64,000 nt of DNA from Selaginella tamariscina (taxonomy: Eukaryota > Streptophyta > Lycopodiopsida > Selaginellales > Selaginellaceae): contig PUQB01000046.1 in the NCBI GenBank assembly GCA_003024785.1, forward strand, positions 784,889 to 848,888, written 5' to 3'. Made by a program: the position numbers and the translations under genes. Every line of letters begins with the position of its first letter. Within the stretch, counting starts at the first letter, position 1. This document shows positions 1-64,000 of this stretch, piece after piece. The notes under the pieces are model-generated. The model was not told the origin of the DNA and made no database searches. It saw only the letters and a program-made list of their open reading frames with translations.

Positions 1-510
1 GTTTACTCTCTCTCCACACATACACGTAAACACGTATTAGTCTTTTTCTCTATCTCTGAACACACAAACACGTATTCTACTCTCCACACACACACATAAA
101 GCAAGAGAGAGAGAGAGTACACATCTCCCTCCCCCATAGACACACAAACAAGTATTTAGTCTCTCTCCACATACACACATACTTTACTCTTTCTCTCTCC
201 ACACACACATGAACATGTATTGGTCTCTCTCCATCTCTGCACACACACAAACATGTATTCTACTCTTTCCACACACACAAAGATGTGTTTGTGTGTGTGT
301 GTGGAGGGATGTAGAGGGAGAGAGAGAGAACGCATCTCCCTCCTTCCCACAAACACAAAAAGGTATTTTAGCTCCCCACATACATGTAATTTACTCTTTC
401 TCTCTCCACGCACACATAAACATGTATTGGCCTCTCTCTACCTCTGCACACATACAAACACTTATTCTACTCTCCACACACACACACACACATCATTGAA
501 ATCATGAGAT
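1..510. repeat. CA/CT-rich tandem repeat
   Basis: Low-complexity sequence of (CA)n, (CT)n and (GA)n tracts. A longer period of about 210 bp is visible: the phrase around ATGTATTGG followed by CTCTCTC and CTCTGCACACA occurs near 215 and again near 424. Reading frames here are Cys/Ser/His-rich artefacts of dinucleotide repeats. Nothing suggests coding. Confidence 0.8.
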
Positions 511-603
511 TAGTAAATATACACTGATATTCACAAGAGAGAATAATATATAGAACATTTACACACATATGTACTTGCTTATGTAAGTTTTTACTTTATA
601 GAT

Positions 604-1617
604 TTGGGCACCACGATCTGTTTTTGGTGTTATAAATTTGAGCACATGTTTTGTGATCTCAAGAAACAGTTGGAGATCACGAATATGTATTTCTTTTCAA
701 AAACTCTTCTTGTTAAGTTAATGGATAAGGATGGCTTATTGCCAAATGAGAGGAGACAAAATGCTTTAGCTCGAGCTATCGTAGATGAATATGTGGTTGG
801 AAGACCAGACATAGGTTATGTCCTTGCTAAGAAGGAAAATGATGCCATGTACTTGTGGTCGTGCTTAAATAATAGTTTTGTGGAGAGTTGTGTTATTGCA
901 AAAGGGTGTTGTTATCAGGAAGGGCGTGAGGAGGCCATTGTCTACCACAGAAATGGCGTACATGGGGTCACACAATGTCGTCATAGCTGGGGAGCCGATC
1001 AGTATACAGTTTAGTAAGGTATTGATGAATGGCACCATATATGCAACAGGTGACCATGTATGTGTCTTAAATCCCACTCTAGGTGAACTGGATTGGGTGG
1101 CACTTTTTAATTACGTGGTCGTAGTCTCAACAGTGGAGGGGATAAGGTGTTCTTCTCTAGAGACTATCACCAATATAGTGTAATAGAGATGGGGAGTAAG
1201 AGAGATCCAGGGACTAGTGCATATGTAGTTGTTCCAACTATGACATATTTGGATCCAAGCACATGTAACCTCTGAATAGTTTGAAAGGGGAGTTGTGTAT
1301 GCTACCTTTTAGGGATGGGAGAGGCAATGGTAATGCCCTTTGTAACCACCACGTTTCCTACACGGTGTCTGGGTATGTGATGTATTTAATAAGATTGAGT
1401 GTTTTTCTGTTTATGTTTACTATCTCGTAAGTTGGTGAGGCAAACAATAGTCAATCCAAGAAGGTTGACACATGTATGTGAACCATTTACTTTTGAAGAG
1501 GTTCTGTTTTACAAAGCTGATACTTATAATATTTTTGACTCTCATTTCTCAACCCTCGTTTTCAACAAGAAACGAATATCTGTTCTTCACACCTTTCATT
1601 TCAGGTTTCCTATGTAA
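604..1617 (+). pseudogene. Fragment of a DNA-transposon gene (relative of the 7.1-10.7 kb gene)
   Basis: The frame at 604-1014 contains a DGLLPNERR segment followed about 25 residues later by a VLAKK...DAMYLW segment. The same order (DGLLPPERL ... VLVKNG ... DLAMEVW) occurs in the frame at 9713-10237, so this is a diverged copy of the 3' part of that transposase-like gene. Coding jumps to another frame near 878 (to 1183) and again near 1399-1617, with stops between. I see no start, catalytic motif or complete domain. It is a decayed remnant, not a functional gene. Family assignment rests only on the internal similarity. Confidence 0.5.
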
Positions 1618-1689
1618 TTATATATGAAAAAATTTATTCTCAAAATCCAAGAAGATACTTAAATATTTTCTTTAGGTTTGGCATATCCT

Positions 1690-2440
1690 CTAAATCCTGC
1701 GTCTATATATTAGTAAATTAGTGTGGCACATACACATACACAGATATACAGTGTGTGGTCTACTCTAGTTCTGAGTCGGTTGTTAGATGCCTAGGGAAGG
1801 CCCGCCCCTCACGGGGCAGGCATTTATGTGGCTGTTGCCCGGTCGACACACAGCAGCCCGCCCTCGCCACAGAGAGCAGCTCAGGTTGATTGCCGACAGC
1901 CTACAGGGTTGAGCCGCAAACCCCTAAGCCCAACCGTCAGAGCCAATCCTTTTCCCAAAGTTATGGATCTGTTTTGCCGACTTTCCTTACCTACATTGTT
2001 CCATCGACTAGAGCCTGAACAACACATTCAACTAGTTTTTTATCCTTAGTTTTTAATTCAATAAAGTGGTTCACGATCTTAAATATTTAATGCACACAAG
2101 CACCCCTCTCTCTTTCTCTCTATCTATATCTTAAACATACTATCCAACAAGCTACACCACATCTGTAGATTTCACATAGAGTACGTATGTACGTACACTA
2201 CATATATATAGACACTACACACAAATACAATACTACACGTACAATAAACATGTTTGAAAGAAAGGCATTTGCAAAGAGTTCCCATCTGTAAAGAATCAAA
2301 ATGAGCTTCAAGAATATTCCTGTGGCAGTCACGCACATGCCTTGATATCTCACGTGAACGCGCGGGCCTATAGGATATAAATGAAGCTTAGAATCCTAGG
2401 TTTCAGCAGCCTGCAATTACAGCGGCTCTCCGATTCCTAG
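1690..2440. repeat. Dispersed repeat family, copy upstream of cullin copy 1, with GC-rich insert
   Basis: 1677-1720 and 2030-2290 match 11800-11850 and 11905-12190 in the same orientation, and 51955-52260 and 57545-57900 in the opposite orientation; shared landmarks are GCATATCCTCT, AAAGTGGTTCACG and CAAGCTACACCACATCTG. At about 2280 the match switches to the upstream flank of the cullin fragments. About 1770-2030 is markedly GC-rich and absent from the other copies, so it looks inserted. Confidence 0.65.
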
Positions 2441-3360
2441 AGGTGCGCATCACACTAACACACACACACAATAATATTTGGTTTTGCTTTACTCGTAATC
2501 CATTTCCCTTCCAGTATCAAAAGCCTTAAATCTTGATCATGTCAAGGGAAAGTGAGCTGCTAGATTTTGAGGAGGGATGGGCCATCATACAAAAGGATAT
2601 AACCAAGCTGATAAACTTGTTCGAGACTGATTCTGCTAAGAAATTTACTTCTCACGACCGCATGATGCTCTACACGTATTGAACTCTTTTGTGTGTGTGC
2701 GTGCGGCACGTGTATGTTATGTTGCATTCAGTTAACCAACCTGTCTTCTAATTCCAGCAACGTCTATAATTTGTGCATGAAGAATGGTTTGATGAAGCAC
2801 TGATGTATGAACACTATAAACAAATATATGAAGAATATACCAAGTCGAAGGTACATACATGTGGGTGCACATTGATAACTATGTGAATTAAACAGGTTAT
2901 TCCTGCACTCGAGGAGAAGGAAGGTGTGTCCTTCTTGAACAAGTTTCTCAACCAGTGGAGAATCTATATGTCCATAGTCAATTTACTTTCTAATGCCTTT
3001 AGCTATCTAGAGCGTCTCCTAGTTAAGTATCCGCGTCTCCTCCTGTCCATAAAGTGGGAATCATGCAATTTAAAGACATGGTAAGTACTACTGTGTGTGT
3101 GAGTGTGTGCAGAACTGATTATGTATCAATCATCGCTTAGGTGTACGACGGGTTAAAGAGCAAGGTCGATGGCGCGATGATGGTAATTTCATAAATTGGT
3201 CTGTTTATATTAAAATCATATTTGTAACTTTCTTGTTCTAGTGTGAAGAAGTTGATGAAGTGCTTCGGGAGAAGGTTGTTGAGATAAGCAATATAATGAT
3301 GCAAGACATGGATGAGCGTCGTGAGGATAGAGGCCATACCCGTACACTCGACGTGTGTAA
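2441..3360 (+). pseudogene. Cullin N-terminal fragment, copy 1 (CUL1-like)
   Basis: Five exons: 2539-2675, 2758-2850, 2896-3080, 3141-3182 and 3242-~3354, with GT-AG introns of 45-82 bp. Exon 1 encodes a cullin-type N-terminus (DFEEGWAIIQKDITKL ... HDRMMLYT). Exon 2 gives VYNLC and YEHYKQIYEEYTKSK; exon 3 gives VIPALEEKEGVSFLNKF and QWRIYMSIV; later exons give VGIMQFKDM and YDGLKSKVDGA. The order matches plant CUL1, where this region binds SKP1-type adaptors; the middle and C-terminal RBX-binding parts are absent. Exon 2 carries an insertion and stop after VYNLCMKN. Four related copies lie elsewhere in the window, all damaged. Confidence 0.75.
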
Positions 3361-4400
3361 ATTTTTGTGTTTTTGTTAATCTATGGAAAGCATAATTCAT
3401 AAGTTTATGTATAATATACATTATAAATAATAATTTTATATCAAATTTAATTTCTGGTCAAACTTTGTACACAATAACCTCTATGTGTGAGAAAAAGATG
3501 CATACAGTGGTGATATGAAAATTGTATTTAGACGACTGTATGTGCTACGTGTACAGACGAACATATGTGTGTGTCAGTATGCAAACACTTATGTATTGAT
3601 AAAAAAAATTTAAATGGAACGCTTTCACAATTCAGCCCCTCTTGTATAAATGGTAATTAATTAATAAAGTTTAAATATAAAAAATATGTATTTAAAAAAA
3701 TTATATATACCAAATCATATATATAAATGAAATGCATTAACTCTAAATGATATTTTTTAAATGTATAAAATCATTAAAATAATTCATTCTTGATGGTGTA
3801 CAATAGAATACACAACGAGCCACGGATGGTGGATTCTGCCACAGAAGTCAGAATTATAGTAACTTGGCTGTTGACAAGACTATTCACTTACAAAAACCAC
3901 TATGTTAAGTTGATGCTAATAGTGGCATTCAAGACTATGAAACATAGTGGTTTAGAAAGTGAAGACCATAATGTAAATGAATGTGAAGATTTGACCATGA
4001 TATATAATGTAATAGTAGAGTACCTTCAAAAGTAGCAAGTAGTTGCACAACTCATGGTGTTTTTCATAATGGATTTGAATTGTACAATGTTATGAAATGA
4101 ATAGTGAATATTTGAACACGAAATGGCAACATAAACATAATGGATATATTGTTTGAATTTCAAACATGAATATATACCATACTTCATACAAAGATGGAAA
4201 ACTATACACCAAATTCTAAAGTCTACTGAGAGTGACAGTGTGGGTTTGCCAATTCTTGTTATCCCATACATGCCTTTCAACTTTAAGCACACCCCTGGAT
4301 ATGGCTCGTTATGCAATATGCTTAAGTGCGACAAAAAAGCGCATAGATGCAGTAATTGCAAAAACTTTGGCACCTACTGATTTGTTGTGAGCAGCTGTAA
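3361..4400. other. AT-rich intergenic sequence with repeat homology
   Basis: About 3430-3690 is the inverse of 37600-37860 (shared landmarks ATTCAGCCCCTCTTGTATAA and AATTAATTAATAAA) and relates to 52800-53060. Reading frames at 3790-4035 and 4153-4380 (ending in a Cys/His-poor SNCKNFGTY tail) are short and unrecognised. I see no supported gene. Confidence 0.5.
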
Positions 4401-4749
4401 ATGATTTGAGTGCCATCAAAGAAACTTTTTTTTTGGTTGTTGTAGAAGTATGCTTCCAAATAGTTTGAAGATCTCAATGTCAATTCTTTAAACTTCTCCT
4501 CCCAATTTTTAGGCAACTAGTACATAAACAATTCCTTAGTTCATGAAGTAGAAATGCTAGAAATACTGTGTAGTCATGCTGGTTATTTTCATCTTTGTCT
4601 GAGTTGTTTTTCTCGTCATTGGTGCCTACAAATTTCTCTTTGTCATCCAGCACAACATCTGCTATGTCCTTAGTGTCCGTCTTAGAGTCACAATCCGATC
4701 GTGTCTAAATAAATCACCGGTAGACATAAACAAAATTTCAAGGATACAA

Positions 4750-6887
4750 CACTATAAAAAAAACTACCTTTTGCGAATTTGGAATTGGTGTATTGCCTCT
4801 TAATCTCTTCTTAGACAAAGTGTTTTGTTTGTCAATGCTGCCCACTTAAGCTCCTCCTCATCCGAGTCAGAGTCACTTTCATCAGCATCTCCTAGCCTCT
4901 GAAAATAAGAGGCCAAATAAACACATCACATATGTATAATATTAAAACTTACCTTCTGTGAATTGGGTATCATCCTACTATTTTTGGCCTACCTCGGGTT
5001 GAGTCCTATTTGTGAAATAAAGCTTAGTATTTACTTATAGCTTGATGAAGGAAAAAAATAATTCAGTATATTTAACCAACCTGATTAGAGAAGGAAAAAA
5101 AATAATTCAGTATGATTTAACCAACCTTTGAATCTAAATCAGAGTCACTTCTGTCTGTGTCTTCTGGCCTCTGAACAAATACAAATATTAAGTTTCTAAG
5201 TTGTTGAAAAAATGTTTTGACCTTCTGTGAGTTAGGTATTGAGAGAGTAGTGGCCTTTGTCCTTGGCTTGCGTCGTTTTCTATTGGCTACATCAACAGTG
5301 TCTTGTCCAGCCTGTTGTAATCCACAATAGTTATTTCAACATACTGGGAAAATTGTTTTACCTTCTCTAAATTTGCTTTGTTCTCTGTAACGCCTTAGAT
5401 TTGAGAATGTCTCCACATAGGGCGGCTTCTTCCTCTGAATCACTATCATGATTGTTTTGCTCGACATGCTTCTGTGGAATGGGAACCAAACTCTTCCCTT
5501 GGTTGCCCTCATTGTTTATAGCTTTGTTTATGTTGTTGTTGCTGCCACTTGCTTCTTGAGCCTGCAAACCAACATGTATTAGTAACATGCATGTTGCCAA
5601 ATACTATACAATGTCATTACTATATTTAATTCCTCATACTCAATAAAAAAAAAATATTAACTTACCACTTCACCTAACGAGCTGCTTCTAATTCTCTTTG
5701 CTGGCGGTGCTATCAATTCAAAAGGCGGGATTTGTCACTATCCTCACCACCGTCAGAGCTACCACCATCTCCTCTTCGTCTATGAACCTCGTACAACATT
5801 CAGGCCACAACACCAATTTATGTGCTATCAAAAGTTAGACAAAATGCAATCACTACCTTGTAACTAACTACGTACCTCCTCAACAAGCTGAGAGACCCAC
5901 TTAGGTTGGCATTCATCAAAAGCTGGAAAGCGTTGTTGAAATGGGATAGGCAAATCCTTTTGTATGTCCCATTTGTTGATTATTTTAACTCGTAGCATGG
6001 TGTACAGGAGGCCTTCCTTCACGACCTTCTCAACCACAATGGCTTTTGCAACCTGAAACATCCCTGGCCATTAGTAAACACATACAACTTTGAAATAAAA
6101 TTGGAACTATACTCACCTTCTTCTCTAAGTATGGATGCGGTTTCTGCATCCGAGCTAAGTGAAGCTCAATAAAGAACTCAACATCTGTTTCTTTTAGTTT
6201 TCGCCCATATGCTTGCAATTCCACAAGTGTACAGTTCCATAAATAATCACGTTCCAATCGACCTTCCTCCCTAAAAGCTTGCTTCTTTCTAGTGATGTTT
6301 CTACGAAAGCTTACAAGCTTACGCCCAATTTCCTTCTCTGCATGCTCTCGAGTTTGCATTGAGCAGTTCACTCCATATAGTCGATCTATGATTTCTGTCC
6401 TTCGTGGAAGATATCTGCCAGCAAGCTTTCCCTTGAACCTTGCAGCCCAATAATTGGGGAATGCAGCTTTCACATGCCAATGGAGTTCCTTTGTGATAAC
6501 TCGGCCAGCCTTCAAATCAGTCAAAGAAGATGAGACACTGTGCGCCCACCCATGTGTTCATTTTCACGTCCAAACCATGGATGTGAACTTTGGTGTGGCT
6601 ACCATGAATGTGCACTTTAGCATTTGCAGATGTTGATGGGATTCGCGAAGGAGCTTGGGTCTTCAATGATGATTGCACATACCTAACAATAGCGGCAGCT
6701 GTTCCTCGTGGTACACCCACATCAGACCAATCTCTTGTGCTCATCCCAGCAAGGCCCTCTCCATTGATCTTCTCCTTTGCAACTAGGGTATTGAAATCAC
6801 CCCAGCTGAACCAAACTTCGTGGATAGCAAGACACCTACCTCTTCCAGCTTCAGGGATTCAAGATTCGTGTGTACAAATGTCGCCAT
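4750..6887 (-). CDS. Unknown transposon-associated protein with SAM-domain-like N-terminus and acidic repeat exons
   Basis: The coding direction is clear but the gene model is incomplete. A possible ATG lies at 6887. About 6790-6660 encodes EKINGEGLAGMSTRDWSD followed by VGVPRGTAAAIVRYVQ, which has the spacing of a SAM domain C-terminal half (seen pattern; function inferred). 6524-6116 is a basic, Arg/Lys/Trp-rich segment (ELHWHVKAAFPNYWAARFKG). It splices through a GTGAGT...TTTCAG intron of about 60 bp to a segment beginning VAKAIVVEKVVKEG. Downstream exons (about 5590-4840) encode Asp/Ser/Glu-rich stretches; two of them (about 5175-5127 and 4910-4850) are near-duplicates, QRPEDTDRSDSD and QRLGDADESDSD. 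It is divergent from the transposase-like gene across 200 bp, as expected for a two-gene DNA transposon. Frames break near 6800 and 6540, so this copy may be decayed. Confidence 0.45.
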
Positions 6888-7079
6888 CTATCGATTTGAG
6901 TGAAGTGAGGGCACAAATGGAATAAACTAAACCCACATTCACTAAAGAACAAAATGCTAAACCTAAGGTACTTCTTAGCTTGAAATCCGTAAGTAAGCCT
7001 GCCGCCCACAATGCGGGAATCATTGTATAGAGATTAATGTGCCGCCTGCCTTTAATGAAACAATGAAGAACTTCACATT
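6888..7079. promoter_or_regulatory. Divergent intergenic region between the two transposon genes
   Basis: About 200 bp separates the minus-strand SAM-like gene from the plus-strand transposase-like gene. No coding frame is convincing here. Its position makes it the likely shared promoter. No TATA element stands out, so this is inference from layout only. Confidence 0.3.
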
Positions 7080-10000
7080 TTGCTTAAAACAAACTTTATT
7101 AAGTTGATGTTTAGAACATGTTCATCAACACAAAATATGACCAGGCAGAGAGTACATAATCAATGGGAAGCAGGTCACAAGGGGTGCCTGGCGAGGCACA
7201 CACGAGAACAGTCAAACCGTGCAAAAAATCATGAAGATCCTTGTGGAGCCTTTGTCTATCAATGTTCACAATGCTCTGAGCAGTTTGGGAGTGGAGGTAA
7301 ACATTACAGCAAGTCAGGCTTCTATAATCACTTGCACACAAGATACAAGTCTAGGTTTAACACAAACATTATTGAAGGCAGTGAGCTGATGAGAGCCATG
7401 AAGAAGTCTCTCATACTCAGCAAAATGTTTGTAACTTTGGGCTGATAATGGGGGCTTTGGAAAATGGAGATGACAGTTTTCATAAAGATCAACACCATGA
7501 AGATGAAGATGAGCTCGATGCTATTTGTGTTGACTCGGCTAATGAAGATGATCAAGAGCATATTTTGGCATTTGATGAACTTCCCGTCCCAAACCAACCT
7601 ATTGCAGCACAGATGTTGAGGTTTTTATTTCAGTTATGTCATTTGTTTGATTATGGGCATGTCTCAGAGGCAGTGAGGACAAACATTTTGCAAGCAATGT
7701 TCGGCACAGGAGAAGCAACAATAGCCCATATCTTGTGCCCATCTTGGACTGGAGGTGGGGCACTTGAAGGTTCCACGATCTTCACGTGCCCTAGATCGCC
7801 TTCTGCGCAACTTAGGTATGCCAAATCCAAGACGTCATGATTTCTGCTTGCATAAAAACACTCCATCTTTTGCATTCAGCAGTCGTGATGAGCAGTGTGG
7901 GTGCGGGTAAGTCTCTAACATAGTGGTCTGTTAAATGCCCTGAATTGACACAACTGATTTGTGTTTTATGTAGGGTTCCCCTTCATCATTGTGCCACATG
8001 CAAAGAGGAATGCTCATTCTGTGGTGCAAGTATTAGCAGCTCAATATCCTTTTATACATTCCCTTGGGTCCTCGACTCCTTTTACATCCAAAGTAAAATC
8101 CATATGCTGGGATGACCTTAGGCCTTGGAGAGCACGAGATTCGTGGCAACGTAGAGCATTGCACGAACCACCTGAACAAATTAATGAGATTTGGGAAGGT
8201 AGCAAATGGCGGCAGTATGAAGCGTTTTTTGATCCTGATCAAGAGTTTGAGCTTCCTATCAAGTGTTGCTTCTGCGAGGAATTCATACGTCAATGGCCAT
8301 TTAGAAATGAGTGCATGAATGGTGTGGATGTGGATCAACATGGTATGTACAAGGTAAAATGCCCTTCATGCCATTCTGTTTTTGAAGCTACTCGAAGGCT
8401 AGTCAAAGGGGACCCCAGGAACTTGGCACTACAACTTCATTGGGATGGATTTCAATCTGCCAGAACCAAGCAAAGGAGTTCAGGAGCATTAAACATTAGA
8501 GTACTAAATCCAGGTTTGCAAGGAGCAGCACACTCTACAGCAACATTACCAATCATGTACATTCCGAAGTCAGAAGTGGAAGCAGGGACAGATAGCCTAG
8601 ATGCATTCATGAACTTGTTGATTGAGGAGCTTGTGTCATTGTTTATAGAAGGGGTGGAGGTAGATTATTCTCTAGATCCTGACCAGTATGCAGGCTGCCA
8701 AAAAACTTTCGTCTCAGGGCTTTGCTCCTAGTTGTTGTGCGGACCATCCGGCACAATGTGAACTTCTCAAGCTTTCGAGTGGTACGTTGATGCTGGTTTT
8801 TTTATCATTTAAGAAGTCTTTAACAAGCTATCCCCCCATGTAGGTGGCAAAAAGTTGTAGGAAATGTAAGACTCCAGTTCACAGGACGGGAAGCAATGGA
8901 AACATTCTGACATTTTCCAGAATTCCATGGAGCCACCTCAACCTCGGACAGTTCGTGAGATCAATGAAGCGATTGAGGTGCTAGAAACAATCTCGAGCAC
9001 ATCTCATAAGCAAAATTCCAGCAGGATTCTGGAGTACGTGGTGCAAGCATGCTGCTCAAGTTAGCTGATGTTTACGGGTAAGCAAACATGTAACAGTTTT
9101 CTGAGCCAATTCATCACTTTTCTTTTCAGAGTTAATTTATTGGAGTTTTCAACATTTGACGTGATGCATTTGTGGTGTTTGAATGTGTTAAAAGTGTGCA
9201 ACGAGCAGACATTCAACAAAATACAAGAAGGCAAGGAATCTACCATGCAAATATTGAGATCATGAATGAAGACCTTGCTACAACATCGAACTCAATCATG
9301 AAGAGAGGTCGCAGACCAGATCATCCATTGACTCGGCTTGGTTTTTGGCGAGCTCAGGAGCACCAACATTTTGTACAATGGTACCAAATGTATGCAGTAG
9401 ATGGCCTCCTTGACAATGAGCTGACAAAATTATTATATGACTGAAATCAAAGTTTCGGATGGACTGTCGAAACACTTGATGATATGCGGGAACTTTGCAG
9501 CACAGTTGAGGTTCTATGGTATTTGAAATTTGGGCCTCATCAATCTGTATTGATGCATGCGTTCGGACGAGGCCATATTTGTGAGGATATTTTTTTGTTT
9601 GGTTCTTCTGCAAACACTTGGTGTTACAAGTATGAGTCGAATTCAAAGTGTTGAATGCAACTGAGACAAACAATATACAAATGGAAATGACGTACACGAA
9701 GACCCATCTAAGGTGCTCTATTTTCTACAGCTTATGGGATCTTCTTATTTACCAACTTGTGTAAGCAGGGGGTTTTTTACAACCATTCAAGAGCAAATGA
9801 TGTTGGAAAGGGATGGATTGCTACCACCAGAACGTTTGAGACATATGCTTAATCAAAGCTTTATAAAACCAATTTCTACAGGTTCATTGGAGAAGGTGTT
9901 GGTGAAAAATGGAATAGTTGTGGTAAGTTCAGAAGACTTAGCTATGGAGGTATGGAAACAATGTATGGACATGGGTTCTAGAGATTGGCGGAGAAGGATT

Positions 10001-10737
10001 TCAGAGACAGGAGTCCTTGTAACCCGGCAAAAAGGCAAGCATATTTCTACATTGCAGGTGGAAGCACTTGCACGCCTTATAGGAGTGGAGTTCCAGGCGA
10101 CTGGAATTATGAACCAGAGTGCTTTGGACACAAAGCTATTTGTATTCGTGGAACAATCTTCAAGTCAGCAGTACAATGGTGACACAAGACCTGACAACAC
10201 AGCATGTTTTTTGAAGTTAATATCATGTTGTAAATAGTGTAATTTTTTGTCCATGCAGGTGAAGTTTGCTATGCACAACTCATGGATATTTTTTCGGTGG
10301 AGTACAATGGATGAATATATGTGTTATTTTCAGCTAACTTTAGAAAGTGAGTTTCTAGACTTATGAACTTTAACCTCAAGTTAATTGGTTTATCACATGT
10401 CTAGATACCACTGCCAAGACCGAACGTCTCGACCAAGCATTCATGAAGCAAGTGGAATGTATATTTTGGCGCCTGGACGTTACCATTTCGACTCAACTTG
10501 TATTTTACTAGTGAATGACATTCAGCGTGAAGTTTGCATTGTGCCACACACAGACCAAGCACTGGCAAAGAGAGGCTTTGATATTGCTATAGAAGTTGTT
10601 GCATCGTCATTCCCAACACATCTGCGGAATGGAGTTGGTAAACACCTGTTTGGGTGACAACAGGCGACATTTTGGAGATCCAAGGGAGAGCTAGTTTGAA
10701 ATTTGCTATTGTGATATCCAGCAGCGTTGAGAGGCAA
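7080..10737 (+). pseudogene. Transposase-like gene of a DNA transposon (CACTA/TNP2-like or related; decayed)
   Basis: A chain of plus-strand segments in changing frames: 7080-7445, 7448-7840, 7961-8731, 9068-9444, 9713-10237 and 10385-10657. The first has a Cys2His2-like finger (QCSQCSEQF ... FYNHLH). 7961-8731 has two further CxxC pairs (CCFCEEF, VKCPSCHSVF) and then LALQLHWDGFQSARTK, reminiscent of the first catalytic Asp block of TNP2-type transposases. About 9150-9190 encodes FDVMHLWCLNVLK, placed like the DxMH block of that group. Some frame changes may be introns (for example a GT...AG gap at 7907-7973); others need frameshifts. 9713-10237 recurs in diverged form at 604-1014. Family assignment is tentative: CACTA, Plavaka and KDZ elements are alternatives. 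Confidence 0.5.
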
Positions 10738-11099
10738 ACCATGGATGTACTGTGGCTCAACATCATATTAGAGTTGGAGAAGAATATTTACTACTAGGAG
10801 GTGCACAACACACTACAAAATAGAAATGGACTCAAGTGGAACGGTTTGTGCTATGTGACAAACTGAAATGAGAAGACGGTTTTGTTATAGTAGAAGCTGA
10901 GGATGTGATCGAGTTACAAAATAACCAACTTGCAGTTGTATTGGCAATTTTTCGTAGGCGAAAAATTTCAAAGTTCAGCTATTGGAAGTTGGGGATGATG
11001 GGCTATACAAACTAGCTAACCAAAACTCCGCATATGTTGGCTGGTCTCAAATGCACTGCAAGAGAAAAGTGCAAGTAACTAGCTCTTCTGTAGGTGCTC

Positions 11100-11460
11100 T
11101 ACAATATTTTTTAATAAATGATGACTAAGTCTACAAAATGCCACACTACAAATCACATACAATATCACTATCTTTTATACCCGCAATGAAATCCACAATC
11201 ACAAATTTTTACTACAAAAATCCACTTCAAACAACAGCCACTATAGGACTTCACTATACAAATAAAAAGCCACGAACTCAAACACATTTCGAAGTCACTA
11301 TAAAATAACACCTTTATATGAAAAAGCCACTCTGAATTGGGAATCCACCATCCGCGGCTCCTTGTGATATGGATAAACCGCTTAGAAATTAATTCAGAAG
11401 ACAAACCTTTGGGATGCATTTCCAAACTAAAGATTAGTACTTCATCACTCACAAAATAAT
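11100..11460. repeat. CACTA-like subterminal repeat cluster
   Basis: Many short motifs of the type CCACTATA, TCACTATA, CACTACAAA and GCCAC recur every 20-40 bp (for example near 11143, 11166, 11239, 11251, 11295 and 11324). Clusters like this are typical of subterminal regions of CACTA elements, where the transposon DNA-binding protein attaches. The position just downstream of the transposase-like gene supports membership of the same element. I could not identify a clean terminus or target duplication. Confidence 0.4.
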
Positions 11461-11479
11461 CGAGAACAAATAAATACCA

Positions 11480-12770
11480 AGCATTATAACGTCGTGAGTT
11501 ATAGGCCTTTGTTGTCTTGTTGCGGCTGTAGCATCTATCTACTTTGGAGCTGTATTGTGCATCCTAGTGTTTCTCATTATCTGTGGCACACACACAGGTA
11601 TATATAACCTCTGTGTGTGTGTTGTGCACAATTATCTATTGAAAATCAAATACGTACATCACACACACTGAAAGTATATGTAGTTCAATAGTGATAATGC
11701 TGCTAAACAAAGGCCACTAGGACAAAGTAATGTTCCTTGGAACATAATCAGGTTAATTTGCAACTCTTAAAATCCAACAAAATACTTGAATATTCTCTTT
11801 TAGTTTTGGCATATCCTCTGAACCCTGCGTCTATGTATTAATATACATTTGCAATTATATATATATATAGGGATAGATAGATAGATAGATACATGTGTGT
11901 GATAACAAGTTTTTCATCCTTTACTCAGTAAAGTGGTTCACGGTCTTAAATATTACATACAATTAAGCACCTCTCTCTCTCACTATCTATATCTTAAACA
12001 TATTGTCCAACAAGCTACACCACATCTGTAGATTACACATAGACTACATACATATGTACATTACATACATACACTTATATACATAGATTATGTATGTAGA
12101 ATATTGTGCTGCTGCTCAATGGATGTTTCACTGTCTCAGTACCACCTATATAATTCCATTAACATGTTTGAAAGAGAGGCATTTGCAAGAGAGTTCCCAT
12201 ATGAAAGGGCAACTGCACATTGGTCATGTCACAAATTTAAGTACCAAGCCGGTCTTGGTACACGACCTTGCAATTCATTATTTTAGGGTTGAATTTCATA
12301 AAGATCCTTTGGAGTGCATTCTTGCTCTCTAATGCAAGAGAGAGATCAATAGCTTCAACTGTAGGAGGCTAGCTCATCAAGCTCCAAAGAAGAAATAAAA
12401 TTTACAAGATGTCGAATCTTCCATATTTCTTTTAGAAGTCTTCAAATGTTATAGATGTATACTCTCTATTGAAATCAGTTCACAAAGCCTTCATTCTCTT
12501 ACATGTTTATACTTCTACTTAAGCTATAAACAATATGTAGATAAAAGGAGTGTTTGGTAAATAACTAGTGCAAACATAAGGTGTAATGAGGAATGCATAG
12601 ATAAGTAAGATTGTGGATTACATTTAAGACATCTTTGGACATTTGCCCATTGACACAAGAAAATAGGTATTTCAAGCATTTATTATTCTAAATCAACTTA
12701 TTGATATTCGACCTCTTGAACTTTGTTCATCTAAGAAAAAACATGTTAAACAAAATATAATATATAATTT
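11480..12770 (-). repeat. Inverted copies of dispersed repeats found at 51-53 kb and 57-58 kb
   Basis: 11500-11720 is the inverse of 52480-52620 and 58150-58290 (landmarks GAGAAACACTA, GATGCACAATA, TAGATAGACGCTACAG). 11905-12770 is the inverse of about 51400-52260 and 57000-57830 (landmarks ACATGTTTGAAAGAGAGGC, AAGCCGGTCTTGGTAC, GACATTTGCCC). On the minus strand it carries a short decayed reading frame containing TCPIGDCPYTW in its best relative (57262-57543). No intact gene. Confidence 0.65.
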
Positions 12771-12954
12771 CTATTTTAGTCTCCAACAAGTGAAGCAACC
12801 TTATTCCAAAGGATGATTTAGCAAAAAAAGGACAACATTGACTATGATTATTGGAGAAAGGGGAAATTTGCACAAAGGGGAAACTATTTGGGGTTCATCA
12901 TAATAACTTTTGAGATAACATTTTGAGGTGTGTTGTTGTTGAAGTTTACATCCT

Positions 12955-14270
12955 CTAATATACTATCAAATCTTGTTTGTCTTTTGCTACAACCCTAATC
13001 AATTCTTTTTGAGTTTGATGACACAAGCTAGAGCTTGCATGAAGTTCATCATAGAACTCATTAGTTTTGAATTGTTCATACGCAAGTATATCCCAATAAG
13101 AAGGATATTGTTGGAGAGATAGGTTCATTATCCAAGAAAAGCAAGACCACATTGCTCATCATCTTGAGTGTACATAGGTCTTTCTCTCTCACACACACAC
13201 TTGCTTGTGTGAGTGTTCTATGACTCTTGGGAGAAATGGTCTTACAATAGTCATTGTTGGGTGAGGTAGGAGAGCTCGGTGTTGCAATTGTATCTAGTTG
13301 TTGTGAGTTTAACAAACCATCAATGTTCATGAAAATGAACTTTCTAAAGGGAAGATTTGTTATTAAGGAGCTACCTTAGTATGTGAGAACATGAGAGGCC
13401 CATAGTTTTTCAAAATAGTCCCAAACATACAACTATCAAAGATGAATGTTTTACTTTCTAGAATTTGTTATACATTTTCAGAAGAGAGTAACGAGACACT
13501 TCTCATATTAAGTTCTTCCATATTGCATGTGAATGTGAAAGCAACATTGAACAGTAGTTGTATGCAATTTATTGGCAAATCCCCTACTCCTGATGCACAA
13601 ATGAGATCTTGTCATATACATTCTTTAAATCTCTTATTGAAACATCTATCCAGCCCTTCACTAATGAATGTTTTCATTCTACACCTAATGTTACCATATG
13701 TCCAAAATGTTGAACATTCTTTGTCTACGTGAGCACAAAGTTCTCTTGTAAGGGATCCACGTCCTTGCAAGATAGTAATTGTGTTCTATGAGAGGCATAC
13801 AATTAATGGAGATGAGACCATTGCTTCATTAATCAATTTGAGAAACACATGTCAATCCATCCAAAACTAGTCAAAACTCTTTCTTCATGGTGAAATTTGT
13901 TTTAACATGTACTATTATGTTCTTTTCATTATGTCAAATACACAATAGGTGACTTGTTATTAGTAAATCTCCTTTATAACTATAATTAAAGCCGAATTGC
14001 ATCCGGTTACAATTGCTCTAAGCATGTGTTCTATGGTGAAATGCTTCATACTCATTTTAGGGCCCACATATAGTCTTCCTCAATTTCACTTTTTGTAAAA
14101 TAAAAACACAAGGAGAACGATGCATTGGTGGAAGCTAGCTCGACCATATGAAGAAGAGGCATTTTGAATATGACCATGAACAAATGATAAATATTGGTAA
14201 GCATCATACAAACATCATATGTAATATCCATCCATGGACACAACAAAGGCATACCTTGCAAACTTCATCA
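12955..14270 (-). pseudogene. MULE/FAR1-type transposase, decayed
   Basis: The minus-strand frame at 14261-14052 encodes MPLLHMVELASTNASFSL followed by EIEEDYMWALK. This matches the MULE transposase core, in which a hydrophobic PLL.V block leads to a TN.TF..AF segment and an E.E.nY.WAL motif. About 13780-13330, further along the same strand, contains a GLSCSHIL-like segment typical of the SWIM finger downstream in this family, and 13152-12955 continues in an open frame (QQYPSYWDILAYEQF). Frames are interrupted many times. It is unrelated in detail to the intact MULE at 40-48.6 kb. Family call is good; everything else is relic. Confidence 0.6.
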
Positions 14271-14461
14271 AGTTTAAACTTATGGGATTGCAAATGATTG
14301 ACAACATAATCATGCTAATTTAACTATAGAGTAAGTGCATTCTTGAGGTGGTTCAAGAAGCATGGTTGTTTGCTCAAACTAAATTGAGGATGTGCAAATG
14401 CAGTAATTTGAAACCTTCAAAATCTTGGTTGCATGCTAAATTGAGCAAAAATGGAACTAGG

Positions 14462-14793
14462 TGTCACGACCTGATATAAAATACATGATATGACTTATAT
14501 AATATAAGATACATGATACGAGATACAGGATATGCCTACAAGATATGCCTGTAGGATATGCTTACAAGATATACCTACAAGATATGCTTACAGGATATAC
14601 CTACAAGATAAGGGATATTATTTTTAGCTCATGACTAGATTAACTCTTGGAGTATATTTTAGCTCATGCCTATATTAGCATAAAAGCTCTAACGTAATTG
14701 TTGTATAATTAGTTACTATCAACAACAGTCATTTTACCATCATTCTTGTTTTGTTCTTGTCTTGTTCCTTGCCTCATGTTCTCATTTTGTTCC
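14462..14793 (+). repeat. Truncated chromovirus LTR (E)
   Basis: Begins TGTCACGACCTGATA, continues with the GATATGCCTACAAG-type motif array, the TTAGCTCATG block and the R-region GTTACTATCAAC, then stops abruptly where the next LTR begins at 14794. The flanking pentamer is GTTCC. It is the 5' half of a diverged LTR, probably the target into which element B inserted. Confidence 0.7.
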
Positions 14794-15392
14794 TGTCACG
14801 ACCCGATACAGGATGTAGGATACAAGATACAGTTACAGGATATGCTTATAGGATATACCTATAGGATATGCCTGCAAGATTTCTTATAGGATATACCTAC
14901 AAGATATTCCTACATGATATGCCTATAGGATATACAGAGTATGCTTGTAGGATATACCTACAAGGTATTCCTACAGGATATAACTACAGGATATGCCTAT
15001 AAGATATACCTAAGGATATGCCTGTAGGATATACCTACAAGATATTCCTACAGGATATGTATATAGGATATACTACAGGATATGCCTAGAGGATAAGGGT
15101 CATTATTTTTCTCATGACCAGATTAGACTCATGACCAGATTAGCTTGGAGTTGTGAGTATAAAGCTCCGACCTAATTGTTGTACAATCAGTTACTATCAA
15201 CACTAGTCTTTCTACGATCAATCTTGTTGTCTTGTTCTTGTCTTGTCTTGCTCCTTGCTTCCTGCTCTTGTTTTGTTCTTAGTTCCTAGTTCCTGTCCTG
15301 CTCCCTGTCCTGCTCCTTGTCATGCTTCTGAGTCAAACTTCTTTATTCTTGGAATCCTGCTCACTTCTTTGTTCTTGGATTGCTGCTTGACA
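14794..15392 (+). repeat. 5' LTR of chromovirus element B
   Basis: Starts TGTCACGACCC and ends GCTTGACA. U3 has a dense array of AGGATATGCCT/ACAGGATATTCC motifs. A TATA-like box is followed by CAGTTACTATCAA (15188-15200), the predicted start of R. The primer-binding site TTGATAGTAACTG (15395-15407) lies two bases past the LTR and is the exact reverse complement of that R start. A gag start codon follows at 15489. Confidence 0.85.
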
Positions 15393-15544
15393 GTTTGATA
15401 GTAACTGCTTTCATAGCTTTCCGATTTTCAACTACTTTTTTTTCTTGATTCTTTTCCTTCATTTTCCTCCTTTTTTCTTTCATATATCATGGCAGATTTT
15501 GAGCAATTTCAACGCGAGCACCAAATATTGCTTCATGAGCTAGC

Positions 15545-16118
15545 TGTCACAACCTGATACAGGATACAGGATTTCGGATACAGGATACAGGATGCAGGAT
15601 TTCGGATGCAGGATTTCGGATACAGGATACGGGTTACAGGATATGCCTGCAGGATATTCCTACAGGATATACCTATAGGATATTCCTATAGGATATGCCT
15701 ATAGGATATGCTACAGGATATGCCTAGAGGATAAGGGACACTATTCTTAGCTCATGACTAGATTAGACTCATGACTAGATTAGCTTGGAGTTGTGAGCAT
15801 AAAAGCTCCGACCTAATTGTTGTACAATCAGTTACTATCAACACCAGTCTTCTACGATCATTCTTGTTCTTGTCTTGTTTTTCTTGCTCTTGTCCTGCTC
15901 TTGTTTGTCCTGTCTTCCTGGATCCTATCCGTTCCTGTCTTGTCCTGGATCCTGTCCTGTTCTGTCTGCTCCTGATCCTGTCCTACTCCTGATTCCTGAT
16001 CCTTCCTATTCTGCTATCTTGCTCCGGTCCTATCCTGTCCTGCTCCGTCCTGTTCCTGAGTCAAGCCTTCCTGTCCGGAATCCTACTTGCTTCCTGGTTC
16101 CTGGATCGTGGCTTGACA
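15545..16118 (+). repeat. 5' LTR of element A with TATA-like box and R start
   Basis: U3 holds repeated GGATATGCC/GGATATTCC motifs. A TATA-like CATAAAAG lies at 15798-15805, and CAGTTACTATCAA at 15829-15841 starts about 30 bases downstream, where transcription should begin. It is complementary to the primer-binding site at 16121-16133. Confidence 0.85.
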
Positions 16119-16217
16119 GTTTGATAGTAACTGCTTTCATAGCTCTTCGTTTCCTAGCTACTTTTTTTTCCTTGATTCTTTTCCTTCGTTTTTCTCCTTT
16201 CTTTCTTTCATAAGATC

Positions 16218-17190
16218 ATGGCTGATTTTGAGCACTTCCAACGCGAGCACCAAATGTTGCTCATGAGCTGGCCACTTTGCGCCAAGTGGTCACCGATCTG
16301 CAAGGCTCCACCCATGCGGCACATGCAGCTGCTGATGCATCCTCCAAGGCTGCTGCGCAGGCTCTCTCTCAGGCATCGGTGGTTCCTTCTTCATCGAACT
16401 TTTCTCCGGAGCCGAAGATCAGCATGCCAGAGAAGTTCAGTGGCAACCGTGCCGATTTCCAAGGTTTCCTGAATCAGATCCGGCTCTTGATCCGCATGCA
16501 ACCACGCCGCTACTCGACGGATGCACAAAAGGTTGGCCTTTTGGCATCCTTACTAAGTGGATCTCCACGAGCTTGGGTTGCTCCCTTGCTGGAGCGTGAC
16601 GACCCATTGATGGAAGACTTTGAAGGTTTCGTGGCTGCCTTTGAAGCCTGCTTTGGAGATCCTGATAAGTACCGTTCTGCATGCACAAGTTACGGAGGCT
16701 CACACAAGGATCCAGACCAGCTTCCGTTTATGCATCCGAATTCCAGCAATTGTGCACGAACATTCCATGGGACGAGACTGCATTGATCGAACACTTTCCG
16801 TTTTGGGCTGAGGGAACGTGAAGGACCTTCTCCTTACGTTACCGGATGCTCAAACGTTAGCGGAGATCATGCAACAGGCCGTTCGCTGCGACAACCGTTT
16901 GTTCGAGCGCCGTCAGGAAAAATTCCGTCAGCAGTTCCTGCCAGCCAATCCTGTAGCCGTAGCACATGTTCCTACGACACCTTCTGGAGCAGTTCCTATG
17001 GAGGTTAACAATCCAAGCGTGGCCCACTTTCAACTGCTGAGAAGCAACGTCGACGGGTGAGAACCTATGCTTGTATTGTGGTGCAGCAGGACACAAGGTG
17101 GCGGAATGTCCTAATAAAGCCAGAAGTTCAAGGCGTGAAGCCGAAGCTGAAGTTCAGTCGGAAAACTTCAATGTCCACTTCGTCTAGGAG
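16218..17190 (+). pseudogene. gag of element A (frameshifted)
   Basis: Starts MADFEHFQREHQ at 16218. A one-base loss near 16264 (compare B at 15531) shifts the rest into the frame of 16277-16786, which holds the capsid-like core (ISMPEKFSGNRADFQGFL, then FEACFGDPDKYR). Further shifts lie near 16690 and 16815. A CCHC knuckle (CLYCGAAGHKVAEC) lies at about 17067-17112. Gag forms the virus-like particle and the knuckle binds RNA. The protein cannot be made whole from this copy. Confidence 0.8.
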
Positions 17191-17239
17191 CCGCGAAGTT
17201 GGACGTAGGTGCAGGCTCCATTGGTGCTGCTCATACCAT

Positions 17240-20200
17240 TCCATCACTCAAGTTTCCTGTACACATTCGCCTCAATAACGAGAGCTCAAGGAGTTTGCCC
17301 TGTTAGACACTGGTGCAAATGCATGTTTCATGGATGACACTTTTGCAGCTCAGCATGGCATTCCGGTGGTGAAGTTGAAGCGTGCAGTTCCTGTAGAGGT
17401 GGCCGATGGTCGTTTGATTGCTTCTGGCGCAGTTACCCACGCTACCACACCTCTCTCTTGCAGTCATGGTGCATTCAACTGTTCGATTTCCTTCAACTTG
17501 ATCAAGACTCGGTCGACTCCCATCATTTTTGGCATGCCATGGTTCGTTGTTGCAAATCCGCAGATCGACTGGAGGTCTAGGACGCTCACGTTTTCCTCTC
17601 CAGCAGCCAGGATCAATCCTGTACCTTCCTGCGTGCAGGATACATCCTTGGTGTCTGAGGCAGTACAAGCTACAGGATTGACCGTGCCTGTTCCTGTACC
17701 AGTGTTGAAGACTCTTCCTCGACAGGATTCACCTCATGTCAGTTCCTCAGCACATCCGCAGGTTCTCTCCACTCCTGTAAGTTTGCGGATTCCTGTACAG
17801 GGTTCTTCCAATCCTGTATCAGTGTCGAAGGTTCCTCCTCAACAGGATCCACCTCCTGTTGGTTTCAGCACACTCACAGGCTCTCCTCACTCCTGTGCAA
17901 CCACGGACTTCTGTACAGGATTCTTCCAATCCTGTACACTCGTCAACATCCACACAGGTTTCTCCCAATCCTGCCTCCTTTTGTTACTCTGCTTGTTCCA
18001 CCCCCAAGATCCTTCCTCTTTTTCAGTCACAGCTCCCTCCTGCTCCTCTCCGAGTTCTTACCACTACCATGCATGAACTTACCACTGATCCTGCTCCTTT
18101 CCACCTTTTTGCCTTTCAAGTAACTCCTACGTCCTCTTCTACCTTTCCTGTGTCTGACTCTCCTGTTTTTCAATCTCCTTCGCCTACTCCTTCTCCTTCT
18201 CCTCCTTCTTCTACCATCCAAGTACCACGACTTTAAGGACGTTTTTGACAAGCACAAGGCTACAGTTCTTCCTGTTCACAGGTCCTACGACTGTCCTATT
18301 GATCTTGCAGAAGGAAAGACTCCACCGTTCGGACCGAATTTACGCATTGTCACCCACAGAGTTGGAGGTTCTTCGCCAGTACATCGAGGACAACTTGGCA
18401 TCCGGCTTCATTCGTCACTCAAAGTCCCCTGCAGGAGCGCCTATCTTCTTTGTCAAGAAGAAGGATGGGAGCTTACGTTTGGTTGTGGACTACAGGGGTT
18501 TGAATCAAGTACCATTCGGAATCGGTACCCGTTGCCATTGATCCCGGAACTTCTCGATCGGCTGCGAGGAGCAAAGGTGTTCACGAAGATCGACTTACGA
18601 GGGGCCTACAACCTTGTACGGATTCGTCCGGCGATGAGTGGAAGACTGCCTTTCGTACAAGGTATGGACACTTCGAGTACACGGTATGCCTTTCGGCCTT
18701 ACCAATGCCCCAGCCGTGTTCCAACACATGGTGAACGACATCTTTCGTGACTTCTTGGACCAGTTTGTGGTGATCTACCTCGACGACATTTTGATTTTCT
18801 CCAAGGACCAGGCGGCACATGACAAGCATGTACGGTTGGTTCTACAGCGGCTTCGCGAGCATGGCTGTATGCGAAGTTGGAGAAGTGTTTTTTCGATAGG
18901 GATTCTGTGGAGTTTCTTGGGCTACATCGTCTCTCCTGCTGGCGTTTCCATGGACATGCACAAGGTGAAGACCATCGTGGAGTGGGAGAGGCCCAAGTCT
19001 GTACGAGATGTACAATGTTTCCTTGGCTTTGCAAACTTCTACAGGCGGTTCATACAGGACTTCTCCAAGCGTGTACTTCCACTCACGGAACTCACCAAGC
19101 GCACAGAGGTTTTCTCTTGGTCCGACAAGGCGGAACATGCATTCACAACACTCAAGGACACCTTCACGACAGCTCCGATTTTAGCACATCCTGATCCTTC
19201 TCGTCCTTTCTTCGTTGAAGCAGATGCCTCGGATTTTGCAGTAGGATCCGTCCTATCGCAAGTTGGAGAGACAAGTTGCTTCATCCTGTAGCTTTTCACT
19301 CTCGTAAGTTCCTTGTCGGCGGAGATCAATTACGAGATTCATGACAAGGAACTCAAGGCCATTGTGGATTCGTTTGAGGAGTGGCGGCATTTCCTGGAAG
19401 GTGCTGCACATCCTGTACAAGTTCTTACGGATCACAAGAACCTGGAGTACTTTCAAACGGCTCGAGTTCTCAGTCGGCGACAGGCTAGGTGGGCGGAGTT
19501 CCTATCACGTTTTGACTTCGTCATCGTCTACAGGCCCGGTTTTCGGAATGGCAAGGCGGACGCATTGTCTAGGCGCTCTTACCTTGCACCAAGCCCGGGC
19601 GATCCTGCATTTGACTGTCAAAGGCAAGTGTTGTTGGGTCCTGATCGATTCCGGCTTGCGGCACTGCAGGTTCATCAGGCTCCAGCAAATTCAACACTCC
19701 TACAGGACGTCCGTTCGCAGTTGGCTACAGACGACTTGGCAAAGAATGTGTTCTCACACATTCATCCTGACGTTGCAAGTTCCTCTTCCTCCAGTTCCCG
19801 TCCAGACTACAACCTGTTCACCATACAGGATGGACTCCTGTACCGGGAAGGTCTCCTGTACGTTCCTGTTGGTGTTTGCAGGACTCGTGTGGTACAGGAT
19901 TGTCATGATACCCCGGCTACAGGACATTTTGGTGTGGCCAAGACAGTTGAGTTGGTGACTCGCAACTATTGGTGGCCTGGGTTGCGAGGTTTTGTGGAAA
20001 GGTTTGTACGGAGTTGTGACACTGCAACAGGTCGAAGATGCCTCATCATGCACCCTCTGGTCTTCTTCGTCCTCTTCCTGTTCCTTCTGCTCCTTGGAGA
20101 TCCATTTCTATGGATTTCCTCACGATCTTCCTCCTTCTCGTGGATTCGATGCAGTTCTTGTGGTGGTTGACCGTTTCACCAAGCAGGCTCATTTCCTACC

Positions 20201-21181
20201 CTGCAACAAGACAGCTACAGGTCAGACAACTGCCGAGTTGGTGATCCGTGAGGTGTTCCGACATCATGGTCTTCCTGAGAGCATTGTTTCCGATCGAGAT
20301 CCACAATTCATGTCCAAGTTTTGGCGAGAGCTTCTTCGGAGTCTACAGGTTAAAGCGGATCTTTCTTCAGGATATCACCCGCAAACTGATGGGCAGTCAG
20401 AACGCACAATTCAGACCTTGGAGCAATATCTTCGTTGCTTCATCAGTTACCAACAGGATAACTGGTTGGACCTTCTTCCTATGGCGGAGTTTGCCTACAA
20501 CAACTCCATTCACGCATCTACAGCCAGACACCTTTCTTTGCTCTTACAGGCCACCATCCACGTTTTGACTTTGCTCCTCCTGCTTCTCCTTCTTCCGCTC
20601 CTGCAGTACAGGATCGTCTTCAGCATCTTCGGCAGGTACAGGATGATCTTCAGGTTCACCTTCAGCAGGCACAGGAACGGTACAAGCATCATGCTGATGC
20701 TCACCGTCAACCGGCACCTGCATACAAGATTGGTGATGTCGTGTGGCTTCTTCGTCGACACATTCGCACCAACAGGCCTTCTTCTAAGTTGGATTTTCAA
20801 ACGATTGGGCCCTTACAGAATCGTGGCGGAGGTAAATCCTGTAGCTTTCCGACTCGAGTTACCATCCACGGTAAACTTCATCCTGTGTTTCACACCTCCT
20901 TGTTGGAGCCGTATCATCCTTCTTCTCTTCCTGGTCGTGCTTCTTCTCCTCCCCCTCCTGTGGTCATTGCTGGTGAACCTGAGTACGAAGTTGCAGCCAT
21001 CCTTGATTCTCGTCTTCATCGCCGCCAAGTTCAATACTTGGTGGATTGGAAAGGTTATTTGCCTACCGATCGCACTTGGGAACCTGCATCCAACTTACTC
21101 CATGCTTCTTCCAAAGTTGCTGCCTTCCATCGGCATTATCCTGCTAAACCAGGTCCTAAGACTCGTGAAACTCGTCCTTAG
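17240..21181 (+). pseudogene. pol of element A: protease, RT, RNase H, integrase, chromodomain (frameshifted)
   Basis: The aspartic protease motif LLDTGANACF is at about 17300-17330. A Pro/Ser-rich linker (about 17640-18235) repeats SNPV and PPQQDPP. The reverse transcriptase (about 18340-18830) has [25 protein letters not shown] and the catalytic YLDD near 18775. The RNase H start [17 protein letters not shown] is near 19210. The integrase (about 19800-20560) has the zinc-binding GHFGVAKT...NYWWPG region and SDRDPQFMSKFWREL plus GYHPQTDGQSER. A chromodomain (about 20960-21110; YLVDWKGY, DRTWEP) lies at the C-terminus and in this group steers integration to chromatin. Frame changes occur near 18530, 18690, 19300, 20010 and 20520. 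Order and chromodomain place it in the chromoviruses. Confidence 0.85.
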
Positions 21182-21192
21182 GGAGGAGGTGC

Positions 21193-21792
21193 TGTCACAA
21201 CCTGATACAGGATACAGGATTTCGGATACAGGATACAGGATGCAGGATTTCGGATGCAGGATTTCGGATACAGGATACGGGTTTACAGGATATGCCTGCA
21301 GGATATTCCTACAGGATATACCTATGGATATTCCTATAGGATATGCCTATAGGATATGCTACAGGATATGCCTAGAGGATAAGGGACACTATTCTTAGCT
21401 CATGACTAGATTAGACTCATGACTAGATTAGCTTGGAGTTGTGAGCATAAAAGCTCCGACCTAATTGTTGTACAATCAGTTACTATCAACACCAGTCTTT
21501 CTACGATCATTCTTGTTCTTGTCTTGTTCTTGTCTTGCCTCCTTGCCTCCTGCTCTTGTTTTGTTCCTGTCTTTCCTGGATCCTATCCGGTTCCTGTCTT
21601 GCTCCTGAATCCTATCCTGTTCTTGTCTCGCTCCTGAATCCTGTCCTACTCCTGATTCCTGAGGTCCCAATTCCTATTCTGCTATCTTGCTCCCGGATCC
21701 TATCCTGATCCTGGATCCGTCCTGTTTCTGAGTCAAGCCTTCCTGTCCCTGGAATCCTACTTGCTTCCTGGTTCCTGGATCGTGGCTTGACA
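21193..21792 (+). repeat. 3' LTR of element A
   Basis: Near-identical to the 5' LTR, differing mainly by small indels (600 versus 574 bp). It ends GCTTGACA and is followed by the target duplication CTAGC and then by B's gag. The similarity implies a recent insertion relative to B. Confidence 0.88.
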
Positions 21793-24700
21793 CTAGCCAC
21801 TTTGCGCCAAGTGGTCACAAATCTGCAAGGTTCCACCAACGTGGCGCATGCAATTACTGATGCATCCTCCAAGGCTACTGCGCAGGCTCTCTCTCAAGCA
21901 TCCATGGTTTCCTCTCCATTGAACTCTTCTTTGGAGCCAAAGATCAGCATGCCGGAAAAGTTCAGTGGCAATCGCACCGATTTTCAAGGGTTCCTGAATC
22001 AAATCAGGCTTTTGATTCACATGCAACCACGCCGCTACTCAACTGATGCACAAAAGGTTGGCTTTTTGGCATCCCTACTAGTTGGATCTCCATAGGCTTG
22101 GATTGCCCCTTTGCTGAAGTGTGACGACCCATTGATGGAAGACTTTGAAAGTTTTGTGGCTGCCTTTGAAGCTTGCTTTGGAGATCCCGATAAGTACCGT
22201 TCCGGATGCACGAAGTTACAAAAGCTCACACAAGAATCTCAACCAGCTTCCATTTATGCATCTGAATTTCAGCAACTTTGCACGAACATTCCATGGGATG
22301 AGACTGCATTAATTGAACACTTCCATTTTGGGTTGAGGGATGACGTGAAGGACCTTCTCCTTACGTTACTAGATGCCCAAACATTAGCGAAGATCATGCA
22401 ACAGGCCGTTCGCTGCGACAACTGCTTGTTCGAGTGTCGTTAGGAAAATCCCATCAACAATTCCTGCAAACCAATCTTGCAGCTGTGGTACATACTCCAT
22501 GTGACACCTTCTGGAGTAGTTCCTATGGAGGTTGAGAAATACAAGCGTGGCTCACTTTCCGCTACTGAGAAGCAATGTCGCCGCAGTGAGAATCTATGTT
22601 TGTATTGTGGTGAAGCAGGACACAAGGCGGTGGAATGTCCTATTAAAGCTAATGGACGTAGGTGCAGGCTCCATTGGTGCTTGCTCATACCATTCCATCA
22701 CTCAAGTTTCCTGTACACATTCATCTCAATAATCGAGAGCTCAAGGAGTTTGCCCTGTTAGACACTGGTGCAAATGCATGCTTCATGGATGACACTTTTG
22801 CAACTCAACATGGCATTCCGGTGGTGAAGTTGAAGCGTGCAGTTCCTGTAGAGGTGGCCGATGGTCGTTGATTGCTTCTGGCGCAGTTACCCATGCTACC
22901 AACCTCTCTTTGCAGTCATGTGCATTCAACTGTTCAATTTCCTTCAACTTGATCAAGACTCGGTCGACTCCCATCATTTTGGGCATGCCATGGTTCGTTG
23001 TTGCAAATCCGCAGATCGACTGGAGGTCTAGGACGCTCACGTTTTCCTCTCCGCAACCAGGATCAATCCTGTACCTTCCTGTGTGCAGGATACATCCTTA
23101 GTGTCTGAGGCAGTACAAGCTACAGGATTGACCGTGCCTGTTCCTGTATAGTGTTGAAGACTCCTCCTCGACAGGATTCACCTCATGTCAGTTCCTCAGC
23201 ACATCCGCAGGCTCTCCACTCCTGTAAGTTTGCGGATTCCTGTACAGGGTTTTTCCAATCCTGTATCAGTGTCGAAGGTTCCTCCTCAACAGGATCCACC
23301 TCCTATTGGTTCGTCAGCACACTCACAGGCTCTCCTCACTCCTGTGCATCCACGGACTTCTGTACAGGATTCTTCCAATCCTGTACACTTGTCAACATCC
23401 ACACATGTTTCTCCCAATCCTGCCTCTTTTCATTACTCTTCTTCTGTTCCACCCCCAAGATCCTTCCTCTTTTTCAATCACAGCTCCCTCCTTCTCCTCT
23501 CCGAGTTCTTACCACTACCATGCATGAACTTGCCACTGATCCTGCTCCTTTTCATCTTTTTGCCTTCCAAGTAACTCCTACGTCCTCTTCTACCTTTCCT
23601 GTATTGACTCCCTGTTTTTCAATCTCCTTCTCCTTCCTTCCTTCCTTCTTCTTCTCCTCCTTCTCCTGCCATCCAAGTATCACTCCTTTAAACGTTTTTG
23701 ACAAGCACAAGGCTGCAGTTCTTCCTGTTCACAGGTCCTACGACTGTCCTATCATCTTGTGGAAGGAAAGACTCCACCGTTCGGACCGATTTATGCACTG
23801 TCACCTACAGAATTGGAGGTTCTTCGTCAGTACATCGAGGAAAACTTGGCATCCGGCTTCATTCGTCACTCAAAGTCCCCTGCAGGAGCACCTATCTTCT
23901 TTGTCAAGAAGAAAGATGGGAGTTTACGTTTGGTTGTGGACTACAGAGGTTTGAATCAAGTCACCATTCGGAACGGTACCTTTGCCATTGATCCCGGAAC
24001 TTCTCGATCGGCTGCAAGGAGCAAAGGTGTTCACGAAGATCGACTTACGAGGGGCTTACAATCTTGTACGGATTCGTCCAGGCGATGAGTGGAAGACTGC
24101 CTTTCGTACAAGGTATGGACACTTCGAGTACACGGTGATGCCTTTCGGACTTACCAATGCCCCAGCCGTGTTCCAACACATGGTGAACGACATCTTTCGT
24201 GACTTCTTGGACCAGTTTGTGGTAATCTACCTCGATGACATTTTGATTTTCTCCAAGGACCAGGCGCTCATGACAAGCATGTACGACTAGTCTACAGAGG
24301 CTTCGCGAGCATGGCCTGTATGCGAAGTTGGAGAAGTGTTTTTTCGACAGGGATATTGTGGAGTTCTTGGGCTACATCGTCTCTCCTGCTGGCGTTTCCA
24401 TGGACATGCACAAGGTGAAGACTATCGTGGAGTGGGAGAGGCCCAAGTCTGTACGAGATGTACAATGTTTCCTTGGCTTTGCAAACTTCTACAGGCGTTT
24501 CATACAGGACTTCTCCAAGCGTGTACTTCCACTCACGGAACTCACCAAGCGCACAGGAGTGTTCTCTTGGTCCGACAAGGCGGAACATGCATTCACAACA
24601 CTCAAGGAACCTTCACGACAGCTCCGATTTTAGCACATCCTGATCCTTCTCGTCCCTTTTTCGTTGAAGCAGATGCCTCGGATTTTGCAGTAGGATCTGT

Positions 24701-26579
24701 TCTATCACAAGTTGGAGAAGACAAGTTGCTTCATCCTGTAGCTTTTCACTCTCGTAAGTTCCTTTCGGCGGAGATCAATTACGAGATTCATGACAAGGAA
24801 CTCAAGGCCATTGTGGATTCGTTCGAGGAGTGGCGGCATTTCCTGGAAGGTGCTGCGCATCTTATACAAGAGTATTTTCAAACGGCTCGAGTTCTCAGTC
24901 GGCGACAGGCTAGGTGGGCGAAGTTTTTTATCACGTTTTGATTTCGTCATCATTTACAGGCTTGATTTTCGAAATGGCAAGGCAGATGCATTATCTAGGC
25001 ACTCTTACCTTGCACCAACCCCGGACGATCCTGCATATGATTGTCAAAAGCAAGTGTTGTTGGGTCCTGATTTACTTTGGCTTGCAGCACTACAAATTCA
25101 TCAGGCTCCAGCAGATTCCACACTCCTATAGGACATCCGTTTGCAGTTGGCTACAGATGACTTGGCAAGGAATGTGTTTTCACATATTAGTCCTGACATC
25201 GCAAGTTCCTCTTCTTCCAGTTCCCGTACAGACTACAAGTTGTTTGCCATACACGATGGATTCCTGTATCGGGAAGGTCTCATGTACGTTCATGTTGGTG
25301 TTTGCAAGACTTGTGTAATGCAGGATTGTCATGATACCCCGGCTACAAGACATTTTGGTGTGGCCAAGACAGTTGAGTTGGTGACTCGCAACTATTGGTG
25401 GCCTAGGTTGCGAGGTTTTTGTGGACAAATTTGTACGGAGTTGTGACACCTGCAATAGGTTGAAGATGCCTCATCACGCACCCTCTAGTCTTCTTCGTCC
25501 TCTTCCTGTTCCTTCTGCTCTTTGGAAATCCATTTTTATGGATTTTCTCACAGATTTTTCCTCGTGGATTTGATGCAGTTCTTGTGGTGGTTGACCGTTT
25601 CATCAAACAGTCTCATTTCCTACCATGTCACAAGACTGCTACAGGCCAGACAACCACTGAGTTAGTATTCCGACACCATGGTCTTCCTGAGAGCATTGTT
25701 TCTGATCGAGGCCCACAATTCATGTCGAAGTTTTGGCGAGAACTTCTCCGGAGTCTACATGTTAAAACGGATCTTTTTTCAGGATACCATCCACAAACTG
25801 ATGGGCAGTCAAAACACACGATTCAGACCTTGGAGCAATATTTTCGCTGCTTCATCAGTTACCAACAGGACAACTGGTTGGACCTTCTTCCAATGGCGGA
25901 GTTTGTTTACAAAACTTCGTTCACGTATCTACAGGCCAAACACCTTTCTTTGCTCTTACAGGCTACCATCCATGTTTTGATTTTGCTCCTTCTGCTTCTA
26001 CTTCTTCCGCTCCTACAATACAGGATTGTCTCCAGCATCTTTGTCAGGTACATGAGGATTTTCGAGTTCATCTTCAGTAGGCACAGGAACGGTACAAGCG
26101 TCATACTGATGCTCATCGTCAACCGACACCTGCATACAAGATTGGTGATCTCGTGTGGCTTCTTCGTCGGCATATGTGCACCAACAGGCCTTCTTCTAAG
26201 TTGGATTTTCAACAATTGGGCCCTTACAGGATTGCAGTTGAGGTTAATTTGTAGCTTTCCGACTCGAGTTACCATCTACAGTGAAACTTCATCCTGTGTT
26301 TCACACCTCTTTATTGGAGCCGTATCATCCTTCTTCTCTTCCTGGTCGTGCTTCTTCTCCTTCCCCTCTTGTGGTCATTGACGATGAACCTGAGTACGAA
26401 GTTGCAGCCATCCTTGATTCTCATCTTCATCGCTGTCAACTTCAATACTTGGTGGATTGGAAAGGTTATTTGCTTACCGATCGCACTTGGGAACCTGCAT
26501 ACAACTTACTCCATGCTTCTTCCAAAGTTGCTGCTTTCCATCGGCATTATCATGCTAAACCAAGTCCCAAGACTCATGG
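21793..26579 (+). pseudogene. gag-pol of element B, continuing after insertion A
   Basis: Resumes exactly at the gag codons interrupted at 15544. gag (to about 22445) has a stop at 22093 and another at 22441. The CCHC knuckle (CLYCGEAGHKAVEC) is near 22597. The protease LLDTGANACF is near 22755, with a stop at 22868. The RT (about 23770-24290) includes [25 protein letters not shown] and YLDD. RNase H is near 24660, integrase about 25330-25960, and a chromodomain (YLVDWKGY) near 26440. The coding end is cut by element C at 26579. Numerous indels and stops show that this is older than A. Confidence 0.85.
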
Positions 26580-27257
26580 TGTCAAGCCACGATCCAGGAA
26601 ATAGGAAGTGAGCAGGATTCCAAGAATAGGAAGGCTTGACTCAGGAGCAGGATAGGAAACAAGACATGAACTAGGAACTCAGGAGTAGGACAAGGAGCAG
26701 GATAGGAACTGGAGCAGGATAGCAGGACAAGGAAGGGAACTGGAGCAGGATAGCAGGACAAGGAGCAGGATAGGAACCGGAGTAGGATAAGGACAAGGAG
26801 CAGGATAGGAACCGGAACAGGATAGCAGAACAGGGAGCAGGATAGGAACTGGAGCAGGATAGCAGGACAAGGAGCAGGATAGGAACCGGAAGCAAAACAA
26901 AGCACAAGGCGAGCAAGACAAGAACAAGACAAGAATAAGGAACAAGAATGATCATAAAATGACTGGTGTTGATAGTAACTGATTGTACAACAATTAGGTC
27001 GGAGCTTTTATGCTCACAACTCCAAGCTAATCTAGTCGTGAGTCTAATCTAGTCATGAGCTAAGAATAGTGTCCCTTATCCCCTAGGCATATCCTGTAGC
27101 ATATCCTATAGGCATATCTTATAGGAATATCCTAGGTTATCCTGGGAATATCTGCAGGCATATCCTGTAACCCGTATCCTGTATCCAAAAACATGCATCC
27201 TATTCCTGTATTCGAATCCTGTATCCTGCATCATGTATCTTGTATCGGGTTGTGACA
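26580..27257 (-). repeat. 3' LTR of element C with 30-40 bp internal tandem repeats
   Basis: 678 bp, TG...CA bounded. About 26680-26890 is a tandem array built on GGAGCAGGATAGCAGGACAA and AGGAACCGGAG. It is longer than the LTRs of A and B because this array is expanded. Confidence 0.85.
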
Positions 27258-27267
27258 GCACCTCCTC

Positions 27268-28780
27268 CCTAAGGACGAGTTCCACGAGTCTTAGGACCTG
27301 GTTTAGCAGGATAAAGCCGATGGAAGGCAGCAACTTTGGAAGAAGCATGGAGTAAGTTGGATGCAGGTTCCCAAGTGCGATCGATAGGCAAATAACCTTT
27401 CCAATCCACCAAGTATTGAAGTTGGCAGCGATGAAGACGAGAAAGGATGGCTGCAACTTCGTACTCAGGTTCACCAACAATGACCACAGGAGGGGAGGAG
27501 AAGAAGCACGACCAGGAAGAGAAGAAGGATGATACAGCTCCAACAAGGAGGTGTGAAACACAGGATGAAGTTTCACCATGGATGGTAACTCGAGTCGGAA
27601 AGCTACAAGATTTACCTCCGCCACGATCCTGTAAGGGCCCAATCGTTGAAAATCCAACTTAGAAGAAGGCCTGTTGGTGCGAATGTGTCGACGAAGAAGC
27701 CACACAAGATCACCAATCTTGTATGCAGGTGCCGGCTGACGGTGAGCATCAGCATGATGCTTGTACCGTTCCTGTGCCTGTTGAAGGTGAACCTGGAGAT
27801 CATCCTGTACCTGCCGAAGATGCTGAAGACGATCCTGTACTGCAGGAGCTGAAGACGATCCTGTACTGCGGGAGCGGAAGGGAGCAGGAGGAGCAAAGTC
27901 AAAACGTGGATGGTGGCCTGTAAGAGCAAAGAAAGGTGTCTGTCCTGTAGATGCGTGAACGGAGTTGTTGTAGGAGAAGATCCAACCAGTTGTCCTGCTG
28001 GTAACTGATGAAGCAAACGAAGAAACTGTTTCCAAGGTCTGAATTGTGCATTCAGACTGCCCATCGGTTGTGGTGATATCCTGAAGAAAGATCCGCTGTA
28101 ACCTATAGACTCCGAAGAAGCTCTCGCCAAAACTTCGACATGAATTGTGGACCTCGATCGGAAACAATGCTCTCAGGAAGACCATGATGTCGGAACACCT
28201 CACGGATCACCAACTCGGCAGTTGTCTGACCTGTAGCTGTCTTGTTGCAGGGTAGGAAATGAGCCTTCTTGGTGAAACGGTCAACCACCACAAGAACTGC
28301 ATCGAATCCACGAGAAGGAGGAAGATCTGTGAGGAAATCCATAGAAATGGATCTCCAAGGAGCAGAAGGAACAGGAAGAGGACAAAGAAGACCAGAAGGT
28401 GCATGACGAGGCATCTTCGACCTGTTGCAGGTGTCACAACTCCGTACAAACCTTTCCACAAAACCTCGCAACCCAGGCCACCAATAGTTGCGAGTCACCA
28501 ACTCAACTGTCTTGGCCACACCGAAATGTCCTGTAGCCGGGGTATCATGATAATCCTGTACCACACGAGTCCTGCAAACACCAACAGGAACGTACAGGAG
28601 ACCTTCCCGGTACAGGAGTCCGTCCTGTATGGCAAACAGCGTGTAGTCTGAACGGGAACTGGAGGAAGAGGAACTTGCAATGTCAGGATGAATGTGTGAG
28701 AAACACATTTTTGCCAAGTCGTCTGTAGCCAACTGCGAACGGATGTCCTATAGGAGTGTTGAATTTGCTGGAGCCTGATG
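27268..28780 (-). pseudogene. Element C: integrase and chromodomain
   Basis: Reads right to left from about 28780: [11 protein letters not shown] linker, zinc-binding [20 protein letters not shown] (about 28540-28480), [15 protein letters not shown], then SDRGPQFMSKFWREL near 28150, then further integrase C-terminal sequence and a chromodomain (YLVDWKGYLP, near 27400). A frame change occurs near 28100. The N-terminal edge at about 28780 is the deletion junction: the Pro/Ser linker of the protease region joins directly to [11 protein letters not shown], which in element A lies about 1.7 kb further on. Confidence 0.82.
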
Positions 28781-28789
28781 AACATGTAG

Positions 28790-30476
28790 TGTTGATGAAT
28801 GGAAAAGAGGTGAAACCTGTCGAGGAGGAACCTTCGGCACTGATACAGGATTGGAAGAACCTTGTACAGGAATCCGCGAACTTACAGGAATGGAGAAAGC
28901 CTGCGGATGTGCTGAGGAACCAGCATGAGGTGGATCAGGAGTGGAGAGAGCCTTCGGATGTGCTGAGGAGCTGACATGAGGTGAATCCTGTCGAGGAGGA
29001 GTCTTCAACACTGATACAGGAACAGGCACAGTCAATCCTGTAGCTTGTACTGCCTCAGATACTAAGGATGTATCCTGCATGCAGGAAGTTACAGGATTGA
29101 TCCTGGCTGCCGGAGAGGAAAACGTGAGCGTCCTAGACCTCCAGTCGATCTGAGGATTTGCAACAAACGAACCATGGCATGCCCAAAATGATGGGAGTCG
29201 ACCGAGTCTTGATCAAGTTGAAGGAAATCAAACAGTTGAATGCGCCATGACTGCAAAAGAGAGGTTTGGTAGCATGGGTAACTGCGCCAGAAGCAATCAC
29301 ACGACCATCGGCCACCTCTACAGGAACTGCACGCTTCAACTTCACCACCGGAATGCCATGTTGAGTTGCAAAAGTGTCATCCATGAAACATGCATTTGCA
29401 CTAGTGTCTAACAAGGCAAACTCCTTGAGCTCTCGATCGTTGAGGCGAATGTGCATAGGAAACTTGAGTGATGAAATGGTATGAGCAACACCAATGGAGC
29501 CTGCACTTACGTCCAACTTTGTGGCTCCTAGACGGAGTGGACATTGAACTTCGGCTTCAACTTCGCACGTCTTGAACTTCTTGGCTTTAGCAGGACATTC
29601 CGCCACCTTGTGTCCTACTTCACCACAAACAAGCATAAGTTCTCACTACTACGGCGTTGCTTTTCCGCAGCTGAAAGTGGACCACGCTTGTATTTCTCAA
29701 CCTCCATAGGAACTACTCCAGAAGGTGGTGCAGGAACATGTACCACAGCTGCAGGATCGGCTTGCAGGAACTGCTGACGGGATTTTTCCCGATGACGCTC
29801 TAACAAACAGTTGTCGCAGCGAACAGCTTGTTGCATGATCTCCGTTAATGTTTGAGCATCCGGTAACGTAAGGAGAAGGTCCTTCACGTCATCCCTCAAC
29901 CCCAAACGGAAGTGTTCAATCAATGCAGTCTCGTCCCATGGAATGTTCGTGCAAAGTTGCTGAAATGCGGATGCATAAACGGAAACTGGTCGGGATCCTT
30001 GTGCGAGCTTCCGTAACTTCGTGCATGCAGAACGGTACTTATCAGGATCTCCAAAACATGCTTCAAAGGCAGCCACGAATCCTTCAAAGTCGTCCATCAA
30101 TGGGTCGTCACGCTCCAGTAAAGGAGTAACCCAAGCTAGTGGAGATCCAACCAGTAAGGATGCCAAAAGGCCAACCTTTTGTGCATCAGTCGAGTAGCGG
30201 CATGGTTGCATGCGGATCAAGAGACGGATTTGATTCAAGAAACCTTGGAAATCGGCACGATTGCCACTGAACTTGTCTGGCATGCTGATCTTTGACTCTG
30301 AAGAAAAGTTCGATGAAAAAGGAACCGATGCCTGAGAGAGAGCCTGCGCAGCAGCCTTAGAGGATGCATCAGCAGCTGCATGTGCCGCATGGGTGGAGCC
30401 TTGCAGATCGGTGACCACTTGGCGCAAAGTGGCCAGCTCATGTGTGCTCACGTTGAATCTGCTCAAAAACGGCCAT
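28790..30476 (-). pseudogene. Element C: gag and protease
   Basis: ATG at 30476. gag stays open to about 29640, the best preserved gag in the window, with SKISMPDKFSGNRADF and FEACFGDPDKYRSACT. A single-base loss inside the zinc knuckle (near 29632) shifts frame; the knuckle then reads VCGEVGHKVAEC. Protease continues with FALLDTSANACF near 29410, where the catalytic motif is DTS rather than the DTG of A and B. A Pro-rich linker follows to the deletion junction near 28785. Confidence 0.8.
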
Positions 30477-30569
30477 GATCTATGAAAGAAAAAAGGAGGA
30501 AAACGAAGGAGAATCAAGAAAAAAAAGTAGCTAGAAATCGGAAAGCTATAAAAGCAGTTACTATCAAAC

Positions 30570-31280
30570 TGTCAAGCCACGATCCAGGAAATAGGAAGTG
30601 AGCAGGATTCCAAGAATAGGAAGGCTTGACTCAGGAGCAGGATAGGAAACAAGACAGGAACTAGGAACTCAGGAGTAGGACAAGGAGCAGGATAGGAACT
30701 GGAGCAGGATAGCAGGACAAGGAGCAGGATAGGAATTGGAGCAGGATAGCAGGACAAGGAGCAGGATAGGAACCGGAGTAGGATAGCAGGATAAGGAGCA
30801 GGATAGGAACCGGAACAAGATAGCAGAACAGGGAGCAGGATAGGAACTTGAGCAGGATAGCAGGAAAAGGAGCAGGATAGGAACCGGAAGCAAACAAGAG
30901 CACAAGGCGAGCAAGACAAGAACAAGACAAGAACAAGGAACAAGAATGATCATAGAATGACTGGTGTTGATAGTAACTGATTGTACAATAATTAGGTCGG
31001 AGCTTTTATGCTCACAACTCCAAGCTAATCTAGTCGTGAGTCTAATCTAGTCGTGAGTCTAATCTAATCGTGAGCTAAGAATAGTGTCCCTTATCCCCTA
31101 GGCATATCCTGTAGCATATCCTATAGGCATATCCTATAGGAATATCCTATAGGTATATCCTGTAGGAATATCCTGCAGGCATATCCTGTAACCCGTATCC
31201 TGTATCCGAAAACCTGCATCCTGTATCCTGTATTCGGAATCCTGTATCCTGCATCTTGTATCTTGTATTGGGTTGTGACA
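30570..31280 (-). repeat. 5' LTR of element C
   Basis: 711 bp, same family and same expanded tandem array (about 30680-30890) as the 3' LTR. It contains the reverse complement of CAGTTACTATCAA at 30967-30979. The flanking target duplication CATGG follows at 31281. Confidence 0.85.
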
Positions 31281-31309
31281 CATGGAATTCATCCTTAGGG
31301 AGGAGGTGC

Positions 31310-31886
31310 TGTCACGACTCGATACAGTATGCAAAATACAAGATACGGGTTATAAGATATGCTTATAGGATATACCTACAGGATATACCTGCAGGATATT
31401 CCTACAGGATATGCCTACAGGATATACCTATAGGATATGCCTGCAGAATATTCCTACAGGATATGCCTGTAGGATATATACTACAGATATGCTTAGAGGA
31501 TAAGGGTCACTATTTTTAGCTCATGACCAGATTAGCTTGAAGTTGTGAGTATAAAAGCTCCGACATAATTGTTGTACAATCAGTTACTATCAACACTAAT
31601 CTTTCTACGATTAATCTTGTCTTGTCTTGCTCCTTGCCTCCTACTCTTGTCTTGTTCCTGGTTCCTAGTTCCCGTCATGCTCTCTGTCCTGTTCCTTGTC
31701 ATGCTTCTGAGTCAAGCTTCTTTATTCTCGGAACCCTGCTCACTTCCTTGTGACTTGATAGTTCTTAATTCTTGTCTTGCTCTTGAGTCAAGCCTCCTTG
31801 CTCTTGGATCGTGCCTTAACGTCTTATTCCTAGTTCTTGTCCTGCTCTTGAGTCAAACCTCCTTGCTCTTGGATCGTGGCTTGACA
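31310..31886 (+). repeat. LTR shared by element B (3') and element D (5')
   Basis: Starts TGTCACGACTCGATA and ends GGCTTGACA. It is preceded by B's polypurine tract and followed by a leader with primer-binding site TTGATAGTAACT (31889-31900), complementary to 31581-31593. Within it the GAGTCAAGCC-TCCTTGCTCTTGGATCG unit is duplicated (about 31775-31880). Confidence 0.82.
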
Positions 31887-33332
31887 GTTTGATAGTAACT
31901 AATTTCTTAACTCCCCGATTTCCAGTTATTTTTTTTTCCTTAGCTTTTCTCCCTTGTTTTCCTCTTTTCTTTCATAGATCATGGCAGATTTTGAGAAATT
32001 TCAACACGGCACATGCAGCTGTTGATGCATCCTCCAAGGCTGTTGCACAAGTTTTCTCTCAAGCATCCGTGGTTTCTTCTCTGTCGAACTCTTATTCAAA
32101 GCCAAAGATTAACATGCTAGAGAAGTTTAGTGGCAATCACGCCAATTTCTAGGGTTTCATGAATCAGATCAGGCTTTTGATTTGCATGCAACCACGTCGC
32201 TACTCGAATGATGCACAAAAGGTTGGCCTTTTGGCATCCTTGGGTTGCCCCTTTGCTGAAGTGTGACGACCCATTGATGGAAGACTTTGAAGGATTCATG
32301 GCTGCCTTTGAAGCCTGCTTTGGAGATTCTGATAAGTACCGTCTATATGCATGAAGTTAAGGAAGCTCACACAAGGTTTTCGACCAGCTTTCGTCTATGC
32401 ATCCGAATTTTAGCAACTTTGCACAAACATTTCATGGGACGAGACTGCATTGATCGAACACTTCTGTTTTGGGTTGAGGGATGACGTGAAGGACCTTCTT
32501 CTTACATTACCGGATGCTCAAACCTTAGCGAAGATCATGCAACATGCCATTCGCTATGACAACCATTTGTTCAAGCGTCGTCAGAAAAAATCCTGTCAGC
32601 AGTTCCTGCAAGCCAATCCTGTAGCTGTAGCACATGTTCCTAAGACACCTTCTAAAGTAGTTCCTATGGAGGTTGACAAATACAAGTGTGGCCCACTTTC
32701 AGCTGCTGAGAAGCAACGTCATCGCAGTGAGAATTTATGTTTATATTGTGGTGAAGCAGGTCACAAGGTGGCAAAATGTCTTATTAAAGCCAGGAAGTTC
32801 AAAACGCATGAAGTTGAAGCTGAAGTTCAATCGGAAAACTTCATTGTCCACTTCGTCTAGGAGCCGCAAAGTTGGACGTAGGTGCAAGCTTCATTGGTGT
32901 TGCTCACACCATTTCATCACTCAAGTTTTCTGTACACATTTGCCTAAATAATTGAGAGCTCAAGGAGTTTGCCCTGTTAGACACTGGTGCAAATGCATGC
33001 TTCATATGACACTTTTGCAACTCATTATGGCATTCCGGTGGTGAAGTTGAAGAGTGTAGTTCTTGTAGAGGTTGCAGATGGTCGTCTAATTACTTCTGGC
33101 GTAGTTACCCATGTTACCACACTTTTCTCTTACACTCATGGCGCATTCAACTGTTCGATTTTCTTCAACTTGATCAAGACTCGAACGACTCTTATCATTT
33201 TGGGCATGCCATGGTTCGTGGTTGCAAATCCTCAGATTGATTGGAGGTCCAGGACCAGGATTAATTTTGTACCTTCCTGCGTGCAAGATATAACTTTAGT
33301 GTCTGAGGCAGCACAAGCTATTACTGAACCCG
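31887..33332 (+). pseudogene. Element D: truncated gag-protease of the same chromovirus family
   Basis: ATG at 31981 (MADFEKFQH) then a deletion joins directly to the Ala-rich region. Capsid-like pieces (INMLEKFSGNHANF; FEACFGDSDKYR) and a CCHC knuckle (CLYCGEAGHKVAKC, near 32735) are present. The protease motif LLDTGANAC is near 32975. Stops and shifts lie near 32153, 32345, 32860 and 33004. The sequence ends abruptly at about 33332, where it meets unrelated sequence. No 3' LTR is present. Confidence 0.8.
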
Positions 33333-33336
33333 ATAT

Positions 33337-33938
33337 TGAATCTTGACATAAGTCAAAAACTCAAAGGACATTGTCACGTTTTCAATCATGTGTTACCCCA
33401 ATTTCATACACCTTAAAGAAAAAGAAAAATTTCAATAATGTGTAAACTTAGCATATCATATAATCCACTTCATAAGACTTAGTTTGTAAGCCAGAACAGC
33501 CATGTCTTATGGAAGTATATGGTAAAGTAATCTAGCATACAACTTGGAAGTTGCCATCCAAGTGCTACCTTTAACATTGGAGTCCATAACCTACACCCAC
33601 TTACCAAGCAAATGTTCTTTGAAAAGTTATAGATCTTAGGATCCACTCTCCATGCAAAATTCAGATGTTAACCAAAAGTGATAAAGTACTTTAAGAATTT
33701 AAAACTAACTAAACTTTAAAACACACTACACTTTAGGCAATCCTACTGACCACAGAGAATACGCTCCGATACCAATTGTCACAACCTTTCCCTCTTCCCT
33801 TATGCTAACTAGGCAAAGGGCCAATTGGTGTTTATAAGAGGCCCCTAGTCGTGATAACCCAAGTCTGCTTGAGTCTTTTGCCCACATATCCTACAATCTT
33901 TACCCAGGTAGTCAACCCACTAAGTTAAAACTATGACA
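33337..33938 (-). mobile_element. Partial short-LTR retroelement (TRIM/LARD-like): leader, PBS and LTR
   Basis: 33777-33938 is a 162-bp LTR-like block (TGTCACAACC...CTATGACA). Adjacent at 33763-33774 is the reverse complement of TGGTATCGGAGC, a one-mismatch version of the initiator-tRNA-Met primer-binding site. About 33337-33750 is a noncoding leader that recurs inverted at 60200-60640. The same LTR recurs at 63433-63603. The element is cut where it meets chromovirus D. Confidence 0.65.
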
Positions 33939-34239
33939 GTTGTCGTATGGAAACATATGTAGTGATAAGCTCCTAACGTCATATGATTCAATCCAATAAG
34001 AGAGCAGGCTCTTTCAATGGACGACTTGCACTTAAGGTTAGTATATTTTTCGCACAGTCTCTCTTAAATATAAATGTAAACTATATAATAAAGCTATACT
34101 TAATATATGGAATCCCTATATGCCTAGTTGTAACTGTCTACACATAACATGTAAAACACATGTTATATGCATTTTATAAATTATATACATTAAAAAATCC
34201 ATTAAAATGTATAAACTTTAACATTGTTCTTGTAGGAGT

Positions 34240-36480
34240 GCAATTTCGCTACTGCACATGACATAATGAAATTTAATACAAAGATCATTCGGGAGGAGGC
34301 ATTTCGCACCTTTCCAATGTACAAGATCTAAGAATTGTACGTACATGTGTAAATGTATGAAATATACCAGGATTTATATTGTAATGTATTTATTAAGAAG
34401 TTATTGAATAGCTCTAAGAAACAAAAAGGAAAAATCCATATAATGGAGAAGGTAATTAATAATAATTATGAGTTTCATTATTAAATAAAAAGCACTCCTT
34501 CATGCCCTTAGTCATCTTCTACATTGAGTATGCTAAATGATTTAAGTATGGACCTTCAATTGACACACTTTGTCACAGAAGCATGTCCATCTTTGACGTG
34601 TTGATGTTGATTTATACTTATACTAATGACTTACATATAATATATATATAGATGAAGTTAAGCTTTATTATGTATATAATAATGTTATTTATTTATAAAA
34701 GATATAAAATTATAATATTATATATATTATAATCTATATGAGCAATGTATCATGCACCATATATTCTGCTTATTTATTGTAATAAGTATATATTAACCTT
34801 AAATAAAGAAAGGCATGTTAATAAAATACATTCTTTTGCATTTAAGCGTGTTTTCTTGCAGGAGATAATATGGCATCCTGAATGCCTCATTACCAGCACA
34901 TAACATGACCAAGGCTTTGCAGAAGCTTGAGACAGTGATGATGATTCTACATTGATTGTAAAGAAGCGACACATGAATAATTTTGAATTGAACACACAAA
35001 CCACTGGTGATGAATTAGAGGAAGAAAGCCAAAGAAGACAAGGGGCTAAGGTGTGGGGCACATGGAAGAAGACCATTGTTGTGTTCTCCATACAAAGTGA
35101 TAACGTGAGTTAGAATTAGTCGTGTGCACGTTTTAATATTATATCATTACAAAAATCAGCTACATCAGACATGGCTAATACAAGCGGAAGCTTTGTAGAA
35201 CCAATGACCCCTCATGGAATACAAGGGTCTCAAAAGGTATAAATAAATTAACATACATTAATTAGTTATCTAATATGCAAAATTTGTAAAGTACCAACAA
35301 CATGCTTGCCAAAGGAATACAAGTTCTTCCAACTTTCCATAAGAAGGCTTATCAAGTAAGGAATAGTGATAATCAGAATAACTAATGATAAATGTGTAAT
35401 GCAGAAGAAGGCAAACACTGTTGGCGCCCATACCAAGCTTCCTTCTCAAACATCTATCAAAACAACCTTGTCAAGAAAGCGAAGTTTGCCTCTTAATTCA
35501 ACAAATGACCAACTAGATGATGCAACAAACAAAGAAACCAGGTCTAAAAGCAAGTTCTTGGAAGAATTAGAGGCTTTACAAGTATGTTATGTTTTAAGTG
35601 TTTATTCTATCCAGACTCACATGCCTTTTAAATAGGGTGGTTTTCATATATCTGATGAGGTTTACCTCATGAACTCAGAGCTTGGAATTGTAGCTTCAGG
35701 TATTGTAGTGGAACCGGACGAAGCACTTGCAAAAGTGATGGCTAATTTGAAGGCCAAGAACCAATTAATATTCCCTATTTCCATTGATTGTATAAAACCC
35801 GATTATGAGGCTATGGAACTAAATTACAGCCATAGTTCATCCTTGGAGACATTGAAGGATGCAATGGAAGAAGGGGCGTCTGTGTTGTGGCTAGTGGATG
35901 GTCTGCATTAAAAAAAGATTTGTGAAGCCAAAGGTAATAAATAAACATAAAGGTAATAGCATCAAGAAGGAACAAGTACTAAAGAAGTGGAGTTGTATAA
36001 GGTCAGATATTTATATGCTCTAAATCATCTACCTTTTATAACACTTCTATTGTGTTAATGCAGTTGCCAAGGGACTGGAAGGATATGCTTAAGAAGCGAC
36101 CCATTTAGGACATCAAGAAAGTGACAAGCATTTTGTTAGGTAAGCTCTAGATATCACAAGATAGCATATCTTATACTTATAGTCAATGCACTCATGTAGC
36201 ACCCCAAAGTATGCTCGTGTCAAATGTGAAAATGCTTGCAGTTGAGCTAGACTAATTTAGGCCCAACATGTTTGCAATAGTTCATAATGCAAAGAAAGAT
36301 GAAGTTATAAGATAGTTTGTAGAGGTTGCTATTGATTATAATCTAGTACAGATCCACAAGTCCAACTGGTCACAAAGAAGAAATTGTGTCACTGGCATAA
36401 ATGCACAAAGGAAGGCATGGAAAGAGAAAGTCACAACACCTTCTATGACATAGATTGAAGTTTGCTGTATGGAGTTTTAT
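34240..36480 (+). pseudogene. Plant CACTA (En/Spm) accessory ORF, decayed
   Basis: Several short frames: 35366-35635 is basic, Ser/Thr-rich (TTLSRKRSLPLNSTNDQLDD ... SKSKFLEELEALQ). 35640-35911 encodes LGIVASGIVVEPDEAL and then SSSLETLKDAMEEGASVLWL. The latter fits the conserved C-terminal module of plant En/Spm accessory proteins, in which a VA.G.V segment is followed by a TL.DA.G..V.WP block. No terminal inverted repeats were seen. 33940-34240 and much of the rest is AT-rich. Assignment is moderate; the copy is clearly dead. Confidence 0.4.
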
Positions 36481-36839
36481 AGTTGAGTGTAGTGACGTAG
36501 TAATAGTTGGTTTTTATGTTGTTATATTAGCATATCATAATGAAAATTATTGTAGAAAAGGTTCTATATATGTGCTGTGTGTAAAAATTGAATGACCAGC
36601 AGAGTGAAAAATGAACATCACTTTTCTCTAAAGTCATTTATAAATGAATATTCATTTCCCAACATTAAGACTCATCAAAACTAAGGTGTATAACAAATAT
36701 CTTTTTTACTTATAAGACTATCTAGCACAAGTGAATATCTATATAAGGACCGGATTGGAACACTTACATGAGTGTTCACTTCAGACCCTTACTTTAACCA
36801 TGAAATCAGGGTCTAAGTGAATATCTACCACAATTTCAG

Positions 36840-37540
36840 GTTTTCTTGTGATTAAGGTTCTATACGATTCGTGGAGCTGATGAGGGGCCAATGTCTATTC
36901 TGCAAGTGCTGCGGATAAGTACTCCATTGTTCCAAAGAACATTACTTTGACCTTGTGGCTTTGTTTAGCAGCATTGTGTGTGATGTGCGTATTTGATTTT
37001 CAATAGATAACTGTGCACAACACACACACACACACGATATATATATATGCCACACATAATGAGAAACAATACAGTTCCAAAACACATACTCTGTAGTTAG
37101 ACGTTACAGCGGCAACAAAGACAACGAAAGCCTGTAACTCATCACATGTGACAAATGGAAAATGCTGGAGTTGTGGCTACCAAGAAATTTGTCGTACACC
37201 ATCAGAATGCAGCAAGACATTCTTCTCTGCCAACCTTGTTTGTCTTACATGCAGCTTTGTATATGGACCAGGTGAGTTAGTTTCTGAATCCTCAATCGCA
37301 TATCAGGCATACACCAACTGGAAACAGTTAAATCATTATGTTTTAAACACTATGTAAGTTCTCTTTTACAGCTCTTGGCATTGCGTGGGACAGGATGTTC
37401 ATAGTTTTGAAACCGATGCATCTCTTCAATTCAAGATTGAATTCCAAGCGCTGTCGCATCAGTCGTACTGAGAGCTACATTGACGGGTCCATCACTCTTG
37501 GACGTTGTCATTTAGAAAATATCATTCAGAGTTAATGCAT
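36840..37540 (+). repeat. Dispersed repeat R1 (uninterrupted paralogue of the MULE insertion site)
   Basis: Shares GATTCGTGGAGCTGATGA, AACATTACTTTGACC and the CACA-rich block with 39590-39800, 52290-52640 and 57960-58290. 37148-37357 resembles a captured coding piece (CWSCGYQEIC...CLTCSFVYGPG) followed by a GT-AG gap and LGIAWDRMF. 37301-37333 reads ...GGCATACACCAACTGG..., the unfilled version of the site where the MULE sits at 40029/48644. Confidence 0.65.
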
Positions 37541-37689
37541 TTCATTATATATATGATTTAATATATATAAGCTTTTTTAAAATACATAAATTTTTTATAT
37601 TTAACATTTATTAATTAATTACCATTTATACAAGAGGGATTGAATTGTGAAAGCGTTCCTTTATTTTTTTTTATCAATACATAAGTGTT

Positions 37690-38790
37690 TGCATACTGAC
37701 ACACATATGTCAGTCTGTACACATAGCACATACAGTCGTCTAAATGAAATTTTTGATATCACCACTATATGCATCTTATCACACATAGAGGTTATGTATA
37801 CAAAGTTTGACTAGAAATTAAATTTGATATGAAATTTTTATTTATAATGCAAGTAAAATAGCACTCTGTATATACATAAACTGCCCTGTAATATAAATAT
37901 GTATATGAATTACGCTTTCCGTAGATTAACAAAAAACAAAAAATTTACACACGTCGGGTGTACGGGTATGGCCTCTATCCTCACGACGCTCGTCCATGTC
38001 TTGCATCATTATATTGTCTATCTCAACAACCTTCTCTCGAAGCACTTTATGGATAGGAGGGAGACACAGATAGTTGACGACGATGGTGCGATCTACGTAG
38101 CTAAAGGCGCTAGAAAGTGATTTGAGTATGGACATATGCGCTAGAAAGTGATTTGAGTATGGACATATAGATTCTCCACTGGTTAAGAAACTCGTTCAAG
38201 AAGGACACACCTTCCTTCTCCTCGAGTGCAGGAATAACCTGTTTAATTCACATAAGTTAGAAATGTACACACACGTGTATGTACCTTTGACTTGATGTAT
38301 TCTTCATATATTAGCTTGTAGTGCTCATACAGCAGCCACTTATGCAAATTATTATTACAACACAAATCGTAGATGTTGCTGGGATTAGAAGACAGGTTGG
38401 TTAACCGAATGCAACATAACACACACAAAAAGAGTTCAATACGTGTAGAACATCATGCGATCGTGATAAGTGAATTCCTTAGCAGAGTCACTCTCGAGCA
38501 AGTTTATCAGCTTGGTGATATCCTATGATGGCCCATCCTCCTCAAATTCTAACAGCTCACTTTCACTTGACATGATCAAGATTTAAGGCTTTTGATACTG
38601 GAAGGGAAATGGATCACCAATAAAACAAAACCAAATCTTCAAGTTATGGTGTTGTGTGTGCGAGAGAAAGATATTTAGTGCACTAATACCCACCTCAAGA
38701 AATCGCAGAGCCGCTCTAATCGTATAAGCTTCATTTATATCCTACCGGGCCCCACGCGTTGAGCCTAGACACGTGAGAATTACAAGTTAT
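37690..38790 (-). pseudogene. Cullin N-terminal fragment, copy 2
   Basis: Minus strand from ATG 38573 to about 37926. It has ESELLEFEE, then damage in the DITKL region, HDRMMFYT, YNLCCNNNLHKWLLYEHYK and EEYIKSK, then VIPALEEKEGVSF and WRIYMSILKSLSSAFSYV. About 38103-38165 a 32-base stretch is tandemly repeated (two copies of the GCGCTAGAAAGTGATTTGAG block), and exon 4 and the intron before it are lost so that exon 3 joins exon 5. A deletion in exon 1 also breaks the frame. Same origin as copy 1. Confidence 0.7.
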
Positions 38791-39590
38791 ATTGAGTTAA
38801 AAACTGTTAAACATGCTTAAGTGGTTAAACCTGCTAAACATGGGCGTTGGTTGGTATATTATATATATATATATGAGACACACACACATAGGTAACGGTT
38901 AAGTAACATTGTCTTGTTTCGAAATCCAGACTTTAGTATCGTGAAACGAGTGTGGTAAATGTGACTTTGTTCTTCTCCAATATCGTGTAAACAGCGTTAT
39001 GCTCCATATATTGTGGTGATGTGGCAGAGTCATGATTCGCCCACGTGGAGCGGCAGTATGTTTTCCCGCCGAAGTATTATTTATTATAAAAAATTGCATT
39101 TTTTTTTAGAAACAAATTATGATATAATGATAGCACTCTCATGTTATCAAATAATTAAATCCATCCTGATAGAAATCTCCTTATATCGAACCTTATTATT
39201 CATCTGTTTTGCTTACACCACGAACTCTGCGGATGCCCTTTCTTGGCAAAGGATAAGTAGCGTGCAACACCTGTATAAGCTACTTATCTCAAGATTGGGC
39301 GGGCACTGGCCTGGGAGTATAGAATGGGGCAACCATTGCAGTTTTAGTCATATGTAGCCGACTATTCTTTCGCCTTTTATTAAAGAATACTGCATAACCT
39401 AATTTTTGGGAAACGCACCAGCAAATTTAAATTTTAAATTGATAATTTATAAAATTTAATTAGGAATAAATTTGAATTTTTTTTAAAAAAAATTAATGTG
39501 AAAATTCTTTCTTGTAAAACTCATTCATTTCTCCATGTTTTACTTTTACTTTGTGATTTGTTGTAAAATGTGTGTTTTTTTCTTCTTATT
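38791..39590. other. AT-rich intergenic sequence, no gene seen
   Basis: Contains homopolymer runs and a (TA)n tract near 38860. A frame at 39013-39357 is open but unrecognised and of biased composition. About 39220-39360 is less AT-rich and may be a fragment of something else. I can support no feature. Confidence 0.4.
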
Positions 39591-40029
39591 GTTCCCATGA
39601 ACATTACTTCGATCTCGTGGCCTTAGTTCAGCAGCGTTATCATCACTATTGAACTACATACTTCCAGGTATCTTTGTGTGTGTGAAGGCGTATTTTGATT
39701 CAATAGATATCTCTGCTCAACACACACACACACATATATATGCCACGTTGGTAACGAGAAACACTAAGATGCACAATAGGCCGCAACAAAGACAACGAAA
39801 GCAGGAACTTTCACACTCATCACATATTACATGTGTTCATCACATATCACATGTGAAAATGGAAGGAGTTGTGGCTACCGAGGAAGATCTCATACACCAT
39901 CATAATGCAGCAAGACATTCTTCTCTGCCAACCTTGTCTGCCATGTAGCTTTGCTAACAGGGCATATAAGGACCAGTTGAGTTAGTTTCTAAATCCTTCA
40001 TGTTACTTGTAAGCATAGCAGACATACAG
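39590..40029 (+). repeat. Left half of dispersed repeat R2, interrupted by the MULE
   Basis: Parallel to R1 (36950-37310): GAACATTACTTCGATCTCGTGG, CACA tract, GATGCACAATAGGCCGC, CATCATAATGCAGCAAGACATTC (shared in parts), GTTGAGTTAGTTTCTAAATCC. It ends with GACATACAG at 40021-40029, the left target-site duplication. The repeat resumes at 48644. Confidence 0.7.
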
Positions 40030-40211
40030 GGTCTCGGCGAAAAGGAGGCTCCGGCTCAGGAGGCTTCATATTATTCTAGTATATTCGCGGATATTCTAGG
40101 GTTATTCTAGCATATTCTAGCATATTCTCAAGAATATTCTAGAATATATAAGTTTTTTTAATATGCCGACTGGTTTAATATACGCCGACTGGCTTAATAT
40201 ATGCCCACTGG
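40030..40211. repeat. MULE left terminus: TIR, TATTCTAG cluster and GCCGACTGG repeats
   Basis: TIR at 40030-40064. 40066-40150 holds six or more ATATTCTAG/GAATATTC units. 40165-40173, 40184-40192 and 40203-40211 are GCCGACTGG, GCCGACTGG and GCCCACTGG at 19-base spacing, each followed by a TTAATA block. Confidence 0.85.
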
Positions 40212-40244
40212 CTTAATAAGACATTATCCTAAACCCTAAACCAT

Positions 40245-43200
40245 TTATCCTTGTAGCACCGGTGGGTCATGAACTCTGTTGCAATTCACCAGCAAACGGT
40301 GGACCTCCATGTCACTGAGCGATCGCCTTTGTAGAAAATATGTGACTTCCGGGTTCAAGCCAAGCACACGGCTATAGACGAAGTACATGTGTACACATGG
40401 GCTCCAACTTTTGCTCTTCTGAAATGTAGAACAACTGCATGAAGGATAAGTATTAATAGTCACCTTTGCAGAGTCATTTCCTGCCGACACAACGAAAGCC
40501 TCCTTCCGTCCTCTAGCTGTCACTTCAACATTTCGCACACAACCTAAAAACGTCTTGGCCTTGCGGAAATTCTTCTCTTGTTCCTTAGACATTTTTGTTG
40601 GAGTCCGAACCATACGTCCTTCGAAAGGTGGAATTGTTGTAGATCCAGCTCCACGTGGTGGCGATGGTGTTTTGTCCTTCTGACCCTCATCTACTCTTCC
40701 TGCCATCCCCTGTAAACCTTCCAGAACAAAGCCTGCATCCTGTAGTTCTCTGACCTCCTCACTTGTCAGCTTCGTTTCCTTGAGCACAGGCCAAACCGTT
40801 GGTGGTGTTGGAATACGTGACCGAAGAATTTTGCCGTTTGGCCGCGTGAAACACCCTGAATCTTTTGGGCAGAACCACATCATCTGTTGTACATACTCCT
40901 CATTCCCCAAGGCATCAATGTACATTCGTTTTCCATAGAATCCTGGTGCTGGCACTCTGCTTGGATAACCGATTGGTTTTCCACACAGAGCAGTTCCTTC
41001 CTGATTCATCCCCAAACACTTAACCTTACTGAATGCTCCGATTCGTCTGATGGCCCACTCTGTTTGAGCAATCTCTCTCTCCGAAACCTCTTCGAACCTT
41101 AACCTCTTTCTCCTGTTGTTTTGGACCACCCGCTCTGTGTACTCTACATCATGTCTGTGTGAACGTCGAGCATCAGACTGTTCTGTTCCTGTGACTGTTC
41201 TCCTAACAGTTTGCACTCGAACGTTAGTGGTACACGTGAACTCCGGGCTGGTCAAGTGTTCCTCGCCTTCCACCAGATTAATAATTGTTGATGGAGATAC
41301 ACTTTTCCCCTCAGAGAGTTTGCGTTGCACTCGTTTCAACAGAGTTTCCTTCGAAGGCCCTGACCCTGTATACCTCCCTTCTATTGCCGCTTTCACCTTC
41401 GCACTCTGCATAACTGCATCGGTGAGGTCTAACATTGTCGCCTCCAGCAGTGGTACTCTTTTGGCCAATCTTGCTCTTCTTGCTCTAGCGTGAATCACTT
41501 CAGCATTGTTTGTAGTTGGAACGCTCGCGAGTCCTTCTTCTGTCATGTCTCCCAGTTCCGCCATGGAGATGTGGTCCTCATGCCTGATCCACCAAGACAG
41601 CCATGTCTTCAAAGCTCGAATGTTTGACGCTCGTCCTTCCCAGAAAGACTCGAGAATTGCCAGTTGTTCTTTCTTAGATTGTTCATTCAGTGCTGCAGGC
41701 CAGGCACGAGCAAGCTTCATGTGTTCTTCGCGATGTTCTTCTGCGATCCATTTCTTTGTCACCTGACGCACGGATTGCATAAAGTGAAACAGACAGCTTC
41801 TTTCCCTCCCTTTCATCTTTGCTCCGTTGTTGAATACTTGGCGCAAGGCTATCCATATCGCTCCAGCCTCATCCGACATGAAACCAGCAAAGTTGACATT
41901 CTCCAAACCCTGCTTCTTACAAACCTCTAGCATTGTGTTCAAGAACTTCAGCACTGCAACATTATCTTCGCGGCACATATCTGCGTAAGCTATAGTCACC
42001 ATGGATCTGACACTGCAAGAGAGCGTTAGATAACGAAGATTAGAAAGTGTTATGAAGAGTTTTACAACTTACAATGGGTCATAAAGGTGTATTCCAATTG
42101 TCGCCCAGTCTGGTATGCGGTGCGTGTGGTCCAGAACAACCCATTGATCATGAAGGTCTCCTCCACTTTGACACCTTCTGATGTACTCAACTCCTGAACC
42201 CGGTCCCTCAACTGTCATTTTGAAGATCAGAGGCTGCTCCTCAGCACCATGCAGTTCCATCCCTGGAACATGTATGACGTGAATGAAAGGTATTGGCAGC
42301 TTTGTCTTCAGCTCCAGAAGACCCTCGTAACCCTCTCTAAAGTGTGTCTCCTTCTGTCTTGATTGTGTAATCCAGTCCCGAGTCCTAAAGAAAAGGTCAC
42401 GTCAGTGTGTAGAGATCTAAAAAAAATACCTTCGATGGTTTGTTAGAGGTTCAAGTTTTGAGAGTAAACCAGTGTACGAGACTTCTCCTTCTTCCTTGAA
42501 AAGTTCTTCAAAGATGAGCTCACGCGCGGCTTGAAACTCAATCACTCGTTGATTGGTTCGCGGACTGCTCTTTACCACGTTGCTGACACTAGATCTGGCT
42601 CGCTGAACGTTTGAAGCTGACACTGAGGGGCTGACTGGATGCTGATGAACACCTCTGTGAATGAACAACCTTGTAAAAGAAATGTCGTCTGGCAGAATGT
42701 AGTACACATAAGCCGGACAAGTGTGCACCAGCAATGGCTCCTCTCCACAATGCTTACATTTTATGCCTATTACTTTGCCTGTCTCAGTTGTCTTTGCCTT
42801 CTCCACAGCACCCTTGAAGTGACATTCATTTGCTTTCTTCTCAAAAGCCAAGTAGGGGCAAGTAGGATTGATGCATTGGAGATGTCCGACACATGAACTT
42901 CGACTGACTCGCGCCGGAACATGCCAGTGTGTTGTGCTCGGGTGTGTCCAATGGTAGCAGCCATCCTTGCGATTCATCCCCGAGTACTTCTCTGTGCTTT
43001 CTGTCTTAGGGGGAAGTTCGAAAATGACATTTCCATTGTATATCTGCGGTAGTTCAGAGACTCGTTTAACTTCAGACGAACCAATGAGATCCTTCCCTAT
43101 CCTACATTTGTCTGCTCTTAGAAGACACACCAGCATGGATTCCTCACGCTCCTCTGTCCGCAACCTGAACAACGGGCCCTTTGCCGGGCACAATGTGTAA

Positions 43201-43409
43201 AAGACAAACTGGTTTGATGCATTGCCTTCTGGTAACAACTCCACATCTTCTCCAGAACTCGCAGAAACTGACATCAATTGAACCACATGTATACTGAACC
43301 AACAAGGAATGTTGAAAGCAATGTGAAGATCATGTTCAAACACAAAAGCATTTCCATCTTCATCGACTGGGAAATCTTTGTCAATGCCTTCATAGGTAAC
43401 TCTGGCCAT
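40245..43409 (-). CDS. MULE transposase (three exons, about 1,019 aa)
   Basis: Exons 43409-42430, 42384-42073 and 42012-40245; the introns of 45 and 60 bp have GT-AG ends, and the phases join without a stop (3,060 coding bases including the stop). The N-terminal third is unrecognised but has Cys/His clusters (CVGHLQCINPTCPYLAF; CKHCGEEPLLVHTC) suggesting zinc binding to DNA. The catalytic region follows: VVLDHTHRIPDWA (first Asp, end of exon 2), FAGFMSDEAGA (second Asp) and CLFHFMQSV (the C..H of MULE transposases), with a helical segment after it. The C-terminus has a SWIM finger, CSCSTFQKSKSWSPCVHMY. It would bind the terminal repeats and catalyse cut-and-paste transposition. The protein looks undamaged. 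The stop lies about 200 bp from the left end. Confidence 0.88.
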
Positions 43410-43955
43410 GACAACACAAGGAGAAAGCTCGGTGGTTTAGGAAAGCAAAGCAAAAGATTAAACACACTTTCTCTTACCAAAAAAAATTACAATCGTTAAC
43501 AATAAACGTGAATACACGTTTGTATATAATTAATTCTATGCTGCCCAGTTCACAGTGTTCTTAATGATGTCCTCTCTAGTATCACCGATTTAATTTAATT
43601 TCTACCTTTTATGATTTGAAATATCTTCACATTTACCAATTATTCACATATTTTAAAATAAACCCTAAATATTAATGTCACATTTATTCCGTAGGGTTCA
43701 CTGTTTTCATTGCGGCTAGGGTTTTTTGGTAGATAGGGTTTACTGTTTCCATTGCGGCTAGGGTTCTTTCAATCTCAGATCTGTTTCCACTGCGGTAGAT
43801 CCAGAGGGTTTCTTTAATCTCAGATCTCAGAGTTACGGTTTCCACTGCGGCGCCATCCATTTCGACTCGATTCGTGCAGCGCCCAAGTATAACAATGGAG
43901 ATTTCTGTGCCGATTTAGATTCTCGGCACCATCCTGCTCAGCCGGCGGCCACAAG
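43410..43955. promoter_or_regulatory. Divergent promoter region of the MULE with repeated GGGTTTACTG/ATTGCGGC units
   Basis: Between the transposase start and the first array unit, the block (GGGTTYACTGTTTYCATTGCGGC) recurs near 43695 and 43737, followed by TCCACTGCGG near 43785 and 43840. AAACCCTA-type telo-boxes (forward near 43661; reversed as TAGGGTTT near 43720, 43735 and 43761) are frequent, as in plant 5' regions. 43920-43955 is a first, diverged array unit ending CACAAG|GTATG. Confidence 0.5.
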
Positions 43956-45142
43956 GTATGTGTAATTTCTGTATTTTATGATTTGCTGCTCAAAGTATTT
44001 CTTTTTCCAGAGATATAGGGTCTTCTTATTTGTGCCGACTGAGAGCAACGGCACCATCCTGGTTCAGTCGGCAAACACAAGGTATCGTCGATTTATTTAT
44101 TTTTTTCCTTGCGGCTCAAGTATACGTGTCACAATGTTTTTTTTTCAGAGTTAATGGGTCTTTCCATTTGTGCCGACTGAGAGTGACGGCACCATCCTGG
44201 TTCAGTCGGCAAAAACAAGGTATTTTCGATTTGTTTTTTTTTGCTTTCTGGCTCAAGTATTCGTATCACAAGGTTTTTATTTTCAGAGTTAATGGGTCTT
44301 CCCATTTGTGCCGACTGAGAGTGACGGCACCATCCTAGTTCAGTCGGCAGCCACAAGGTATGTTCGATATATTTATTTTTTGCTTTCTGGCTCAAGTATT
44401 CGTATCACAATGTTTTTTTTTCAGAGTTAATGGTCTTCCATTTGTGCCGACTGAGAGTGACGGCACCATCCTTTCAGTCGGCAGCCACAAGGTATTTCGA
44501 TATATTTTTATTTTTTGCTTTCTGGCTCAAGTATTCGTATCACAATGTTTTTTTTTCAGAGTTAATGTGTTTCCCATTTGTGCCGACTGAGAGTGACGGC
44601 ACCATCCTTTCAGTCGGCAGCCACAAGGTATGTTGAATATTATTTATTTTTGCTTTCTGGATCATGTATTCGTATCACATTGTTTTTTTTCAGAGTTAAT
44701 GTGTCTTCTCATTTGTGCCGACTGAGAGTGACGGCACCATCCTTCTTCAGTCGGCAGCCACAAGGTATTTTGAATTTGTTTAATTTTGCTCTGCGGCTCA
44801 AGTATCCGTATAACAATGTTTTTTTTCAGAGTTATAGTGTCTTCCCATTTGTGCCGACTGAGAGTGACGGCACCATCCTTCTTCAGTCGGCAGCCACAAG
44901 GTATTTTGAATTAGTTTTTTTTTTCTTTGCGTCTCAAGTATTTCTTTTAAAACAGTTAATGGGTCTTCCCATTTGTGCCGTCTGAGAGGGACGGCACCAT
45001 CCTATCTCAGTCGGCACCATTATCTCTTCTGTGCCGTCTGACAGAGTCGGCACAAACTATCTCAGTCGGCAGGTTTTTTCTTCTACATCTCTCTGCCGAC
45101 TGAGAGGGTCGGCAGCATCTAGCTTGAGTCGGCAGCCACAAG
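43920..45142 (+). repeat. Tandem exon-intron-like array (about eight ~136-bp units)
   Basis: Exon-like parts: 44011-44081, 44149-44219, 44287-44357, 44425-44491, 44560-44627, 44694-44764, 44830-44900 and 44956-45142, plus a diverged unit ending at 43955. Each starts after a polypyrimidine tract and CAG, has the form AGTTAATGGGTCTTCCC..., carries GTGCCGACTGAGAGTGACGG and TCAGTCGGCAGCC, and ends CACAAG before GTAT. The ~65-base spacers all begin GTAT and end in (T)nCAG. The last unit is extended with three more GCCGACTGA palindrome copies. TGCCGACTGA and TCAGTCGGCA pair as 10-bp arms around a ~20-base loop. The array leads by a final intron (45143-45210) to the ATG at 45221, so it reads as a repeated 5' UTR. 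Confidence 0.85.
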
Positions 45143-45220
45143 GTTAGTCATCTTTGTTTGTTTTTTTTATTTTGACTCCTCATCAATTGACTTGTGTGTT
45201 TACTTTCCAGAGTTCCCAAA

Positions 45221-48200
45221 ATGGTGAGAGCTTCAAAACGTCTACTAGAGACTGCGCCTGATGAAGAGCCACGGGAAGAGAAGAGGATATCGAAGCAGAA
45301 GCGAGGCAAGAGAGGAGAACCATCTAATGTACCAAAGGAGGATCCTCCAGTGACTCAGTCTGGAGTAGTAGCAGTTGAGCAAGAACAGCCTCCACCAACA
45401 ATCACAGATTTCCCGGAGAGCTCGTCGCAGTTGCCTCCTTCATCCGCTGAGGTTGCAGTCCTGAACGAGCAAGTGCAGATGACAGAGGCAGCTGAAGCTA
45501 GCGAGGACGACTTGGAGGAGGCAGTCAGCAAAAAGAGAGGCCGCGGGAAAGCTGATTCAAAAGGCAAGAAGAAGGCGAAGAGCGATAAGGAGCCGAAGGA
45601 AGGAGTTATACAGCATACCGGCGAGCCTGCATTTGGAGAGCTCAGCAAACCTGCTCGACAAAATTACTATCAAGGGACTTGGTGATCCTCCTGATGTGCC
45701 CATCTGCAGAATACATTCCAACGAGGTGGTTCGACGAGTGAACCCAGGGGACTTGGACAGGCTGGTGTCATCGTTGAAGAAGGCTGGTTATCTACGCAAC
45801 ACGGCCATGTTCATTCTGTCCATCGGAGATCGACTCACTGCTGAGGAGCTATCGGAGCTGTCGAAGGACACGATTCAGTACGAGCAGCACCGGTCTTTCG
45901 AGCAAGCTCTTACTCAGCCGGAGTACAAACAGTGGGCTTCAAGGCTCTCAAACAGGAAGTTTAGCTGTTGGGACGGGAACCATAGGCTACAGGCTTTGCA
46001 GAAGCTGTACCGAGAGGATGCAGAGGACAACCAGCGATGGGCTATTCGTTCGATCGAGTTTCATCTCCACGGAGAACCTCGACATTCTTCAATTGGTTTC
46101 GATGTTCCAATCGATTAACATGTGAGTATTTTCTTTTCTTTTTGTTAAGAGTTTAGACTTACAGTTTTTGAACAGATCTTCAGCAACATCTGTGGAAACA
46201 ACGCTACCACATATTCTCCTCGCTGTAAAGGCGGTCTGCACTAGTACAGAAGGAACTCAGAAAATCCTCGAGTCACTCACGGAGGTTGATCGTCTTGAGG
46301 TGCGGAAGTGGAAGGAGAGTTCATCAGGAAAGACGGCTTGGCATCCTCTTCCGAACCTGATCTGCGCAAAGTCTTTTCAAGGTAACCCTCCGATTTAATT
46401 TATAGGAAAGAAATTTTTAACTTGTTCTATGTGCAGAACGAGATCGACGATGATCTCGACAAGAGCAGTCACCAGTGCTAAGGGCAATCCACAGGTTGAG
46501 GTGAACCTGAAGCAGCTAGTATACAAGAAGCATGACAAGCGTATGCACAAGTTCCTCTCCATCATAGACCCAGACTTGGGGGAGGAGTGGTTCCAGAAGG
46601 TGACAAACATCTCTCATAAGCAGTGTCGCTGGATGGGCATTGAGAAGCTGTATGCGATGTCAAGGGCGAAGATTCCAAACATGCTGCGACTCCGATACCT
46701 CAACAAGCTCACCCGTCTCGAATCCAAGGCAGAACAACAGACACTTGGGCTACCGGGCATGCAGGACAAAGAGTGGATCAAGTGGTTCACCTTGGACTTA
46801 TATTGGAAGGCTGTGCGCGAGGAAGCCATTCAGATCCTTAAGGGGTTGCGAGAGGATGGTGAAGAAGTTGGAACGGATGTCGACTTCATGAGCTGGTTTG
46901 ACGAGATGAGAATTCGGAGCAAGTGCCTGGTCTTTCAGCCCTTCCATGACTGCATACGGTTCACTTATTCGATGGAGCCGAATGAGTTTCTGGAGCGTGA
47001 GGAATCTGCGCGTCGGATGATATGGAGGTAAGCTTTCAATCCAGCATTGCTACTGTCTGACTTTGTGTTGCAGGTTCATACTGGCGAAGCAAATGACACC
47101 GTCCCATACGATGAAGCTGTGGACAGATCATACAAGCGAGCCTCACATGTGGTCGAAGAGCAGAGGAGCTCTAACACCGTTCGAACGGGAGCATGTTCCA
47201 TTCTGGCTCGACTGTCCGTCGCAACAGCCACCAGCTTGGGAGAGCACACTATTCGACATGCACGCCAATGATCTACCAGCGATTGTTTGGGAGCCAGAAG
47301 AAGTAGAGGCTATCAAGAAGAGCAAGATGAAGAAGACGGTGCGGAAGACAACTACACCTGCAAAGGGATCGGGAGCGGGACCAAGCTCTTCTACAGCACC
47401 TCCGCCAGCATTCGACTTTACAATCAATGAGGTACAGCCACTTGTAGCTAGTTTGGACATCAAGGACGACCTGATGACCTTCATCCCGACCCTGGCTGCA
47501 TCCCGTGGATCCTACGACCTAGCTGTGTGCGACATGGAGGAGATGAGCAGGTCTTTCTTCGAGCCAGGTGCTTCCCAGACAGAGGTGTACACCAAGCTCC
47601 GAGAACAGGTTGACAGACTACATACGGTTGAGTCACAAACGTTGTTCCAGGAAGTGGTAGGTGAATACGGCTTCAACCTCATCATCCTCGACTTGCCCAA
47701 TGAGCTTGTATATGGAGGTGCTAGCATCAACAAGGACATTGTGCAGCTAGATCCGGTGAAGTTTGAGGAGGCCTTGCAGTTCAGTGGAATGCACTTGGCA
47801 GCGAGTGGTTTCATGGTCGTCTTCGCGAGTTCTCCTTCTGTTTCGGCGGTGATTCAGGCGGCTGCAGTAATCAACTTGGAGGTTGCAGGGACTTACAGCG
47901 TCTACCGTGCACGAGGCTGGGGATACCGTGACAAAATTAAGGTAAGCTAGCTATTCAAGTTCAAGTTTAACTTGGTCTATGTGGCAGGATAACTTGTTAG
48001 TTCTCTTGGTGCTGCAAAGCTCTGAGAAGAAGTCGAAGAGGCCAAACCCTCTGGCGTTGACGAACACGATCCTCGTCGACACTGCCGACCGTTATCAGGA
48101 GGCTTGGTAAGGAAGTGCTTTGCTATGTTTATCCTAATGGAAGATTGTGCAGGATTATGATTCAACCGAAGAGTGTTCGACTCATGCAGCTTTTGATCGA

Positions 48201-48399
48201 GCGTCTCAGTAGACCTGGCGACCTAGTCTGGGATATTGGTTCCGGAACCGGGTCATCATTGTTAGCTGCCGTCGAGCTCGGAAGGAATATTATAGGAACC
48301 GAGAAGAGTTTCGAACTCTCTAGGTTGGCAACAAACAAGCTTGCAGAGAACATTAGACCAGAAGATTACCTACTCAAACACCTCCACGTCCAAGCGTAA
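45221..48399 (+). CDS. ParB-like domain / beta-class DNA amino-methyltransferase fusion carried by the MULE
   Basis: Exons 45221-46121, 46165-46381, 46437-47027, 47074-47941, 47988-48106 and 48153-48399; introns of 43-55 bp. Residues 1-150 are Lys/Glu-rich and disordered. A ParB/sulfiredoxin-like domain follows (ICRIHSNEVVRRVNPGDLD ... FSCWDGNHRLQALQKLY, exon 1). Exons 2-4 hold an unrecognised helical region. Exon 4 then has NLIILDLPNELVYG, in the place of the DPPY motif, and a strand-helix region. Exon 6 has IQPKSVRLMQLLIERLSRPG and LVWDIGSGTGSSLLAAVELG, then RNIIGTE: the motif X/I/II order of beta-class N6-adenine/N4-cytosine methyltransferases (Pfam N6_N4_Mtase). ParB-methylase fusions are known in phages and bacteria. 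Lesions in this copy: frame change at about 45,600-45,690, TAA at 46116, and a frame mismatch at the exon 2/3 join. Confidence 0.8.
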
Positions 48400-48531
48400 C
48401 TGGTGGTTCGAGAACTGCAGCTTTACTTAAGATGAAGAAGAAACTTTAGCTAATGTATATTGAGTAATAAATTAAGCTAATATAAAAAAAATTAAAAAGA
48501 AATACAACAGTTTTAATAGAATTCTTTTTTG

Positions 48532-48643
48532 CCGACTGAGGCCAATACTGCCGACCAGAAAGAATATTCCAAAATATTCTAGAATATTCTTGAATATTCG
48601 AGCCCAGGCCTCCTGGGCCCCAAGCCTCCAAATGGCGACACTC
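48532..48643. repeat. MULE right terminus: GCCGAC motifs, AATATTC cluster and TIR
   Basis: GCCGACTGAGG at about 48532 and GCCGACCAG at about 48551 mirror the left-end GCCGACTGG set. 48559-48600 holds four GAATATTC/AATATTCTAG units. TIR is at 48608-48643, with CAGGCCTCCTGGGCCCC giving a small palindrome. Confidence 0.85.
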
Positions 48644-49260
48644 GACATACAGCAACTGGAAACAGTTAAAATTACAGATTGTTCTCTTTACCCGAACGAT
48701 GCGGCTCTTGGCATTGTCTGGGCACCGGATGGTCGGTGGGTCTCATGGGTTTAGAAACCGATGCATTCCTCTTCAATTCAAGACTCCGAAGCTCTCTTGT
48801 GGGCGATTGTCATACTGAGAGCTACATTGACGTGTCCCTCGCTCTTGGATATGGATTTCTTGACACAGTTGGAGGGGAATCGACGCTCATGTCTTTCAGT
48901 GTGCTTTTTGTTGATCCTATTTTACGTTGTTCTCTCAGTTACATTACATATAGTATTAAAGCAACTCACGAGACGTCCCATTAGAAGTGTTCGCTCTTAT
49001 ACACATTGTGAGTTGTTTGATGTGTTATGTCATGTGTCTGCAGAGTATGGGTAGCTCTGCGTCTGCCTCTGTTGCGGGTGGTTCAAAACGATCTTGGCTT
49101 AAAAATAATTTAAGTCCTAACAAATCTTTTGTTTATCAATCCATAAGTGTTTTGCATAAAGACACGCACATATGTCCGGCAATTTTGATATCACCAATCA
49201 AAATCTCTCTCACAGGTTACTGTATGCAAAGATTGACCCAGAAATAATATTTGATATCCA
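48644..49260 (+). repeat. Right half of dispersed repeat R2 with captured coding pieces
   Basis: Starts with the right target duplication GACATACAG, then CAACTGGAAACAGTTAAA as in R1 (37314-37331). 48715-48900 parallels 37373-37510 (GGCTCTTGGCATTG, AAACCGATGCAT, GAGAGCTACATTGACG). 49020-49120 looks like a splice acceptor followed by a start (MGSSASASVAGGSKRSW), probably another captured gene piece. No complete gene. Confidence 0.6.
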
Positions 49261-49359
49261 GGGCAATTTGTGTATATATCATGCTGTTTGACTCTTATAA
49301 ATTTCATAAAAAGGTAGTTCTTATCCATATATAAATACGGATATGAATTCCACTTTGTG

Positions 49360-50470
49360 TAAACGTGCATATATTAACAAAAACGCAAAAGTGCACATGC
49401 GGGTGTACGATGGCCTCTATTGTCATCGTGCTCATCGTGCTCATCCATATCTTGCATCATTATATTGTTTATCTCAATAACCTTCTCCCGAAGCACTTCG
49501 TCAACTTCTTCACACTGAAACAAAAACTTACCAATATGATTTTATTATAAACTGACCAATTTATGAAATTACCATCATCGCACCATCGACCTTGCTCTTT
49601 AACCCGTCATACACCTAAGCGATTGATTGATACATAGTCAATTCTGCACACACATACGCACCACTCACACACACACACAGTAGTACTCACCATGTCTTTA
49701 AATTGCATGATTCCCACTTTATGGACAGGAGGTAGACGCAGACACTTAACTAGGCTGCGATCTAGATAGTTAAAGGCACTAGAGAGTGAATTGACTATTA
49801 ACATATAGATTCTCCACTGGTTGAGAAACTCGTTCAAGAAGGACACACCTTCCTTCTCCTCGAGTGCAGGAATAACCTGTTTAATTCACATAAGTTATCA
49901 ATGTACACCCACATGTATGTACCTTCGACTTGGTGTATTCTTCATATATTTGCTTATAGTGCTCATACAGTAGGTGCTTAATCACCATTCTTCATGCACA
50001 ATGTATAGACGTTGCTGAAATTAGAAGACAGGTTGGTTAACTGAATGCAACATAACACACATGCGCACGCACACACACAAAAGAGTTCAGTACGTGTAGA
50101 GCATAATGCGCTCGTGAAAAGTGAATTCCTTAGCAGAATCAGTCTCGAGCAAGTTTATCAGCTTGGTGATATCCTTTTGTATGATGGCCCATCCCTCCTC
50201 AAATTCTAGCAGCTCACTTTCCCTTTGACATGATCAAGATTTAAGGCTTTTGAAACTGAAAGGGAAATGGATCACGAGTAAAACAAAACCAAATCTTCAA
50301 AGTTATGGTGTTGTGTGTGTGTTAGTGTGTGATAGAGAGAGATTTAGTGCACAAATACCCACCTCTAGGAATTGCAGAGCTGCTCTAATTGTAGGACCGC
50401 TGAAACCTAGGGTTCTAAGCTTCATTTATATCCTACAGGACCCACGCGTTCACGTGAGATATCAAAGTAT
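49360..50470 (-). pseudogene. Cullin N-terminal fragment, copy 3
   Basis: Minus strand from ATG 50231 to about 49373, with the same five-exon structure as copy 1. An extra base just after the ATG (CATGTCAAAGGG) puts a stop at codon 6. Downstream exons still read EGWAIIQKDITKLI, EKEGVSFLNEFLNQWRIYML and SSAFNYL, then VGIMQFKDM. The upstream flank (50320-50470) contains CCTCTAGGAATTGCAGAG and CACGCGTTCACGTGAG, as in copies 1 and 5. Confidence 0.72.
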
Positions 50471-50479
50471 GTATGTGAC

Positions 50480-52710
50480 TGCCACATAAAAATATTCTTG
50501 AAGCTCATTTTGATTCTTTACGCCGGTCGGAACTAGGTAAACCAAGGTCTCTTAATGTTAATTTAGTCTTGACTGTTTCAGAGTTTGTCTTCCACCATGG
50601 CTTAATAGGGCCTTGAAGCGATATTATTTGAACACGTTTGTTTCAAGTGATTGTAATGATACTTGGTCCGTTGGGTGGTAAGTAAAGTTTCAAAAGGTGT
50701 TCAGTCCAAAACTTATCTAAGCAAAGGACAACGAGGGTGAAGTATACGAGTGAGCTTTTTGCAAACCAATCTTTATTCATTGCCCAAGGCTAGTGCAATA
50801 CAGTTGTTCATCGCCCCTTAGCTCCACTTGAAGAACTTTGCTATCCAGGTAACTTATATAATTTATATTTTAACATTGTAATTATTTATTTTTGTAGTTT
50901 GTACGAATGGATGGACAAATATGTGAATATGGTACTTTATGCTTGCATTTTATAATAAACAATGGTGTACCTTTATGTTATGGCTTTGGAATCTAATTTA
51001 GTTGCAAGTCATGGCTTTAAGATTTCTATAGGCAAGAAATTATTTTATTTTATTATCTTGTTAGATTTTAATATAATCTTGCCTGAATATATAAGTAAAT
51101 ATCATAATAGTTAAATTTTAAAACATATATAACAAGATAATGTTCCATCTTGCAAGTTCTCATTTTAAATAGTTTAATCATTGTTTAAATCATGCATGGT
51201 TTTCTTTCTTCTTGTATATAATATTTGAAGTGATGCACAATTTCTCTCCAATGTGTATATTTTGTCATGCATGGTTTTTGTTTGTTATGAATGTAATGAA
51301 GTATCATTCTTATTTTCCTTCAATGGAAGAAAGATAAATAAAGATCCATAAAATAATAAATAGATTAAATAATATTGAATAGAATTATAAACTAATTGCT
51401 TCTCCAGAGCTTCAAACCCATTGTACATATTGTAATTAAAATATTATATCTTGCTTAGTATGCTTTTTCGTTGGATAAATAAAGTCCAAGAGGTTGAATA
51501 TTAGTAAGTTGATTTAAAATAATAATTAATGAGATACCTGTTTTCTTGTGTTAATGAGCAAATGTCCAACGATGTCTTTAATGTAATCCATAATCCTAGT
51601 CGCAACACATCTTACATATCGATCCCTCCTTACCCTTTTATCTACATTCTATAAAAGATTTAGCGTTTTGTAATTTTTGTTTCTTTTTTAGAGCTTGATG
51701 AACTAACCTCTTTCGATTGAAGCTATTGCTCTCTCTCTCACATTGGAGAGCAAGAATGCACTCCAAAGGATCTGTATGAAATTCAACCCTAAAGTTATTA
51801 ATTGTAATAATACTCAAGACAAAGCTGTAATGTGCAAGACCAAGGTGGTGATATCAAGACCGGCTTGGTACCTAAATTTGTGACATGTCCAATGTGTGAT
51901 TGCCCTTACACATGGGGACTCTCTTGCAAATGCCTCTCTTTCAAACATGTTTATGGAATTATATAGGTGGTATTGAGATAGTGGAACATGCATTGAGCAA
52001 TATTTACATATACATATAATCTATATATACAAGTGTGTATATATGTATGTGTAGTAGTGTATGTCGGTATGTATGTAGCGTACATAGGTATGTAATCTAT
52101 GTGTAATCTACAGATGTGGTGTAGCTTGTTGGCCAGTATGTTTAAGATATAGAGAGAGAGAGGAGAGGTGCTTGATTGCATGAAGACCGTGAATCGCTTT
52201 ACTGAATTGAACACAAAGGATGAAAAACTAGTTGAATGTGCCGTCACACACACACACAAGATTCTAAGAGTTGCAGATTAGGGTTCTATATGATTCGTGG
52301 AGCTGATGATGAGCCAGGTCCTGTTCAATGTCTATTCTGCAAGTGAAATGTTTCCCTCGGCGGATAAGTACTCCTCCATTGTTCTAAGGAACATTACTTT
52401 GACCTCGTGGCCTTTGTTTAACAGCATTATCACTATTGAACTACCAGTGTGTGTGATGTGCTTATTTGACTTTCAATAGATAATTGTGCACAACACACAC
52501 ACATGTATATTACTTGTGTGTGTGCCACACATAATGAGAAACACTACGATGCACAATACAGCTCCAAAACACACACTGTAGATAGACGCTACAGCTGCAA
52601 CAAGACAACGAAGGTGTAACTCATCACATGTGGCAATGAAAAACGCTGGAGTTGTGGCTACCAAAAAAATTTCTCGTACACCAGCAAGACATTCAGCCCT
52701 TTCTCTTAAT
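50480..52710 (+). repeat. Segmental-duplication unit 1 (paralogue of 56040-58300)
   Basis: Near-colinear with 56040-58300: AACTAGGTAAACCAAGGTC, GTTGTTCATCGCCCC, ACATATATA-rich block, GAGAGCAAGAATGCACTCC, GGTGTAGCTTGTTGG, GATTCGTGGAGCTGATGA, TAGATAGACGCTACAGCTG. 51730-51960 resembles a decayed reading frame (NALQRICMKFNPK) without a full-length frame. 50880-51560 is AT-rich. No gene supported. Confidence 0.7.
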
Positions 52711-53154
52711 CATAATTAATTAAATTAATCATTTTAATGATTTTATATACATTTATAAAGAGTTAATGCATTTCATTTATATTTATGATTTGGTATATAT
52801 AAGTTTTTTTTTTTTTTAAATACATAACTTTTTTCATATTCATAATTTATTAATTAATTATCATTAATTCAAGAGGGGCTGAATTGTGAAAGCTTTCCAT
52901 TTATTGATTTTTTTATCAATACATAAGTGTTTGCATGCTGACACACACATATGTCCGTCTGTACACATAGCACACAGAGTCGTCTAAATGCAATTCTCAT
53001 ATCACCACTGTATGCATCTTTTTCTCACACATAGAGGTTATTGTGTACAAAGTTTGACCAGAGTTAAATTATTATTTATAATGCAAGTAAAACAGCACTC
53101 TGTATTACATAAACTGCCCTGTAATATGTATATGAATTATGCTTTCCGTAGATT
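52711..53154 (-). repeat. 3' flank of the cullin repeat (unit between R-type repeat and MITE)
   Basis: Shares AAGAGGGGCTGAATTGTGAAAGC, CATAGCACACAGAGTCGTC and CTGCCCTGTAATATG with 37610-37930 and, inverted, with 3430-3640, and partly with 58300-58505. AT-rich, with no coding frame. Confidence 0.6.
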
Positions 53155-53662
53155 AATAAAAGGAAAATTATATTTATATCTTTAAAATTTATCATATTTA
53201 CATAATATATTATCCTTAGAAGTTTTATATTTACATATAAACCCTTAAATTTTAATTTAAAACTTCATAAATTTTAAAATTAAAAATTAAAAATCATTTT
53301 TAAAACATTAATAAGAATTTATAATTAATTTATATTTTTATTATATTTAAGTCCAAAATACAACCTATTGAACATATATATCACAATATAATATAATTAT
53401 TTTTAAAAATATTTCATTTTTATTATGATAATTTTTTGACATTTAACATTTAATAAACTTTAATTATTTCATTTGTAAAATATTATAAATTAAATATATA
53501 TTTTTAAATTAATATTGTTATTTTAAAAATCAAAATATTATAATTGAAAATTTTAAAATGTATATATGTAAATTTAGAATTTTAGAAGAGTATATACGTA
53601 AATATAAACTTCTAAGGTATATAAATATGATAAATTTCATGGATAAATGTAATTTTCCCTTA
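53155..53662. mobile_element. AT-rich MITE inserted in the cullin repeat
   Basis: About 500 bp with inverted ends: left AGGAAAATTATATTTATA, right (reverse strand) AGGGAAAATTACATTTATC. It splits a sequence that is continuous in copy 2 (GATTAACAAAAAACAAAA near 37925); flanks suggest a TAA or TTAA duplication. Interior is A/T only in long stretches with no reading frame. A second copy lies at 58506-58996. Confidence 0.7.
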
Positions 53663-54780
53663 ACAAAAACACAAAAATTTACACACGTCGGGTGGACGGG
53701 TATGGCCTCTATCCTCACAACGCTCATCCATGTATTGCATCATTATATTCTTTATTTCAACAACCTTCTCCCCAAGCACTTCATCACCTTCTTCACACTA
53801 AAACAACAAAGTCACGAATATGATTTTAATATAAATGAACCAATTTATGAAATTATCATCATCGTTCCGTCGACCTTGCTCTTTAATCCCTCGTACACCT
53901 AAGCGATTGATTGATACATAATCAGCTCTCACACATGCACACACTCACGTACACACATACACACACAATAGTACTCACCATGTCTTCAAATTGCATGATT
54001 CCCACTTCATGGACAGGAGGGAGACACAGATAGTTAACGACGATGGTGCGATCTACGTAGCTAAAGGCGCTAGAAAGTGATTTGAGATGGACATATAGAT
54101 TCTCCACTGGTTAAGAAACTCGTTCAAGAAGAACACATTCCGTCCCTCGAGTGCAGGAATAACCTATTTAATTCACATAAGTTATCAATAGACACACGTG
54201 TATGTACCTTTGACTTGATATATTCTTCATATATTAGCTTGTAGTTCTCATACAGCAGCCGCTTATGCAAATTATTATTACAGCACAAATTGTAGACGTT
54301 GCTGGAATCAGAAGACATGTTGGTTAACTGAATGCAACATAACACACGTGCGCGCGCACAAAAAGAGTTCAATACGTGTACAACATCATGCGATCGTGAT
54401 AAGTGAATTCCTTAGCAGAGTCACTCTCGAGCAAGTTTATCAGCTTGGTGATATCCTTTTGTACGATGGCCCATCCCTCCTCAAATTTTAGCAGCTCACT
54501 TTCACTTGACATGATCAAGATTTTAGCCTTTTGAATTTTTATACTGGAAGGGAATGGATCACAAAGCAGATCTTCGAAGTTATGTCGTCGTGTCCTGCGA
54601 ACCGTGCGTCCGATCATCGAGGAGTGCGAGAGAGAGATTTAGTGCACTAATACCCACATCAAGAAATAGCAGAGCCGCTCTAATCGTATAAGCTTCATTT
54701 AAATCCTATAGGCCCCACGCGTTGAGCCTAGACACGTGAGATATCAACGTACGTGTGTGGACTGCCACAGGAATATTCTT
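53663..54780 (-). pseudogene. Cullin N-terminal fragment, copy 4 (best preserved)
   Basis: Minus strand from ATG 54512 to about 53670. Exon 1 is fully open (SESELLKFEEGWAIVQKDIT ... HDRMMLYT); exon 2 reads NVYNLCCNNNLHKRLLYENYK and EEYIKSK in frame. Exon 3 starts VIPALEGRNVFFLNEFLNQW, but one base is missing at ATGTCCATCTCAAA (compare ATGTCCATACTCAAA in copy 2), shifting the rest: SSAFSYVDRTIVVNYLC and VGIMQFEDM follow in another frame. An extra ~15-base stretch lies just 5' of the ATG. Confidence 0.75.
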
Positions 54781-54900
54781 GAAGTTCAATTTTGATGGTG
54801 AACGGTCACAAGAATATTCTTGAAACTTATTTTGAGTTCTGAACATGGTTATGGAATTATATAAGTGGTAATTGGATAGTGAAAGCAGCAGCTATCGTAT
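54781..54900. other. Junction between cullin copies 4 and 5
   Basis: Contains two diverged copies of the GAATATTCTTGAA(G/A)(T/C)T segment seen upstream of the other cullin copies, then GTTATGGAATTATATAAGTGG as at 51953, and abruptly the 3' flank of copy 5. This marks a duplication breakpoint. Confidence 0.5.
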
Positions 54901-56010
54901 AAATGTCATAAAAGGTAGTTCTTGTCATATATAAATACGTATATGAATTCCGCTTTGTATAGACGAGTATGTATTAACAATAACGCAAAAGTGCACGTGC
55001 GGGTGTACGATGGCCTCTATCGGTCATCATGCTCGTCCTCTTGCATCATTATACTGCTTATCTCAGTGACCTTCCCCAAGCACTTCGTCAACTTCTTCAC
55101 ACTGAAAAAAATAAATTACCAAATATTTTATTATAAACGGACCAATTTATGAAATTACCATCATCGCACCATTGACCTTGCTCTTTAACCCGTCATACAC
55201 CTAAGCGATTGATTGATACATAGTCAGTTCTGCACACACATACGCACACGCACACACTCACTCTCACACACACACACAATAGTACTCACCATGTCTTTAA
55301 ATTGCATGATTCCCACTTTATGGACAGGAGGGAGACACAGATAGTCAACGATGACAGTGCGATCTAAGTAGCTAAAGGCACTAGAAAGTGATTTGACTAT
55401 GGACATATAGATTCTCCACTGGTTGAGACTCGTTCAAGAAGGACACACCTTCCTTCTCCTCGAGTGCAGGAATAACCTATTTAATTCACATAAGTTATCA
55501 ATGTAGACCCACATGTATGTACCTTTGACTTGGTGTATTCTTCATATATTTGCTTATAGTGCTCATATAGCAGGTGCTCATTCTTCATGCACAAATTATA
55601 GACGTTGCTGGAATTAGAAGATAGGTCGGTTAACTGAATGCAACATAACACACACGTGCGCACGCACACACACAAAAGAATTTAATACGTGTAGAGCATC
55701 ATGCGGTCGTGAGAAGTGAATTCCTTAGCACAATCACTCTCGAGCAAGTTTACCAGCTTGGTGATATCCTTTAGTATGATGGCCCATCCCTTCTCAAACT
55801 CTAGCAACTCACTTTTCCTTGACATGATCAAGATTTAAGCTTTTTGATACTGAAAGGGAAATGAATTAAAAAACCAAATCTTCAAAGTTATAGTGTTGTG
55901 TGTGTTAGTGTGTGATAGAGAGAGATTTAGTGCACAAATACCCACCTCTAGGAATCGCAGAGCCGCTCTAATTGTAGGACCGCTGACGCGTTCATGTGAG
56001 ATATCAAAGT
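54901..56010 (-). pseudogene. Cullin N-terminal fragment, copy 5
   Basis: Minus strand from ATG 55825 to about 54975. It reads MSRKSELLEFEKGWAIILK in exon 1, VYNLCMKNEHLLYEHYKQI in exon 2 and VIPALEEKEGVSFLNE in exon 3, where two bases are missing (ACGAGTCTCAACC), then MSIVKSLSSAFSYLDRTVIV in a new frame and VGIMQFKDM. Closest to copy 3 in flanks; the two are about 5.6 kb apart in a tandem duplication. Confidence 0.73.
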
Positions 56011-58505
56011 ATGTACATGACTGCCACAAAAATATTCTTGAAGCTCATTTTGATTTTTTATGGGCTGTCGGAATTAGGTAAACCAAGGTCTCTTAATGTT
56101 AATTTAGTTTTGACTGTTTCAGAGTTTGTCTTCTGCCATGGCCTAATAGGGCCTTGAAACGATATTGTCTGAACACGTTTCAAGTGATTGTAATGATACT
56201 TGGTCCGTTGGGTGGTAAGTAAAGCTTCAACAACTGTTCAGTCCAAAACTTCAGCTAAGCAAAGGACAACGAGGGTGAAGTATACGAGTGAGTTTCTTGC
56301 AAACCAATCTTTATTCATTGCCCAAGGCTAGTGCAATACACGGCGTCCTCCAGTTGTTCATCGCCCCATAGCTCCACTTGTTGTCCAGGTAACTTATGTA
56401 ATTTAATTTTAACATTGTAATTATTTATTTTTGTAGTTTGTATGGATGGATGGGAATCACATGTGGTAGATATGCATATATGTGAATATCATACTTTACG
56501 CTTGCATCTTATAATGATAATGGTGTACCTTTATGTTATGGCTTTAGAGAATGTTAAAATTTAATTTAGTTGCAAGTCATGGCCCTAAGATTTCTATAGG
56601 TAAGAAATTATTTTATTTTATTATCTTGTTAGATTTTAATATAATCTTGCCTGAATATATAAGTAGATATCATAATAGTTAAATTTAAAAACATATATAG
56701 CAAGATAATGTTGCATCTTACAAGTTCTAATTATAAATAGTTTAATCATTATTTAAATTATGTATGGTTTTTTTCATCTTGTATATAATATTTGAAGTGA
56801 TGCACAATTTCCCTCCAATGTGTATTTTTTGTCATGCATGATTTTTATTTATTATGAATGTATAGAAAATGAGGATTAAATGAAGCGTCATTCTTATTTT
56901 TCATCAGATAAATAAGGATCCACAAAATAATAAATAGATTAAATAATATTGAATAGAATTATAAACTAATTGCTTTTCCAAAGCTTCAAACCCATCATAA
57001 ATATTGTAGTTGAAATATTATATCTTGCTTAGTATGCTTTCCGTTGGATAAATAAAGTTCAAGAAGTTGAATATCAGTAAGCTGATTTAAAATAATAACT
57101 ACTTGAGATACATGTTTTCTTGTGTTAATGGGCAAATGTCCAATAATGTCTTTAATGTAATTCACAATCCTAATCACAACACATCTTACCTATCAATCCT
57201 TCGTTACCTTTTTATCTACATTCTATAGAAGATTTAGCGTCTTGTAATTTTTGTTTCTTCTTTGGAGCTTGATCACCTAATCTCTTCTATTCAAGCTATT
57301 ACTCTCTCTCTCACATTGGAGAGCAAGAATGCACTCCAAAGGATCTGTATGAAATTCAACCCTAAAGTTACTAATTATAATAATATGCAAAGTTGTAATG
57401 TGCAAGACCAAGGTGGAGATATCAAGACCGGCTTGGTACCTAAATTTGTGACATGTCCAATAGGTGATTGCCCTTACACATGGGACTCTCTTGCAAATGC
57501 CTCTCTTTCAAACATGTTTATGGAATTGTATAGTTGGTATTGAGACAGTGGAACATGCATTGAGCAGCAGCACAATATATATATCTATATATACAAGTGT
57601 GTATATATGTATGTGTAGTAGTGTATGTCGGTATGTATGTAGCGTACATAGTATGTAGTCTATGTGCAATCTACAGATGTGGTGTAGCTTGTTGGACAGT
57701 ACGTTTAAGATATATATATATAGAGAGAGAGGTGCTTGATTGCATGTAATATTTAAGCCCGTGAACCACTTTAGGGTTTTGAACACAAAGGATGAAAACT
57801 AGTTGAATGTGCCGTCACATACATACATACGTACATACATTATAATATATATAGAGAGAGAGAGAGATGGACGCAGGATTCTGAAGATATGCCAATGCTA
57901 AAAGAGAATATTCAAGTATCTTCTTGGATTTTAAGAGTTGTAGTTTAGGGTTCTATATGATTCGTGGAGCTGACGATGGCAGGTCCTGTTCAATGTCTAT
58001 TCTGCAAGTGAAATGTTTCCCTCGGCGGATAAGTACTCCTCCATTGTTCCAAGGAACATTACTTTGACCTCGTGGCCTTTGTTTAGCAGCATTATCACTA
58101 TTGAACTACCAGTGTGTGTGATGTGCTTATTTGATTTTCAATAGATAATTGTGCACAACACACACACACAGTTGTATATATACTTGTGTGTGTGCCACAC
58201 ATAATGAGAAACACTACGATGCACAATACAGCCCAAAACACACACTGTAGATAGACGCTACAGCTGCAACAAGACAACGAAGGCTATAACTCATCACATG
58301 TGACACACACATATGTCCAGTCTGTACACATAGCACACACAGTCGTCTAAATGCAATTCTCATATCACCACTGAATGCATACACATAGAGGTTATTGTAT
58401 ACAAAGTTTGATTCGAAATATGAAATTATTATTTATAATGCATGTAAAACAGCACTCTGTATATACATAAACTGCTCTGTAATATGTATATGAATTATGC
58501 TAGAT
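56011..58505 (+). repeat. Segmental-duplication unit 2 (paralogue of 50480-53154)
   Basis: Colinear with unit 1 at an offset of about 5.4-5.6 kb. 57262-57543 is the longest surviving reading frame (LTLESKNALQRICMKFNPK ... VPKFVTCPIGDCPYTW), a short Cys-containing piece I do not recognise; its unit 1 equivalent is broken. It ends in the flank of the second MITE. No complete gene. Confidence 0.68.
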
Positions 58506-58996
58506 TAATAAAAGGGAAAATTATATTTATACCTCTAAAACTTATTATATTATATATATATCCTTAGAAATTTTATATTTACATATATATCCTTAAAATT
58601 TTAATTTAAAACTTCATAAATTTTAAAATTAAAATTAAAAAACATTTTTAAAAATTAATAAGAATTTAAAATTAATTTGTATTTTATTATATTTAGGTTC
58701 AAAATATAACCTATTGAAAATATATATCACAATATAATATAATTATTTTTAAAAATATTTTATTTTTACTATGATAATTTTTAATATTTAACATTTAATA
58801 AATTTTAATTATTTCATTTGTAAAATATTATGAATTAAAATATATTTTTTAAATTATTATTATATTTTAAAAATCAAGATATTATGATTGAAATTTTTAA
58901 AAAGTATATATGTAAATTTAAAATTTTAAAATGGTACATATGTAAATATAAAACTTCTAATGATATATATATAAATACGATAAATTTCAGGGTATC
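58506..58996. mobile_element. Second copy of the AT-rich MITE, right end truncated
   Basis: Begins TAAAAGGGAAAATTATATTTATACC and follows 53155-53640 closely, but the last ~25 bases with the right inverted repeat are replaced at about 58990 by unrelated sequence (AGGGTATCTG). The truncation marks the end of the duplicated segment. Confidence 0.65.
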
Positions 58997-59367
58997 TGTT
59001 TTCAACTTCTCTTGCAATTTCCACAACTCCATTGTCAATTATATCCATAATTGGGTGTAACTGCTGAAAACAAAATATCCGAAGATGATTTAAATGCCTT
59101 CTTCTTTCCTTCTTGCTCATCCTTCCGTTCACCCACCTTTGCCTTACCCTTATCACGTATCTTCTTCTCATAAGGGTCCATTGTCTCCAACGAAACTATC
59201 ATCATTGGCCGCCCCTCATGTAACGACTTCGGGGTGATCTCCTGTTTCATTACCACCTGCGTTTGGGAGTTTGACTTGAGTTTTCCACTACTCTCCTGTC
59301 TTGCCTTTGTCTTGTGCTCCTTTTCTACTTCACACGGATGTACTATGTGCGTGTCTATATGCAACAC
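58997..59367 (-). other. Charged unknown reading frames
   Basis: Two overlapping minus-strand frames. 59367-59035 is Lys/Glu-rich (EVEKEHKTKARQESSGKLKS, then DPYEKKIRDKGKAKVGERKD); 59171-58926 includes NHLRIFCFQQLHPIMDIID. A frame shift or short intron could join them. It is less AT-rich than its surroundings, which suggests a captured or decayed coding piece. I recognise no family. Confidence 0.3.
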
Positions 59368-59700
59368 TTACTTAGATGTTGTGTATCTGCAGAAGCAAAG
59401 AGGGAAGTGAAGCCTAGCATCATCCACAAAATTAAAATTTTGTTAACTAGTAACTTCCAGCTAATAGACAATAAAACTCTCGAGGTTTTTCAACTATGCG
59501 TAAAATCTTCTAGGCTAAAAGTTCCAAGAGATTTCTATAATGTTCTTGTTCATGATATAAATGTTTGCAAGTTTTTAATATTTAATTTAATATTTTATTT
59601 ATAAATAAAATCTTTTTTTTTATGCTTGTAATTGTTACTAGTTATGATAAGGTTTTGGTGGAAAAATTGTTTCAACTTGAAGATTTCTATTCTATATTAA
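59368..59700. other. Intergenic, weak plus-strand reading frame
   Basis: A plus-strand frame (59314-59604) reads SIIHKIKILLTSNFQLIDNK and then CVKSSRLKVPRDFYNVLVHD after a CAG acceptor-like site at 59391. It could be an exon of something decayed. No family recognised. Confidence 0.25.
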
Positions 59701-62700
59701 AACTATATTATTAATTAGGGTTATCCAAACCTAACTAACACTTGTGTCCGCCTATGGCGCATACTCGTGTCCTTATTAAGTACTAGCCCTAAGTCTAGGG
59801 TATGACTTGGCCACCCAAACCCTTAGAGGTTAGTCATGGTTTAGGTACCCTTGTTGCCCTAAAGGGGTAAGTGACATGCCTTAGCTTTATCACGGGGGTA
59901 TGTGTGAGACACATCTTCTTTGTAGGGTTAGAGCATGAGCCTATCTAGGTCTATTGGGATAGGATCTTAAAGTTTACTCGGGATATTCTATAGAGTTCGA
60001 GGGATGGTCATTCTAAAGGACTTAGGACTCTAAGTCTTTTGTTTAAACTAGGCATCTGAATTAGACTCTTGGGGTCATCTTGGAAGACTTAGCGTTACTC
60101 ACACAGGGAATTGAGGCCGGAAGGCCACTTGGCGGCCACGTGTTATCGCGTGTTAGCCCTCCGAGTTAAACTTTGATAATTGGTACCGAAGCCATTCTCT
60201 ACGGTTAGTAAGACTGCCTAAAGTTGCAGTGTGCTCAGGGTTTAGTTAGCTCTAAATTTTGAAATACTTTATCACTTTTGACTAACGTTTGAATTCTGCA
60301 TAGAGAGTGGATCCTGAGATCTATAACTCTTTTAAAGAACATTTGCTTGGTAAATGGGTGTGGGTTATGGACTCCAATATTGAAGGCAGCACTTGGACGG
60401 CAACTTCCAAGTTGTATGCCAGATTACTTTACCATATACTTATGACGTGTTAGTTTGTTCTGGCTTACAAACTAAGTCTTATAAAGTGGATCATGTGATA
60501 TGCTAAGTTTACACATTATTGAAAATTTTTCTTTTTCTTTAAGGTGTATGAAATTGGGGTAACACATGATTGAGAACGTGACAACGTCCTTTGAGTTTTG
60601 ACTTATGTCAAGATTCAATATCGGGTTTGGCAATAGTGTTCAAAGGGGAAAAACTTATGTTCAAATTTGCATCTTTGACTTCGGAAGAAGGGGCATATTC
60701 AAACATAAGAGAACGTTACCTTTTGACAGAAGGTGTAAAATAAGCTCTCATTATAGTGCATGTTTTTCATAGTGTAACTTTAAAAGCAGACTATGGTGAT
60801 GAACTTATAATACAACGGAATGCCAGATATTAACATAGGATAAATATGTTAACAAATTGGTTCGAAGATCCAATGTAATAAAAGTATTATTCAATGTTTA
60901 TAATATTTTGATGACACTAGCTCCAAGTAACATTAGGTGGAATAGTTTACTAAGTTTAAGTTACCTAATTTGAACATGTACAACTTGAAACCTTAATTAG
61001 TTATAAGTGCGCACTCTGTATTCAAGTTAGCTAGTTCGACTAACTTGATTATGAAGTTGTCTCATATGAGATCATGAGAGAGACTTGGGATAATAGTTTA
61101 TGGATTCCGTTTTCATATCGATTTTTGGGATAAATGGCATGATTTATCAGAAACAAAAATGTTGAAAACATACATTTACATATTTCAATTTATTGAGTAA
61201 TGGAGAACTTGCATAGTGAAGGCGTTCGGTGCACATTTGTGCATTTTTATTGTTAACTCTTTGATCTTGAAGTTTGTAATGTTTTTGCAATGTATAAGCT
61301 CTTGAACAAGAGTGATTCCTTATTTAAGAAGAGCATGATTTGGGATTCTCCACTCTGCTTATTGACTAAGTAAGAAACTTGCTAAGCTTAAAAGTTATTG
61401 GTGGTGTCAAATGAGCCGAAAGCTAGTTGGATATACATTTTGGAAGTTTAAGTGCATGTACCTCCTCAGAGAGTTTGTATTTGGTGAGAATTAGAAGTTA
61501 ATATTGGTTTTCAATATTGATTTTATTTTAGAGTCGAATACAATTATTCAAAAGACGTTTTTGACTTTGCATCATGGTCGCAAATGTGAACACTCAAAGA
61601 ACTTATAAAGTAGGTATCTTCAGTTCTTTGGAATATCGAAAAATAAAACTATTCTTGACTCAAGGTTTGATTATATTCCTTGGGTTAGTTATTGTTCTAT
61701 CTTAAGGTTTGATGGTGTTCCTTGAGTTTGATTCAATATCCTTAAAAGTAAGATATCCAGTGGTTATGTCATTGTTTTTACTATGACTCGACCCTTTACT
61801 TTGCGGTTTGATTATGTTACCTACTGGATTATATGACGAACCCTAGATGTAAAAGAAACAAGCTCGCATAGTGCACTTGAGTATCTAGTGATGGTCTGGC
61901 CCGGGTGCCGTTAGGTATTTACAAGAAACTCTAGGCGAAGTTAGCACTTCTATTTAAAAAACTCTTACCCATTTTGACATTCTAAGTTAGGGTTTTTTGC
62001 AAAGTATAACTTGTCAAAAAAGTGTCATAGTTTTTATTAGACTTGACCCTTTACTTTGGACGTTGACTGTTGTTACCTACTGTACTATATTGATGGACCC
62101 TAAATGTAGTAAAAAACAGGGCCCACTTAGTGCACTTGGGTATCTAATGATGGTCCAGCCGGGTGTCATTAAGTATTTGCAGGAAACTAAGTGAAGCTAA
62201 AACTTACTTTTTAAAAATCCACCCCCAATTTTGACGTCCCAGTTAGGCTGATTGGTTAATGTAGATGAGTTCGACGTGTTTAGTAGGGTTAGGAACACCC
62301 CTAGGGTTGACCTAACCCTAGGGTTGCCCTAACCCATGCCTTAAAAACCCTCAACCCCTTGGGTAGGGTTTTAGGTTAGAGTTAGGCTAAGTTAAACACT
62401 CTCTCATTAACTTAATAAGGGGCTAGCCAATGGGGGGGCTCCATCACATAAATAAGATAGAGTATGTAGGAGTGAGGGTTCTTGGGTTCATGACAAAGTT
62501 TGTTACTCTTCTCTCGGTGCAAGCTCTAGCTTGTGTCGTCAAGGCACATGTTGTGCCGCCCTAACTTCCAGATGATAGGGTACGTCCCACCTTTCAGTAC
62601 CCTTAACATTGGCGAATCCATGCTTGGGAGTCTTGTGGGAATGCACATTCCAAAGAGGCAGAGGTTGAGGCTTGTCTCTAGCCTTCTCCTCCACGTCAAG

Positions 62701-63390
62701 CTAAGAGCAACACTCACAACTAAGCAGGGCACGTTTGTGTCTTTGTCCAATTGTGGTTGTGAGTTCTTGATTGACAAGGTTTCCTTACTAAGTCCTAAGG
62801 GATAATTGAGGTTGGCATTTAGGAGCCAGATTTTGTAGCACTTGGTGCAACTCTTGAATCTAAGGGCTATGGCATGATACCCCACATTGTGAAAGGTAAT
62901 ATCACATGAAGATGTGACATTTAACTAGATGTCACATGATACAATGCCTAAGGCATGCCCTTTGAGGTTGTGTCATGGGTTTGTTACCAAGGGGTTGGAT
63001 AGTCTAGCAAACATGTATGCTTGTGCTCGCATTAGGGTGCTAAGCCTTGGGCATTCGCTCAAGGGAAGTTAGGCCTCGTAACTAGGTGTGCTTTGGCACA
63101 CTTAACTAGGGGAGTGTTCCCCTTGGATTCTAAGGGTTGAACAACCTAAGCTTAATAGCCATGAGCCTTTCATGAGACACTCGCAAAGTCATGTACTTAG
63201 GGTTATTCAAACCTAATCTTAGGGAGTTTGCTTAGCAAAACACTTGTGTTCTGCCTACAGTGCACACTCGTGTTTTCACTAAGTATTAGCCCTAGGTCCA
63301 AGGTATGACTTGGCCACTCAAACCCTTAGGGGTTAGTCGTGGTTCAGGGTACCCCTTGTTGCCCTAAAGGGTTGTACTCTTGGATGAGGA
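59701..63390 (+). mobile_element. Relic of a noncoding tRNA-Met-primed LTR element (LARD-like)
   Basis: Direct repeats 59718-59870 and 63199-63380 (GTATGACTTGGCCAC, AAACCCTTAG, GTTGCCCTAAA) are LTR-like and about 3.5 kb apart. TTGGTACCGAAGC at about 60180 resembles a decayed tRNA-Met primer-binding site, and 60200-60640 matches the inverted leader at 33337-33750. The interior has no long frame; the piece at 62533-62805 and its overlap on the other strand are short and unrecognised. Boundaries and target duplication are not resolved. Confidence 0.45.
61775..62250. repeat. Tandem duplication of a ~240-bp noncoding unit
   Basis: Two adjacent copies (about 61778-61995 and 62025-62235) share GACYYGACCCTTTACTTTG, GTTACCTACTG, TAGTGCACTTG.GTATCTA, TGATGGTC and TTTTGACRT. 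They diverge by scattered substitutions and small indels. Confidence 0.65.
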
Positions 63391-63432
63391 GTGTCACAAT
63401 CTTTCCCTCTCCCCTTACTCTTGGATGAGGAG

Positions 63433-64000
63433 TGTTACAACCTTTCCCTTTCCCCTTATGCCAACTAGGCAAAGGGCCAATTAGTGTTTATGAGAGGGCC
63501 CTGGTCATGATGACCCAGGTCCGCTTGGGTCTTTTTGCCTACATATCTCACATATCCCACATCTTTACCCAGGTAGTCAACTCACTAGGTTAAAACTATG
63601 ACACTCTCCACCCATTTGAGAAAGTGGATGCCCTCATCCACAGACTTCAAAGGGTTGCTACTATGCCTTCCTCCAGAAGGTGCAACCAGAGGCGTTTCTA
63701 CTCATGCCCTTCCTCTAGAAAGTGCAGCCAGAGGCGTTTCTACTCACGCTTAGCTCTACTTACGCTTGACTCGCAACCCAGCCCGCAAGCTGTACTCGCA
63801 TCACATGTTAATCGGGCCAAAGGTGATCACATAGCCGCTTGGCTATACACATGTGATCGAGAGGTTTAGTTAGGCAAGAGCCGCTTGGCTGTACACATGT
63901 GATCGAGGGGTTTAGTTAGGCAAGGACAAGTGCGCCAACCTTAGTGGCGTGAGCTTTATTCAAAGTTCATCCTGGACCCGGACCGCTCTGATACCAAATG
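63433..64000 (-). mobile_element. TRIM-like miniature LTR retrotransposon, minus strand, right LTR outside the window
   Basis: 3' LTR 63433-63603 (TGTTACAACC...CTATGACA, 171 bp), preceded on the minus strand by a purine tract (GGGTGGAGAG). The interior of about 395 bp includes a near-duplicate pair (63866-63895 and 63880-63925: GCCGCTTGGCTRTACACATG). On the minus strand TGGTATCAGAGC (reverse complement at 63985-63996) is an exact tRNA-iMet primer-binding site, followed at the very edge by what should be the start of the 5' LTR. A further partial LTR lies at 63388-63420. Same family as 33763-33938. Confidence 0.6.

Follow-up and report, generated by a model that had tools for sequence, protein, structure and literature searches.

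The window, the whole 64,000-nucleotide stretch of DNA that was analysed, contains an 8.6-kb MULE-type element (family A; 40030..48643) with the ends GG(G)TCTCGGCG ... GGCGACACTC, which form degenerate TIRs of ~37 bp. As a prior interpretation based on sequence alone (hereafter the sequence-only reading) had proposed, the element is bounded by duplications: GACATACAG stands on both sides, as the left (40021..40029) and right (48644..48652) target-site duplication. It carries a transposase gene and a partner gene, divergently transcribed. We fetched 20 copies of family A, selected by similarity to the partner gene, and all 20 spanned both genes. Duplications were scored in 19 of these copies, with L026 left out; at least 8 bp were common to both junctions in 15 of the 19 (9 bp in 10 of these 15), and the duplication was absent in four (L018, L020, L024 and L027). 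The 40-base ends of element A, and those of a second family, B, each self-aligned better than 1000 out of 1000 shuffles, with numerous mismatches and small gaps in both alignments, and a stringent local aligner returned short matches only. The element is high-copy in the Selaginella tamariscina genome. A genome search with PF01555, the Pfam family matched by the partner protein, yielded 739 candidates, and all 150 that were scored exceeded the cut-off, giving at least 150 matches. We rejected the idea that odd matches among these represent further families, as all five checked were older A copies. Element A is a two-gene MULE-type DNA transposon with B as its sister family in the same plant genome.

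The transposase gene lies on the minus strand (40245..43409) in three exons (43409-42430, 42384-42073 and 42012-40245), and its reading frame is uninterrupted in the window copy (1019 aa). Reading motifs by eye, we found a Zn-ribbon-like N-terminus and the DDE-like series LDHTH...FMSDE...CLFH...TTNNAE (D-x-T-H, F-x-SDE, C-x2-H and TTNN-x-E); the C-terminus has a SWIM-like CxC...CxH pattern, for which the Pfam SWIM matches (E values of 0.011 and 0.04) remained below the cut-off. The Pfam MULE profile PF10551 did not match the transposase in the protein scan, and a PF10551 search of the genome, with 150 of 158 candidates scored, gave no match inside the window. Thin profiles and pairwise tests that compared it with three further MULEs from the same genome showed nothing significant. 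The transposases of A and B are identical at 655 of 1015 positions. Only two of the 20 A copies encode a full-length transposase, and in many copies this gene has more indels than substitutions, most of them of 1 bp. We considered whether the contrast between a partner gene kept intact (14/20) and a lost transposase (2/20 full length) indicates that the partner protein is needed in cis, and rejected this reading: because the copies were picked by partner-gene similarity and the 1-bp indels resemble assembly errors, the contrast is one of ascertainment.

The partner gene (45222..48449, plus strand) starts at the ATG at 45222 and has six exons (45222-46121, 46176-46381, 46437-47027, 47074-47941, 47988-48106 and 48153-48449). 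The stop codon of intact copies corresponds to window positions 48447-48449, rather than the gene end of 48399 given before. An uninterrupted protein is encoded by 14 of the 20 copies (992 aa in 13 and 995 aa in L022), with introns of 56, 54, 46, 46 and 46 bp. The window copy is not an intact gene: relative to the majority sequence of the 20 copies, it has one substitution only, but indels at 48365 and between 45566 and 46461 shift its reading frame. Assembly error is a possible source of these frameshifts, because the transposase gene, too, has more indels than substitutions in many copies. Both signatures first noticed in this gene are present, namely DGNHRLQA (45972-45995) and LVWDIGSGTGSSLLAAVELG preceded by QPKSVRLMQLLIERLSRPG; their spacing is ~670 residues (residues 249 and 921), not the ~500 first estimated.

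Profile searches support the proposed methyltransferase assignment. Pfam N6_N4_Mtase (PF01555) matched the last-exon ORF with an E value of 1.1e-9 and the whole 992-aa protein with 1.1e-8 (35.8 bits, cut-off 26.7). A PHROG DNA methyltransferase family also matched the partner protein (3.8e-11), as did the PDB profiles of MboIIA (2.5e-4), CcrM (8.4e-4) and DpnA (1.1e-3). An hhalign comparison with five phage methylases gave 97.7% and an E value of 1.8e-12 over 63 columns that cover X-I-II only. The X-I-II segment alone had weak other matches, to CbiT (0.0014), ribosomal L11 methyltransferase (0.03) and arginine methyltransferase (0.09). In a multiple alignment with the five phage enzymes, the motifs follow the order IV, X, I, II, with DLPN at residue 771 (47690..47701, plus strand) and DIGSGTG at residue 921; motifs X, I (DIGSGTG, 48232-48252) and II (GTE) lie at 48153..48363 on the plus strand. 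The DNA adenine methyltransferases MboIIA, CcrM and DpnA, whose structures are solved, likewise have motif IV before X-I-II and share the X-I-II segment with the partner protein, although the similarity is significant over ~60 residues only and motif IV is non-canonical here. The beta-class layout put forward earlier is thus borne out in its motif order and not in motif IV itself: neither (D/N/S)PP(Y/F/W) nor an aromatic-ending variant occurs there in A or B, both of which have DLPN, as do the five older A copies checked. The last residue is Asn in both families, whereas each of the five phage enzymes compared ends the motif with Tyr (DLPY, DPPY or DVPY). As motif IV lacks an aromatic end, we classify the partner protein as methyltransferase-like rather than as an active enzyme, and for the same reason the suggestion that it may mark its own DNA is weakened as far as a plain marking enzyme is concerned. 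The profile matches and the motif order place a beta-class amino-methyltransferase domain at the C-terminus, in which the SAM-binding motifs X, I and II are conserved and motif IV is the non-canonical DLPN.

The proposed ParB domain fared less well. The ParB/DGQHR-like segment with CWDGNHRLQALQKLY (45600..46043, plus strand), whose fold is putative, contains the DGNHR signature, the sole basis for the assignment. We found no ParB match to the partner protein in Pfam, PHROGs, NCBIfam or the PDB, and no match to PF02195 across the whole genome, with 11 of 14 control genomes positive. The alignment of the segment with six ParB proteins by hhalign was out of register, and pairwise scores were mixed, with 2 out of 12 pairs exceeding all 300 shuffles. 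ParB membership of the putative segment is not supported so far.

Family B, of which one locus (L029) was read whole, has the same gene pair and layout as A, and its target-site duplication is TTTGTAAGA, present twice. Its partner gene has introns at matching positions. The partner proteins of A and B are identical at 547 of 983 positions (56%), rising to 74% in the X-I-II segment (residues 896-960), with pS at 0.84 (saturated) and pN at 0.30. On these comparisons, the partner gene is a selected part of both transposons, under protein-level selection between the families. That a MULE-type element carries a beta-class methyltransferase gene holds for all 20 A copies and for family B, and the homologues sit beside the transposase of a MULE-type element in both families read.

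We also searched for relatives elsewhere. Pattern-based or local searches of phage records, of viral contigs and of prokaryote genomes detected no whole-protein relative. In phage records, only the C-terminal methyltransferase part was found among the matches listed (20 of 150 records), and viral contigs, searched with two short peptide patterns each, gave no relative. The pattern RPGDLVWD produced 130 confirmed stretches in prokaryote genomes, of which 80 were kept. Of three that were translated, L109 looks like a cobalamin-type CbiT/CobL methyltransferase, and the parts covered of the other two fit the same type. Because the pattern selected CbiT/CobL-type stretches, we did not accept these matches as orthologues (3 of 80 read). 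The prokaryote-type origin suggested earlier is plausible for the methyltransferase domain, and these searches did not extend it to the whole protein.

The non-coding DNA of the element is rich in one short motif. Between the divergent genes (44034..45102) lies an array of 17 GCCGACTG / CAGTCGGC copies, 14 of them in seven facing pairs TGCCGACTGA...TCAGTCGGCA; its units of 135-138 bp are bounded by GT...AG intron-like junctions, and we infer that they belong to the 5'UTR of the partner gene. Two further GCCGACTG copies lie near the left end (40165..40191) and one near the right end (48531..48538, plus strand), where the flanks resemble those of the family B right-end copy. In total, GCCGACTG occurs 20 times in 2271 bp of non-coding DNA in A and 19 times in 1480 bp in B, against a shuffle mean of 0.04 (300 shuffles each; maximum 2 for A and 1 for B). 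The gene spans, 6346 bp in A and 6472 bp in B, contain none, and the 55.4 kb of the window outside element A contain two. The top two 8-mers that A and B have in common in their non-coding DNA are GCCGACTG and its overlapping neighbour, and TGCCGACT(G) is found in all three non-coding parts of both elements, with the dense arrays between the genes. The number of GCCGACTG copies ranges from 15 to 22 across all 20 A copies. Inverted pairs number seven in A and nine in B and are arranged differently; tandem duplication of one pair per family could have spread the pairing. Within the elements, GAATATTC occurs only near the ends of A and B: in A, GAATATTCTAGAA is a subterminal GAATATTC palindrome with heat-shock-element-like spacing at the left end (40132..40144), and three GAATATTC palindromes lie at the right end (48562..48599).

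DNA transposon accessory genes are one route against silencing. To our knowledge, few kinds of accessory gene acting in this way are understood, VANC foremost. Like A, the VANDAL elements of Arabidopsis are MULEs with a transposase and an accessory gene, and their non-coding parts contain variable tandem repeats of a short motif (PMC5735166, PMC13317346, PMC10398659); such motif arrays are present in both A and B. The motif differs, being TGCCGACTG here and YAGTATTAY, AGTTGTCC or AGTTGTAC in VANDALs; the copies form inverted pairs here, whereas those of VANDALs are in the same orientation at high density; and VANDALs are described as non-TIR, whereas element A has degenerate TIRs (PMC5735166, PMC13317346, PMC10398659). 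The portions of the VANDAL descriptions available to us mention no methyltransferase domain of VANC (PMC5735166, PMC13317346). The partner protein is apparently of a different make. MuDR, with mudrB, and other two-gene MULEs also have a second gene beside the transposase and ~9-bp duplications, and the available part of their description mentions neither a methyltransferase nor ParB for the second gene, which is of methyltransferase type here (PMC6446971). In the excerpts we had of its description, the bdelloid rotifer N4CMT, a eukaryotic acquisition of an amino-methyltransferase from bacteria, is likewise of N6_N4_MTase type and transposon-linked, but it is a host gene that marks transposons and has a chromodomain and SPPY, whereas our gene lies inside the transposon and has DLPN (PMC8885841). 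Bacterial ParB-methylase fusions and phage polyvalent proteins, as far as the accessible text describes them, may share a ParB-like segment, an adenine-methylase domain and an association with mobile DNA; the partner protein differs in its 400-residue middle region, introns and putative ParB segment, and no sequence relative was found (PMC5512222). The statement that no MULE is known with such cargo stands among the publications listed, none of which describes one.

We favor a model, to which we assign a probability of roughly 40%, in which the partner protein would be a methyltransferase-derived self-recognition or anti-silencing factor. As a dimer, it would bind inverted TGCCGACTG pairs and so recognize its own element family, and binding would keep the promoter region of the element open or free of methylation, the role that VANC plays in VANDAL elements. 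The methyltransferase domain would act as a module that binds SAM and DNA but catalyzes weakly or not at all, since motif IV has Asn in place of the base-stacking aromatic residue. The GCCGACTG arrays lend indirect support to the candidate functions of own-DNA binding or a silencing block. The transposase or a host factor are, beside the partner protein, alternative candidate binders of TGCCGACTG. We regard as tentative a broader version, in which a prokaryote-type amino-methyltransferase would have been turned into a self/non-self system that reads parS-like inverted TGCCGACTG arrays, writes a private chromatin or DNA mark (6mA, 4mC or absent 5mC) or shields it by occupancy, and thereby exempts the element from host silencing. 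Were the partner protein instead an active N6-adenine or N4-cytosine methyltransferase marking its own arrays, DLPN would be a working variant of motif IV. The conservation of X-I-II between families and of DLPN in the older copies, the retained Asp and Pro of motif IV (DLPY occurs in two of the five phage enzymes) and the A and C targets within GCCGACTG fit such an enzyme, but the Asn in both families does not, and N4CMT became inactive once the Ser and Tyr of SPPY were both replaced, according to the part of that report available to us (PMC8885841); we consider active marking unlikely.

Host proteins might read the motifs in place of the partner protein. TGCCGACTG contains GCCGAC, which we take to be the core of plant drought elements (DRE/CRT), and could be a DREB/CBF site, with GAATATTC serving heat-shock factors, in a stress-inducible element whose partner protein might, for example, aid transposition like MURB. 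The arrays sit between divergent genes, where a promoter is expected, and triples of the GAAnnTTCnnGAA type are present at the two ends of A and at the left end of B. On the other hand, the other DRE core form, ACCGAC, is nearly absent (0 in A and 1 in B), TGCCGACTG and its flanking bases account for 19 of 26 RCCGAC sites in A and 17 of 24 in B, and motif copies also lie near both ends, distant from the promoter. DREB binds as a monomer, which leaves the inverted pairing unexplained, and the heat-shock reading is weak because the 55.4 kb of the window outside element A also contain GAATATTC seven times and the triple three times; we doubt this explanation. We judge it rather improbable that the element's own transposase binds TGCCGACTG, for transposition or self-repression, with the partner protein as an unrelated accessory: copies of the motif do lie close to both ends, and A and B have conserved transposases, but 17 of the 20 copies in A lie mid-element, more than 3.5 kb from either end, and GAATATTC, confined to the ends, fits such a role better. 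MULEs often capture host gene fragments, as the accessible part of one account notes (PMC6446971), yet a partner gene riding along as an inert, Pack-MULE-like passenger is very improbable and largely refuted by the signal of selection between families, given 56% amino-acid identity at saturated synonymous sites and the complete gene span in all 20 A copies and in diverged family B. Introns of ~50 bp are usual in fungi too, but that the contig comes from a contaminating fungus, oomycete or bacterium is scarcely credible and largely refuted, as the 40 matches listed are spread over 37 contigs in an assembly of 300 Mb and four contigs (C335, C14, C269 and C505) hold both chlorophyll a/b-binding genes and the partner-gene family.

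If the favored model of a methyltransferase-derived self-recognition factor is true, the partner protein would represent a second, apparently unrelated anti-silencing solution with motif arrays, and sequence-specific self-recognition would evolve repeatedly. A system reading TGCCGACTG would be a case of convergence with VANC and would differ from every MULE accessory gene that we found described. The presence of 6mA and 4mC in plants is disputed, and a beta-class domain inside a plant transposon would offer a concrete place to seek either, with the conserved DLPN making the choice between an active mark and a dead scaffold directly testable.

The 300.7-Mb Selaginella tamariscina genome (1391 contigs) was searched for copies of the 8.6-kb element at window 40030-48643 (family A), which carries a transposase gene and a divergent partner gene. 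A DNA search with the interval that the sequence-only reading had taken for a ParB-domain/methyltransferase gene yielded 880 candidates; 40 of these were scored and were 99-100% identical, on 37 contigs. We sampled 20 copies with their flanks (loci L009-L028), picked as best by partner-gene similarity, and the entire element was present in 20 out of 20, at lengths of 8.3-8.7 kb and with the ends GGGTCTCGGCG and GGCGACACTC. Apart from one unscored copy, 15 out of 19 had a junction match of at least 8 bp (exactly 9 bp in 10 of these 15), and four had none. The element's own two ends aligned as degenerate inverted repeats, in family A and in its sister family B, better than in 1000 out of 1000 shuffles. 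Contigs C335, C14, C269 and C505 each carried the partner gene family together with chlorophyll a/b-binding genes, indicating that the copies belong to the genome of the photosynthetic plant or alga itself. Diverged, older family A copies were found at L030, L031 and L128-L132, suggesting more than one round of amplification.

In intact copies, the partner gene is split into six exons by introns of 56, 54, 46, 46 and 46 bp and encodes 992 aa. The gene was uninterrupted in 14 out of 20 copies (995 aa in one of them), although such counts of intact and broken genes need caution: across window 45222-48449 and L009-L028, 1-bp indels between copies were many and substitutions comparatively few, as expected of long-read assembly errors. 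The window copy (45222-48449, plus strand) was frame-shifted by several indels and had one substitution.

A Pfam scan of the partner protein (E up to 1) returned a single family, N6_N4_Mtase, at residues 898-953 (E 1.1e-8, above the cut-off). A joint profile of families A and B matched MboIIA (2.5e-4), CcrM (8.4e-4) and DpnA (1.1e-3) in the PDB, and more weakly RsrI (0.41) and an N4-cytosine methyltransferase (0.67), with scores for SAM methyltransferases of unrelated kinds falling in between (0.03 for ribosomal L11 and 0.09 for arginine). In an alignment with five phage methylases, in which motif IV reads DLPY (two), DPPY (two) or DVPY (one), that of the partner protein fell at FNLIILDLPN. 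With motif IV placed in this way, the proposed motif order of IV, X, I, II, which defines the beta class, was borne out. The ParB domain claimed for the same protein went unconfirmed by family, structure-sequence and profile searches; the likeness consists of the DGNHR signature alone, and pairwise shuffle tests against ParB proteins were mixed, with 2 out of 12 pairs exceeding all shuffles. Phages, viral contigs and prokaryote genomes gave no relative of the partner protein as a whole in the searches run. The Asn at the end of motif IV makes catalysis doubtful; according to PMC8885841, the N4CMT of bdelloids lost its activity when SPPY was changed to APPA. Full-text searches turned up no paper joining ParB with transposon, MULE or Selaginella terms. 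Wider searches produced no title on a MULE with such a gene among the matches listed, and neither "methyltransferase" nor "ParB" occurred in the accessible text of a MULE survey (PMC6446971) or a gene-capture review (PMC13317346). Subscription papers and preprints lay outside this coverage, which makes the absence weak evidence.

A PF01555 search of the genome gave 739 candidates; the 150 that were scored all exceeded the cut-off, and their last-exon frames fell into at least two groups, of about 129 and 106 aa. The one second-group locus read, L029, represents family B, a separate MULE-type family of 7952 bp with the duplication TTTGTAAGA and an identical divergent gene-pair layout. The two families were identical at 655 out of 1015 residues in the transposase and 547 out of 983 in the partner protein. 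GT-AG introns were readable in the B partner gene at positions matching all five A introns, the B model having been built using A as a guide. The partner genes differed with a saturated pS of 0.84 and a pN of 0.30, a comparison indicating that they diverged long ago under protein-level selection. Among the parts compared, the X-I-II segment showed the highest conservation (74% identical), and DLPN was retained in family B and in five out of five odd PF01555 matches that proved to be older A copies. Family A itself is assigned to the MULEs, putatively, by its duplications, ends and motif reading; PF10551 had no match in its transposase in a protein scan, and the same model detects other MULEs of this genome. 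A further MULE family, on C102, C158, C169 and in 13 other places, gave 16 equal-score matches (PF10551 8e-25), with transposase frames reaching 673 aa.

Counting all 8-mers in the non-coding DNA of both families revealed AGTCGGCA/TGCCGACT as the top shared word (21 in A and 19 in B), followed by CAGTCGGC/GCCGACTG (20 and 19). Dinucleotide shuffles (300 per family) contained GCCGACTG 0.04 times on average and twice at most, and the shared 8-mer count never rose above 5 in 100 shuffle pairs. GCCGACTG was absent from the gene spans, introns included (6346 bp in A and 6472 bp in B), and occurred twice in the 55.4 kb of the window outside the element. The flanks of the 20 A copies (29.1 kb) held a single TGCCGACT, in L011 within a stretch matching another element end, and none was present in three other MULE loci (4.1 kb) or in L045 (2 kb), the single locus read of the further MULE family. 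In family A, 14 out of 20 motif copies formed seven facing pairs, TGCCGACTGA...TCAGTCGGCA, with a unit length of 135-138 bp; in family B, 18 out of 19 were paired back to back as CAGTCGGC-2 bp-GCCGACTG, giving nine pairs, of which eight lay in 39-40-bp units. Each sampled A copy had 15 to 22 motif copies, with fewer in the older L030 and L031. The motif also lay close to both A ends and the B right end, with a one-base variant near the B left end. Besides these motifs and the ends, blastn of non-coding A against B gave just short, weak matches among those listed. At window 43960-45220, GT...AG junctions about 60-70 bp apart bound the array units, and a tandem series of repeated small exons may therefore make up the 5'UTR of the partner gene; the L029 array, directly before the ATG, is flanked by one acceptor-like and one donor-like site.

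Within the elements, the palindrome GAATATTC was restricted to near the ends (four in A, at window 40132-40144 and 48562-48599; five in B, at L029 1239-1277 and 9047-9076), some with heat-shock-element spacing, and it occurred seven times in the other 55.4 kb of the window. These palindromes are possible heat-shock-factor or transposase sites. Near either side of the element, mutually similar minus-strand ORFs (window 37926-38195 and 49607-49885; AFNYLDR-like and LPPVHKVG-like) recall N-terminal cullin fragments. Nested or adjacent Ty3/gypsy-type retrotransposon fragments occupy window 15800-34000, with ORFs read by eye as gag, protease, RT, integrase and a chromodomain-like end. Two neighboring plus-strand ORFs at window 7385-8731, one of 151 aa followed by one of 257 aa that has CxxC pairs, are perhaps another transposon.

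The main rival explanation for the array motif is that a host factor reads it, since the arrays include GCCGAC, the core of plant drought elements. However, ACCGAC occurs zero times in A and once in B, the conserved motif is longer than the GCCGAC core, and its pairing is inverted. Added to the gene pair, domain, selection and arrays that we observed, our preferred reading is that the partner protein would bind the inverted motif pairs. VANC proteins, as described in PMC5735166 and PMC10398659, keep VANDAL elements expressed by way of motifs that lie in tandem repeats of their non-coding DNA, and here the motif arrays likewise lie in the non-coding DNA of both families. By analogy with VANC, such binding may mark the element as its own and maintain its expression.
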